Source: Phlebopus portentosus (taxonomy: Eukaryota > Basidiomycota > Agaricomycetes > Boletales > Boletinellaceae). From it: a DNA stretch of 64,000 nucleotides. The stretch lies in contig JAYXKI010000018.1 in the NCBI GenBank assembly GCA_037892935.1, positions 930,001 to 994,000 of the forward strand. The letters run 5' to 3'. Shown here in pieces: positions 1-64,000 of the stretch. A program made the translations under genes and the position numbers. How positions within the stretch are numbered: the first letter of the stretch is position 1; the number at the start of each line of letters is the position of its first letter. The notes below the pieces were generated by a model. That model did no database searches. It was not told where the DNA came from and was given only the letters and a program-made list of their open reading frames with translations.

Positions 1-1583
1 TTCGAGGGGCTGCCCTAGAATACCTTCAAATGGTCAGCAGAGAATTACACCCGAGCTAAGGGCACGAAGGAGTGGAGGGAAATAGGGATAGACAATGGAA
101 GGGCTTGGTGAGAACCGGAAATATGAGGGAAGCACTCGAGGAGGAATTCCGAGGGTAGGCTTCTCCCGAGATTGACGGTGGCGGTGCAAAGGCTAAATCG
201 ACTCTCCAGCTCAGCTGTGAGCTCTGGACTAAAGCCGACTAACCCAAGGCACAAGAACTAAACTAACTAAGCTACGCTAGTTGAACCACCAACCTAAACG
301 TGACTAATCGACTGTGCTAACACACTGGTAAGCGACTGCAGTCGATCTCACTCATAGTCTTAAGTGTCGGAACATGGCGTAATGGTTCGAAACGCGATAT
401 GATGGACGAAGAATAATTGCTGAGTATGTTGAAATGTGATGCGAGAGATGGAGGTGCAAAACGATGACGGAAGGGGACTGAGAGAATCAAAGGATATGTG
501 TGGGACGATGAAACCGACCGTTTCCGATCGAAACGATGTGGAATAGCACCGGGCTGGTCTTGAGGAAGCGGAGAGTGGAAAGTCAAGAGGAAAGGGGTGA
601 TATGGTGTCCTTTCCCGACAACAATGGAGAGAAGAAGGTGTTGCGAGACCAAATGCGAGCGGCACGCAGAGTAACTGGGTTACGAGCGAAACCAGGTGAA
701 ACGGTTCAGAACACGTATGGAGGTATTGGTTCGGGTAAGAGAAGTAAGAGGAGCCTTTGTACGATCACAGCAAACTATACGAACGTACGAACGGCTCTGC
801 TATGAAGAGAGATCACCGATCGACTGTACAGAACATGAAATATCATATATTAGACTATAGAGATGAGAGAGTCCACTACGAACAAGTAGTCTAGAGGTCG
901 AGGGACTTTGAGACGATGTGAGAACTGTAAGCTAAGCTCCCACTCAGCTCCGACTAAGCTGTCCTTCTACTACGAGAGTCGTGCTATATTTATACTAAAC
1001 GTCCAAGACTGAGCCTCCCAGCAGTCAGAGAACCTACGTCACAAAGAAAAGGGAACACATATCGCTATCTACAAAGGAGAGAAGTGCATAGGAATGGTTT
1101 AAGGGACACATAGGTCAAAAGAAACAATACTAAGCATGTCTGGAATAAGAGCATAATAGATTAAAGGGGACGCATATAGAAGGTCAAAATATGTGCGAAA
1201 CCTTTGGAACTGGGTCTCTTTGAGCGGAACGAAGTGGAACTCGGGGAAATGACTCGGAAGGGCTCTGGCTAGCCTGACAAAGTAAGTCTGCGATGTTTAA
1301 CAAAGGAGAGGGACTGAGGACGAGGTTGCAGGGTCAAATCTCTTTGTCTGGAATGCGGATCTGAGGTCCGGAGACTCGTGATCGATGTGTGCAAACTCGA
1401 TGCCGTGATTCTCCCGTCTTGATGGCCGATCAAAGAACGGTGCACGTGCCATCTGGACTATGGCGTTCTTGCTAAGTCTACTCGTTCGAGCAAAACCAGT
1501 CAAAACCGAGCAAAACCAGTCGGAACACCGCGGAACTGGTCGTAACGACTCCGTACATTCCCAAGCTTCAGACTTACTCTTCA
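1..1583 (-). repeat. LTR-X, left copy (inverted, truncated by window edge)
   Basis: This stretch is the reverse complement, with scattered substitutions, of 4644-5515 joined to 19987-about 20698. Read on the minus strand it starts with TGAAGAGTAAGTCTG at 1583, the same start as the right copy, and runs off the window at base 1. It contains a TATA-like TATAAATATAG segment near 985-1000, as expected of an LTR promoter. The ORFs inside it recur as homologous frames in the other copy and look like chance frames in a repeat. It is less mutated than the AT-rich relics nearby. Whether it belongs to an element extending left of the window or is a solo LTR cannot be told. Confidence 0.7.
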
Positions 1584-3274
1584 TCATTCTGAGCCTTTCA
1601 ATGTCTAGTGGCTCTATGTCATGCATAGAAGTGTCTTCTGTTGTCTCCTGTTTATCTTACATATCAATATCACTGTCTTTAACTGTCTATCTTGTACACT
1701 TCAGTGTGGGAGTTGCTTCTCTGAGTGGTATTGGTCATGGTGTCCAATTTTGTTTCATTCCTGCCATTTGTTTGTCATTATATTATTCCTCTCGTAGATA
1801 TGTACTAGTTGTCATTCTAGGATTTTCCTTTAGTACTGGCTAAATTTGTTCGCCATCTGGTTTCTTCTGTACCAGTGGTAGTGGTCACCTTCTTCATAGT
1901 GGCTGTTTCTTCCATCACTTAGGAGAGTCATTTATTTTCTCCTGTTTATCTCAGCTATGCTTACCTGTTACTTCTGTAACTTCATCTTTAAATGTCTGGT
2001 ACAATTACTATACTAGGATCATCCTTTTTGGTATGTGCCTTATTTGTTATTGCACTGTAATCATTCCTTCTGATGATTGTCTCGATGTAGAGTCTGATAT
2101 ATTTTCCATGCTTGGACTCTTTGCTTCATCTGCTTTCTTTGGCTATTCTAGTTTTGGTGTTACTAGTTGACTTTCCAGTTTTGCTTGCAGCTTCATCTCT
2201 TAAGGGTTTCCATTGTTACTTTCCCTCCATAGTGCGAATAGTATTTCTGGTGCTCCAGAGTGTCGATAGTTATCTCTGTTTTGAGCTTGTTGTTTTGTAT
2301 TATACCTAGGTCTTGTCCTGTTGGATTTGTCTTTCCTTTGCCACTTTTGCTTGCACTTTCTGCACTTTTACTTCTTGATAGCTCTTATGATGCTGAGCTC
2401 AAATGGTATCGCTTTACTATTCCGATTTTATATTTGATTCTTCCAATCAATTTCTGGATTGACTTTGGCTAAATAGTTAATGCCTAGGATCACTTGATCC
2501 TATCCTGTAGTTGCTACTGTCAGTGTTTGTGGCTGCAGCTTAGGTCCATCAAAGATTAATAAGTAGACCTCGTGCGTGATTGCTCCTCCTTAGTTAGGGC
2601 TTCTATCAACATTATTCAGAGGTCAAGAGTGATCAAGCCTCTTCTTGAATAGGTTATGGTGTCATACCAAGTTGGGGTGTATTGTACTACATATTGCTCC
2701 GGAATCAATTAATGCTTGGACTGCTAGGGTCTTTGTTCTAACCTTCACTCGAATGAGTAATTGAGGATGCAATACATGTATTAGCAATCACTTATTATAC
2801 ATTGCTTCACTAGGATTGAATCTAGAAGGTATGAAACTCTGGTTATTGAAATTATTCTTGCTACCCTTCATACTCTTGCATTATGCAGTCTCGTTTGATG
2901 GAGGTTTTAGTCTTTTCTCTGTTGCTCTTTACTTACTAGAGATTTCTGAAAGTTGTTTTGATATTCTTCATCATGCTTGCAGGTGTAGCCTGCTAATTTG
3001 TCTCCTCTAGCCCATACTATGTGATCATAGTGGACTGGCCTTCGACAATGAGGGTCAGGACATGTTTCCTTGAAATTTATAGCTCGTGCTATCATCGACT
3101 TTCATTTCTGACTATTTGTTCTCTTCTTTAGCTGTCCTAAGGAAGAACCCTTTTACTTCCTTGGTGCTTTGCAATTCTTTGAGTAGTGTCTAATCTTTCT
3201 ACAGTTGTAGCATTTTACTCCCTTCTTTGGCAAGCCTTAGAGTGCATCTATATCTATGGTGTCTGGATCACATT
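1584..3274 (-). pseudogene. Ty3/gypsy gag zinc knuckle and protease remnant
   Basis: Translation of the minus strand, broken by many stops, shows a CX2CX4HX4C zinc knuckle (CYNCRKIRHYSKNC) at about 3171-3213. Further along, at about 2440-2740, there is a retropepsin segment with the DSG catalytic triad in the context ALIDSGAICSTIHP, followed by an ILGINYL motif. This order (Gag nucleocapsid, then protease) is typical of Ty3/gypsy elements. The N-terminal half of Gag is missing where LTR-Y begins, and the downstream polymerase is missing where LTR-X begins. It is a relic with no intact frame. Confidence 0.7.
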
Positions 3275-4643
3275 TCAAAAGGATCTACTCAAAAACTCGC
3301 ATCAAGATTGATACGATCAGCAGATTAACAGGATCAGCATTCCAAATGTGACTAGTAATAGTCTAGCAGTCACTGGAGCTAAATTACTGTTTATGCAACT
3401 AAGACAATGGTCACAGGCATTAACAGCAATATACAGGTGCCTGGGAAGCATGCCGCAAGTACGTAACCCCACAGACTACTTTCCACCACTGACCAATAAT
3501 TACCACTGCTAACTTATTATTGCTGACCATCACCTTAACACTGCCAACTAAACTCCTGATCTGACCTGATCAAAAGAAGTCAAGAAGTGATTAAAACTAC
3601 TAAAAGCCTAAGAAGTCTAAAATGTGACTACCAAAGCCTAATGCCTAATGACTAAAGTCTAAAGGCTAATCTAAGCCCAATAGAGATATTAGTGGCATTC
3701 CAGCACTGTCAGACTTATGCCCAAGCGTACATGGTCCTTTATGAGATATACTTTATAGTATGTCATGCTACAAGTGAGATGTGTGACTGCTAGATCGAAG
3801 TCCAATATCACACACAAGAAGCATTACATGCCAATCTACCAAATCCTATAATACCCAAGTGGCACGAGGAACTCATTGTTATAACTTGAACCTCTTGAAC
3901 TGCAGACCCAATAACTTAGAAGATAATAGGATAGTACAAGCCAGAGCTGCACAATCCATGTCCAGCCTCTACAGTACAAGTGAACCTTTATTTACTAAGA
4001 AATGCAAATCTGGACATCAAGCAACTACAACTGGTACTCCAATGAAGGATATGGCAGTACATTTGCAACATTAGACTTTCAGGCAAAGCATTGCTAGTCA
4101 CTCAAACACAACTGCATTCTTCAGCAGAACTCATACAGTTCATGGTATGTATTAGACCATACTCTACATTAACCTGACATCTCAATACTAATGTGCGAGT
4201 TGTGCTTACACCCTTTGGACCATAAGATAAACAGCAAAGAGTCACATATCAAGCTGCCTACATTGTACCAAGAGCTACAATCCCACCTGGTGATAGAATC
4301 AACATCATAATGGAGTACTGACAGTGGAGCTTTTCATACTGGAACAGCACCTCTATTGTCTCAGTCAGCAACTCTACAGAATTCCATCATAGTGGAGATA
4401 TGTTAGAGCAAAGTGGCACTCAGTGGAGCAGAATGATAAAGGAAGTGATATAATGGTGAAGAAAAGTAGAGCAAGGTAGAGTAAAGTGGAGAGAAGATGA
4501 GTAAGAAATAGGATAGAAAATAGATTATCTAGAAAGCATAAATAGCATTAGAAGTAGGCCCTCTTTCCCCCATTTTTTAATCCTCTTAATACACTGGTGA
4601 TAGTGTCCTAATATAACTCACTGTATGCTTTGTACTACTATGC
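3275..4643 (+). repeat. LTR-Y copy A, 3'-truncated
   Basis: This is similar along its length to 27517-28925 on the same strand and to the reverse complement of 52470-53828. The start corresponds to the TGAAAGGATCT end of the other two copies, here mutated to TCAAAAGGATCT. The last ~185 bp of the family are absent because LTR-X starts abruptly at 4644. A TATA-like motif (AGCATAAATAGCATT) lies near 4535. It contains no credible coding region. Confidence 0.7.
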
Positions 4644-5515
4644 TGAAGAGTAAGTCTGAAGCTTGGGAACGTACGGAGTCGTTACGACCAGTTCCACGGT
4701 GTTCCGACTGGTTTCGCTCAGTTTCGACTGGTTTCGCTCGAACAAGTAGACTTAGCAAGAACGCCATAGTCCAGATGGCACGTGCACCATTCTTTGATCG
4801 GCCATCAAGATGGGAGAATCATGGCATCGAGTTTGCACGCATCGATCACAAGTCTCCGGACCTCGGATCCGCATTCCAGATAAAGAGATTTGACCCTGCA
4901 ACCTCGTCCTCAGTCCCTCTCCTTTGTTAAACATCGCAGACTTACTTTGTCAGGCTAGCCAGAGCCCTTCCGAGTCATTTCCCCGAGTTCCGCTTCATTC
5001 CGCTCAAAGAGACCCGGTTCTGAAGGTTTCGCACATATTCTGACCTTTCTATATGCATCCCCTTTAATCTATTATGCTCTCATTCCAGACATGCTTAGTA
5101 TTGTTTCTTTTGACCTATGTGTCCCTTAAACTATTCCTATGTGCTCCTCTCCTTTGTAGATAGCGATATGCGTTCCCTTTTCTTTGTGACGTAGGTTCTC
5201 TGACCGCTGGGAGGCTCAGTCTTGGACGTTTAGTATAAATATAGCACGACTCTCGTAGTAGAAGGACAGCTTAGTCGGAGCTGAGTGGGAGCTTAGCTTA
5301 CAGTTCTCACATCGTCTCAAAGTCCCTCAACCTCTAGTCTACTTGTTCGTAGTGGACTCTCTCATCTCTATAGTCTAATATACAATATTTCATGTTCTGT
5401 ACAGTCGATCGGTGATCTCTCTTCGTAGCAGAGCCGTTCATACATTCGTATAGTTCGCTGTGATCGTACAAAGGCTCCTCTTACTTCTCTCACCCGAACC
5501 GATACCTCCATACGT
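4644..5515 (+). repeat. LTR-X, right copy, 5' part
   Basis: This segment begins TGAAGAGTAAGTCTG and is the inverted counterpart of bases 1583 down to about 715. It includes a TATA box (AGTATAAATATAGC) at about 5230. It is interrupted at 5515 by the 14.5-kb Ty3 element. The last four bases, ACGT (5512-5515), are repeated at 19983-19986, and the unbroken left copy reads straight through at the matching point. That proves the interruption is an insertion. Confidence 0.8.
5512..5515. other. target-site duplication ACGT, left
   Basis: ACGT precedes the TGTAG start of the inserted element here and follows its CTACA end at 19983-19986. The empty site is visible in the left LTR-X copy (near 707-715 on the minus strand), where the sequence has a single ACGT. 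Four base pairs is within the range seen for Ty3-type integrases. Confidence 0.8.
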
Positions 5516-7227
5516 TGTAGACTATCAGACTCTCCTAGATAGGGACAAAGGCGGCGGTGGCGTTCGACCACAGGGAGGCGATGTCAAAGGTGTCGAGAGG
5601 AAAAAGGGGAGGTCCTACCAGATCTACAGACTACCTACAGGCTTTCAGAAGCGACACTCAGCTCAGATGTACAAGGATCTGGCCGTTAGGCAGATCCGCC
5701 GCGCCTTCGAATAACTCGCCGCGGCGATCCGGGCCTCGGCGACTGTATAGGGATCGCCGAGTCCGACTGAACCGGCGAAGGGGTCGCAGCGGCGGACTGG
5801 GTGCGGGGCCGGCGGAGGTTCGCACCAGTGCAATTCCGCCTGGTAGTCGGGGAGATGACGTCGGAACGACACAGAGAAGATGCGGGAGAGAGAGAGTTGA
5901 CACCACTTAAAAGGGGAGTAGTGTCGGCGGTGGAACGACGCGGAGGCGGCGGAGGCGGCGAGAAGTGGGAGACTGGACTCAGTCGAAAAGGGGCGCCGGC
6001 GCCGACGGTAGCGGTGAACACAAGAAGAGTGACAGCTGCGTCGAGGCGTCGACGAAGTATAACAGATGCCTAGAAGAGTGACGGCTGCATCGAGGCGTTG
6101 AGGAAGAATCACAAATGTTCAGGGGCCGAGCGGCGGCGGAGGCTAGAGAGAGAGGGACGGCGATGCAGATATGAGTGGGAAGTCCCCGGAGCGATTACTA
6201 GACGAGTGACAGCTGCGCAGAGGGGGGACGACCAGGGCGGCGAATGAGCTCGGCGGCTTCTATCCTGTGAGATCCGGGGCCACGCCGTCAGGACGGGATC
6301 GGCGAGGGCACGTGACCGGGAGTTCGCCCGATCCGGCTGTCTGGTTCTCTGTGTATACTGGTTTCTTGAAGGAGGCTTCTTTACTTGTGGTTGGTCTCTG
6401 GTAGCTGCGTTCTAGAGTGTATATCTGCTACTTTTTTAGGATAGATACATGCTCTCTATATATACTATGAGTCCTTGATAAGAAATATCACTTAAAGCGG
6501 CGGGCGGCGAGGCGTGACAGGCGCGCCGCGACGGCGGGGGCCACCGCCGAGATGCGCCGCCAAGCCACCAAGACCTAGGGGCGCCCCAATCGGAACGGCG
6601 GAGTGCTGGTACATCGTGTCGAATGTCGGGGCCGTTCGGATCGGTCAGGGCCCGCTCTATATGGATCTGAAACGCCAAGGGGTCAAATAAAACTAAAAGG
6701 GGGAATATACGGACGGCCGCCGGGCGTGCTACCGCGCTCGGCGTACAATGTGGGATGATAAGAATATGAAACAATCAACGAAATGGACCTGAGATTGGCT
6801 ATCGTTCACCCAGCCGGCGCGGCGGCGGGCATACACCTCCGCGATGGCGCGATATACATCCGCCGCAGCGTGTCCGGCCGCCGTGCGAGCACTTCCGAAG
6901 CCCGGAGTCACCGGATTCGGCGGAACCGGTCTTGAGAGAGGCTGGAGAAGGGGAGCTAGGATTTGGTCGAAGGGAGGACAAGGTGATCATAAGATAGGAG
7001 TGGAGGCGTTGCCGCCGGTTCGTATGGTCGGCGGCGGCGGCGGCGTGGGTGCTGTTCCTAGGCCGCCGAAGGTCCGGCGGCCGCTGAGCAGGCTGTATTA
7101 TGGGTAACGGCGGCGAAGGCTGGTTTGCTGACAATAGTACGCGGGGTGTCCTGGGTATGGCATAGGGGAGTACCGCCCTTACAGGCCTGTGCTGCTGGAC
7201 CGGTACAGGTTAGTGCGGCGCACTACA
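5516..7227 (-). repeat. LTR of the 14.5-kb element (3' LTR in element sense)
   Basis: This is 1712 bp, the same length as 18271-19982, with no indels. I found about 17 mismatches by eye, all CpG-to-TpG/CpA transitions. In element orientation it starts TGTAGTGCGCCG and ends TAGTCTACA. A TATA-like run (TATATATAG) lies near 6452-6465 on the minus strand. ORFs seen inside occur in both LTRs, lack ATG starts and are not supported as genes. Confidence 0.93.
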
Positions 7228-7236
7228 TCTCCTTCT
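7228..7236 (-). promoter_or_regulatory. polypurine tract
   Basis: In element sense the sequence AGAAGGAGA abuts the 3' LTR directly. This is where plus-strand DNA synthesis would be primed in an LTR retrotransposon. It is short but in exactly the expected place. Confidence 0.6.
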
Positions 7237-7352
7237 GACGAAGTAAAAAAAATGATTAAAAAAAATGCTGGGTAGTGTAGGGGAGGTTTTTAGGCGAAGT
7301 TGAGCGGGGGTTGTGATGTAACTGGGTGGTATGTCTGTGACTTGCTCCTGGA

Positions 7353-8300
7353 TTAGTCTTCGGTTGTGAGATCGATCATCGGTGGATCGTGGATTGGTGC
7401 GGCGGTGTGCGGTGGAGGGTTGGCTCTGTCCGCCGCATCTTGTTGAGGTACGTTGTTGAGGTATGGGTGATGTTCAATGGATTCCCGAAGTTCGGCGAGG
7501 TGCTCTTCGATGTCCTGGGCGGCTGCGATTGCTGAGAGCGAATACTGTTGTGCTTGGAGTATAATGGCGATGACGTTGGCGGCGCAGTCGCGTATATCAT
7601 CGTCGCCGCGCTCGTCGAAGAGGCGTAAGACTTGGATTATGGCATTGTGGGATAGTTCTGAGGCGGCGTCGGAGTAAATGACGGCGTTTTCGAGTGCAAT
7701 AGGCCCTTCTCTGAGGATGGCGAGGGGGGCATTGGGTAGTACGCCATCGCCGAGAGGCGCGCCAAGAATTATGGGGATCGTAGTGAGGGCGCCGCCGATG
7801 CGGAGCGTTTCTCGGATGCGGCAAATGAGTGTCGCTTTGTTGGCAGGCGTCAGATGGTGTCTGGCGAAGAGTTTGGGGATGATCTGAAGCATCGCGGGGA
7901 CGTGTCTGGCGGGGAACGGCATCGCCGCAGGAAACGCGTCGGCGAGGAGGTCGCAAAATGATCCCCAGTTTCCGCCGGAGAGGCGTGGGTCTTGACAGAG
8001 GAGTTGCTGGGCGTCCGGCGAGGCCCAAATGTACAGCAGGAAGATTAGAGTCGCCGTGTTGGGGCAGGGGTGCTGAAAACTGCGAAGGGCGGCGATGAGA
8101 ATATTTGGTAGAGCGGTGTAATCAGGGTGCCATGGGTAGAGGAGCATGGGGTGCCCGGGAAGTGTGATTAATTGGGCGAAGTTGAAATCTAAAAGGTGTT
8201 GGGCATGGCGGGGGAAGTGGACTGGGTGCGGGACTTGGAGTAGTGGTGTCGCCGGTGCGAATGGAAACGCTTCGGCGAGGCTGGGAACCAGCTGGGGCAT
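7353..8300 (-). CDS. accessory ORF3 of the 14.5-kb element, unknown function
   Basis: An uninterrupted 315-codon frame runs in the same direction as gag-pol, with a true ATG at 8300. A TATA-like AATATATAAAG lies about 75 bp upstream (near 8372-8383) on the minus strand. The product is rich in Ala, Leu, Pro and Ile and looks largely helical, with no signal peptide or clear membrane segment. Its extreme C-terminus reads PPMIDLTTED, which resembles a SUMO-interacting motif (a hydrophobic IDLT core followed by acidic residues). I do not recognise a family. Its position between pol and the 3' LTR is where env-like or accessory genes sit in other retroelements, but nothing here looks like an envelope protein. 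It is divergent from the antisense Zn2Cys6 gene across 1.14 kb. Confidence 0.65.
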   Translation of the reverse strand: MPQLVPSLAEAFPFAPATPLLQVPHPVHFPRHAQHLLDFNFAQLITLPGHPMLLYPWHPDYTALPNILIAALRSFQHPCPNTATLIFLLYIWASPDAQQLLCQDPRLSGGNWGSFCDLLADAFPAAMPFPARHVPAMLQIIPKLFARHHLTPANKATLICRIRETLRIGGALTTIPIILGAPLGDGVLPNAPLAILREGPIALENAVIYSDAASELSHNAIIQVLRLFDERGDDDIRDCAANVIAIILQAQQYSLSAIAAAQDIEEHLAELRESIEHHPYLNNVPQQDAADRANPPPHTAAPIHDPPMIDLTTED

Positions 8301-9440
8301 GTTGTAAGGAGCGCCGATGGTATTCGTAATCTGTAGGGTAGATGTTTTGGGGGCGGTGAGTAGTTCGCCGACTGCTTTATATATTTTCGGCGAGTGTTTT
8401 CTGGGTTGGCCGGAGGGTATGACGGCTTTTGGCGAGGTGAAGTTGCCAGTATTATAGTGTAGGGGCCAATATAGGCGAAAGCCGAAGTAGTGTTCTAATG
8501 GAAGGGGGCCTAGGCGAAGGTGTTTCGTGTAGGCGGATCGTCGGCGGGACGAGTAAGTGGGATGGGAGGCTAGCGGCGAGGCTGGTTCGCCGGTAGTTCG
8601 GGTATGGTGGCCTGTAGCGGCGTGGGGCGAAGCGAACTTCGAATGGGATGGGGGCCTGGGCGAAGGAATTTCGTATAGGCGGGTCGTCGGCGGGACGAGT
8701 GAGTGGGATGGGGAGCTCGCGGTGAGGCTGGTTCGCCGGTAGTTCGGGTATGGTGGCCTGTAGCGGCGTGGGGCGAAGCGATCTTCGAATAGAAGGGGGC
8801 CTGGGCGAAGGAATTTCGTATAGGCGGGTCGTCGGCGGGACGAGCTTCGATTTAGAAGGGAGTTCGGAAGTAAAGTTTAAATGGTTAATCATGGAAGGTG
8901 TCGTCATATCATGATCTTGATCTGGTACCAGATATGGATACAATGGCCTTGTAGTCAGGGGTAGTGGTACATCGGAAATACACTTCGGCGGGCTTTTGGC
9001 GGTCCGGGAACCAGTCGGGGACGCCTGGTAGTTACCTAGGGCGGTGTAGGTGGTAGCATATAGGTTGAGGATTCGTTAATGGGTGTGGGTACGGCTAGGT
9101 AGGGTGTGCGGCGATATTTGATGATCAGCGGGGGGGGATCGGCGTAGAATGTTGTATCGGCCGGCTTGGCAGGGGTCTGGAGGGTTGGGGCTGTGTTGTG
9201 GCAGGGTTCGGCGGATTGTTCCGGCGAGTTTTGGAGGGGGGCGAGTCGCCGAGGGGTTTGTGGAATTTGAGTGGAGATTGCGGCGGAGCAGTGGGGAGGA
9301 TTTGGTAATTGATTGGTAAAAGGGGGCGGGGAGGTCGCGTGTATGGAGGGCTGAAATCGGAGTTTGAATTGGGTGCGGCGAGGATATAGACGACGGGAAC
9401 TCGTGTCTGAGTTCCCCGTTTCTCTTTTTCTCTTTCCACC
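8301..9440. promoter_or_regulatory. divergent intergenic region between ORF3 and the antisense Zn2Cys6 gene
   Basis: This 1.14-kb region separates the ATG of ORF3 (minus) from the ATG of the Zn2Cys6 gene (plus). It has a TATA-like element for each direction: near 8372-8383 on minus, and GGATATAGAC near 9386 on plus, about 50 bp before the ATG. It also contains a ~146-bp tandem repeat. The frames within it start with non-ATG codons and reflect the repeat. It reads as an internal bidirectional promoter independent of the LTRs. Confidence 0.5.
8498..8860. repeat. ~146-bp tandem repeat, about 2.4 copies
   Basis: Units begin at the motif GGGGCCTRGGCGAAGG, seen at 8505, 8651 and 8796, giving a period of 145-146 bp. 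The first two units are near-identical through GGCGTGGGGCGAAGCGA. The third breaks off at about 8855. Differences between units are mostly transitions. The repeat lies in the divergent promoter region, so it may hold repeated protein-binding sites (inference). Confidence 0.8.
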
Positions 9441-11090
9441 ATGGCGCCGACGATTCTCAGCGTCAGCAGCAGCAGCGACAGCAGCAGCAACAACAGCAGG
9501 GAGGGGTCGGAGGCTCCCTCCGACCAGATGGAGGTGGACGCCGGGGCGGCGACGGGGGCTCCTGCTGCGGGCGGGATGTCGCGGGCCCCCAGCGGGCAAG
9601 AGGTCCCGCCGGAGTCGCAGGGGGAGACGGAGGAGGAGGGGGTGGGGAGGGTGGGGAGGGGGGGAAGAACTGGACGCGGCCGTGTAGGCGGCCATTACGG
9701 CGGTGAGGGGGTGGATCGAGCGGGCCCGAAACGATGAGGGGCCCGCTGCCGATGAGCTCGATGGGCTCTTGGTAAATTTGTGTTCCCTTGATAATAACCG
9801 TGTGAGCTGACGATCTGGTTTACTTTTTCAGAAGGGGCTTGGGGAGCGCTTCCCCGCGCTATCTGACGACGCGAGGGCTGAAAAGCCCGAATATTATTGC
9901 GCGGGGAGGTGGTTGGTGAACCGGGCGACGATGGTGCGGATGGCCGCCGGGGAGGCTAAGGACGCCGCCGAGGCGTTGGACAAGGCCGCCCAGTCGGAGG
10001 TGAATCGCCTCCGACGCGTCGCGGAGAGGCTGGCCAAGCGCCGGGAGGAGGAGGCTCGTGAGGAGGCGAAGCGGAGCGCGGCGAAGGTGGCCGAGGAGGC
10101 GAAAGCCTCCTTCCTCAAGACGCTCGCCACCCTGCGAGTTGGGGGCCCGGAGGTCGTCGAGGCCTTCTGTAGGTCCTCAGGGCGCGATGAGGCGGGGAAC
10201 CTGGTAAGTCGTTGTCTTGAATCTTGTTTTTTTACTGTCTCTGATAATATCTTCTTAGGTCGCGGCGCCTAAAATGAGCACCAAAGCGAAGGTGCAGGCG
10301 CATCCCGCGGCCAGGCCGGCGACGGGAAAGACGATTACTCTTCCTGGGTCATCGATCCCTGGTCTTGAGGTGGCGGGTTCATCCAGCGAGACGCTCAAGG
10401 GGGAGAGTGGTCGAGTGACGCGAGAGGGACGCTCGGGGACGGTCACGGAAAAGACCATTACTCTTGAGGTTGAGTCTGATGAGGGGTCAACGCGAGCAAA
10501 AAGGTCGAGTGGAAAGGAGGTATATGTCGATGTGTGTTTTATGTCCTGGATCTTATTCTTCACTGATATGTTTCGTTTCTAGGTGCCTCCCCTTCCGAAG
10601 CGCGTACGTGAGCCGGTGGTCGAGCCGCCGGCGAAACGAGCAAGAGCGCCGGGAGCGGCGGCCTCGGGTGGGGGCAGGGCGAAAGAGGAGGCGACAGGAA
10701 GACGGGACGGGGCGGTGAGTGCTGTCTTGAATTTTGTTCGTGACACTCTCTGACTATAATATTCAGAGGGAGGAGGGGGGTTGGGAGTTCGAGAGGGTCG
10801 AGCGGCTCCCCAGGGGTCAGAGCCGCCGCCTCCTCGAGTTCGTGTCGCCGGGGTGCGAGCGGTGCATCGGGCGTGGGGAGATGTGCACGAGGCGCCCGCC
10901 GGTGCTCCTGTGCCAGGTGTGCCGGGTATCGCACCGGTGGTGCGATATCTTGGAGTCAGACGTGACCTTCCTGGCGCAGCAGGAGGTCCTCGCTCTCCGC
11001 CGGCAGCTGGAGGGGATGGAGTCGACGTTGGCAGGAGAGAGTGCGGGTGGGGGGGTGGAGGAAAAGGCCCAGGGTGAACGCCGTGGATAG
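9441..11090 (+). CDS. antisense spliced gene for a Zn2Cys6 cluster protein carried by the retroelement
   Basis: Proposed exons are 9441-9641, 9688-9771, 9832-10203, 10259-10519, 10583-10714 and 10767-11090 (457 residues). All five introns are phase 0, and the four downstream ones have good GT...AG consensus. The start has a strong context, CCACCATGGCG. Layout: Ser/Asn-rich N-terminus; acidic stretch; long Ala/Glu/Arg coiled coil at about residues 120-205; a basic, NLS-like region (LPKRVREP, PPAKRARAP) at about 308-330; then six cysteines at 380, 383, 390, 399, 402 and 409 (CX2CX6CX8CX2CX6C), followed by a short coiled coil. That cysteine spacing is the fungal Zn(II)2Cys6 DNA-binding cluster. 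The gene runs opposite to gag-pol and converges on pol. A nuclear DNA-binding or regulatory role is inferred. The first intron (46 nt, G-rich) is the least certain. Confidence 0.72.
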
Positions 11091-11529
11091 GCGGCGAGCC
11101 AAACGACGCAAACGGCGTCGGCTCGCGGTCTTCGGCGACCATGAAGCGCCCTTGGGCCGAAAAAAAATATTAAAAAAATAGGAAAAATATAAAAGTACAA
11201 AAATATTGTATTTTTCTTTTTCTTGTGTACTATAGTGGCTTGTAATAACAAGCCGAATGTTTTTCTTGTGAGGATGGTTCTTTGTGAGATCAGGGAATGT
11301 AAGATTGAGATGGGCTGGAGTGAAATAGGGAGGATAGGCGCCCTAAAAATAGCGCCGGGGCCGAAAGACTGACTTGAGTAAGGTGAAAATGTGGGAGGGG
11401 GTGACTCGGCGTCTCGCCGCAGTCGTTTGGGTGATGATTGGAGAGAGTGAAGATAGCAGCGGGTCCGAATAGGTGACTTAGGGAATGTGTATATAAGGGA
11501 GAGGGTGATTATGAGGCTTCGGCGGATCT
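11091..11529. other. convergent 3' spacer with AT-rich presumed terminator
   Basis: This is the gap between the ends of the Zn2Cys6 gene (plus) and pol (minus). In an otherwise GC-rich element it holds a strongly A/T-rich block at 11158-11225 with A- and T-runs on both strands, suited to 3' end formation for both transcripts. It also holds a 7-bp perfect hairpin (GGCTTGT/ACAAGCC) at 11237-11254. No gene is seen. A similar A-rich block lies at the matching place of the decayed relative (41430-41490). Confidence 0.45.
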
Positions 11530-14500
11530 TCATAAGTTGGATTCGGCGTCTAGGTCATCCGCCGCGGTCTCTTGTGCTAGGTTGTCGAGTTCCGGCGTGG
11601 ATTTCTGAGTGAGGTCTTCGACTGAGTCGATGATTCGAGTGCGTGTGTGGTAGGGGATAACTCTGAATGCTGTGTAACGAAGTGCTGAAATGGCGCCGTT
11701 TGCTTCGGCGAGAATGTAGGATCCTCCTTTGGTTCGCCGCACGACAATCATGGGCCCTAGGTATTTCGGCTTTGTCTTCCTGTTCAGCTCGTTTTCTATC
11801 TGGGAGTTCCTGACCAGCACAAGTGAGCCGGGGGCGAAATTGTAATCCTTAATTGTTGCGGCGTGGGTTTTCTCGAAGTCCTGTATGGATTTGAAGCGTC
11901 CCTGGATGACAGATTCCTTGACTCGTTGGAGGTCCTCGGGTCGTTTCTGGAGTGCCCTTGCTCTCGCCGCGATGAGTTGTGCGTCGGACATCTTGGAGGT
12001 GACCGCCGGCGAGATGTACGTCTGTTCGGCGAGGTCGAAGGGGAGTACTGGTTCGACGCCGTGGGCCATAAAGTATGGGCTATAGCCTGTGCGGCGTTGG
12101 ATCGTGATTCGTTCAGCCCAAATGGCGTAGTATATATGCTGGGACCACTTGTCTGGGCTTGCGTCGGCGAGCTTCATTAGGGTTTCTCTGAGGTCCCGGT
12201 GTCGCCGCTCAATGATTCCGTTGGCTCTTGAGTTGTACGGCGAGATTCGGATGTGCTGGACGTTGTATTTGGCGAGAAGGCAGGGTAAGTCCTTGGAGAA
12301 TGAGGCGCCGTTGTCGGTTACGATCTCCTCGACTCGTCCCCATCTTGACAAAATATCTTCAAAAATGAAGCGTGCTATCGAGGTGGCGTTATCTTTGCGC
12401 AGCATTCGGAATTCGGAGTATCCGGTGAGCGAGTCTCGGGCCTGAACGATATACTTGAATCCGCCGGAGGGCGGCATTAACATCACGTCTATATGCACCC
12501 TGGAGAATAGCGGCGCGGGCGTCGGGCTTTGCGGCGTGGTATATATTTTTGTAAACTGCCTCGTTTGGCATCGGTGGCAGGTTCTGATATACCATTTGAT
12601 GTCCTGATGCATTCCTGGCCACCAAAATCGGTCTTGGATCGTTGTTCTGACAGAGAAGAAGCCTTTGTGGCCGAGTTCGTCGTGGGCAGTTCTGATAATG
12701 GAAATTCGGCGTTCCGGCGGAATAGCGAGAGCGGCGTGACCTTTGTCGTTCTTTCTGTAGAGTTCGCCGTGCTGTAGGAAGAAACGAGTGGCTCGGCGTA
12801 TGAACTGTTTGAATTGGGCGTCTGAAAGATCGGCGGGGCGGGATGGGGCGGCGAGAAATTTCTTGATACAATCGAGGTCTTTGAATCCTTTTTGGGAGGC
12901 TTTGTGATCGGGGAGTTGTACGGGTTCGCTGTTTGGGGTATAGGCCGTGTCGGAAAGGTCTTGGTTTAGGAAGGAGTATTGATGGTCGATCCATTCTTCG
13001 AAGCCTTCGTCTCGCGGCGGATCAGTTTGTGCGGCGCCGTGGCGTGATAGGCCGTCTGGGCCGAGGTGTTTGGGCGCCGGCGTATGAATGATCGTGAAAT
13101 TGAAAAGTAAGATGCCGGCGATCCATCTATTGATAGTGGCGTTGGGTTGGAGGTCTGGGTTGTTAATCATGCCTTTAATATAGCTGGCGTCGACTTCGAC
13201 GAAAAAGTGATCGATGCCGACGAGGTATATGCGCGCCTCATATAGAGCTCTGAAGAGGCCGAAGAGTTCTAGCTTCGCCTGGGAGTAGTTTCGTTCTCTG
13301 TTGTTCCAGGTTCTGGACATGAAACGGGATGGGACCCTTTCGCCATTTTCGCCGAGCTGTAACAAGATGGCGCCGTAGCCATGAACGGAGGAGTCTACAC
13401 AGAAATGAACAGGTTGTCCTGACTCGTAGTCAATAGAACGAATGGCGCCGGAGGATGCTACGGCGTGTTTTAGTAGATCCATAGATCGGCGGGCGTCTTC
13501 GTCGAATAGGAAGGGCTGGTCTTTGCAGAGTAGTTTGTTGAGACCGGCGGATAGTCTGGCGTAGTTCTTAACGAAGTGTCTCAGGACGCCGGCCGTACCT
13601 AAGAATGCCCGAACATCGTGGACATCCCGCGGTGGCGGCCAATCCATTATCGCCTTGACCCTGGATGCGTCTGGGACTCGGCCGGCGTAATTACAGGTGT
13701 GTCCTACAATGACTGCTTCTGGTGCGGCGATGATGAGTTTCTTACCCGAGACAGTGGCGCCGACTACTTTGAGGCGTTGGAGGACGCGGTTGACGTCGTT
13801 GAGATGTTCCCAGATGAAGCGGCGGATGTTCGGGTTCCCCGGAATGGTTTCGTAGTTTCCGGCGGCGAGCTCGTATCGGGATTTAGGCCCTTTTACAGGA
13901 ATATCGTCGATGTATGGGATACAGACGTGGGGTATCTCATCTTTGAGTACGAAGGTGACGTCGGCGTGCATAATTTGTTGCGAGTTGGTGTATCCCATAG
14001 GAATCGACGTGAGGCGAAACGCGCCGAGAGGTGTTTGGAATGTTGTGAGGTCGCGGGATCGTACGTCGAGCTTTCTCTGGTCGAAGGCGACGAATAGATC
14101 GAGTGTGGTGTAGCAGGCGTGGCCGCCGAAGGTCTCGGCGATGTGTTCTGTGGGGTAAGGGACGGAGGGGTCGCGTATAGAGACTTTGTTGAGTGGCTGG
14201 AGGTCGTGTACAAGCCGAAGGGATTTTCCATCCTTTTTAACGACGCAGAACCATCGGGAGCGGTAAGAGGAATTGGACGGCTCGTAGACGCCGGAGTTAA
14301 TTTTGTCTTTGATTATGCGAACCACTTCGTTGAAGATCCCCGGCGGAATAGGGATGTTTTTCATTACCCACGGCGTATGGTCGACAGTAGGAATTAGAAC
14401 CGGCGCGAAGTATTGATAGTCGAGGGAGCCCTTTTCTGTTTCGTCCCAAGCTAGGCCGTCTTCATGTTGTAGAAGGGTCCAGTAGGCGAGGTTCTTTTCT

Positions 14501-15015
14501 TCCTCACTGAGGAAGCCAGTTGGGTCGATGTCTAGGGCATCGAAGCGTTCTTGTGTAAAGCGGCGTCCTGGAATGAACTCCGGTGGATCGATAGGGAGCT
14601 TCGGTAGATCTGTGAGCGGCTGCGGGTGTGATTTGCGTATGATGCGGTAGTCCTCTGGAAGGGTCGCCGATATAGGTTTGGTTCGTTGGACGACCTTTTT
14701 GTACTTGTAGGCGTGCCCGGCCGGTTGAGCGGCCTTGGTATTAAGAGTGCTGTTGGAGCGGGGTATTCGGTTGCGTACGGGGAGTGATTCATCGTCGAAA
14801 ATAGAGTTAATGAAGAAGGCCGGATGTTTTTGGGCTTTGTTCTGGGCTGTGAAACCCTTTTCGGCGGATCGATCAGAAAATGAGGTGGAGATATCTATAG
14901 TGCGGGGACTGAAGGCGATATTTACAGTCGCCGGGCCGTGGTGGAGCACATATGCGTCGGGTATGGTTGGGGGTATATGCTGCATATGTTCCGGCGGACG
15001 CCGCTGGGACGTCAT
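11530..15015 (-). CDS. pol: Ty3/gypsy Pol: reverse transcriptase, RNase H, integrase
   Basis: An uninterrupted frame of 1161 residues begins with an ATG at 15015. The RT carries the catalytic box as YIDD (about 13895-13910), after VHDLQPLNK and before PVKGP. RNase H begins around FCVDSSVHGYGAIL (about 13370-13410). The integrase follows, with an HHCC zinc domain (HDELGHKG...CHRCQTRQ, about 12560-12690). Its core acidic residues are in VHIDVMLM (near 12490), VTDNGASF (near 12310) and GIIERRHRD (near 12210). A GPY/F-like segment (YLGPMIVVRR) follows; I see no chromodomain. The ATG overlaps the gag stop as ATGA, and pol's own frame has a TAG two codons earlier. Reinitiation after gag therefore fits better than frameshifting. 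All visible catalytic residues are present, so it may be active. Confidence 0.95.
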   Translation of the reverse strand: MTSQRRPPEHMQHIPPTIPDAYVLHHGPATVNIAFSPRTIDISTSFSDRSAEKGFTAQNKAQKHPAFFINSIFDDESLPVRNRIPRSNSTLNTKAAQPAGHAYKYKKVVQRTKPISATLPEDYRIIRKSHPQPLTDLPKLPIDPPEFIPGRRFTQERFDALDIDPTGFLSEEEKNLAYWTLLQHEDGLAWDETEKGSLDYQYFAPVLIPTVDHTPWVMKNIPIPPGIFNEVVRIIKDKINSGVYEPSNSSYRSRWFCVVKKDGKSLRLVHDLQPLNKVSIRDPSVPYPTEHIAETFGGHACYTTLDLFVAFDQRKLDVRSRDLTTFQTPLGAFRLTSIPMGYTNSQQIMHADVTFVLKDEIPHVCIPYIDDIPVKGPKSRYELAAGNYETIPGNPNIRRFIWEHLNDVNRVLQRLKVVGATVSGKKLIIAAPEAVIVGHTCNYAGRVPDASRVKAIMDWPPPRDVHDVRAFLGTAGVLRHFVKNYARLSAGLNKLLCKDQPFLFDEDARRSMDLLKHAVASSGAIRSIDYESGQPVHFCVDSSVHGYGAILLQLGENGERVPSRFMSRTWNNRERNYSQAKLELFGLFRALYEARIYLVGIDHFFVEVDASYIKGMINNPDLQPNATINRWIAGILLFNFTIIHTPAPKHLGPDGLSRHGAAQTDPPRDEGFEEWIDHQYSFLNQDLSDTAYTPNSEPVQLPDHKASQKGFKDLDCIKKFLAAPSRPADLSDAQFKQFIRRATRFFLQHGELYRKNDKGHAALAIPPERRISIIRTAHDELGHKGFFSVRTTIQDRFWWPGMHQDIKWYIRTCHRCQTRQFTKIYTTPQSPTPAPLFSRVHIDVMLMPPSGGFKYIVQARDSLTGYSEFRMLRKDNATSIARFIFEDILSRWGRVEEIVTDNGASFSKDLPCLLAKYNVQHIRISPYNSRANGIIERRHRDLRETLMKLADASPDKWSQHIYYAIWAERITIQRRTGYSPYFMAHGVEPVLPFDLAEQTYISPAVTSKMSDAQLIAARARALQKRPEDLQRVKESVIQGRFKSIQDFEKTHAATIKDYNFAPGSLVLVRNSQIENELNRKTKPKYLGPMIVVRRTKGGSYILAEANGAISALRYTAFRVIPYHTRTRIIDSVEDLTQKSTPELDNLAQETAADDLDAESNL

Positions 15016-17471
15016 TGTCTAGGGGGGTGCTGTTTTTCTGTCCCGGCGCCGCGCTGAATCGTCGGGATCGACATGGTTTCGTTCGTATCGGGATGAGTAA
15101 GGTATAGCATCTGTTCGCCGTCGGCCTCGTCTATGACCTGCGCCCTAGTGTGTACGAAAAACGGCCGGCCTAATAGTAACTGAAAGGGGGCCTTTTCGAC
15201 GACCTGGACTTGGACAACAATAGAGAAGGCACCTATGGTGAGTCTGACGCGAGGGATGAGTCCCGCCGAGCGTGAGGTTTGTCTATCGGCGGTTTCTACT
15301 GTGATTGCTTGGCTCATTATCGTCGGGGACCCGAGGTCCTTCCATACCTCTTTTGGCACGGCGATAAATGTCGACCCCGAGTCGAGCAAACCTTTTACTT
15401 CGAATTTACCATCGAGCCAGACCTCGATTTCGCGGAGGGGAATGTTCGGCGGGGCGACGGAAGGATCTTCGTTGCTGAAGTTAACCGGCGAGGTGGGCCT
15501 CGGGATTGAGGCGTACATTGCCATCTCGTGATCAGGATTTTCCCTAATTAGTTCTCGGCGCCCCGTGACGAATTCTTTACACTTCTTTCTGATTTCGGGA
15601 GAGGCGGCGAGCAGGCTTCGGATCGGCAGGGTGACTTCCGAGTCCAGAATCTTGTCGAAAATGTTCGATACCGCGGCGTCATCGTATGCTGGTACGGTGG
15701 TTCGGTATTGTGGCTTCGGATCCGCCGCATCGTCCCTGTGCGGCGCCGAGGGCGTCAGCGGCGGGGCCGGGCGTTGTCCGGGTGGTTTCCCCTTCTTGCT
15801 GTTATCTCCCCATTTCGGGTTGGGGTCTCGAGGCGGCTTTCTGGTGGGGATTTCGATTCCGTCGAAAACTTCTCTGGGGCCTGGCCGTCTTCCGGCGGCG
15901 GCGAAGGCATTCTGCGGTTGTTCGGGGGATTCTTCTTGTTCAAAAAGGAGCGCGACTCCGTCGCAGGTATCGTCGTCTGGGGGGTCTTCTGGGGTGATAG
16001 CCTCGAAGTAGTTCGATTCCTGGATTCGCGGCGGCAGGCCGTTCGGCGGATTTGTATTGTAGGCTAAGGGAGGCGGTGCCCGGTTGAGGCCCTGGTACAT
16101 AGATTCCTGTGATGGAGGGTGTGACTGATACATGGATTGTTGAGTCGGCGGTTGTCCCTGATATGTAGGATCCTGCCTCGGCGGAGCAATCCTTGGCGGC
16201 GTGTCGGATACGGGCTGAATGGGGAGCTGGACGCCAACTGGTGCGTAGTTTGGATTCTCTATGAAGAGCTTATTGATCCTGTCCAGTACTGACATCCCCG
16301 GTTCTCCCTGAGGGAGTCGGCCATTGGAGGGGTACAAGTACCCTTTGGCGTTGGCGAGCATGATTCCCCTCTGGATCAGGGAGATCTTGGTGGGACAGTC
16401 GCGGGTAGAGTGCGTTACACTGGCGCATACGGTGCATTTTCCGTTAGATCTGGCTTGTCGGGGCTGTGGTGGGGCTCCTGCAGTTGGCGGCGGAGCGCGG
16501 CGGTTTGACTTCTCGGTGGCTTCACGGAGGGCGCGCATTTCCTGGATTAGGAGGGACACCCATGGTTCTTCTTGCTTGACCTGGGGTTGGTTGATGACTC
16601 CGTAGGCCGGAGCACCGGGTTGCGGCGGCGGCGTGTACGTCGTAACTTGTGTATAGGTGGGCATGGCCGCTGTCGCCGCATACATCAGTGGTTGGTCGGC
16701 GGTTGTGAGGCGGCCGCCGGTTAGGATGCGTTCTAGTTCTCTTACAACTGTGTCGATGTCCCAGGGCACGCCGGTAGGGTGGTCGTGCTTGACAAACCGC
16801 AAATTAAGATCCAGCTCTCTGTTTAGCGTCGGGTGGAGGCCTTCTCTGAACATACGCTTCTGTTCGAACTCTGATAGCATGCCGGCGTCGATAAGATACG
16901 AGGAGACGGTGATAAAGTTCCTATAGTATTCGCCGAGGGCGGCGGTGTTCAGCATAATTTGGTTGCGGCTTATGTTAATAAGGTTGTGGAGGTCGCCGAG
17001 TGTGTACTGGGTCGTAGCGTTTGGGTAGTACTTTAGGATAGCGTCTTTGAATGCCATAAAGTCGTTTCCTCTCATTTCGGGCCTTTTGCACCATAGCTGA
17101 TCGTCTTTAGCGTCGGCGTAGCATCTTGCCCAAGCGATCATTTGTGCATCTGTTAGGCCGGCGCTTCGTCCAAATAGCCGGACTCTGTTAAAGAAGATGG
17201 GGATTTCCGCGGGGTCGCCGGAGGCGTTGAACTTCGGCGCGCGGCGGTCTCCCGGGTAGGGCATTGTAGCTCCTGGCACTGGTGGATTGGGACCACTTAA
17301 TGGATGGGTATCTGGGTCACTGAGGTCTGGGAGAGGGGGAAAGGCGCCCGCGGGGGGTGGTGCTGGTGCGGCATAGGCTGGTGCGGCAGGGGACGGCTGT
17401 TGGGGGGGCGGCGGGGTCGATCCTGAGGCTGCGGGGGGCGCAGCGGGAATGCCGGTATGGGTGCTGGTCAT
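15012..17471 (-). CDS. gag: Gag-protease polyprotein
   Basis: From the first in-frame ATG (17471) the product is 819 residues. A proline-rich start leads into a capsid-like region (from about 17240, RRAPKFNASGDPAEIPIFFN). A zinc knuckle CTVCASVTHSTRDC (CX2CX4HX4C, about 16395-16436) follows. At the C-terminus is a retropepsin with LLDSGSTFIAVP (near 15372-15400) and LLGRPFF (near 15160-15180). The protease is thus fused to Gag, with pol in a separate frame. The stop TGA (15014-15012) overlaps the pol ATG. The same frame stays open without any ATG for 285 more codons, up to 18326 inside the LTR and across the primer-binding site, so the true start could be upstream and non-ATG. Confidence 0.88.
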   Translation of the reverse strand: MTSTHTGIPAAPPAASGSTPPPPQQPSPAAPAYAAPAPPPAGAFPPLPDLSDPDTHPLSGPNPPVPGATMPYPGDRRAPKFNASGDPAEIPIFFNRVRLFGRSAGLTDAQMIAWARCYADAKDDQLWCKRPEMRGNDFMAFKDAILKYYPNATTQYTLGDLHNLINISRNQIMLNTAALGEYYRNFITVSSYLIDAGMLSEFEQKRMFREGLHPTLNRELDLNLRFVKHDHPTGVPWDIDTVVRELERILTGGRLTTADQPLMYAATAAMPTYTQVTTYTPPPQPGAPAYGVINQPQVKQEEPWVSLLIQEMRALREATEKSNRRAPPPTAGAPPQPRQARSNGKCTVCASVTHSTRDCPTKISLIQRGIMLANAKGYLYPSNGRLPQGEPGMSVLDRINKLFIENPNYAPVGVQLPIQPVSDTPPRIAPPRQDPTYQGQPPTQQSMYQSHPPSQESMYQGLNRAPPPLAYNTNPPNGLPPRIQESNYFEAITPEDPPDDDTCDGVALLFEQEESPEQPQNAFAAAGRRPGPREVFDGIEIPTRKPPRDPNPKWGDNSKKGKPPGQRPAPPLTPSAPHRDDAADPKPQYRTTVPAYDDAAVSNIFDKILDSEVTLPIRSLLAASPEIRKKCKEFVTGRRELIRENPDHEMAMYASIPRPTSPVNFSNEDPSVAPPNIPLREIEVWLDGKFEVKGLLDSGSTFIAVPKEVWKDLGSPTIMSQAITVETADRQTSRSAGLIPRVRLTIGAFSIVVQVQVVEKAPFQLLLGRPFFVHTRAQVIDEADGEQMLYLTHPDTNETMSIPTIQRGAGTEKQHPPRQ

Positions 17472-18249
17472 TGTTGGTATCGAGGCCGTCTTAGGAGGTG
17501 TACTGGGGGTGGGTGGTTGGGCGTTGTCAATTGGGGAGAGCCGCGGCCTCTGAGCTGGGGTCGGCGGCGTAAGAGGGGGGGGTGGGGAGAGCCTCGCCGA
17601 TCGCTCTTCTTCGACGGGGGATAGTGGAGAGTCGGGGGTGATTGCGTGGCCGTGTACGAGGGAGTCGGGGACGTAAAGGTCGTCGTCCTCCTGTTCTTCT
17701 GCGGCGGGGTATAACTGTAGGCCGGTGCGGCGGTGGATATCTGGGGGGTTGTCTATGTCGGAGAAGAGGTCTGTTTCGATGGGACCGGTGGCTGGAGGTT
17801 CCTGGAGGGATATTGACAGGTCCTCGATGCCGCCGGGGACACGAACGTGAGTACTGGGGCGAATTTCAGATTCGCGGAGTTCTTTAGGAACGTGGATGAA
17901 ACGAGGGGGAATTATAGGCGATATAGGGCGTGCGGCGGCGATGCTTGCGCTTTCGCCAGGCGGTGGGTTGCGTGTAAAAGGAGTAATAGATGCTCTTCTG
18001 GGACGCCGGGTGGGTGGGTCATCTGCGGCGATGGACGCACATCGTCGGTTTGGCGCGGACGGAGATCTGGGTGCGGTGGGACGGGGTTCTTCTGTTCGGC
18101 CTCTTGTAAAGAGTGTGGAATAATGGTATGGTTGGCCGGCGGTTGTAGCTGAGGCTGTTTGACTGTTTTCCGCCCTTCTTTGCAGCCTTAGTGAGTATCG
18201 CGTGCCCTTGGAAGGGCCTGAGATCGGTTGGAACGACACCTTTTTACCT
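17472..18249 (-). other. retroelement leader containing an ATG-less in-frame extension of gag
   Basis: This lies between the PBS and the first gag ATG. It is open in the gag frame throughout, with no in-frame ATG. The predicted peptide is rich in Pro, Ser, Arg and acidic runs (EEQEDDDLY) and looks protein-like rather than random. It could be translated from a near-cognate start, or it could be an untranslated leader kept open by high GC. Confidence 0.4.
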
Positions 18250-18267
18250 CCCTCGCAGTGGGCTCCA
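18250..18267 (-). promoter_or_regulatory. primer-binding site, tRNA 3'-end type (tRNA-Cys-like)
   Basis: In element sense, four bases after the 5' LTR (CTACA-TTT...), the sequence TGGAGCCCACTGCGAGGG begins with TGG. It is complementary to a tRNA 3' end reading ...AGTGGGCTCCA. A U at the discriminator position before CCA is typical of eukaryotic tRNA-Cys, so that tRNA is the likely primer (inference). The site lies in the open gag frame. Confidence 0.7.
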
Positions 18268-18270
18268 AAA

Positions 18271-19982
18271 TGTAGACTATCAGACTCTCCTAGATAGGGA
18301 CAAAGGCGGCGGCGGCGTTCGACCACAGGGAGGCGATGTCAAAGGTGTCGAGAGGAAAAAGGGGAGGTCCTACCAGATCTACAGACTACCTACAGGCTTT
18401 CAGAAGCGACACTCAGCTCAGATGTACAAGGATCTGGCCGTTAGGCAGATCCGCCGCGCCTTCGAATAACTCGCCGCGGCGATCCGGGCCTCGGCGACTG
18501 TATAGGGATTGCCGAGTCCGACTGAACCGGCGAAGGGGTCGCAGCGGCGGACTGGGTGCGGGGCCGGCGGAGGTTCGCACCAGTGCAATTCCGCCTGGTA
18601 GTCGGGGAGATGACGTCGGAACGACACAGAGAAGATGCGGGAGAGAGAGAGTCGACACCACTTAAAAGGGGAGTAGTGTCGGCGGTGGAACGACGCGGAG
18701 GCGGCGGAGGCGGCGAGAAGTGGGAGACTGGACTCAGTCGAAAAGGGGTGCCGGCGCCGACGGTAGCGGTGAACACAAGAAGAGTGACAGCTGCGTCGAG
18801 GCGTCGACGAAGTATAACAGATGCCTAGAAGAGTGACGGCTGCGTCGAGGCGTTGAGGAAGAATCACAAATGTTCAGGGGCCGAGCGGCGGCGGAGGCTA
18901 GAGAGAGAGGGACGGCGATGCAGATATGAGTGGGAAGTCCCCGGAGCGATTACTAGACGAGTGACAGCTGCGCAGAGGGGGGACGACCAGGGCGGCGAAT
19001 GAGCTCGGCGGCTTCTATCCTGTGAGATCCGGGGCCACGCCATCAGGACGGGATCGGCGAGGGCACGTGACCGGGAGTTCGCCCGATCCGGCTGTCTGGT
19101 TCTCTGTGTATACTGGTTTCTTGAAGGAGGCTTCTTTACTTGTGGTTGGTCTCTGGTAGCTGCGTTCTAGAGTGTATATCTGCTACTTTTTTAGGATAGA
19201 TACATGCTCTCTATATATACTATGAGTCCTTGATAAGAAATATCACTTAAAGCGGCGGGCGGCGAGGCGTGACAGGCGCGCCGCGACGGCGGGGGCCACT
19301 GCCGAGATGCGCCGCCAAGCCACCAAGACCTAGGGGCGCCCCAATCGGAACGGCGGAGTGCTGGTACATCGTGTCGAATGTCGGGGCCGTTCGGATCGGT
19401 CAGGGCCCGCTCTATATGGATCTGAAACGCCAAGGGGTCAAATAAAACTAAAAGGGGGAATATACGGATGGCCGCCGGGTGCGCTACCGCACTCGGCGTA
19501 CAATGTGGGATGATAAGAATATGAAACAATCAACGAAATGGACCTGAGATTGGCTATCGTTCACCCAGCCGGCGCGGCGGCGGGCATACACCTCCGCGAT
19601 GGTGCGATATACATCCGCCGCAGCGTGTCCGGCCGCCGTGCAAGCACTTCCGAAGCCCGGAGTCACCGGATTCGGCAGAACCGGTCTTGAGAGAGGCTGG
19701 AGAAGGGGAGCTAGGATTTGGTCGAAGGGAGGACAAGGTGATCATAAGATAGGAGTGGAGGCGTTGCCGCCGGTTCGTATGGTCGGCGGCGGCGGCGGCG
19801 TGGGTGCTGTTCCTAGGCCGCCGAAGGTCCGGCAGCCGCTGAGCAGGCTGTATTATGGGTAACGGCGGCGAAGGCTGGTTTGCTGACAATAGTACACGGG
19901 GTGTCCTGGGTATGGCATAGGGGAGTACCGCCCTTACAGGCCTGTGCCGCTGGACCGGTACAGGTTAGTGCGGCGCACTACA
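18271..19982 (-). repeat. LTR of the 14.5-kb element (5' LTR in element sense)
   Basis: This is the partner of 5516-7227, equal in length at 1712 bp. It starts (plus strand) TGTAGACTATCAG and ends GCGCACTACA, followed by the ACGT target duplication. The promoter TATA-like run is at about 19207-19220. Several CpG sites present in the other LTR are TpG or CpA here and vice versa, so each copy has decayed separately since insertion. Confidence 0.93.
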
Positions 19983-19986
19983 ACGT

Positions 19987-20705
19987 GTTCTGAACTGTTT
20001 CGCCCAGTTTCGCTTGTAACCCAGTTACTCTGCGTGCCGCTTGCATTTGGTCTCGCAACACCTTCTCTTCTCCATTGTCATCGGGAAAGGACACCATATC
20101 ACCCCTTTCCTCTTGACTTTCCACTCTCCACTTCCTCAAGACCAGCCTGGTGCTATTTCGCATCATTTCGATCGGAAACGGTCAGTTTCATCGTCCCACA
20201 CATATCCTTCGATTCTCTCAGTCCCCTTCCATCATCGTTTTGCACCTCCATCCCTCGCATCACATTTCAACATACTCAGCAATTATCCTTCATCTATCGT
20301 ATCGCATTTCGAATCATTACGCCGCGTTCCGACACTTAAGACTACGAGTGAGATCGACTGCAGTCACTTACCAGTGTGTTAGCACAGTCGATTAGTCACG
20401 TTCGGGTTGGTGGTTCAACTAGCGTAGCTTAGTTAGTTTAGTTCTTGTGCCTTGGGTTAGTCGGCTTTAGTCCAGAGCTCGCAGCTGAGCCGGAGAGTCG
20501 ATTTAGCCTTTGCACCGCCACCATCGATCTCGGGAGAAGCCTACCCTCGGAATTCCTCCTCAAGCGCTTCCCTCATATCCCCGGTTCTCACCAAGCCCTT
20601 CCATTGTCTATCCCTATTTCCCTCCACTCCTTCGTGCCCTTAGCTCGGGTGTAATTCTCTGCTGACTGTTTGAAGGTATTCTAGGGCAGCCCCTCGAACT
20701 ATACA
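19987..20705 (+). repeat. LTR-X, right copy, 3' part
   Basis: This continues the LTR interrupted at 5515 and matches the reverse complement of 711 down to 1. The left copy ends at the window edge in TCGAA, so the exact end here is a guess: CTATACA at 20699-20705 gives a canonical CA end. Total length with 4644-5515 is about 1.59 kb. Confidence 0.7.
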
Positions 20706-23700
20706 CTCCCCGTCTGGCATCAGAACATCCACAGGAGTTTCAACGACCAATCAACCAATTACCCTCATCAGAAAGGAAGAGCTTGCTGAAAAGCTAGAGC
20801 TAGACCTTAAATAAAATTGGTCACTAAGAAACCACGTCTCACAACCACTGAACAAAGCGAGTTTAGTATCACAGCAGTATTCATAGTAGAAGGCAGCTGC
20901 AGAAGGATTACTCAGCACAGAGAAATGAGATTGGCAAAAACTCCTACCAAAGCAAATTGCAGACTATGCAGACGTATTTGATCCAGATAAATCAAGGAGG
21001 TTATCCAAGTATACAAAATGAGATATGGCAATAAACCTCAAGGAAGGAGTACTATTACTAAAACCGAGACCTATTATCAAGCTCACATGAGAAGAGCAGG
21101 CAGCACTCAATACCTATGTCCAAGAATTACTATACAAAGGATGGATCAAGAAGGTTCACCCACATGAACCATGTCCAGTAGCAGCACCAGTCTTCTTTGT
21201 TAGAAAGAAAGATGAAGAAGCACGAGCAGTAACTGATTACTGAGACATCAACAAAGCAACAGTATCAGATCCATACCCAATACCAATTATGAGCATTCTA
21301 CTAGAGAAACTGGAGAAAGGAAAATTCTTCTTTACCCTCGATATGTGATTAGGATATAATAACCTGAGAATTCGAGAAGGAGATGAATGAAAGGCAGCAT
21401 TCTGAGTTGGCAATGCAGTCTACAAGCTGAAGGTCATGATGTTTGGAATGAAGAACTCACCTACAGTATTCTAATAATTTATGAATGACAACTTTAAATA
21501 TTAGCTTAGAACAGAAGAGGCACTAAACTATCTAGATGATCTCATTGGCCAAGCACAAACTGAAGAGGAGCACTAGACACTCCTCAGGGCAATTTTACAG
21601 AAATGCTAAGAACTCGACATCTATCTCAAAATTGAGAAATATCATTTCCTCCAAACCCAACTTGACTATCTGAGATTTGTAGTAGGAATGAAAGGCATTC
21701 AAATAGATACGAGAATGGCCAACACTAAAGACAAAATGACAGATCTGAAAGTTCCAAGGCTTTTGCAACTTCTACTGAAGATTCATCAGGAACTATGTCA
21801 ATTTATATATACCAATTGGCGAACTTATTAAGAAGGATCACAAGTTCATTTGAACAGAAGCATAGGACAAAGCTTTTGAAAGTATCAAGAAGGTATTCAA
21901 AACTGAAGTGGCATTAGCAATGCCAAAGCCAGACAAACTATACACATTAGAAACTGATGTATCTGATGTAGCAGTTGGTGCAGTCTTATAGCAAGAAGAT
22001 GACCAAGGAGAACTGAGACCTTTAGGTTTCATATCAAAGACACTATCAAGTGCTCAACAAAATTATCTAACACATGACAAAGAGATGCTAGCAATCATGG
22101 AAGCACTCGGACACTGGAGATACTTATTAGAAAGAACAAAGAAACCAATAACCATCTGAAGTGATTATGCAAACCTCCAATACTTTATAACAGCATAGAA
22201 TCTAATGAGATGTCAAGCAAGATGAGCACTAGAGTTATCACGATATAACTTCAAGATTCTCCATTGGCCAGGCAAGAAGAATCAGGCAGATGCACTATCA
22301 TGATGAGCTGATTATATGCCAGAGGACAAGGATAACTTAGGAGTTACCTTGCTACCATCTGATATGATTGAGCAGCAGATATTGTGACAAACTGAGATCA
22401 ATGGTCTATACAGGCTAGAAACAGAAATGATTACTATCTTTGATCCAATCATTTGAATAATCAAGAGAGATTACAATTCTGAGGAGGCTAGGAAGGAAAT
22501 ATTGGTGATCAAGAAGAGCAATGACTATAGTTACAGGAATGGCTTGTACTATATAACCAATGCATTATATGTCCCACCATCTACCAATCTGAAAGTGTTG
22601 CTAATCTGAAGGCACCATGACCACAAGCTCACAGGCCACCCAGAAGCAGAAAAGACCATAGAGCTTGTAAAGCAATTATACTATTGGCCGAAAATGGAAG
22701 AGATGATCTGAGAATATATCTCATTCTGTGACATATGTCAATGTGCAAAACTAATTCGACAGTTTTAAAATCTGCTACTCCAACTATTGACAGCACCGCA
22801 TCAACTATAGGAAACTATAATCTGTAACCTGATTACTAATTTACCAGTCAGCAATGAAGGCTACAGTTCAATACTTATTATAGTGGACAAACTCACTAAA
22901 ATAGGAAAGTTCATTCCTTGCCAGGGGATACCCAATGCTAAGCAGTTGACACACTTATTTTGCCAATACATCTTCAAATACTACGGGGCCCCTAAATAAG
23001 TAATCTCCAACTAAGGTAGCAACTTCACTGCGTAATTCCTCAAGGAGTTCTGCAGACTCATCAATATTGATTAGAAAACTAGTACAGTGTATCATCCACA
23101 AACCGATAGTCAAACCGAGTGACTCAATCAAGAACTTGAACAGTACTTATGCTGCTATGTGTTCTATCACCAAACAGATTGGACAGAGTACATCAATATG
23201 GCAGAATTTGCCTACAACAATCGGAAACACAGTACCACTCATCAGTCACCATTCTATACACTATATGGATGGCACTCTCACCTGGATATTGCGGAGACTG
23301 GTGATTCAAACGTGCTAGAAGCAATAAATCACCTAGAGGAGCTTCAATAAGTACAGCAAGAAGCCTATAATTTGATTAGGCAAGCGAATGAGGCAATGAA
23401 GCTTTATGCAGACCTGTATCAAGGTAAACTGCTGGAGTACAAGCCAGGAGATGAAGTGTTACTAGACATGAGGAATCTCAGTCAACTGAAACTGACAAAG
23501 AAACTTGCAATGAAATAGGCAGACCCTTATAAAGTCGAGAAGGCAGTCAGACAAGTGTCATTCAGATTACGCTTACCTGAAACCCTTCCAATACACTCTA
23601 TATTTCATGCAAGTCTTCTTAGGCCTTACAAGCAAAAGAACTACTCTGGAAGACCCACTTTGGATGAGCCACCACCTATTAAAGTGGAGGGCCAAGCAGA

Positions 23701-23890
23701 ATATGAAGTGGAGACAATTTATAACACACAACATCATCGAAACAAGATACAGTATCTTATTCAATGGAAAGGATACCAAGAGTGAATATAGGAGCCACTC
23801 GATAACCTCAAGAACTCCTATCAAATGATAGAAGAGTTCCACAAGAGGTACCCTCAGGCGATGAGGCCACCAAACCTTAATCAATAGATC
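20706..23890 (+). pseudogene. chromovirus-type Ty3/gypsy pol remnant
   Basis: This is a readable but stop-ridden Pol. The RT spans about 21150-21650 with YLDD at 21525-21536. RNase H lies at about 21940-22250. The integrase zinc domain (HHDHKLTGHP...CDICQCAK) is at about 22610-22750, and the core at about 22870-23350 includes YHPQTDSQTE. A chromodomain (YEVETIYNTQHH...LIQWKGYQE) is at 23700-23800, marking it as a chromovirus. Stops occur mainly where Trp or Gln is expected (TGG to TGA/TAG, CAA/CAG to TAA/TAG). Gag and protease are missing at the 5' side, where LTR-X abuts. CpG is scarce. Confidence 0.85.
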
Positions 23891-24302
23891 ACTAAATAAA
23901 GACAAATTAGAAGATAATTGCATCATATGCACTCCACCCAATAGAGCCATATATGGAGCCACAATAGAGATGATGAGTAAGGTATCTAACAACCTTACCA
24001 AGCAATGACATCACAGTGACACCTCAAAGCGATAGCAGAAGAAGACAAATTAGGCAAGAGAGAGGCAACATATCAATAAGATAGTATAAAAGATGAAGAA
24101 ACTCAAGCTTAAGGATCATTAACTCGAACCCTACTAGCTAATCATCTCTCAAAGTCAACTACTACTCAGACATGCCAGTCTTTGATAAACTCCAAGCATT
24201 CAGCACATCTGAAGATGCACCTGATTGAACATTTGCACTAAAGCCACCTACTGAATGTTATCAATGGCCACAGCTATGCAATCGCTTTAACCAAGAGAAC
24301 TA

Positions 24303-24336
24303 CAGCTGGGTGACAAAAGTAACGGCCACTGTCACA
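24303..24336 (+). repeat. Tc1 element left terminal inverted repeat
   Basis: A 34-bp repeat beginning CAGCTGGGTGAC and ending CACTGTCACA. It is identical to the reverse complement of 25594-25627, and the match stops at the next base. Confidence 0.93.
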
Positions 24337-24459
24337 TTTCACATGCTCGCATGACACGAGCATCCAACTTCATTTGCCTCTCGACGATGCAAAACAAAAA
24401 ATTATGACTAGATTTTTTGTATATACATTAATCTGTATTTACTGTTAGCTATCAAAGCA

Positions 24460-25587
24460 TTAGTATCTAGTAGGTCCTCCTTTTGAATCAATTACTGCCT
24501 GTGCACGGCGAGGTATAGACAAAATATAATTATTTATCTTCTCTATTGGTATCTGCTCCCATGCCTCCAATACAGCCGCCTCGAGCTCCCCAAGTGATGT
24601 TGGAGGATGTCGACGAGCCCATATATTCCGTTTCAGGTCCAGCCAGCATGGTTCAATTGCGCTGATGTCGGGTGAAGAGGGTGGATGTGGAAACCTTGAA
24701 ATGCTGTATTGTTCAAACCACTGTTGCGTTGACTTCGCAGTATGACAGCGTGCATTGTCCTGCTGAAATGTAACAGACCGATTGCGTCGTCGAACCTGCT
24801 TGTAAAAATCCAACAAACACCCATCTAAAACCTGCTCAATGTAACGCTTCGCAGTCATTCCACCACCCTTCCCACCTGGATAGTCAAGTACAATGAGAGG
24901 GCCCTTCCTGTTGTACATAATGCACCCCCACACCATAACATGCACAGGAGACTTGGTGAAGGTCGGAATAATGCAATCTTCATGCCAGACTTCATCGGGA
25001 CTTCGAGTACAGTAAACAGCACCCGGGTGTGAGCCGAGGTATACATAGCACTCATCTGAGAAGATGACCGACTTCAATTCCTTCATCGTTATCTTTGCCA
25101 GCTGTTTTGCACGTGCTAGCCTCTGCACCCGGTTGGCCTTGGTAATGTATGGAGCACGTCTGGCCTTCCTACGCTTAAGATCCATGGCCTCCAGCTCACG
25201 TTTGACGGTACGAGGACTGATTTTGGTATGCAGCTGTTTTGCAAGGATTTTGTATGGTGCAAAGCGGTTCTTTCGGGTGGTACGTCTCAGGAGGCGGCAT
25301 GCATGATCATCAAGTAGGCGTGGACATCCAGATCGGGGCTTGTTTTTTGTTGTACCAGTCGTCTCGAAGCGAGCAAAGATACGGCGCACAGTTCTCCGGG
25401 GCACTCCAAATGTTCTTGACACTTGCATAGTATTTTGGCCACCAATCATGGCACCAACAATGCGGTTCTTGACTGGCGATGCAAGCTGGGACCTCCTTGG
25501 ACACGCATCGGACATTTGGGGAGGGTCGTGGGTCGTCTGCGAGATGGAGGAGGCAAGCAAAGCGAGGGTATGGGCGACGCGGCACAT
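24460..25587 (-). CDS. Tc1/mariner (IS630-type) DDE transposase, intact
   Basis: The first ATG inside the element, 25587, lies just internal to the TIR and gives 375 residues; the open frame upstream of it leaves the element and is not used. N-terminal helix-turn-helix DNA-binding segments precede the catalytic core, for example QVSRTFGVPRRTVRRIFARF at about residues 65-84. The DDE residues are in SDECYVYLG, QQDNARCHTAKS and SPDISAIEPCWLDLK. That places 34 residues between the second Asp and the Glu, as in Tc1-type enzymes. It cuts and pastes the element by binding the 34-bp TIRs. No stop or frameshift is seen. Confidence 0.93.
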   Translation of the reverse strand: MCRVAHTLALLASSISQTTHDPPQMSDACPRRSQLASPVKNRIVGAMIGGQNTMQVSRTFGVPRRTVRRIFARFETTGTTKNKPRSGCPRLLDDHACRLLRRTTRKNRFAPYKILAKQLHTKISPRTVKRELEAMDLKRRKARRAPYITKANRVQRLARAKQLAKITMKELKSVIFSDECYVYLGSHPGAVYCTRSPDEVWHEDCIIPTFTKSPVHVMVWGCIMYNRKGPLIVLDYPGGKGGGMTAKRYIEQVLDGCLLDFYKQVRRRNRSVTFQQDNARCHTAKSTQQWFEQYSISRFPHPPSSPDISAIEPCWLDLKRNIWARRHPPTSLGELEAAVLEAWEQIPIEKINNYILSIPRRAQAVIDSKGGPTRY

Positions 25588-25593
25588 GTTTTT

Positions 25594-25627
25594 TGTGACA
25601 GTGGCCGTTACTTTTGTCACCCAGCTG
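25594..25627 (-). repeat. Tc1 element right terminal inverted repeat
   Basis: Perfect inverted partner of 24303-24336, followed immediately by the TA target duplication. Confidence 0.93.
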
Positions 25628-27516
25628 TATGAAGAAGAGACCATACCTCTATACTCAGGAAAACACTTTGATAATCTATTCAACAAATAGAACATAGTCC
25701 ATCATCTAGTCAAAGAATAACCCGATCTTATGATACTGAAGCAATCAGAAGGACAACTGCTTAAACTCAGTAACCCTCGAGATGCAGCAATCTGATGACT
25801 CAATGATGATGCATTCCTTACCTATGCAGTTAAACTTGAGACATGAGCCTTACATCAAGAACAAATTGACTTCAGCCATGAGCTGACATACAAGAATGTC
25901 ATGAGCATCTACCATTCAGCAATTCAAATTTGCGCCTATAGACAAGGCCTGACAATTACAACCCTTAATCAAATAATGCAATGGAGCCACTATCATCCCA
26001 TCAGTATAGACATGATGAAGTATATGAACTACCTAGCTGATCAGACAGCCTTTTATGCTTCCCATGCCATGCAGTTCATAGTGGTACTCAACATGACGAA
26101 GTACTATAAAGTACTAGATACCAGGAGCTTATGAGAGCCAGATGATCTACAGGCTAAGCAAATAGTCTATCAATTGATAACATCACACACCACCTAGTCA
26201 AAGGAAGGATAGTCAACTACAATTCACAATACCTTATAAAACTCAATGAGCGAGAAGAGGAAGCAAGGGGAAGACTATAGGCGATAAAACATCTGATGCT
26301 AGAGGATATGATGATCACAATCTATCAGTATCCAAGCGAGATCTACCAGCTAGACAACATGCTCACTATCATAGAGGAGGACAAGGAATTTAGTTCATCA
26401 GATGAAATCAATTCAGACGATTCAGATGAGGTTAATAAACTACCGCCTATGCCAATGAACTCATAGGAAATCATACCTGAGAGCAAAAAACTATGATTTA
26501 TACAAGCTTTTCATTACTTCTATGTAACCCCTTTCCCATATTGTGACCTGACATGATCAATTATGCATTCTATTCTTTCTGTAGTATCTATAGTCACATC
26601 TGACCAAATTATGCCATTATGCAACTATCATTCCCAACTCACTATGGTATTTATTTACCATATTCACTGAAATACTAAGTTGTGAATAAGTTGATAGGCA
26701 GTTTAAGCCTACTTGGTTTAACCAACTATCAACTGTTGCACTTTTTGTGCATGCCAGTGATACATGATGCATTATGCACCCTTTTCTTATCTTCTATGTA
26801 GATGAAGAGGAGCCAATAGGCACTTTGACTCTATTTTACTTTTCGAAAAACCTCTTTGGAGGCAGGTGAACCTATTGCTGTGCACTGGGTTGGTTAAATA
26901 TTACCTCTTGCCCAGTCAATATACCAGACAAGTCACTTCCAAAGTGAAATAAAACTCATTCAGTAATGACTTTATGACTTTTTCTTTCTTATCACTTTCA
27001 AATTGCATCATAATCTTTTACATGATGCATATTTCACATTTCACATTCACATCCCTTCCCACCACCCTTTACAAATTGATGACTTCCCAAACACTCTTCT
27101 CACGACTTTCTTACACTAAAATACCTGCTTTATCAACAGCTTTGGCCAAATTGAAAGATGCATTAGGGTTAGGAAAAATGCAGTTGACACACTGCTAAAT
27201 ATCTGCAGTTCCTTCAGGAACTGATTGCATCTTATAATTGATCTCCTATAGGACTATCAGCAGCTACAACCTGCAAACAGAGGCAAGAGAACTCACCTCA
27301 TTATGCCTTCTGTGGTCTAGAATTCAAAGATTCATGCTAAAAATTGCGACAAGCATAATGAAAACAATATAGACAGTGGCGACTTTGGACATAACTGGGC
27401 AGTGATGATGATGGTTTGATAGCAACATCAACTATCACTAGGTGACTTCTTTATCTGAGCTTTCTCATAGATTAGGATAAACATTTCTCTGAAAGTTCAT
27501 CTTAGGAGGGGGGTAG

Positions 27517-29110
27517 TGAAAGGATCTGCTTAAAAACTTATATCAAGATTGACACAATTGGCAGATCAACAGGATTAGCATTTCAAATGCAACTAGTAAC
27601 AGCCTAGCAGTCACTGGAGCCAAACTACTGTTCACACGACCAAGGCAATGGTCACGAATATCAATGGTAATATACGGGCACCTAAGAAGCATGCTACAAG
27701 TACATAACCCCACTGACTACTTAATACTGCCGACTGGTAATTGCCACTACCAGTTTACTACCGCTGACCGTCACCTTAATACTGCCAACCAAACTCCTGA
27801 TCTGACCTGATCAAAAGAAGTCAAGAAGCGATCAAAACTACTAGAAGCCTGAGAAGTCTAGAACATGACTACCAAAGCCTAACACCTAATGACTAAAGTC
27901 TAAAGGCTAATCTAAGCCCAATAGAGATATTACTGACATTCCAGCACTGTCAGACTTGTGCTCAAGTGCACATAGTCCTTTATGAGATATACTTTACAGT
28001 ATGTCATATTACAAGTGAGATGTGTGACTGCCAGATCGAAGTCCAACATTACACGCAAGAAGCATTACATGCCAATCCACCAAATCCTATAATACCTAAG
28101 TGACATAAGGAACTCACTGTTACAACTTGAACCCCTCGAGCTGCAGACCTAATAACTTGGAGAATACTAGGATAGTACAGACCAGAGCTGCACAATGCAT
28201 ATTTAGCTTCTACAGTACAAGCAAACCTTTATTTATCAAAAAATACAAACCTGGACATCAAGCAACTACAACTGGTACTCCAACGAAGGATATGGCAATA
28301 CATTTGCAACATTTAACTTTCAGGCAAAGTATAGCTAGTCACTCGAACACAACTGCATCCTTCAGCAGAACTCATACAGTTTATAATATATATTGGACTA
28401 TACTCTACATTAATCTGACATCTCAATACTGATGTGCAAGTTGTGCTTACACCTTTCAGACCACAAGATGAACAGCAAAGAGTTACATATCAAGCTGCCT
28501 ACATTGCACCAAAAGCTACAATTCCACATGGTGATAGAATCAACATCATAATGGAGCACTGACAGTGGAGCTTTTCATACTAGAATAGTATCTCTATTGT
28601 CTCAGTTAGCAACTCTACAGAATTCTATCATGGTGGAGATACATTGGAGCAAAGTGATGCTCAGTGGAGCAGAATGATAAAGGAAGTAATGTAATAGTGG
28701 AGAGAAGTGGAGCAAAGTGGATTAGAGTGGAGAGAAGCGGAGTAAAGTAGATTAGAGTGGAGAGAAGATGAGTAAGAAATAGAATAGAAAATGGATTATC
28801 TAGAAAGTATAAATAGCATTAGAAGTAGGCCCTCTTTCCCCCATCTTTTGATCCTCTTAACACATGGTGATAGTGTCTTAACTCACTATCTACTGTGTAC
28901 TTTGTACTACTACGCCTCTTGGAAATCCCAATCTGCTCTTACTCTATCTTATCTCTGAAAGCATCCCTAACCAGGACTGCAACTAGGAAGGATAGTAAGG
29001 GGACCATGTGATACAGCTAAACATAGGTAGATAGATCACCTCTGCACAACATATTGCTGCTTAGACAAAAGGACTGAAACTGGTATAACTTCGGACCTAC
29101 ACCTCTAACA
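27517..29110 (+). repeat. LTR-Y copy B, full length (1594 bp)
   Basis: It starts TGAAAGGATCTGC after a polypurine tract and ends CCTCTAACA. These are the same ends as the TSD-bounded solo copy at 52279-53828 (reverse strand). A TATA box (AAGTATAAATAGC) lies near 28806. A ~30-bp GTGGAG-rich unit is duplicated at about 28690-28770, which accounts for most of the 44-bp length excess over the solo copy. The flanks give no matching TSD. With the polypurine tract, this fits the 3' LTR of the decayed chromovirus to the left. Confidence 0.75.
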
Positions 29111-32040
29111 ATTGATGATTACAGCTACTACTGAGCTGTTCTTCCATTGAAGAAGAAAAGTGATGCATTTGCTGTCTTCAAGCAATTTAAGACCTATGCA
29201 GAGAACCAGTTAGGAGTGAAGATCAAAGCCACTTATGATGATAAAGGTAGAGAGTATGTGTCTAAGGAATGGGATTAGTTCTGTATTACTGCAGGCATCC
29301 ACAGATAGCATACTATCAGAGATGAACCTCATCAGAATAGTGTTGCAGAGCATGCTAACAGGACACTTGTAGAGGGCATCACTACTATGCTTAATGAAGC
29401 ACATCTGCTCTCTAGCTTCTGATAGGATACAGTGACAGTATTTGTGCATATATACAACTGCTCTCCCACCTCTGCTGTATTTACTAGTACATCCTATGAG
29501 CTCTAGTTCCAGTCAAAACCAGATGTCTCTCACTTACATATATTTAGATGCACCTCTTATATGCTTATGAAGAAAGATTAGCACAAGCAGCTACAGTCCT
29601 ACACACAGAAATGTGTGTTTCTAGGCTACTCCTCTAATTATAAAGGCTGGCTGTTCTAGAATCCACTTACCAGGAAGGAAGTTATTAGTGACTCTGCTCA
29701 ATTTGATGAGAGAGTCTTCCCTGGTATATCTAGAAACCCAGTTAACTTAAGTGTGAATATACCTACATAGACAGAAGACCTGCCAGAACAGGGGGGAGTA
29801 GAGGATGCTATTGATATTCTGCCAGCTCCTCCTCCTCCATCTGCTCCTATATATCTAGCAGATCCTCCTATGTCTACACCTACACCTACACTTAGTCCTC
29901 TATCCAATCTATCACCTAGCTTTCCTCCACACAGTGCTCCACATCCTTCTCCTTCACCAGCTACTCATCCACTAAAGCATGAACATACTACTTCACCACT
30001 GCTACCTAAGCAGACTTCAAAGAAATAAAGACTTATCTCTCCTTGGTGGCTAGATCCAATGTAGAGACCTATTAGACGTCACACTACTAGCTAGTATAAT
30101 GTGGACTATGTTGGACAGTGCCTTCCCAAATGTGTGCTAGGCTCCCTTATTTTACTATAGCACTTCAACTTCAACTCAGCAGAGCTAACTGCACCTGACA
30201 CTGCTTCTGATACTGACTCTGCAGCTCAGCCAGATGTTGTAGAGCAGCCAAAGCAGGATGTTAAAATAGATAGTGACTCACCTGATGAACTGGACATCAT
30301 GTCAAAAGAGGAGTTGCAAGCTGAAGCACTGATATTTGCTAGCCTAATGGATTTTGGTGCTAATGCAGAACTAGAGGACATCTATCTGTCTTATGAAGAT
30401 GCTCTGGAATATACATTCCAGTCATCTAATTATTCTAAGCATGTATTCTCTGCACAAGATGTGCAACACATCAGTCCTAAACCCTATTAGTAGAAGGACA
30501 TCAAAGAATACTCTGATGCAGACCTTTGGGAAAAGGCAGTCATGGAGGAATTTGTCAGTCTGATTGAGAATGGCACTTTTGAGCCAGTCAGGCTCTCTCC
30601 TGGCAGAAAGTCTATTGGATGCAGATGGGTGTTCAAGCTCAAGCGCAAGGCAGATGAATCTGTAAATAGATATAAGACAAGGCTGGTAGCCAAAGACTTC
30701 TCATAGTAACCAGGTTTTGAGTTCTCTCAGGTGTTTGCTTCTACAGCCAAGTAGGCTACACTTAGAGCTATCCTGGTATTAGCTGTATTTAAAGACCTTG
30801 AGCTGTATAGTGTTGATATCTCTACTGCTTTTCTCTATGGTGAGATGGAGCATAATGTCTATATGACTCAGCCTGAAGGATTTGAGGACTACTTTGGCTC
30901 TAGATTTGTTCTCAAGCTGATCAAGTCAATTTATAGCCTTAAGCAGGCTGGCCATCAATAGCACAAGAAGCTTGATTCAGTGATGAAGACCATGGGCTTT
31001 AAATTAGTACGCTGTGATTATAGCATTTGAGTGTACAGCAAAGATGAAGTGCGCATTATTATTCTAGTCTATATTGATGATATGACTATTGCTACAAAAT
31101 CTAAATAGCAATATGAGTTTATCAGAGATGAGCTGGCCAAGCACTTCAAACTGCATGAGTTGGGCCCAATCTCATTCTTACTAGAAGTTCACATCTAGAG
31201 AGATCGCTTCAAGCACTCTATCAGTCTGTCATAGAGACAGTATATTATTAATGTGCTAGAGCACTTCAGCATGAGCAATTGTGGCACTATTACTACTCCT
31301 CTCTCTAAGTAGAAGCTTAACAAGGACATAGCTTCTAAGACCCCTGCAGAAACTGAATACATAAAGCAGGTGCCTTACAAGCAATTAGTTAATGCACTCA
31401 TATATCTGGCTATAGCTACTAGGCCAGATATTACTTATGCAGTTGGTATCTTATGACACTTTAGTTCTAATCCTGGTCTAGCTCATTGGAAGGCAGCAAA
31501 GCATTTATATCATTATTTGTAGGGCACAAAGGATTTTAGGCTAACTTATACATCTGATCCTAAGTCACCTGAGCTGTTCACTACCTTCTGTGATGCTGAC
31601 CATGAAGGAAATGAGGATAATAGGTGCTCCACAAGTGGGATGGTTGTCAAGATAAGAACTGGTGCTATTAGCTAGGCTAGCAAGTTGCAGCCCTTTGTCA
31701 CTCTATCTACCACTGAAGCAGAGTATATTGCTGCTGTCAGTGTAGGACAAGAGATTATATGGCTGAGAAATCTGTTTACAGAATTTGACTACAAGTTTAA
31801 TGCACCTTTCTCTCTGTACATTAATAACCAGTCTGCTCTATCTGTAGCAAACAATTCTAAGCATCATAGATGCATGAAACACCTAAATCTGTGCTTTTAC
31901 TAGTTAAGAGATGTTGTAGAGGCTGGCCATATTAATGTATATTACTTGCCTACTCAGACTATGCCAGCTAACATTATGACCAAGGTACTTAGTAGAGTGA
32001 AGGTGCAGGAAATGTGTAGGATACTAGGATTGAAATGAGG
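29111..32040 (+). pseudogene. Ty1/copia pol remnant (integrase, RT, RNase H)
   Basis: It begins abruptly inside the integrase (TIDDYSYY, then KKKSDAFAVFKQFK) directly after LTR-Y. It continues through the integrase core (NSVAEHANRTL near 29338-29370). The RT starts around GCRWVFKLKRKA (30620-30655) with YIDDMTIA at 31070-31093. RNase H is at about 31580-31990 (TTEAEYIAA at 31711-31737). Integrase before RT defines Ty1/copia. Many stops (mostly TAG/TGA at Gln or Trp sites) show it is dead. Gag, protease and the integrase N-terminus are missing. Confidence 0.9.
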
Positions 32041-32154
32041 TGTGTCACACTGTATGATATATATCACATGTGTAGATGTGTACGTATATATGACATATCA
32101 CACATCATCACATATATAACATACATGTGACATAAGTGTCGAATCAGGGTGGAG

Positions 32155-32403
32155 TGTTAGAAGTGATCCTAACACTGTTACTATTCTTTATTTATTGTTC
32201 TGTTTATATTCTTTGTTATGTTCACTTTCTTGATCATGTGATACTTATGTAATCTTCTATAAAAGCGGCACAGTCTATTAGTAAGTACTTTACATCAAGT
32301 GTACTCACCACTGGACTTAGGTATGTAGTTAGACTGTTAATATATATCAAGTGTACTCACCACTGGACTCAGTGGTCTCTTGCTAGATTTGTGTGATCTA
32401 ACA
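32155..32403 (+). repeat. copia LTR, 249 bp
   Basis: It has TGTTAG...CTAACA ends and a TATA-like TCTATAAAAGC at about 32258. A 25-bp segment (CAAGTGTACTCACCACTGGACT...) is repeated inside it, at about 32296 and 32348. It is preceded by a copia-like polypurine tract (CAGGGTGGAG) and followed at once by a half-tRNA primer site. Confidence 0.8.
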
Positions 32404-32414
32404 GGTTATGAGCC
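32404..32414 (+). promoter_or_regulatory. half-tRNA (initiator Met) type primer-binding site
   Basis: GGTTATGAGCC directly follows the LTR. It is complementary to GGCUCAUAACC, the anticodon arm of eukaryotic initiator tRNA-Met. Drosophila copia and yeast Ty5 are known to prime with such a tRNA half. Its presence means the 32155 LTR also acts as the 5' LTR of a following copia copy. Confidence 0.7.
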
Positions 32415-34627
32415 TTGAGCTCTAGCTGTCTACACTGTTATATTTTTGAGTTTTTGAGTTTGGAGAGCTGCTGCTGTTGTCACAGAAGCTTTTGGTATTC
32501 TAGACTGGCCTTTTGGTATGTTTCTAGTGTTCCCATCATCTTCTGCACCCTTTTGTGCAGTTTCCACAGTCCTAGAGCCCTCTGCCTTCTTCCTTAGCCT
32601 TTATCAGTGCTAAATCTCTCTAAAACTCTGCTGCTTGATTGCTCCACAACTATCTAACTGTTTTCAACACCCTTTAGCATGTTTACTTGGCCTATATAGG
32701 CCTACTGTCCTGCCAAGTTTCAGCCTGATCTGTCACAATTTGACACTGCTATAGCCCTATCACTTTTAGCTATTTTTAAAGTTGTATTGCCTATTTCGGG
32801 TAAACCGCTCATCCGTTTCTCACGAAATTTAGCACATTTATTTAGCCTATTTTCACGTCTTTTGTCACAATGTTTCAGCCAAATTGGTCAAGAACTTGCC
32901 AACTTATTAAAGGATCTTTGTTTTATACTATATTTTGGTAAATTTTGATTTTCTTAGCAAATTCTCATGTGAATTGGATGCCCTTTAGTGTGCATATGGC
33001 TCCCATATCTATGCATACTTCTGTTAAGTTTCAGCTTGATCAGCCATGGTTTAACTATGCTGTGAGCTATTCTTGTACTGCTAGAAATTATTAATTGCTG
33101 TCAATCTGTTGATCCGATGTAACTCCTGTAAACTGTCTAATAACTGAGGAGTGTCATAGTTCTTGGGGGCTGTTTGGTAAGATCAGGACAAGTGGGAAGG
33201 AGGAGGGTGACTTTAGGAGAATACTAAAGTGAGACTGATGTGTTGATCTGGGTTCCAGAGCAGTTCTGAAAGAGATAAAGAAGAAAATAGGATTGAAGGC
33301 TGCTAGATGTATGTGAGAGGGGGATTGGATCAAGAAGATAGGTGAAGAAGCAAAGTGGGTGAAGTTAAAGCAAGGGGGATCAGTAGTAGTGGTGTGAAGG
33401 CAAATGATATCCTTACAGGTAATCTCTCAATAGATTCAAACTCTGGAGGTAGAAGATGATGAGATGAAGCTTAGAGAAGGACTTCTCCTAAGCGCTAACA
33501 ATATAAAAGTGATCCTTTTGAGGATCCAATATAATATAACAAGTTACAATGAGTTATGATGAGTTACGACAGATTACAAAATGAAATGAAGTGATATGAT
33601 GTAGAATGAAGCAATACATAAAGGGACTCAAGTGAGACTTTGTGTAGAGGGCATATGGGAGAGAGATGAGGGTCTCAAACTTCAACATGGGTTGAACTGA
33701 TCACACTGGGCTCAGGTACAACTGCAGAGCAGAAGACTCAAAGCGTATGAGACAGAACTATTATGTATTTATAGGAGATAGAGAGTCAAAGTGAGTATAG
33801 GAAGAGTCAAATTAATCTTGACTGTAGCTAGAGTGAGATTCTTATCTGAACTGAACTCTGAACTGAGCTGTCCCAAGCTAAACTGGGCTCCTACTATAAG
33901 TAACACATCTATTTATAACATTATTCAAACCTGAGCCTTTAGAGCATCAGGGAGCATAATGAAAGGAAATCAGAAGTGACAAATATAAGAGAACATATAG
34001 AAAACAAAAGACGAAATGAGCATATCTGGAAAGTGGTGAGCATAATGACTATCAAGCATAATACAAAATGTGAGTGCATACAGAATAGTGAGTATAAGGA
34101 TCATGGAGGACAAAATAAAATATGAACACATATAAGACACAAAAGGGAAAAGCTAGAGCACATCACGTCAGATCAAAGCTTGGGAGGCATCATGGGCTAT
34201 CTCCAAATCTTTTAATTTATTTCTCATACCTGAGCTTTAGTAAGATAAGCTAGCTAAGCCAGCTTTTGCAAGTTTTGACTAAATGGCTCAAATATTCAAT
34301 TGGCCGCTCTTGGTAGATTCTGAACATTGTAAGTTCTCTCTATACAGCAGTTGAATGCATAAGACTGTAGTAGTTCATTCTACTTTGAATTGAGTTAATC
34401 CACACTGAGTTCTGCTGTTATGATGCAGATTACCACAGAACATGTGTCACATGCATGATCTCGGACCTAGCATGTCAATGCTTCTTACATCTCTCAGGTT
34501 CTTGAAATTATGACTGTCTATAGTTACACTCCCAATCAGGTTAGGCTTAGCATCTTGAGATTTTCTCGACATATCAAATATAGTTTGCAATGCATTCCAT
34601 TCATCTATCTTCTCTTTTCTCCATCAT
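32415..34627. other. unassigned repeat-derived DNA
   Basis: The first ~750 bp probably represent the untranslated leader and start of a second copia copy, but no Gag is readable. From about 33170 to 34200 the sequence looks LTR-like on the minus strand: a TATAAATACATAATAG promoter-like site near 33760-33775, followed by T-rich R/U5-like sequence. Exact ends were not found. No credible protein gene is seen. Confidence 0.35.
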
Positions 34628-34833
34628 GTCCTATTAAGAGCAACAATAATAGCAATAACAGTAACAACAGCAGCAGCAGCAGCAACATTCCTTCTGCTGC
34701 TAATGGTTTCTCTTCTAGAGGTTAGGCTGGTAATGATGACTTTGGGGCTTTTGACAACATGCCCCTCTTTCTTCCAGATAGTGCTGTCGGTGAGAGCAAC
34801 AGTAGCAACAGCAATCCTCTGACTGCAAGTAAG
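34628..34833 (+). pseudogene. N-terminal remnant of an antisense Ser/Asn-rich gene
   Basis: This AGC/AAC-rich stretch translates to a Ser/Asn run followed by an acidic segment, like the N-terminus of the intact antisense gene at 9441. A similar pyrimidine-rich leader and ATG precede both. It is cut at 34833 by the insertion of a chromovirus (TSD GTAAG) and resumes at 40830. Frames are broken. Confidence 0.45.
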
Positions 34834-35297
34834 TGTAAGGACTCAAACATTTTTCTTTTATTTTCTTATGTCATCTTCTATTTTAATTTAATTTAATTTT
34901 CTTTTCTTTTATTTTCTTATTAATGATTACTCATTCGTTTACCCAAACCTTCCATCATTTTCTACAATGCTCACTAATCACTCCACTTCTTTGATATGTG
35001 ACTTCTTATTAGAGTATATCTTTCACATGCTCAAAGTCTATATAAGTAGATAGTTTGACTCTTTCATTCCTTGTCTTTCTATTCTACTTACCTTCACTTC
35101 GACATAGGTATCTACTCTTGTATTGATAGTTTATTGAATTCTACTTACCTTCACTTTGACATAGCATTCAATGGTCTGAACTTAAGCCTCGTCTTAGCTG
35201 TCTTGATCTGAGCGACGTATCTAGGTTTAACTTATTTACACTTATTTGTTATTATATTAGCCTGCCTTGACTCAGCCTCTGAGCCGTCCACCTAACA
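34834..35297 (+). repeat. 5' LTR of the 6.0-kb chromovirus
   Basis: 464 bp, starting TGTAAGGACTCAAAC and ending CACCTAACA. It is closely similar to 40373-40829, with mostly transition differences and a few small indels in T/C-rich tracts. Confidence 0.9.
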
Positions 35298-35474
35298 TAA
35301 TAGAAAGACCCACCCTTGGCTCACGCCCAATTTTCATTGTCGTCGAGCACTCGTCTGTGATATGTCCCCTGAAGTATATCTTTAAAGGATGACATTAAAT
35401 GAAACCCAGTTTCTACCATATAGACAATAAACCCCTATCTTGCCTGTCGAAGTCCAATTGACTCCAATGTGTTC

Positions 35475-36480
35475 TGATAGTACCTAATAGTACCCAAAGA
35501 CACCAACCAAGGCTCAAAGGAGTCAAAGAAGATCCATGTCGCCAAACCACGAGACTTTGATGGAGAACACAATTATGTGGACTTCAAACGAGAGCTACGC
35601 CTCTACATCTATGCGTCCAAATCAGAGTTCAAGACAAACAAGAGCAAGATTATGTTTGCCTTATCATACATGACGAGTGGTACTGCCGCGAGCTGGGTGG
35701 AAAGTTACACTAGCGGAGCAGTTGACAAAAATGGCCAGTTAGCATTCAAGGACAACTGGGATGCTTTCTTAAAGAAGCTCAACACGTCATTCGATGACCC
35801 TGCCAGATCTCAGAAAGCTTTCGAATAAGTAGATGCAATGTACTATGGAGACCTCAACACTGACAAATTCTTCAACAAATTTGACATCTGCCGAGTAGAT
35901 GCTGGACTAGCAACAGAAGCACATGATGAATGGTTGATGAGTCATCTCAAGAGGGTGCTAAACCCAAAGGTCATCGAAGGCATTATGCAACTGCCCAATG
36001 AACTAATGACGTATGAAGAGTTCAAGAAGGCTGCTGTCAAGGTAGACAGAGTCGAGTGTCAAATCAGAGATCTGATAGCCAGACATTGAAGAAAGACAAT
36101 AAGTTCAGCAGTGACAAAGCCAACTCCAGTGCCACTGCTGAGACATCCTATGCTGCCCCAACAAGCAACTCATCCCTATGTACCACCCTCCCAGGATTGT
36201 TGTGATGCGACAAGAGTAATGTATGGAGGATTAGGCCAACCGATGGACATCATGATGAACTAGGCGCGACATACGTGTGCCTGCTATAAGTGTGGCCAAG
36301 TGGGCCACTACATCAGAGAATGTCCACGAGGTCATGAAGCGATATGTGCCATCATTGCAGCCTTCATTCCAGAAGACAGAGAAGCACTCCTTGAAGAGCT
36401 CGGCCAAGCAAAGGAATCCTCCTTTAAAGAGGTCAATGTGTGAGCAGTGCCCGCTGAGCTGGAGGAACTAGTGGAAGGCG
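35475..36480 (+). pseudogene. chromovirus gag remnant
   Basis: A capsid-type Gag segment (KPRDFDGEHNYVDFKREL) starts near 35544. Open pieces follow at 35577-35828 and 35838-36089, separated by a single TAA at a likely Gln codon. A zinc knuckle CYKCGQVGHYIREC (CX2CX4HX4C) lies at about 36280-36321. Trp codons are replaced by TGA or TAG elsewhere. Confidence 0.85.
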
Positions 36481-36499
36481 AGAGTTTTCTGGAAGACTG

Positions 36500-39400
36500 G
36501 GCATAGACATCAGAATGGCTGGTTGGTTTTCTAAAGGACTCTTTTTATTGGACTCGTTAAAATATAATCATCCTGTTGTACAATATCAAGATGCAAATAC
36601 CAGTGACGGTTTTACCCTTCAAAAACTCCTTACCGACATACTGCCAGATGAATCTAAAGTTGACGACAATGACTTTGAAGTCTACAAAGATTTATTTGTC
36701 AGAAAAGTGGATGTGCAAGAAGGCGAATTGAGAGTGAAAGAGTAGATTCAAACCACTATAAAAAATGAGGTTATGGTGGAAGAACCTTACCATGAGAGCA
36801 TTGTTGCTTGGGCAAACATTACCAAAGCAGTGTGGGATGTGGTTAGCAGATGTGCAGCTGAGGTATGGCACAAAGGTATAGAGGATGTAGAGCAGTTCAT
36901 CAGGAGGGCAGGTGGAAAGGAGTTGGACACTTTTGTCAGCATCGTACATCCTAAGGTAGCTAGAGACGATGAAGTTGATCTGTTGAATCCTGACCTTGAG
37001 AATAAAAACTTCATCGACACTCACACTTTAATTGACTCAGGGTGCACTGGCTTCTGCATCGATGAAGGTTTCATTAAGTAATACGGTTTTCCGACTCAAA
37101 GATATATCTGACCTAGACCAGTCTTCAATGCTGATGGTACTAGCAATGAAGGCAGACTAATTAAGAAGTATGTTGTAGTATGGATGTTCTTTGGCAAACA
37201 CGAAGAAGAGATCCAATTGGCGGTCACATCTTTAGCATCAAGTAACATTTTCCTCGGTTATGACTGGTTATAGAAACACAACCCAGAGATTGACTGGAAG
37301 CTTGGAATTGTCAAGTTCACATGATGCCCTGACGAATGCGACTCTGTATTATTGAGAGAAGAGATAGATGATGAGTATGTGAGGAATGTAAGGATGAAAG
37401 AAGCAGCGAAGTGGCCACCCTACCTAGAGGAGTATGCTGATGTTTTTAGCAAGGAATTGTTCGAATGTTTACCAAACCACCAAATGTGAGACCATGCTAT
37501 TGACTTAAAGCCAGATTTCAAACCCAGCGACTGCAAGGTTTACCCATTATTGCTAAAAGAACAAGAGGTGATGAAAGAGCTCATTAAAAAAAACCTAGCA
37601 TCAGGTTGTATCCAACAGTCGAAATCTTCAATAGTGTTACCATTCTTTTTTATCAAGAAAGAAGATGGGAGCTTGCAAGCAATCCAAGACTACTAAAAGC
37701 TCAATAAAGGAATGGTCAAGAACAAGTACCCATTGCTATTGATAAATGAACTTATTAACAAGGTCAAGGATGCAAAATATATCACGAAGCTCGATGTTCA
37801 CTGGGAATACTACAATATCCGAATTTGTGAAGGAGATGAGTGAAAGGCAGCATTTAGGACAAACTTAGGCTTGTTCGAGCTGACAGTCATGTTCTTTAGG
37901 CTGTGCAATGTGCCAGCAACCTTCCAAGGTTTTATGAATGACATCTTTTGAGAATTAAACTATGAAGGTATCATTATTATTTACCTCGACGATATCCTTA
38001 TCTTCTTGAATGACCTGGAAGAACATCAGAAGTGGACCAAGTGAGTTTTTGAGATCCTACATCAAAATGGACTCTTTCTGAAGCTGCAGAAATGTGAGTT
38101 TAAGGTTGATACAGTTAAATATCTCGAACACATCATCGGCAATGGTGAAGTTCAAATAGATCCCAAGAAGACAGCAGCAGTATAAGACTGGCTGGTTCTA
38201 AAGAACGTCTACGAACTGCAACAATTCCTGGGACTAGGAAATTGGTTGCAGCATTTTGTTAAGGATTACAGTTCAGTTGTCAAACCTTTGACTATGCTGA
38301 TGGGTAAGGTGGAATGGAAGTGGGGTGAAGAGGAGCAGGCAGTGTTCAAAGAGTTGAAGCATCATTTGAGTAGTTCTCCCATACTAGCAATACCCAACAA
38401 CAAAGACCCTTTTTGTGTGAAAGCTGATGTGTCAGACTTTGCAACAGGTGGAGTACTTCTCCAGAAACAAGACGGCAAGTGGAAAGTGATTGCCTATTGG
38501 TTGTCAACCTTCTTGGAGGTGGAGCGTAACTATGAGATCTATGACAAGGAAATGCTTGCCATTGTTTAAGCCCTCAAGGAATGGTGACAATACCTCCAGG
38601 GAGCTAACAAACCTTTTGAAGTATGGACGGACCATGCAAACCTAACGTACTTCCAATCGCTGCAGGAACTAAATTGTCAACAGGCTCATTGGCAACTTGA
38701 CTTAGCTAAATTTAATTTCACACTAGTCCACAAGCCTAGAAAAATATTAGGTAAGGCCAATCTATTGTTATGTTGAGCAGATTACAACAAGGGCGAGCAC
38801 AACAACGAGAATGTAATGTTTGTCAAGAAGGAGTAGTTGGTTAGAGGAATAGTTCAGACGTTGAGAGACGTACTTGTCGAGAAGGTCACAGAAGCGCATA
38901 GACAGGAGGATGAAGGAGAGAGACTGAAGGAAGTCAAAAGGAGAGGGGAAATGTGGAGGAAAGGTAGATTAGTATACATACCAGCAGACATTAGAGAGAT
39001 CATCATGAAGGAACACCACAATTCAACTCTGGTGGGACATCTAGGAGTGACAAAGATGATCCAGTTGATAGCATGAAGGTACTAGTGGCTGAGAATGAGT
39101 GCAGACGTGCAGGTGTATGTGTGAGGGTGTGATCGTTATCAATGGACGAAGGCTCTAAGGATAACAAGGGCAAAGGTTTTGCACCCTAATGAGATGCTGG
39201 AGGCACTATAGCAAATTGTCACGGTCGACCTGATTGGAGAATTGCCAGAGTTGAATGAGTTTAATGTAATTTGCATTGTGGTTGATCACTTTAGCAAACA
39301 AATCCATGCGATCCTAACAACAACGAAGTTGACAGCTGAAGGCATGGCAAGGATCTACAGGGATCATGTCTTCTGGTTATATGGACTGCCTCAAAAGATC

Positions 39401-40270
39401 ATTCATGACTGAGGAGTACAATTCGATGTAAAGATGATGAAGGAGTTATACAAACTCCTTCATATCAAAGGCAACCCGTCAACAGCATATCACCCACAGA
39501 CCGATGGACAGACAGAGAGAGTTGACCAAAAACTCAAACAATACCTCCGCTTGTATATCAATCATTGACAATCGGACTGGGTGGACTGGCTAGCTCTTGC
39601 AGAATTTGTATACAATAACTGCAAACATTCAGCAATGAAACTATCCCCCTTCTTTGTTAACATGGGAATGCACCCCTTGGACTTTATGGGAGTTGGGACA
39701 GCATCGTCGAACCTGTCAGTAGAAGAATTTGTCAAGCATGTCAAAGAGGTGCATGAGCTTGCCCAGAGTAACCTAACCCAGGCAAACAAAGACATAAAAC
39801 GATTCTATAACTGTCATGCTGGAAAATTCATTGATTATAAGGCTGGACAGAAAGTCTTCTTAGACAGATAAAATATCAAGACAATCCGACCAACAAAGAA
39901 GATAGATGACAAGTGGTTTGGTCTCTTCGAGGTCATGAAAAAGGTTGGTGCAAGCGTATATAGACTCAGGCTACCAAAGGCGTAGAAGAAGGTTCATCTA
40001 GTCTTCAATGAGATCTTGCTCAAACTAGCTATCTAACCATCCTTTGAGTCGCAAAAGAAGCTACCTCCACCTCCACCAGTGATCATTGATGAGCAGAAAG
40101 AATATGAGGTTGAAGAAATACTTGACTTGCATCTACATTGAGGCAAGCTCCAATTTCTAGTCAAGTGGGTTGGATACGAAGAAGCAACATGGCAACCGGA
40201 GTCCAACATCAAAGATAATGTACAGGAATTGATTCAAGAATTCTATTACAAACATCCTGGGGCTCTGAGA
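36500..40270 (+). pseudogene. chromovirus protease-pol remnant with chromodomain
   Basis: The protease has DSG in LIDSGCTGFCIDEG (37030-37071). The RT is at about 37640-38090 with YLDDILIF (37983-38006). RNase H spans about 38390-38650, including ADVSDFATGGVLL. The integrase has its zinc domain at about 39005-39150 and its core at about 39220-39660 with YHPQTDGQTERV. A chromodomain (YEVEEILDLHLH...LVKWVGYEEATWQPE) is at about 40102-40205. Numerous stops, chiefly at former Trp or Gln codons, inactivate it. Confidence 0.9.
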
Positions 40271-40372
40271 AAGTTAACAATACCTCAACAAAGTCTATAA
40301 ATGCTGTACAAATTCACGTCATCAGAAGACCTATGTGGTTGGTCAGGACGCCCAACCTTGAAGGGGGGGTGA

Positions 40373-40829
40373 TGTAAGGACTCAAACATTTTTCTTTTAT
40401 TTTCTTACATCATCTTCTATTTTAATTTTCTTTTCTTTTCTTTTCTTTTCTTATTAACGATTACTCATCCATTTACCAGAACCTTCCATCATTTTTCACA
40501 ATGCTCACTAATCACTCCACTCCTTTGATATGTGACTTCTTATTAGAGTATATCTTTCACATGCTCAAAGTCTATATAAGTAGATAGTTTGACTCTTTCA
40601 TTCCTTATTTTTTTATTCTACTTACCTTCACTTTGACATAGGTATCTACTCTTGTATTGATAGTTTATTGAATTCTACTTACCTTTACTTCAACATAGCA
40701 TTCGACGGTCTGAACTTAAGCCTCATCTTAGCTGTCTTGATGAGTGACATATCTGAGTTTAACTTATTTACACTTATTTGTTATTATATTAGCCTGCCTC
40801 AACTCAGCCCCTGAGCCGTCCGCCTAACA
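40373..40829 (+). repeat. 3' LTR of the 6.0-kb chromovirus
   Basis: 457 bp, starting TGTAAGGACTC and ending CGCCTAACA, followed by the GTAAG target duplication. Confidence 0.9.
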
Positions 40830-41356
40830 GTAAGTCTTTGAGTGCAGAACAAGTGAAAGAGGACAAGAGAAGCCAAAGTGATAGTAGGGACAGCAGCAGT
40901 AGCAGCAGCAGCAATTTGTCTGCTGCTAGTAGCTGAGTCATACATGATGAGGGGTGTGAGAGGTGTGTGAGGACAGGCCAGGTCTGTGAGAGTTTCCCTA
41001 GGCAGGCCTGTGATTACTGCCGCATGAAGGCTAGGTAGTGATGCGAGCTGGCTATGTACAGGAGGGCTGTATGTCATCTGCAAAATGAGTAGGTGAAATG
41101 CAAGATACACAAAGCTTGTCAGCACATAACAGCACAAGTGCTGAGGATGCCAGTTGTGCCTATCCTTGAGATGAGTGACATTGAGGAGTTAGTCGCTGGG
41201 ACAGACAAGAGTGCTATCCATTTCTAGATGACAGCCTTGGAGAGACACATGTATGTATTGTTCCATGCTGCAGATCAACTGTGCAACCTGGTGGAGGAGA
41301 TGCTGGCTGAGATTAGTACATTAGGAAGGGTGGTAAGGGGTGAGGAGGAAGAGTAA
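40830..41356 (+). pseudogene. decayed antisense Zn2Cys6 gene of a retroelement relative
   Basis: This continues from 34833 after removal of the chromovirus. A Ser-rich stretch leads to six cysteines spaced CX2CX6CX7CX2CX7C (first Cys near 40955, last at 41042), in the context GCERCVRTGQVC...CDYCRMKAR. This is strikingly like GCERCIGRGEMC...CQVCRVSH in the intact element's antisense gene. Two stops fall between the fifth and sixth cysteine positions, and more follow. It converges on a minus-strand pol remnant, as in the intact element. Confidence 0.65.
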
Positions 41357-41651
41357 GAAGTAAGAGAAGTGAGAAGAGGGGGTAAAGTGTGTCAAAACAA
41401 CACTTTTTGTCTAGTGTCCCCTCATAGGACAAATAAAAAAACAAAGAAAAAGAAGAAAAAAAGAAAAAAAAAATTGGACTTTTATATATATATAGTTTTT
41501 GTATGTTTTTGAATGTTATAAATTTTTGTTTGTAGTTTTGATGTTTTGGGGTAAAGGTAAAATGAGGCGAGGCTGAAGAATAATGGAAGAATAAGGAGTG
41601 AGATATGAGAAAATGAGAGATTAGAGAAAATAAGTGGTGATTATTGAGTTA
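41357..41651. other. A-rich convergent spacer
   Basis: No gene is visible. It contains A-rich and T-rich runs at 41430-41530. Like 11158-11225 in the intact element, it sits between the ends of an antisense Zn2Cys6 gene and a minus-strand pol. Confidence 0.4.
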
Positions 41652-42734
41652 CAGCTAGTTGCAAAATTGTTGGCAATCATGTGATTTCATCACTTTTCCT
41701 GTCACAAATGCCCCAAAACACAGATAAAATCATATCTCACCCAAAACTTAATAGTTTCACATCATCTAAGTTGCTAAATTCATATTTTCAAAAGGGCTTT
41801 CATTAAGAAACAAAGATTGAGAAAATAGAGCAAAAAATGATCCCAAAATAGCGAAAATATTTTTTTTACCTCTTTTTTGCATGTGCATTTTTTTCTGTGA
41901 TCTCTGCTGGTCCAGCACCTCCCCAAAGCTGTCCAAAATGATAACATGATTATATTATGAATTTAAAGTCTGAATTTGAGTTGAATTGTGTACCAGAATG
42001 TACTGCTTTGAGGCATGCCTGAATCACTCAAAACTCATCATTCCCCCCTAGCCTCCCAAGCACCAGAAAAAATTCTTACAGGTCAGATTCATGTATGTAA
42101 ATTCACTATAGATTAAATACATGAGCTTTGAGCACCACCTGTTGCTGTAGGATCCACTGGGGAGCTGTGCTGAACAAGTGGTTCTGGTTGTATGCACTAT
42201 TCTAGACAGCATCTTCTCAGCTCACCAGTGCAAGCTGAGGCTCTAGCTAATATATAAAACTAGTCTATTATATCTGAAATGAATTTACATGTATGAATCT
42301 GACCTGTAAGAATTTTTTCTGGTGCTTGGGAGGCTAGGAGGAAATGATAAGTTTTGAGTGATTCAGGCATGCCTCAAAGCAGTACATTCTGGTACACAAT
42401 TCAACTCAAATTCAGACTTTAAATTCATAATATAATCATGTTATCATTTTGGACAGCTTTGGGGAGGTGCTGGACCAGCAGGGATCACAGAAAAAAATGC
42501 ACATGCAAAGAAGAGGCAAAAAATAATATTTTCACTATTTTGGGGTCATTTTTTGCTCTATTTTCTCAATCTTTATTTCTTAATAAAAGCCCTTTTGAAA
42601 ATATGAATTTAGCAACTTAGATAATGTGAAACCATTGAGTTTTGGGTGAGATATGATTTTATCTGTGTTTTGAGGCACTTATGATAGGAAAAGTGGTGAA
42701 ATTACATGATTGCCAACAATTTTGCAACTAGCTG
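41652..42734. mobile_element. palindromic TA-flanked non-autonomous element, copy 1 (1083 bp)
   Basis: It begins CAGCTAGTTGCAAAATTG and ends with its reverse complement, flanked by TA on both sides. The two arms are inverted repeats of roughly 450 bp each around a unique centre of about 150-200 bp. The small ORFs inside come from the arms and recur in copy 2. No transposase is encoded, so it is a long-TIR MITE or fold-back type element. Terminal CAGCT and TA duplication point to a Tc1/mariner-type mobiliser. Confidence 0.85.
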
Positions 42735-43029
42735 TAAAAGGACTGAGAAAAGAAATAAGCTGGTTACACTGTTTTGCACAACATTATACCAGGTTGTGAT
42801 TTGCAACTGAGCATATCAAGGTGAAAATGCAGTTAAACGTGTATCTCAGTTGGCGTAAACACTTTCTAAAGGTCTAAATGTGGTTGTGCGCAAATAATTT
42901 GAAGGAAGGAGAAATTGAGAGGAAATTTGGAAGAGGAAAGAAAGAAAACAAATAAATTGAAAGAGATCTAATAGAAGAGGAATGTCAGTGGTTTACATGG
43001 AGGGTATCATAACTGAATAGTGTTTATAA
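42735..43029. other. short spacer of unclear origin
   Basis: Just under 300 bp of AT-rich DNA between the palindromic element and the end of the minus-strand pol remnant. No gene or repeat was recognised. Confidence 0.4.
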
Positions 43030-46000
43030 GTTGAGGTTTTCAGATTTCGATTAGGTGTTGGAATCATCATCATCTTCTGGTTTGATTAGAGGGTTGTCAT
43101 CGTCCTTGTATTTGTCATCTGCTGCGTTAATGAGTTTAGTGACAGGAACAGAGAGATTTAAACAAGAAAAGTAAGAAATCAGGCAAAATGCAGCTACTCA
43201 GATCTTTGAGACTGATCTGTCAAGTTCTACTATGACATACAATCCAGCCTTTGTTTTGCATATTACAATGTAGGGTCCTAGGTATCGGGGCTTTGTCTTG
43301 TGATTAAGTTCTATTTTGATGCACGTATTCTATAACAAAATAAGTCATCCTAGCTAGAAGTCATAGTCTTTGATTTTAGCCTTGTTGATCTCTTTAAATT
43401 GTTATGCATATGCATGCTGAGCATCAGAAACTAGTCTGGTGATATAGTCTAGTTCTTCAGGGTGTTTTTGGAGCTGTTTCACACAGATTGTGATGAGTTG
43501 CACAGTTGAAATAGATGTATTAACTGAGGGGGCTAAGTACGTAGCTTCAACAAGGTCAAATGATAGAATAGGCTCTACTCTGTGTACCATATAGTACAGA
43601 GACATTTTAGTTACTTTCTAGATGGTGATTCTTTCTGCCCAAAATACTGAGTAAGCTTAATCACTCCATCATTTGTCATTACTATCTACAGCCTTTATCA
43701 AGGCTTCCTGTACATCATAGTAGCATCTTTCTACAATTCTATTAGCACAAGAATTGTATGCTGATATACATATGTGATTGATGTGATATCAGTCCTTGAG
43801 GTAATCAAGTGCTGTAATGAATAGTTTCCTATTATCTGTTACGAGCTCAGGATAGGCACCATATCTGTATAGAAGGTCTTAGAAAATGAACTGGCTAATT
43901 ACTCTGCCGGTTTCTTTATGTAAGAGTTAAAATTCAGGGTAACCAGATAATACACAATGAGCTTGCATGATGTATTGGTATCCTCCAAACTTTAGCATTA
44001 CCTTAGTATCAATGTGTATGTGCTGAAAAATTAATGGTATTGTTAGTACAATCGGGGGGATTAGAATATTCTTTATCTAGCAAACTTAGCACTTATGACA
44101 GGTGCACATGTAGTATTTGATGTCTGGTCCAAGGGTAGGCCACCAAAATCATTTCAGGAGTTGAATTTAGATAAAATGTACTCTCTTGTAGCCTAGATTA
44201 TCACGCGCTTGCTTTATAAGGTTTCATCTGCATTTCAGTTCAATTACAACTTAGTGTCATCCATTCTGTACCTTCTTCCATAAATGTCCATCTCTAGTAA
44301 AGAAATTTGCTGCATACCTGATCAGCACTGCATAGTCATAATTATCTAATTAGTCTGGTCACTTCTGGCTGATCAAGAAGTTCTTGACATCATCTAAGTA
44401 AGCATCATTTGGGTTTGCTTCCTTGGAGCTGGGGAACAAGGTCAATACAATATCAGTCTTCTTCAGAAAGTCAGAGTCACTTTTTCTCTCCTGGCATTGT
44501 TGTGCTGAGAGTGGACTTATGAATAAATTCAACAGTGCTCTCACAGAGTCAACCGGTCTATTTATCTAGATGGGTAGTCTTTTCTGTTGTTCATTTAGCT
44601 ATAGGCAACTAAGTCTTAGACTACATATAATGTTCTTAGCCGTTGGGTAGGTAATAGAAGTTGATATGGATACTTTTGTGGTGATGACATATGATAAGGG
44701 TGATTTGCTGATATGAATCCTGAACTCAAACTTAATACGTATTAGGTTCTAGAAGCAGCATGGTAGTAGTTTTAGCAATCTCGCCTATTGTTATAGGTTT
44801 TAATAGCAATGCTCTTCGCAGTACTAGCAACTGCTTTTATTCTTAACAGGTACTAACAGCAAATACTGAAGTAGTGCTAGCTACCTGCACACTGGTGTAT
44901 CTGAGTGATATGCTTGATGTCAAATAAATTATAATACTAATGCTCAGCAAGAGTGGGTACAAATAAGCACTGGACTTGAGTGCATCATGCTAGACAATAA
45001 TAAACACCTCTGTATGCCTACAATTCTAGGGTACTGAACAGCAATGAGATAAGATTAGATAACACCTTAGTTTTATTACTGACTTTTTTTTATACAGCAG
45101 TAACAAAAACTAACATCCACTTAGACTTAAGACACAAAGTAATAAACTGAAGAGAGATGGTAATAGTTAGAGGTTAAGTTGATCTCTCTCTTGGTGCACT
45201 CACTCACTTGCCTTATATAGGCTAAGCTTACTAAGCATTACCAAGCATTACTAAGCAAGGCTGAGAAAATGAACATAAAATCTAAATACACTTGCTTAAT
45301 TAAGAAAGTTAGAGTCATTATTTCTAATATAGAACCTGCTTCCTATCTCAGTATCTTGTTCTTCTGAATTAGTCATTTAACATGCATGCACACTGACTCA
45401 TTCTAGTCCAGTCATTGATAGAAAGTCTAGAATATTGTGACTCATACCCTCAAATCCTTGTACGTATTATTAGTCTGCTTTAGGTGGTTAAGCGATTTAA
45501 ATATCTCTGAATAGGGACCTTGAAGAAGCTTTCGGACTCTGTTTAGCTTTGACTATTCCAGTATAAATTATATACAAGTGATGGCACAGTCTTATTAATT
45601 CACATTTTCTCAAAATGCCTTCTCGCAACCCTTTTGCACACCTCTCACACATGTAGTGTTGCATGAAGAAGATATTGAGATTTATTCATAAGCCTTGTCA
45701 GATTACTATTGAACAGCTGCAGTGAGTGTCTGCATTTATGTTTAAGTCGCTTTTGTTCTGATGCACTATTAGAATCATAGTTGAGATGACTATTATAACT
45801 AGGATGAAACCACTTCTCTTGTTGGTTTCACATTGCTATCACCCAATGCATATCTGGTATGGACTTCTGTCATTATGCTCATGACTTTCTAGCTGATAGC
45901 ACTTGTAGAGTACTTATGAACAAGTTATCTTTAAGTCCTAAGAGTTTATGTGTTGTGTCCTGTAATGTCATTACTTGATAATTATAAGTGATCCTGTGCA

Positions 46001-49000
46001 ATATATGCTTGTTTATGTTTAGGAAATTTTATTGTCTGACAGCATTTCCTGTTTGATCCCTCAAGGTATCCTACTGATCTAAGAGTTGTCTGCACACCAC
46101 CAGGGCTCAATGGGAGCTGTTTCACTTAGTTGCATGCATGTAAGTCTGCACAATAGGACATAACTGGGTTCTCAATGTAGAATCTATATGTGTCATCTAT
46201 CTATTCTTTGTATCCTTCATCTGGAGATAGATCTTTGAGTGCCAGGGGTCATTGAGAGAGTCCGTCAGTGCATTTGAAGTCTGCCGCTGAGATGTGGCAA
46301 ATCTTGAAGTTGAATGAAAGTATTCTGGTGATCCAGCAGTTGATTATAGCATTAGGTTATAAGTCTAGGTTGTTAATCATGCCTTTAATGTATGCTGTGT
46401 CTATCTCTATAATAAGCTTGTGCACTCCAATAAGATATAGTTACATGGTGTGTAATGTATGAAATAGTCCATAAAGTTCAATTTTTGGTTGAGAGTATGT
46501 CACTTGCATGGCATTCCAGTTTATGAAACTGAAGTGATTAATCCTTCTTTATCCATTTACATGTTCTTGACCCAAATATTATTCTACTCCAATAATCGAT
46601 GAATTCACTGCAAGCATGACTTTGAGTTCTGATTGATAGTCGATTATGCATAGAGCTGGACATCTAATGACTGCTTTCTTCAACTCGTCTATTAATTCCT
46701 GTTCTTTGTCTGTCCAATTCAAAATGTTATTCTTCTAAGTGAGTCAATTGAGGGGGCATGTGATCTTGATAAAATCCTTAATGAAAATTCGCAGAACTTC
46801 CACTATTCCGAGAAATCCTTTAACTTCAGTTACTAATCAGCATAGCAGCCAGTCCCTGACCTTCTAGATTTTCAATCCATCTGGTTCTCATCTATAATAT
46901 ATTAGTTTATGTTTAAGAAATATGATTGACTCAATGCCAATCTCTATTTTCTTTCCTGAGTACATTCCTCTCACTGCCTTGACTTGCTGCATAATTCAAT
47001 TTATATCGCATATATGCTTGTAGATAAATTGCCTAATTCCTGAATTCTCCAGCAGGGTTTTGTAAGAGCTATCTGGGAGTTCATAACACATTTTAGGACC
47101 TAACCTGAGCAAATTATCCATATACGGATTGATACAGTACAGAATCTCATCTTGTAGAATGACGGCAACGTCATTGTGCATAATCTGAAGGGAATTTGTA
47201 TATCCCATCAGAAGAACTATCATTCTGAATATTCTCAAGGGTGTCTGAAAGATTGTAAGATCTTGAGAGCATTCATCTAAAACTCGCTGATCAAAAGCTA
47301 CATAGAAATTAAGGCTTGAATAACAACTTTGTCCGCCACAACACTCTGCAATGGGCTTTATATTTGATGGAATAGCTAAATCTCAGATGAAAACACCATT
47401 CATGTCTTGCAGGTTGAGTATAAATCAAGGAGAGACTCTATCCTTCTTGATAAGGCAAAACTATCATAATCGGTACAAGGAGTTAGACAGTTCAATGGCT
47501 CCATTCTTGATTTTCTTATAAACCAGGTTGATAGTATGCTCGAGAATACCTGAGGGAATTGGTATATTCTTGTATACCCACAGTACATGTGGTACCATTG
47601 GGATGCAAATTAGATCAAAGTATTGCATATTGAAACTATCTCATTCCGCTTCTGTCTATGCTAGTGCTCCTTTCTGCAATATAAGTAGGTTTGCAACTAG
47701 TAGCTTTTCTTTGGGCTATAAGAACTGATTCTTGTCAATCCTGAGAGCTTCAAACTGCTCCTTTATAAGTCTGCCTGCAGGTATAAATAGTTTCGGTTTC
47801 TTTGGTATTTTAGGTAGTCCTTCAAGTGGGTTCAGATACCTCCTTCAAACGATCCAAAATTCTTCTGGTAGTACCTCGGGGATAGGCCGTACTTTCTGAG
47901 CAATACATTTGTATATAAGTATTACTGGGTTGTCATTGTCCAGGGTCTCTAAAATATATGATCTATAAGCTCAATTTAAATAGTCAGTAGTGAAACATAT
48001 AGGGTCTTTCATCAGCTTCCAAAGCTGGTTACTAAATAGAGAGGTGAGAGTATTGTTAGGACCAGCATTTTCGGATGAGGTGGTCAGTCCAAGCGTACCA
48101 GAACAAGTCTCTGCTTCCTCCTTCTGACAATGTATAATTGAAGAGTAGAGTAGCGAAGGTTAGATGTACTACTAAGAAGCAAGCTATAGGCTCAAGCTTA
48201 ACCCAGCAGTAGAGTAGAGGTTTAATCAAAGGGGTACAGTTATAATTGAGAGTACAAAATAATTTTGCTAAGGGACAACACCCCACTCAGCTGGCGCCTT
48301 AAATAAAGTTTCTACTGAATACTACCAACTGCCAAATACTACTGACTATACCTTGCTATTGGTCAGGACAACATGTTTCAGCTGGTGTCACCACCACAGT
48401 CTTCAGTCAGTGGTACCACTGACAATCCTAGTGGTGCTACCAACATTCCTGGTAGCACCACCATGTACTTCCTTCTATATTAGGCAGGCTTCTATTTACC
48501 TCCATTGCTCTGAAGCTTCTTCTATGCTTCCTCCGATCACTATTCATATCACATGTTAATCCTGTTTGCAAATCCTCCCATGAGAGACTTCTTCCATGTG
48601 CTGAGATCTTGCTTCCTCGGTGCTCTATTTCCTCAGCTGAGCTTCTGCCGCTAATCTTCCATTATGGGGCTGACTGTGATCTCAGGGTTTGGGATTGACA
48701 GTCCTTGCCAATCTTCTGAGGTTAATCTCAGCAGCTATGTAAACTTGGCAGATACTCTTCTATGCCATACCACTATGCTGATATCAGAGTACTGTAGTCT
48801 GATGCCCGTCGTTAATCTGAACTGTTGTCCCAGGTGATTTGTGCTGTGCTATTTGTCTAATGTGATAACCCCTTCTTTCAAGCATTCCTATGCTTCTAGC
48901 ATCCGTGCTATCACTTCTTCTGTAAGATCTTCAACATCTGATGGTGCCCTGTAATATACTGGCCAATTAACTTCCACTGCAGTATTTCGACACAAGGTCT

Positions 49001-50930
49001 GGTGACAATGCTAATTAATCCAAGCTCTCACACAAACCTTCAATGTATAGATATCCTTATCATCAAGCTATATGGATACCTCATGATCATATGCACTCAT
49101 TCCGTGATTCAGCAATAGTTGGTCAAATATTTGTTCTGAGAGTTCGGGCTTATGTCAAATCTTGGCATCAGCTGCCTCCCTTGTGACTAAGCACTCCATG
49201 AAGTTCTTAAGGAGCCACTCCGAAAGAACCCAACTCCTTTGGTATGCCAAATAACAGTTTGTACACACTAGACTTTTATGAACAAAGCGTCTAGTTGCAC
49301 CTCATCAATAGCATCTCTTCTGCAGGAGTTCTATGTATCTTGCGATGTTCCAGTCTTTCATCTGTATGTAGCTTTATTCCGGCAGAGAAGTATGTCTAAT
49401 GTGCATTCTAGATAATCCTTCTTGCAAATTGTATAGGTCCTCCCTCTCGTCACATTCATCTTCATAATATCATTGACCAGGTTCTTCTGGAACGTCTTCA
49501 GCAGCTACCTCCTCAGGTACTTGCTGCATTAGTGGGCGAGAATCACCTCCACTATTCTGTCTCTAAAGCCTTTCAAAATGCTCTTGATTAGACTGTATAA
49601 TTTGATGCATAAAGCGTCTAATTCCACGTCGCATCAGGTATCCACAAATTTCATAACAAGTATCATAGACATCAATAGAATAGATAGAAAATACATTATT
49701 GAGGCTTGAATATGAATAATTGTCTATGTCTTGCTGATGTCTTAGTATCAGTTCCTTGACATCTGCTGAAGAACCTGTTGTGCAATGTTATACAACATGT
49801 TCTGAATTTCTATTGTGACCTTACTATGTTGATTTCTGTTATTGGGGTTGGATAGCATTATATGCTGGTCTTCTGAGGTATAATCCTTAGTTTCACATTC
49901 TATAACTGTGAAGAGGGGTCATCCGAGTAGTGCTTGGAATGGTGCCTGACAAACAATATGCACTTACAGAAAAAGATCGATCCCAGCTATCATAAACTTG
50001 GCATTCAAGGTGAGTTCAATAGTGGCCAACTTTGCTGTGTCCACTATCTCGATGGTCATGCTCTGGTCTGGTGATAGGGGCACTTGAAGTTTCTCCCAAA
50101 CATCTTCTCTAATCAGATACACTGCTGCACCTTGATTGAGTATGCACTTCACTTCTATTGTGTCCTCCACTATAGCTGTAACTGTATAAAGGGGGAGAGT
50201 TGCTTCCACAGTCACTCCCAACATTCCGATGGACAGAATCAAGTCCTCAGGTTATTATGATGCAGTTTTGCTTAGTTGCATAGTGTAACTCAGCAATTTA
50301 ATGAGATTCACATCAGCAGCATTACATCTCTTTGTGGTAATGAGTTCCTTTAGTTACTTTCATAGTTCAGGAGTGATTGATAATAGTTCCCTTTGGCTAA
50401 GCATAATGCTCATGTCGAGTGTTCAAGTGAGCATGTTAGAGATAGTGTTAGAGTCTTCGGCAGAGACTACATAGTAGTACTGGGATTAGGGGTTCAAGGG
50501 TTTTTTAATATCATTGTGCTGCGGTGATGAATATGAAATTGCTGAGGGCTTAGGATTAGGGGGTGGCGACTGCCGTGCCTTTGAAGCTCCTCTTCCTGGC
50601 AGTCCTACCTTAGTCAAAATGACTACCCCATCAAACTTCTGCCTCTTACCAGTCACCACTTTCTTCTTTACCTTATTGAGCAAGATTTTTAAATGTTTCA
50701 CTTCATAATTAGTTTCTTCTGTCTGATCTTTGCCAACTTCTTGGAGCATTGCTGATGCTATCAGCTCAGCTGAGGTTTCTAGGTGATGCACATTGATTAT
50801 GCTGTATTGAGGTTCAATATTCATTTTACATAAAGCCTGCCCATTATCAACCAGAATAATAAGTATTGATCGCATTTCTTTAAGAGCTCACTGCTTCTCT
50901 TTTTTACATTTGAGATTTTCCATGAAACAC
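43030..50930 (-). pseudogene. decayed relative of the 14.5-kb Ty3 element (protease, RT, RNase H, integrase)
   Basis: Minus-strand translation matches the intact Pol at 11530-15015 segment by segment. A protease segment lies at about 49960-50250. The RT is at about 46930-47480, with MGYTNSLQIMHNDV and the YIDD box mutated to YMDN. RNase H and its linker lie at about 46250-46700. The integrase is at about 43100-44500 (MVHRVEPILSFDLVEATYLAP against MAHGVEPVLPFDLAEQTYISP). A linker at 50486-50875 corresponds to the Gag-protease junction. Stops and frame breaks are frequent. Insertions interrupt it at about 44.64-46.13 kb and probably at 48.3-48.9 kb. Confidence 0.85.
44640..46130. other. ~1.5-kb insertion inside the pol remnant, possibly a solo LTR
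   Basis: Homology to the intact Pol stops near 44640 (integrase side) and resumes near 46130 (RNase H side), so this block is inserted. It contains a TATATAAGGCAAG promoter-like site on the minus strand (near 45215) but no readable protein. A solo LTR is the simplest reading. Exact ends and target duplication were not resolved. Confidence 0.4.
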
Positions 50931-52278
50931 TATAGAGATACCTGCAGATTTGAGCTCAGATCTACTCTATTTAGACAATCTGACATGCTAATCATCAGAA
51001 CAATTGACTATGACCATATGTGGAAGGATCTGCAGTATAGATTAGTAGGTTATGCATTTATGATTTAGCAGCCTTATATTTTCCTCCATCTAGCCTCCCT
51101 CTCTATTGTCTACCCCTTTCAGGTGACAAGCTGTAATGCAGATGACTTGATTATATGTCTATATTTACATTCTATTTAGTTTCTTTCCTTGTTTATCTCC
51201 CTGAATCATGTTTCAAGCCTTTATTGTATGGGTGGCTCACTACTATATATAAGACTCCTGTGCCACTCTAATGAAAAGAGAGAGCCCTAGAACACCCTAG
51301 TTTTGACCCAGATCATCTCCAGTCAATTTCTCTAGTCTTCCAGCTTTGTTTCAGTTCATTCCCTCGAGTTCCAGTCCAGTTCTGACAGTTGTACTAGTTG
51401 TATATATACTCCAGTCCAGTAGATTATCAATTTTACTCTAGCTCTATCAGTTCTTCTCTGATTACCTTAGTCTAGCATTTGTTCGAATCATCTCATTGTT
51501 CCACATCTTTGAGTATTTTCACACAAGAGTTTTATAGAGTTCTGCTTCATTGTGATGAGTTTCACTTTATGACAGTTTTTTTGATATCTTGTTCAGTCTG
51601 TATCTCCCTCATTTCTTATCCATTCATTATGATTCCTTGATCTATTAGGATCATGTTGACAAGTACTTTTGATTTCTTATTTTATATCATTAACTTAGCT
51701 AGCTAGTTTTTGACCTCAGAATAGGTGGCTCAGTTTATACTTCCGATATAGCACTCTTTTGTATTTTGCTTTCCCCTTCTCCCAGCCATTTTCCTTGACA
51801 TCAGTACATACTTCTCATATTTTAGACACTCCCTCCTATATTGTACACATCTAGTTGACCTTCAGAGGTCAAACTCAGACCTTTAAACTGTTAGTTGGCC
51901 TTCAGAGCTGGCAGATAGGTTTTAATGCATATGAGATACAACCAACAAGTTGCATCTATACTCTTAGTCTGAATTGTCAGCATAGTCTATCAAATCATTA
52001 GAGACTGACAAACTCCTATAATGGTCTATGCATCAGCTGTAAGTAATAGATTATCAAAGTCCTAAGGATCATCAGTACTGACTCTATTGATATCTGACTC
52101 TTGACCTAGATCATCATTTGCCACTTGGGCAATATCAAGTTGTGATAGTTCTTCATCATAGGGCACTTTATATTGATACATCAGCTTCTCATCAGCAGCT
52201 CTCCAGCTCCTTACTTTTGTTATAGTAGGCTTCACTTCTATGTTAGTCTATTATGAAGTATGAGTGCAATACTAGAAG
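50931..52278. other. AT-rich repeat-derived DNA, LTR-like
   Basis: No gene is visible. A possible LTR start (TGTGGAAGGATCTGC) lies near 51015, and a TATA-like CTATATATAAGACTCC near 51243 is followed by pyrimidine-rich sequence. This suggests an LTR on the plus strand. Boundaries were not determined. Confidence 0.3.
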
Positions 52279-53828
52279 TGTTAGAGGTGTAGGTCTGGGG
52301 TTACACTGGTTTTGATCTTTTTGCCTAAGCAGCAGTATGATCTATATACCCACATTTAGCTGTACCACATGGTCCTCTTACTATCCTTCCTAGTCACAGT
52401 CCTGGTTAGAGATGCTTTCAGAGACAAGGTAAAGTAAGGGCAGATTAGGATTTCCAAGAGGCGTAGTAGTACAAAGCACACAGTGAGTTATGTTAGAACA
52501 CTATCACCAGTATGTTAAGAGAATTGAAATATGAGGAAAAGATGGCCTACTTCTAACACTATTTATGCTTTCTAGATAATCTATTTTCTATCCTATTTCT
52601 TACTCATCTTCTCTCCACTTTACTCCACCTTGCTCCACTTTTCTCTACCATTATATCACTTTCTTCGTCATTCTGCTCCACTGGGTGCCACTTTGCTCCA
52701 ATATATCTCCACTATGATAGAATTCTGTAGAGTTGCTGACTGAGACAATAGAGGTGCTGTTTCAGTATGGAAAGCTCCATTATCACTGCTCCATTATGAT
52801 GTCAATTCCATCACCAGGTGGGATTATAACTCTTGGTGCAATGTAGGCAGCTTGATATGTGACTCTTTGCTGTTTATCTTGTGGTCCAAAGGGTGTAAGC
52901 ACAACTTGCACATTGGTATTGAGATGTCGGGTTAGTGTAGAGTATGGTCTAATGCATACCATAAACTGTATGAGTTCCACTGGGGGATGTAGTTGTATTC
53001 AAGTGACTAGCCATGCTTTGCCTAGAAGTCTAATATCACAAATGTACTGCCATATCCTTTGTTGGAGTACCAGTTATAGTTGCTTAGTGTCCAGGTTTGC
53101 GTTTCTTGGTAAATAAAGGTTTGCTTGTACTGTAGAGGCTAGACATAGATTGTACAGCTCTGGCTTGTACTATCCTATTATCCTCCAAGTTATTAGGTCT
53201 ATAGCTCGAGGGGTTCGAGTTATAATAATAAGTTCTTCATGCTGCTTGAGTATTATAGGATTTGGTAGATTGGCATGTAATGCTTCTTGTGTGTGACATT
53301 GGACTTTGATCTGATAGTCACATATTTCACTTATAGCATGACATACTGTAAAGTATATCTCATAAAGGACTATATACGCTCAGGCACAAGTCTGACAGTG
53401 CTGGAATGCTAGTGATATCTCTATCGGGCTCAAATTAGCCTTTAGACTTTAGTTATTAGGTGTTAGGCTTTGGTAGTTACATTCTAAACTTCTTGAGCTT
53501 CTAGCAGTTTTAATCGCTTCTTGACTTCTTTTGATTAGGTCAGATCGGAAGTTTGGTCAGTGGTGTTAAAGTGATGGTCAGTAGTAATAAGTCAGTGGTG
53601 GTAATTACCAGTCGGTGGTGTTAAGTAGTCCGCAGGGTTATGTACTTGTGGCATGCTTTCCAGGCACCTATATATTGCCATTGATGCCTATGACTGTTGC
53701 CTTAGTCGTGTGAATAGTAGTTTGGCTTCAGTGACTGCTGAACTGTTGCTAGTCGCATTTGAAATGCTAATCCTGTTGATCTACTAATTGTGTCGATCTT
53801 AATACGAGTTTTTGAGCAGATCCTTTCA
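52279..53828 (-). repeat. solo LTR-Y (1550 bp) with TSD AGAAG
   Basis: This is the reverse complement of the LTR-Y family. On minus it starts TGAAAGGATCTGC at 53828 and ends CCTCTAACA at 52279. The 5-bp sequence AGAAG is found on both sides (52274-52278 and 53829-53833). It therefore inserted as an element and was reduced to one LTR by recombination. It defines the true ends of the family. The ORFs inside are shadows. Confidence 0.9.
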
Positions 53829-54263
53829 AGAAGACAAGACTATCAGTACTACTATCTCTTCAACACCATTTTTGTTGACAGTAAGCCACTCTGCCTTTCT
53901 TAGCCAGCCTCATTTCCATGGTCCTTCAGCAATGACATCTGCATTTTTAGAGTTCAAATGAGGGCTATTTGCTCACTAGGGCTCCAAGGCCATTGCTGCT
54001 TTTTTGGGAGAGGAGTTTTTTATGGCAGTGGATGCCTGCTTTGTCCTAACAGTCTTATAAGCTACAGTCTTGTGAACTGTAGTCTTGTAAGCTGTGAGTC
54101 TTCTAGAAGTGGGACTCATAATAATAAGAGATGAAAAAAAAAAGTGATATAGTAATAAAGAAGAAGGTAGCTGCTTATAAATATATTCCCACCTCGCTTA
54201 CTAGCTCTCTAGAGATTGATGATCCAAAGTCTGCAAATATACACTATCTTCAGATTCAATAGT

Positions 54264-55500
54264 CTATACAAGTACATCATAGCAACAATAGTAAAAGAAA
54301 GAATAACTATTCAAAAAATTAATAGAATATACCTGCCTGCAGAGTTGCTCAACAACTGAAGTATCATCCTGAGAACTGAGACTCTGCTGTTTTAATCTGG
54401 ACTTGATTATGGAGAATGCAAGTTTAATAGAATTGCAGTCTGGTGAGTAAGGAGGAAGAAATTCAAGCCTAACACCTCTAAGTAAAGAGGTTAGTATATG
54501 CTGCAACTTGTATTGCTAGTGAGACAGACTGAGATTCAATGAGCTCCCAGATCTTAGGAGCCTTGTGTATTAGGTAGTTGTCTATCACAATGGCTGATTG
54601 GATACTGGGGAAGAGATACATTTTATCCAACAGGCCAGTGATGAATTCCATAAATAATTTGGTATTAAATGCACCCTATATAATAGTGCAGTCAATTATT
54701 CTATCGAGGCTAATAGCTGGTAAGATGGAGAAGCCAATGGAGTAAATCAGAAGCTTACAATATATCACAAGAGGCAGAATCACTATTTTCCCCTATTGAA
54801 AAACTGCTTGCAACATATATAGCAACCCTCAAGAGCCTAAGTAGTATTGCAAAGAAAAGCCTGCTGATTGCAAGCACTCTCATCAACAAACACTAGCTGT
54901 TTTACTATGTACTAAGAGGTAATACATATGATGTACTGTGTATGTAGAGTCTCATTCTACTTGAGAGCTCTTTTTGATTACTAAATAATGATAATTTCAG
55001 TTTATGTGAACTGTGTGAGGAAGCAAAGCAATTGAGACAGCCACCTTCTTAAGTGTAAAATCAGTGTGCAGCAAGGGCCTATATATAGTTGCATCTAAGA
55101 CCTCCTTCTTCCATCTTTCCTAGAGCAGTAACTCAACTCATTGATGTAACAGTTATTGAGATTGCTTAGTGACCTACAAAGGAACTATATGATGTGAACC
55201 AATAGCTATCAGGACAGGTTTCAATATGTGCATACCTTGGTGTGGATATAATCAAGCACTCAAGGCCTTCTACAAAAACCAAGCTCATATATAGCAATAG
55301 TCTCATTGTGCTTGAACTCTCATATTATCTAAAAAACTATTGTCTTAAGTATGTCGATCAAGGTTGCGGTCTGAGAAGTGCTGAGTTTCTTGTTCATAGT
55401 GATAATACATTTTTATAAATTGTTAGACAGCCTTCTGCTATATCACCAGGGTTGTATAAATAAATGCTTAACATAAGTTGTAGAGATAGTAGCTGTAGAG
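54264..55500 (-). pseudogene. decayed Tc1-like (DDE_3) transposase
   Basis: Minus-strand translation shows LVFVDESACN (near 54872-54900), GAFNTKLFMEFITGLLDKM, IVIDNYLIHKAPKIWELIE (near 54535-54590) and LEFLPPYSPDCNSIKLAFS (near 54415-54475). These are the conserved blocks of the Tc1-like transposases common in mushroom genomes. The final catalytic Glu (normally PIELAFS) is Lys (SIKLAFS), a G-to-A change, and several stops are present. Its terminal repeats were not found. Confidence 0.8.
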
Positions 55501-56562
55501 ATAATGATAGCTTGAGATCAAGTAGCAACTCAATATATGAGTTAACCCTTACATTCTCATATGTGTTACCACCTCCTATCTCTTTGCTGTGGTGCCTCAT
55601 ATCTCATGATAGTCTACCCCTAACAACTAAGAGCTCCCTTATGCCTGTAAGTAATAAGAGATTAGTGAGGGTGAGGAGAGGACTGTGAACAAGTGATAAG
55701 AGCTGCTGTGCAGGGAGATACTACATATGAAAGGCTACCATCGTATGCATACACTCATGTATCTCTGAGAGATGTTTTTGTGGCCTTGATAGGCACACTT
55801 AGTTTGGTTGCAGCAAGAGTGCATGATAGTTGACCTTGTTCACCCAGATATAATTTTGAGTGACATTTCAGCAGAGAATAGTCATCAAGATGGTTTCAAG
55901 TCTGATTAGTAGATAGTACATGTAATATAGCCACACCCAAGCCTAACTCAGCTTAGCTACTGTCTTGGCTGAAAGTGCCTATGCTGCTATCTTTTTAGCA
56001 GAAACAATCAGATTTTTTAGTGTCTAAATGCATGAGTTATGACAGATGTAATAAAGTAGGAGAGAGTTCTGTGAGTAGGAGTGACAATAAACTATCTAGT
56101 TTTACTACCACAATTATGTTAGGGAGCCTTGAGGAGTTGTATACAGGTGCCCACTGGGTTGGCCTGATTTATCAAACTTGAATCAGATTTTTCCAGATGA
56201 TGTTGGACAAGCTACAATTTTTACACTGAATGGAGGGCATAACAAGGATTTAGCATTATGATGCTATCTTTTTAGTAGTGAAGTACATACTTAATAAAAC
56301 CTAGACATTTTTATATGTACTGGAGTGGAATTTCAAGCAGGTTTTTTACATAGTTATATCAGATTTTTATGTGCTGCATTGACTGAGATATTTGCTATAT
56401 ATATATATTTTGCTCATCCAGGATGCACTTTGCATTAAAAATACACATGATTTTCCAAATTGTCAACAATTTTGCAATTAGCTATAAAAAATACATACAA
56501 TTTTTCAAATTTCTAAAGAATATATGTAAAATACAATGATTGTGTTGAGTAGAGAAATGTTA
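55501..56562. other. AT-rich spacer, no gene seen
   Basis: Low-complexity AT-rich DNA. It holds a short fragment resembling the end of the palindromic element (near 56460-56495). Nothing else was recognised. Confidence 0.5.
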
Positions 56563-57646
56563 CAGCTAGTTGCAAAATTGTTGGCAATCATGTGATTTCA
56601 CCACTTTTCCTGTCACAAATGCCTTAAAACACAGATAAAATCATATCTCACCCAAAACTCAATGGTTTCACATCATCTAAGTTGCTAAATTCATATTTTC
56701 AAAAGGGCTTTCATTAAGAAACAAAGATTGAGAAAATAGAGCAAAAAATGACCCCAAAATAGCGAAAATATTATTTTTTGCCTCTTCTTTGCATGTGCAT
56801 TTTTTTCTGTGATCCCTGCTAGTCCAGCACCTCCCCAAAGCTGTCCAAAATGATAACATGATTATACTATGAATTTATAGTCTGAATTTGAGTTGAATTG
56901 TGTACCAGAATGTACTGCTTTGAGGCATGCCTGAATCACTCAAAACTTATCATTTCCTCCTAGCCTCCCAAGCACCAGAAAAAATTCTTACAGGTCAGAT
57001 TCATACATGTAAATTCATTTCAGATATAATAGACTAGTTTTATATATTAGCTAGGGCCTCAGCTTGCACTGGTGAGCTGAGAAGATGCTATCTAGAATGG
57101 TGCATACAACCAGAACCACTTGTTTAGCACAGCTCCCCAGTGGATCCTACAGCAACAGGTGGTGCTCAAAGCTCATGTATTTAATCTATAGTGAATTTAC
57201 ATGCATGAATCTGACCTGTAAGAATTTTTTCTGGAGCTTGGGAGGCTAGGGGGAATGATGAGTTTTGAGTGATTCAGGCATGCCTCAAAGCAGTACATTC
57301 TGGTATACAATTCAACTCAAATTCAGACCATAAATTCATAGTATAATCATGTTATCATTTTGGACAGCTTTGGGGAGGTGCTGGACCAGCAGGGATCACA
57401 GAAAAAAAATGCACATGCGAAGAAGAGGCAAAAAAAATATTTTCACTATTTTGGGATCATTTTTTGCTCTATTTTCTCAATCTTTGTTTCTTAATGAAAG
57501 CCCTTTTGAAAATATGAATTTAGCAACTTAGATGATGTGAAACCATTGAGTTTTGGGTGAGATATGATTTTATCTGTGTTTTGGGGCACTTGTGACATGA
57601 AAAGTGGTGAAATCACATGATTGCCAACAATTTTGCAACTAGCTGT
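56563..57646. mobile_element. palindromic TA-flanked non-autonomous element, copy 2 (1084 bp)
   Basis: It has the same ends as copy 1 (CAGCTAGTTGCAAAATTG) and TA on both sides (56561-56562, 57647-57648). The central segment is the reverse complement of the centre of copy 1, so the two copies lie in opposite orientation. The arms are closely similar within and between copies. No coding capacity. Confidence 0.85.
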
Positions 57647-57648
57647 AG

Positions 57649-58001
57649 TAAGAAGTGTTAGAAATCTGGTTCTGGGATTCTATAATATTCTATCTACCTT
57701 TAGACACTGTTATTATAATATAAAAGTACTTATAGAGAAATGAATCTAGAAACTTGAATGATATAAAATGTTTACTTGTTTAATGAGATATAATAGTTTT
57801 TGAATGTCTCTAAACTAGCCTCTAAGCCTAGAAATTTCAATACATTGATCTAGGTGCCAAAAGATCAGGCCTTACTATAGTCTTTCTATCCTTCTTTCGC
57901 TTATGATGCCGGAGCTCATATCCAAATCAACAATTTTTGATTAACAGCAGTATCAAGTGAAAATGGAGTTTTACATAAATGGGCAGGCAGGCAGTGAAAG
58001 T
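57649..58001. other. boundary spacer between transposon zone and host genes
   Basis: About 350 bp between the last palindromic element and the NDC1 stop codon. It is AT-rich at the left and approaches host composition at the right. It must hold the NDC1 3' untranslated region; nothing else is seen. Confidence 0.5.
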
Positions 58002-60575
58002 TCATATATAGTCCGCAAATACCTGGAGTCTGGTAGCAATTATTGGCGGGAACCTGTATTTTGCAAGGCGGTCTCCGAAGATGCGAACGATGAGGGTTAT
58101 GCCAGTCCGCAAACCTATAAGAAGTTCATTCAGCTCGATGCAGAAATCCCATTCCCTAAGGGACAAACCTTCCGATAAACCTTCCACCCACTCGCTGGCT
58201 GCAGCCACCTCCTCCCTTAGCAGTATGAGCTCGGACCGCTTCTTAAAGCAAAACAGTGATTAGAGTCGTTTTTTCTCTAGTAAGTGGACGAGACTTACGG
58301 CGCTACTTGATTCTTTGGCACCCATGAAACGACTGAGTTCAGTCTGATACTCTTCTGTGGCCATGAGGAATGACACCATGGCCTCAAGCACGCAAGGTAT
58401 ATCCCTTTGCACGTATCCGAGCAAATCCTCTTGAAGTGAATGGCCCACCATTTTGCTGAGCACTGACGACGCGCAGTTCCGGCAAGCGAAGATACATGAA
58501 AGAACGAGAACAACGCACCTTCGATGATCATAAGATCCAATTCTCTGTTAGGCAGTGCCTTGATTGCAGCTCTGTCCTTTCTTTCCCTGGTCCACCATTC
58601 GCGAACGTCATAGACGGGTAATAGAGACCAAGGTATTAGACTCGAAGCAGTCGATATACTGCTTTTCACAACCTTCATGGTCGGTGTCGGTAAAGACAAT
58701 TGGGTAGAAGGTAGGCGAGAACGTAACATCCTTGTCAAAGACTCAGACAGAGCAATGGAATCGCCAGTCGATCTAGCCAACGCTCCAGTGACAGGACTAT
58801 CAGAAGCGAGTGTATCTGCAATGCGATCGATTGGCGTGACCTGCGAGATTTTGTAAATCTGTGCACGTATTACGGGGGTCTGTGGTTTCATTTCCGGTTG
58901 CTTTATAACAGGTGCCTGAGGAGCTGAACGGGATGTCAATTACCATCTTGAATAGAAAAATTGTGATCTGACCTAGCGCAGGCGGTGGTGGATTACCGCG
59001 ACGAAGGAAGAGTTGATAGTCAGCACCTAAGAGCAAGAGACTCCGTCGGACTAACGCCGACCACAGAGTAGGGCTGTGCTTTGTATCGTTATAGATAATA
59101 GCTCGCTTTGAAACCATCTGTTCTTCGTTGGAAGCGACGGAGCAAAGGTCCCGAAATGCATGTAACTAAAGTCCACATATACCACGGAGGTCAATAAACT
59201 AGATCACGACTGAAATCAGATTGTCGGACTAACCCGAAAGTATCCGTTGCCGCCATTGATGCCCGAAACAAGAATAAGTCCAGGATCCTTGAGAGCATGC
59301 GTCGCTGCAATAGGCTAATTCAGGTATTCGAACTGCACAATCCTCTCTGCCAACATATTTTCACTTACGACAGAGAAAAGGGCGTCGAACAACGACGAAG
59401 GAACTTCCCACAAGACATGGCTAGTCAAGGCGAGGAAAAATGCGCGAATGATCAGTCCGATGTGAGTCCATAAGAATGAAAGAGTGTATGTTGGACGAAA
59501 AAAGTGAGCCACAAAGGGACTATGTTGTTTCGGACGGTCAGTGTAGCATGAATAACAGAAGCATAAAATGATACAGACCGTAAGAGGCTATGGATGACAG
59601 GAAGTCGATATAAGACGGGTAACATGATGGAACGCAATATGGCGAATATAACTAGTGAGCAAGCAGTCGATGTCGCTGAAAGTATGACCATTGAAAACAA
59701 GGAAGAAGACAGCAGAGGGAATGCTTGAACGAAGACCTGTTCAAAGGTCAGTGAAAGCGTAACATGAATGGGCAGAGAACCCACGTTCTCTTGGCTGGAC
59801 CAACGGATGCTAAAACGATTTTTGAGAATGTCGCGAAGCCAGTAGAATGAGGCGCAGGTCAGTTGAGATAGGAAGAGGAAACAAAGATTTCCATTGAGAT
59901 GATACGAGTGTTTTCTGGATGGAATGACTAGCTCAGTTTTGAGAGCGTAAGTGAACAGGGATGATTCACTTACCGTGAACCAGCCCAAATACCGAGCTTG
60001 GGATCACCCCTGCTGTACTTTTCAACTGACTGAGCCATCAAAGCTTGACATACTGTCAAGCAGGCGGAGGATGCTAGAGTGACTACCAGAGCATACTGAT
60101 ACGGACGTTCGGCGGCATTCCGGAATAGTGTCTGGCGAGGAGAGGGTAACGGAGAATATGTGGCTAGAAGCCATATTGCGCAAGTCAGACAACGTCCTGT
60201 GAATTTCAAGAGAACGAGTTCACCTTGAAGGTACATTTTTCGTAGTACAGCGATTGGAACGGAGGCAAGGGACAACCAGAGAATGGCAAAAAACAAAGTC
60301 AACGGAGAAAGCCAGCTCACGATTCCACCAAAGACACCCAAAGAACCGACGCCACCTTGCTGCCAGTAGGTCCATATGGCGGCTAGTAGCCAAGCAACGG
60401 CGGCGGACTCGGACAACACGTTGTAAACGAATCTTCGAGCAAGAACTGACTTGACCAGCGGTTCATATACAGCGCTTGCTAGCGGTATTGTCGGGCTGGA
60501 GCGCTTCGAAAGCGACGAAGATATCGCTGTCGCCATGTCCTGTGCGGGTATGCTCTTCGATATGACATTGTTCAT
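58002..60575 (-). CDS. NDC1: nucleoporin NDC1 family protein
   Basis: Exons (minus): 60575-59974, 59914-59579, 59519-59369, 59314-59234, 59165-58973, 58923-58519, 58462-58299, 58241-58002. All splice sites are GT-AG, phases agree, and introns are 49-68 nt. The product is 723 residues (701 if a further in-frame 66-nt intron with GT...TAG ends in the last exon is removed). The first two exons encode about six hydrophobic segments. The C-terminus ends in the family pattern IVRIFGDRL...YRFPP...LQVFADY. NDC1 is a membrane nucleoporin that anchors the nuclear pore complex, and in fungi also the spindle pole body, in the nuclear envelope. The start is the first in-frame ATG; an ATG 13 codons later (60536) is possible. 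It is divergent from PEX19. Confidence 0.85.
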
Positions 60576-60722
60576 GGCGGTAGCGTCGTCGGCGTTAACA
60601 ATAATGGTGGTACCCGTTAAAGAGTCTGGCTCGCGTGGCTTCAGAGCAAGCAAACAAACAACGCGTCAACAGAGACTGATCAGCGTGATTTACAATTATT
60701 TTATCATCTTATTTCCACAGTC
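60576..60722. promoter_or_regulatory. 147-bp divergent promoter of NDC1 and PEX19
   Basis: Only 147 bp separate the two ATGs. The PEX19-proximal side is AT-rich and pyrimidine-rich (TTATTTTATCATCTTATTTC). No clear TATA box is seen for NDC1. Shared transcription control is likely from the spacing alone. Confidence 0.6.
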
Positions 60723-61911
60723 ATGTCACACAAGTCTGCAATGCAGGAGGAGGACGTCGATGACCTGGATGGTGCGAGCCATTTCGTCGAAAATGATTAT
60801 CTAGTAATTCATTGTCTTGCAGATATTGTCGAGCAATTTCACCCGAGAAAGCATGCCTCTACGTCCAATGCACCTCCTCAGTCAACATCCAACCCTTCGA
60901 ATGCCCCATCCTCTTCCAGATCCGAGTCAGAGCTTGAACCCGTTCCATTGGGCTCTAGGGACGGTCCCAATGGCCCAGCTTCACAACTTCCCGGTGACCT
61001 CGCAAAACAACTCACAGAAGGCATGGAATCTCTCATGCGCGAGTTAGCAGAGGCACACCACGGTCCAGCTAATGAAGAAGAAAGAAAACGACAGGAAGCC
61101 TGGGAGAAAACGCTCATAGATGGCATGGACAACGTGGGGACGGACGAGCTACTGGACCGCAGCTCCAGGGCCAAGCCTTCCGAACTTCCTGGTTCGACGT
61201 CGGAAAAGACTGTCGATGAATTCCAATCCAGTATACTACAAGCAATGGAGAAACTTAAGGACAGTGATTCTACTCTACATGTAGGTTTCTTGTTTCCATC
61301 TCCCATGTAGAACGAAACTCATTTCCTTCAGACGGACGCGTCCTCTGCAGCTGCCGCTTCAGATGACCCTCTTGAAGCCCTCCTAAGCCAATTGAGCTCA
61401 GGGTTGGATGAATCGGGCGAAGACAACGGGGATTTACAGGATATGCTCGAAACTATGATGCAACAATTAATGAGCAAGGAGGTTCTGTATGAGCCATTGA
61501 AAGAGCTTCATGACAAGGTATGGAAAGAGTTTTCTCTACCATTATATATTCATACGAGCGTACAAATAGTTCCCTGGCTACCTATCCGAAAACGAGCAGA
61601 AATTGTCGTCAGAGGATAAGACAAGGTATCAAAATCAAATGACGCGCATCTCAGCGATCGTAAAGATCTTTGAGGACCCTTCTTATAAGGAGGACAACCA
61701 AGAGAAGGGCACTCAAATCGTCTCGCTTATGAATGAGGCGAGTCGACGAAGCCGCCCGCCCAGTCATTTCTATCGTGAACTAACGCTCTCCAACTAATAG
61801 ATGCAGTCCTTCGGTTCCCCACCTTCCGAAATAATGGGTCCATTACCACCTGGATTGGACCTGGGGTCCGATGGCGCCCCAAAACTACCGGATGGGTGTA
61901 CCATAATGTAA
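60723..61911 (+). CDS. PEX19: peroxin-19, peroxisomal membrane protein import receptor
   Basis: Exons 60723-60771, 60823-61280, 61332-61517, 61570-61737 and 61801-61911 give 323 residues. The acidic N-terminus (EEDVDDLDDIVEQFHP) is the family's Pex3-docking type start. The C-terminal half has the cargo-binding helical domain, with FPGYLSENEQKLSSEDKTRY and IVKIFEDPSYKED. The protein ends in CTIM, a CaaX farnesylation box usual for Pex19. It is a cytosolic chaperone and shuttle for newly made peroxisomal membrane proteins. Introns 1-3 are GT-AG (51, 51 and 52 nt). The last intron must be GC-AG (GCGAGT...ACTAATAG, 63 nt), because reading through it loses the conserved MQSFGSPPSEI segment and the CaaX box. 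Confidence 0.93.
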
Positions 61912-62050
61912 CAATATCTGTATTCTATTCCATACCCACTTCTCCTTTTCCTGTGATTTCATCAAGACAACGCAGTTCAGGCTTGTAAATCTAGGAAGTT
62001 GGCCGTTTTCCCGGCTTCTATCTACACAGTTTCTATATCATCGGAGACCT
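61912..62050. other. convergent 3' spacer, PEX19 / peroxiredoxin
   Basis: 139 bp between two convergent stop codons, T- and AT-rich near 61920-61960. It must hold both 3' untranslated ends. No other feature is seen. Confidence 0.5.
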
Positions 62051-62918
62051 TCATAGACTAGCGAGGACCGCATCCGCTCCAGATACCGTCACACCGGGGG
62101 CAGATTCAACCTGGCGGTGATAAGCAGGTGTCCATAGCGCTGCGAGGGTTCGGGGTTGGACTCACTCCAGTATATTCAACCTTCAAGTCATTGATTATCA
62201 ATGCATACCGAGCTGTACGGACTCCCAGCCCGCGTTCGCTGAGGTCTATGGAAAGGCCCAGCGATTTGGACCACTGCGCACCTGGGGATTGAACGAGATT
62301 GAGACGACCGCGGTCAAATCTCGCAAAAGAGACTAACTTGTATCTGACAAGCAGAGTATCTGTGCATCATAACAGTCAGCTTTATCGATACCATGATTGA
62401 ACTTGCTCAGTACCTTGTCCTGAACCCCTTCGACGCGTCCCCATCCACTCATCACGAAAGGATCATTTGCTGCGACGACTGCTATGACATCGACACCCTT
62501 GGCTTTGAATTCATCATATTTCTTCAGAAATCCTGGAAGATGATTCACGTGGCAAGTTGGCTGGAAAACGGTTGACTTTGTTAATAAACGGATAAAAGTA
62601 GAAGGAGACGAGAAACTCACAGTGAAGGCGCCAGGGATCGAGAACAGTACCACCTTCTTGCCCTTCCAGTCATCAGTCTTCAACTGAATAGCTATATTAA
62701 CAATCATGTCTCAGGCTTGCGCATCGCTATGAACATCGGTGACTCCTCACGGATTCCACAAGCGAGCTATAGATAAAGAGACACGGTTAGTGCAGGGGGA
62801 AATGATCATCAAGATAAGCGTCCAATCTGACCCCATCCGCTAATTCCTGGGTATAGGGAACATATTGAAAGACTCCCTCTGGAATTTGATCACCAACTTT
62901 GACTGGAACTTCAGACAT
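62051..62918 (-). CDS. AHP1: AHP1/PRX5-type peroxiredoxin
   Basis: Seven exons (minus): 62918-62832, 62766-62751, 62691-62621, 62560-62414, 62359-62338, 62281-62166, 62110-62051. Together they give 172 residues, the usual size. The active-site segment [15 protein letters not shown] places the peroxidatic cysteine at residue 61. A second cysteine at residue 32 (ACGIP) matches the resolving position known for yeast Ahp1 (Cys62/Cys31). [12 protein letters not shown] and [16 protein letters not shown] follow as in the family. It reduces hydroperoxides with thioredoxin. There is no targeting sequence at the start and no tripeptide peroxisomal signal at the end (ends VLASL). All introns are GT-AG, 54-65 nt; exon 2 is only 16 nt. 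Confidence 0.93.
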
Positions 62919-63099
62919 GTTAGTGTATTTGATGACTTATGTATCTTGTTGCGAAGCGGGCAGAGGCTGCTGCTGATGATGGGGTAACAAGAACCGTGGA
63001 ATCAATTCATGTTCACTTGTATGCAAACGGGTCGACGATCCCTTATGTAACCGGGGAATCGGATTAACCCTGTTCTAACTTCTAACTCTGCTATGCACA
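62919..63099. promoter_or_regulatory. peroxiredoxin promoter region
   Basis: 181 bp between the stop of the upstream minus-strand gene and the peroxiredoxin ATG. No TATA box or clear stress-factor site was recognised. Confidence 0.4.
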
Positions 63100-64000
63100 T
63101 TAGATATCATCTTGCTTTGCCCCTCCTTTCAATAACTGTCCCTGTATTATGACCAGAAGAGCATACAGCAACTCGATTCGCTGAAGTATCATCCCGTCAG
63201 GAACCCCAGTGCGCGTAGACTAAAGAAAGATACTACTTACAGGTGTCTCGACTCCAAGTTCCTTTGCCTTTCGCAAGACTTCGCCCACTATCACCTCGAT
63301 TTCCATAGGTCGTCCTGTCTCACAGTCCAGGAGCATGCTAGCTTTATGCTTCGAATCTGGCTTGCGATGAAAGTTTCCTGTAGATTTGATCGTATCTTCG
63401 ATGACAGACGAGGGAATTGCATCCTCGTCAAGGCCTATGGCCCTCCCGACAGCAAGATTCTCTAGCATGATCGCGTGAATGATCGGCACTGCAGTAGTTT
63501 CGACTCTTGGCTGTTGGAATATTGCCCTTAGAGGGTAACGGCTCAGCGTGGCAACAGATGAGAATGCAAGGTTCCTATCTCACGTCAGAGCTAAGAAGTT
63601 GTCCCATGAAAAACAATCCCACCAGAAGTTTTTCCTGAATCGATGACGCTGTATCTCAGGAACGAGAGTAACCTCGCTCCCACCAGCGATGAGCATTCCG
63701 CCAAAATCATTAAGAAGCTCGATCTCTTCTGGTGTTTGAGATACATTCGTGAAATTCCCGTGCTTATAAAGGCCCATGACAATCCTATCCTGCCGACAGA
63801 GGGGACACGTTCAGCTTGCCAAAACCGCCGTGTAAATAGCTGAACGAGGAACTCACCAAGACGTTATGTTGGACTACATTATCACTTAGTAGATTTGTTC
63901 CAATGTGCAATGTACAGCTAAGAATCCGAGGCTTTCCATCCCTAACCAATTTCGAAGCAGCGTTGTAAAGGTCATTCTCGATTCCCAGACCGTTCTGAAA
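63100..64000 (-). CDS. 2-dehydropantoate 2-reductase (ketopantoate reductase) family, 3' part
   Basis: The 5' part lies beyond the window. Exons (minus): from at least 63997 to 63857, 63789-63623, 63574-63241, 63180-63100; introns 48-67 nt, GT-AG. The first visible residues QNGLGIENDLYNA follow the Rossmann domain in this family. The C-terminal domain has the signature HKASMLLDCETGRPMEIEVI near 63320-63365 and a KNFWNLAFSS segment across an intron. Such enzymes reduce ketopantoate to pantoate with NADPH in vitamin B5 synthesis, but fungi hold several paralogues, so the substrate is not certain. The leading TTTCAG at the window edge could also be a splice acceptor. Confidence 0.85.

Follow-up and report, generated by a model that had tools for sequence, protein, structure and literature searches.

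A spliced antisense gene with a Zn2Cys6-like cysteine cluster in Ty3-type retrotransposons of Phlebopus portentosus

Antisense ORFs between pol and the 3' LTR are known from Ty3-type retrotransposons of plants, namely gene23 of Grande, RIRE2 and TRP28 of Retand, as passages of two papers describe (PMC7264820, PMC11963269). For Retand, one such passage states that nearly all clusters encode TRP28, a predicted DNA-binding protein, and that tandem repeats occur in this region in about half of the elements (PMC11963269). A fungal example is Boty of Botrytis, which according to a passage of PMC7264820 carries an antisense ORF between pol and the 3' LTR; in Boty-like elements of Botrytis cinerea the antisense gene is named brtn (a reference title and a passage in PMC8365987). 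The initial annotation of the locus analyzed here, which knew of no well-described fungal case, has to be corrected on this point. Among the open-licence papers listed, titles and the beginnings of abstracts yielded no fungal or zinc-cluster antisense gene other than Boty/brtn; none described an antisense gene that is spliced and zinc-cluster-like, or one from a basidiomycete.

The antisense gene of the Phlebopus portentosus elements resembles the plant ORFs in position, orientation and presence in most copies, to the extent that these are set out in the passages cited (PMC7264820, PMC11963269). The same passages give the Grande protein as nuclear and the Retand protein as predicted to bind DNA, in which they are like the reading of the antisense gene that we favor. 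The plant proteins are different ones, however, in another host kingdom, and the main text of the Retand paper (PMC11963269) does not contain the word 'intron' whereas the gene in the first of the element families below has four. Boty/brtn is likewise an antisense ORF in a fungal LTR element but has an ascomycete host, and is likened to the present gene by position, not by sequence. HBZ of HTLV-1, mentioned in PMC11963269, is also an antisense-encoded nuclear protein of a retroelement; it differs in protein class and host, and is an analogy only.

The 64-kb stretch of DNA analyzed (the window) contains a full-length Ty3-type element at positions 5516-19982, with gag-pol on the minus strand, as the initial annotation had recognized. 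Its 1712-bp LTRs (5', 18271-19982; 3' with respect to gag-pol, 5516-7227; both minus strand) are 99.0% identical, have TG..CA ends, and are flanked on both sides by ACGT. Between them come gag, protease, reverse transcriptase, RNase H and integrase, which is the Ty3-type order. The gag-protease ORF (15012-18326, minus strand; DUF4100 and aspartyl protease) probably has its true start further in, the computed ORF start falling inside the LTR. It is overlapped by 4 bases by the pol ORF (11530-15015, minus strand), which encodes reverse transcriptase, RNase H and integrase. The overlap, 15012-15015, reads ATGA, and an overlap of this kind would fit stop-restart translation. Around the element are inverted repeats of 408-716 bases, 94-96% complementary, at 1-1587, 4640-5515 and 19983-20698; given these, the element seems to lie inside another repeat. 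Elsewhere in the window there is a 411-aa transposase ORF (24460-25695, minus strand) that matches DDE_3 and a Tc3-type HTH, and the region 59452-61310 likely represents host genes, with a Pex19 match on its plus strand and, on its minus strand, weak Ndc1-Nup matches below the cut-off.

The antisense gene lies between pol and the 3' LTR, on the plus strand (9441-11090), as an ATG-led frame opposite to gag-pol. Of 39 matches to it in the 38.4-Mb genome, 26 near-full ones (family 1) were aligned, the 13 split or shorter matches being excluded. All 26 copies have GT..AG introns in phase 0 at the four positions corresponding to 9772-9831, 10204-10258, 10520-10582 and 10715-10766 (plus strand), and these introns have a G+C content of 0.31-0.38 as against 0.60-0.73 for the exons. 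The proposal of a spliced protein-coding gene antisense to gag-pol is borne out in this respect, as is the idea that its introns are kept through retrotransposition; they survive because it is the complementary strand that serves as genomic RNA. The original model, however, had six exons and five phase-0 introns, and the remaining intron, 9642-9687, was rejected: its AG acceptor is present in only one of the 26 copies, that of the window, and its G+C content (0.72) is exon-like. In other copies the exon continues across this segment, in frame where a variable G run permits. Because the acceptor is absent elsewhere, and because a frameshift and a nonsense codon occur here, the six-exon model is seen to span damage in the window copy. 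On comparison of the copies, then, the family-1 gene is one of five exons and four phase-0 introns, of which the window holds a damaged example.

The five exons, all on the plus strand, have the following features. Exon 1 (9441-9771) is contiguous, including 9642-9687, and is broken in the window copy by the frameshift and nonsense codon. Exon 2 (9832-10203) encodes a charged, Glu/Arg/Ala-rich stretch. It is followed by exon 3 (10259-10519) and by exon 4 (10583-10714), which encodes the basic runs KRVREP and KRARAP; both the basic runs and the helical look of the exon 2 stretch were judged by eye only. Exon 5 (10767-11090) holds the six-cysteine cluster (10854-10943). Seven of the 26 copies are open through the five-exon model, one of which lacks the ATG. 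Exons 2-5 are free of internal stops in 15 copies, two of which have a frameshift close to the end. A long G run in exon 1 (about 9640-9675) varies in length among copies and breaks the frame in many. Outside it, the coding sequence of nine copies has ten single-base indels, nine of them within or next to G runs and the tenth within a C run, with four copies sharing one of these indels. Slippage and assembly error both fit such homopolymer indels; the shared frameshifts may mean that intact copies serve others in trans, or may be homopolymer errors in the assembly. One diverged copy (L035, 88%) has five stops and changes in two of the four intron donors, and was accordingly read as dead; its pN/pS is 0.62 in the gene frame, compared with 0.84 and 0.69 when the two other forward frames are read.

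Selection was assessed from the number of synonymous variants, set against an expectation derived from the same trinucleotide contexts. Among 247 variants in the 26 family-1 copies, 107 were synonymous (92.2 expected; z 2.08), making the ratio of nonsynonymous to synonymous variants (N/S) 0.78 of expected. The constraint that the initial annotation had proposed to look for in other copies is there, in modest degree. The gene frame had the highest synonymous excess of the six, the other five giving z values of -0.83 to 1.56, and the excess was z 1.23 for singletons and z 1.82 for shared variants. In a subset of 14 copies, those most like the window copy and fetched with long flanks, N/S was 0.67 (z 1.99), and the shared variants comprised eight synonymous and four nonsynonymous changes where 2.9 synonymous were expected (z 3.76). 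Values for the same 14 copies were 0.35 of expected (z 8.46) in pol and 0.66 (z 1.74) in the C-terminal part of gag-protease, so that by these counts the antisense gene appears constrained about as much as the latter and less than pol. The codons of the six cysteines are kept in 26 of 26 copies. Amino acid changes within the cluster in exon 5 affect 0 of the 6 cysteine codons vs 13 of the 24 others (hypergeometric probability about 0.02).

A second family (L037) is abundant and affords better statistics than that of the window. For six copies of its antisense gene, N/S was 0.35 of expected with z 5.30; a seventh copy (L042), whose start does not align, was excluded, and with it the gene-frame z is 1.23. 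The mirror frame on the other strand gave z 4.77, with three stops among its variants, and the remaining four frames were negative; we read the mirror signal as wobble positions facing each other. All 12 exonic indels in family 2 are multiples of three vs none of 13 in the 3' flank, although slippage in triplet repeats would also be in frame. By these variant counts purifying selection acts on the reading frame, to a modest degree in family 1 and strongly in family 2. Because of these tests and of the related families described below, the antisense gene goes beyond what chance would give and is probably a real accessory gene and not a chance reading frame.

The family-2 gene, like that of family 1, is antisense and located between pol and the 3' LTR. 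It encodes 724 aa in three exons with two phase-0 introns, and its ATG is 129 bases from the inner edge of the 3' LTR; the LTRs are 1628 bp long and 99.7% identical. With the pol of the window as query, at least nine family-2 copies were among the matches listed, at 53% identity (best 40 of 641 candidates scored). Five of the seven copies fetched are open and five of seven have both introns as GT..AG. There are 95 genomic matches to the main exon, of which 41 cover it to residue 511 or 512 of 512, and 20 of these 41, by hand count, have no stop. In families 1 and 2, then, the antisense gene is present in many copies and conserved as a protein. Two weak matches (32%) to the family-2 main exon led to a third family; in its one fetched member (L045) the same kind of antisense exon adjoins a pol that is 52% identical to that of the window over residues 23-682 and looks truncated.

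The closest proteins listed in three protein-database searches came from Sanghuangporus sanghuang, S. weigelae, S. baumii and S. vaninii, which, taken by themselves, would make the host very probably a Sanghuangporus (Basidiomycota, Hymenochaetaceae). All the proteins listed were from Sanghuangporus, but scoring in each search covered the roughly 8000 candidates with most words in common, and wider relatives may exist. Protein P0010 of S. sanghuang matches the family-3 gene at 97%, and two S. vaninii proteins match it at 56-59% over half its length. Two family-2 proteins, P0005 and P0006, are annotated with both junctions where the family-2 model has them, though P0005 differs from the model within exon 1; in a further one, P0008, the first junction is off by one residue. 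A tblastn search of plasmids with P0001 gave no match. Related six-cysteine genes are shown, at the level of sequence, to lie antisense beside pol in three element families, and the gene would have been acquired before these families split.

Fungal zinc-cluster domains have the Zn2Cys6 consensus CX2CX6CX5-12CX2CX6-9C. The cluster in family 1 is CX2CX6CX8CX2CX6C, as first noted, and falls within this consensus; the three families have the pattern in common, the variable gaps being X8/X6 in family 1, X7/X6 in family 2 and X7/X7 in family 3. The corresponding profile did not confirm the assignment: family 1 scores 7.8 and 12.6 bits with PF00172, against a cut-off of 21 bits, and PF00172 is absent from the listing for the family-2 main exon. 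At E<=10, PF00172 was found in four of eight members of the antisense families (best E 0.035), and it matched none of ten half pieces. The basic signature usual in the half with the first CxxC is missing. The score difference is at most 4.5 in the eight sequences vs at least 13.7 in all ten host domains, these ten being the ones, out of 20 fetched, that show the whole pattern. With the halves swapped, seven of the eight sequences score higher, all at low scores. The genome itself has 27 PF00172 matches. Single-sequence PDB searches returned nothing relevant; in structure prediction, the cluster fold tentatively resembles those of PPR1, HAP1 and Pho7, and the family-2 model, a prediction only, has the cluster followed by long helices. 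The antisense gene is thus like the fungal Zn2Cys6 transcription factors (PPR1, HAP1, PUT3, GAL4, Pho7) in cysteine spacing and, tentatively, in predicted fold, but unlike them has its cluster in the last exon, falls short of the PF00172 cut-off, and lacks the basic signature in the first half. Its cluster is Zn2Cys6-like and not a proven member of the family.

Between the antisense gene and the 3' LTR lies a sense-strand ORF of 315 aa (ORF-X; 7353-8300, minus strand) that is divergent from the antisense gene. Ten of 14 copies have it open over its whole length, with N/S 0.46 of expected (z 3.25; mirror frame z 2.47), and 22 of its 24 full-length matches in the genome (42 in all) have no stop. 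It has no Pfam match, and its single-sequence model was unusable (pLDDT 41.6). Two other ORFs were dropped: a sense ORF adjoining pol (10817-11533), considered as a third sense gene, has N/S 1.02 of expected in the 14 copies, and an ORF at 9036-9695 (minus strand) has 1.68. The region separating ORF-X from the antisense gene (8301-9440), which measures 1140-1430 bases in the 14 copies, has a 146-bp tandem repeat at 8493-8844 and is a putative divergent promoter. Pairs of CGG half-sites were scanned for with 72 patterns per region. In the family-1 LTR they are in excess at spacings 0, 3 and 6 (z 12.9, 7.0 and 4.8), which looks like a triplet repeat; z reached 5.7 in pol (spacing 0), up to 4.0 in the divergent region and 3.5 in the family-2 LTR, and the scan brought out no site in common.

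We favor the reading, at a probability of roughly 0.55, that the antisense accessory gene of this Ty3 lineage, placed between pol and the 3' LTR, encodes the element's own nuclear DNA-binding regulator of transcription. The gene would be expressed from its own antisense promoter, for which the divergent region (family 1) and the sequence beside the 3' LTR (family 2) are candidate sites. The protein would then enter the nucleus, bind element DNA, whether in the LTR or in the divergent region inside the element, and adjust its transcription; the antisense genes of plant Ty3 elements have been the subject of a like proposal. The zinc-cluster-like region together with the basic runs makes a nuclear DNA-binding role the likeliest; within it, control of transcription is our best single guess, integration or anti-silencing roles ranking behind. 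A bolder form is possible, though less likely than not: that the lineage has its own spliced, trans-acting transcription factor with a half-swapped Zn2Cys6-like domain, driven antisense from an internal or 3' LTR promoter, any intact copy of which regulates the whole family so that copies with broken genes still spread.

The protein could instead be a nuclear accessory factor without a transcriptional role, acting in the pre-integration complex, in integration targeting or by interfering with host silencing. This is possible, though we think it clearly less probable than transcriptional control; the same sequence evidence would fit it, and such roles, like those of retroviral accessory proteins, have been suggested for plant antisense ORFs in a passage of PMC7264820. 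Nothing in the present evidence separates these roles from the transcriptional one. That the antisense RNA itself is functional, in control of the element by dsRNA or small RNA, and that the protein matters little, is in our view improbable. For antisense transcripts of retrotransposons, action via dsRNA-mediated silencing has been proposed (passage in PMC7264820), and many family-1 copies are frameshifted; however, the synonymous excess, the invariance of the cysteines and the protein similarity across three families would not be expected of a function in RNA only.

The ordinary Zn2Cys6 genes of the genome are a conceivable source of a captured host transcription factor gene, carried as a passenger of no benefit to the element. 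It is hard to square with this that selection is seen, that three families have related genes at the same position, and that the first-half signature is unlike that of the ten host domains; nor did a single-copy parent stand out in the rows of the own-genome search, whose contexts were not individually checked. We regard such a passenger as very unlikely. Chance reading frames in a G+C-rich stretch are the least probable explanation of all. Such DNA does yield long chance frames, and the window copy is open only via the false intron, but introns in 26 of 26 copies, the N/S tests, the invariant cysteines and a pattern repeated in three families all argue against chance, and family 2, with its z of 5.30, contradicts it.

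Plants are known to have LTR retrotransposons with antisense genes; here a fungal lineage has one that bears introns, is under selection, occurs in at least three families and encodes a DNA-binding-like cluster. It also shows a way for a gene with introns to persist in a retroelement, namely on the strand opposite to the genomic RNA. Since such products appear in annotations as hypothetical proteins, they may be included in host gene counts. That these elements encode their own regulator is a specific claim and a testable one.
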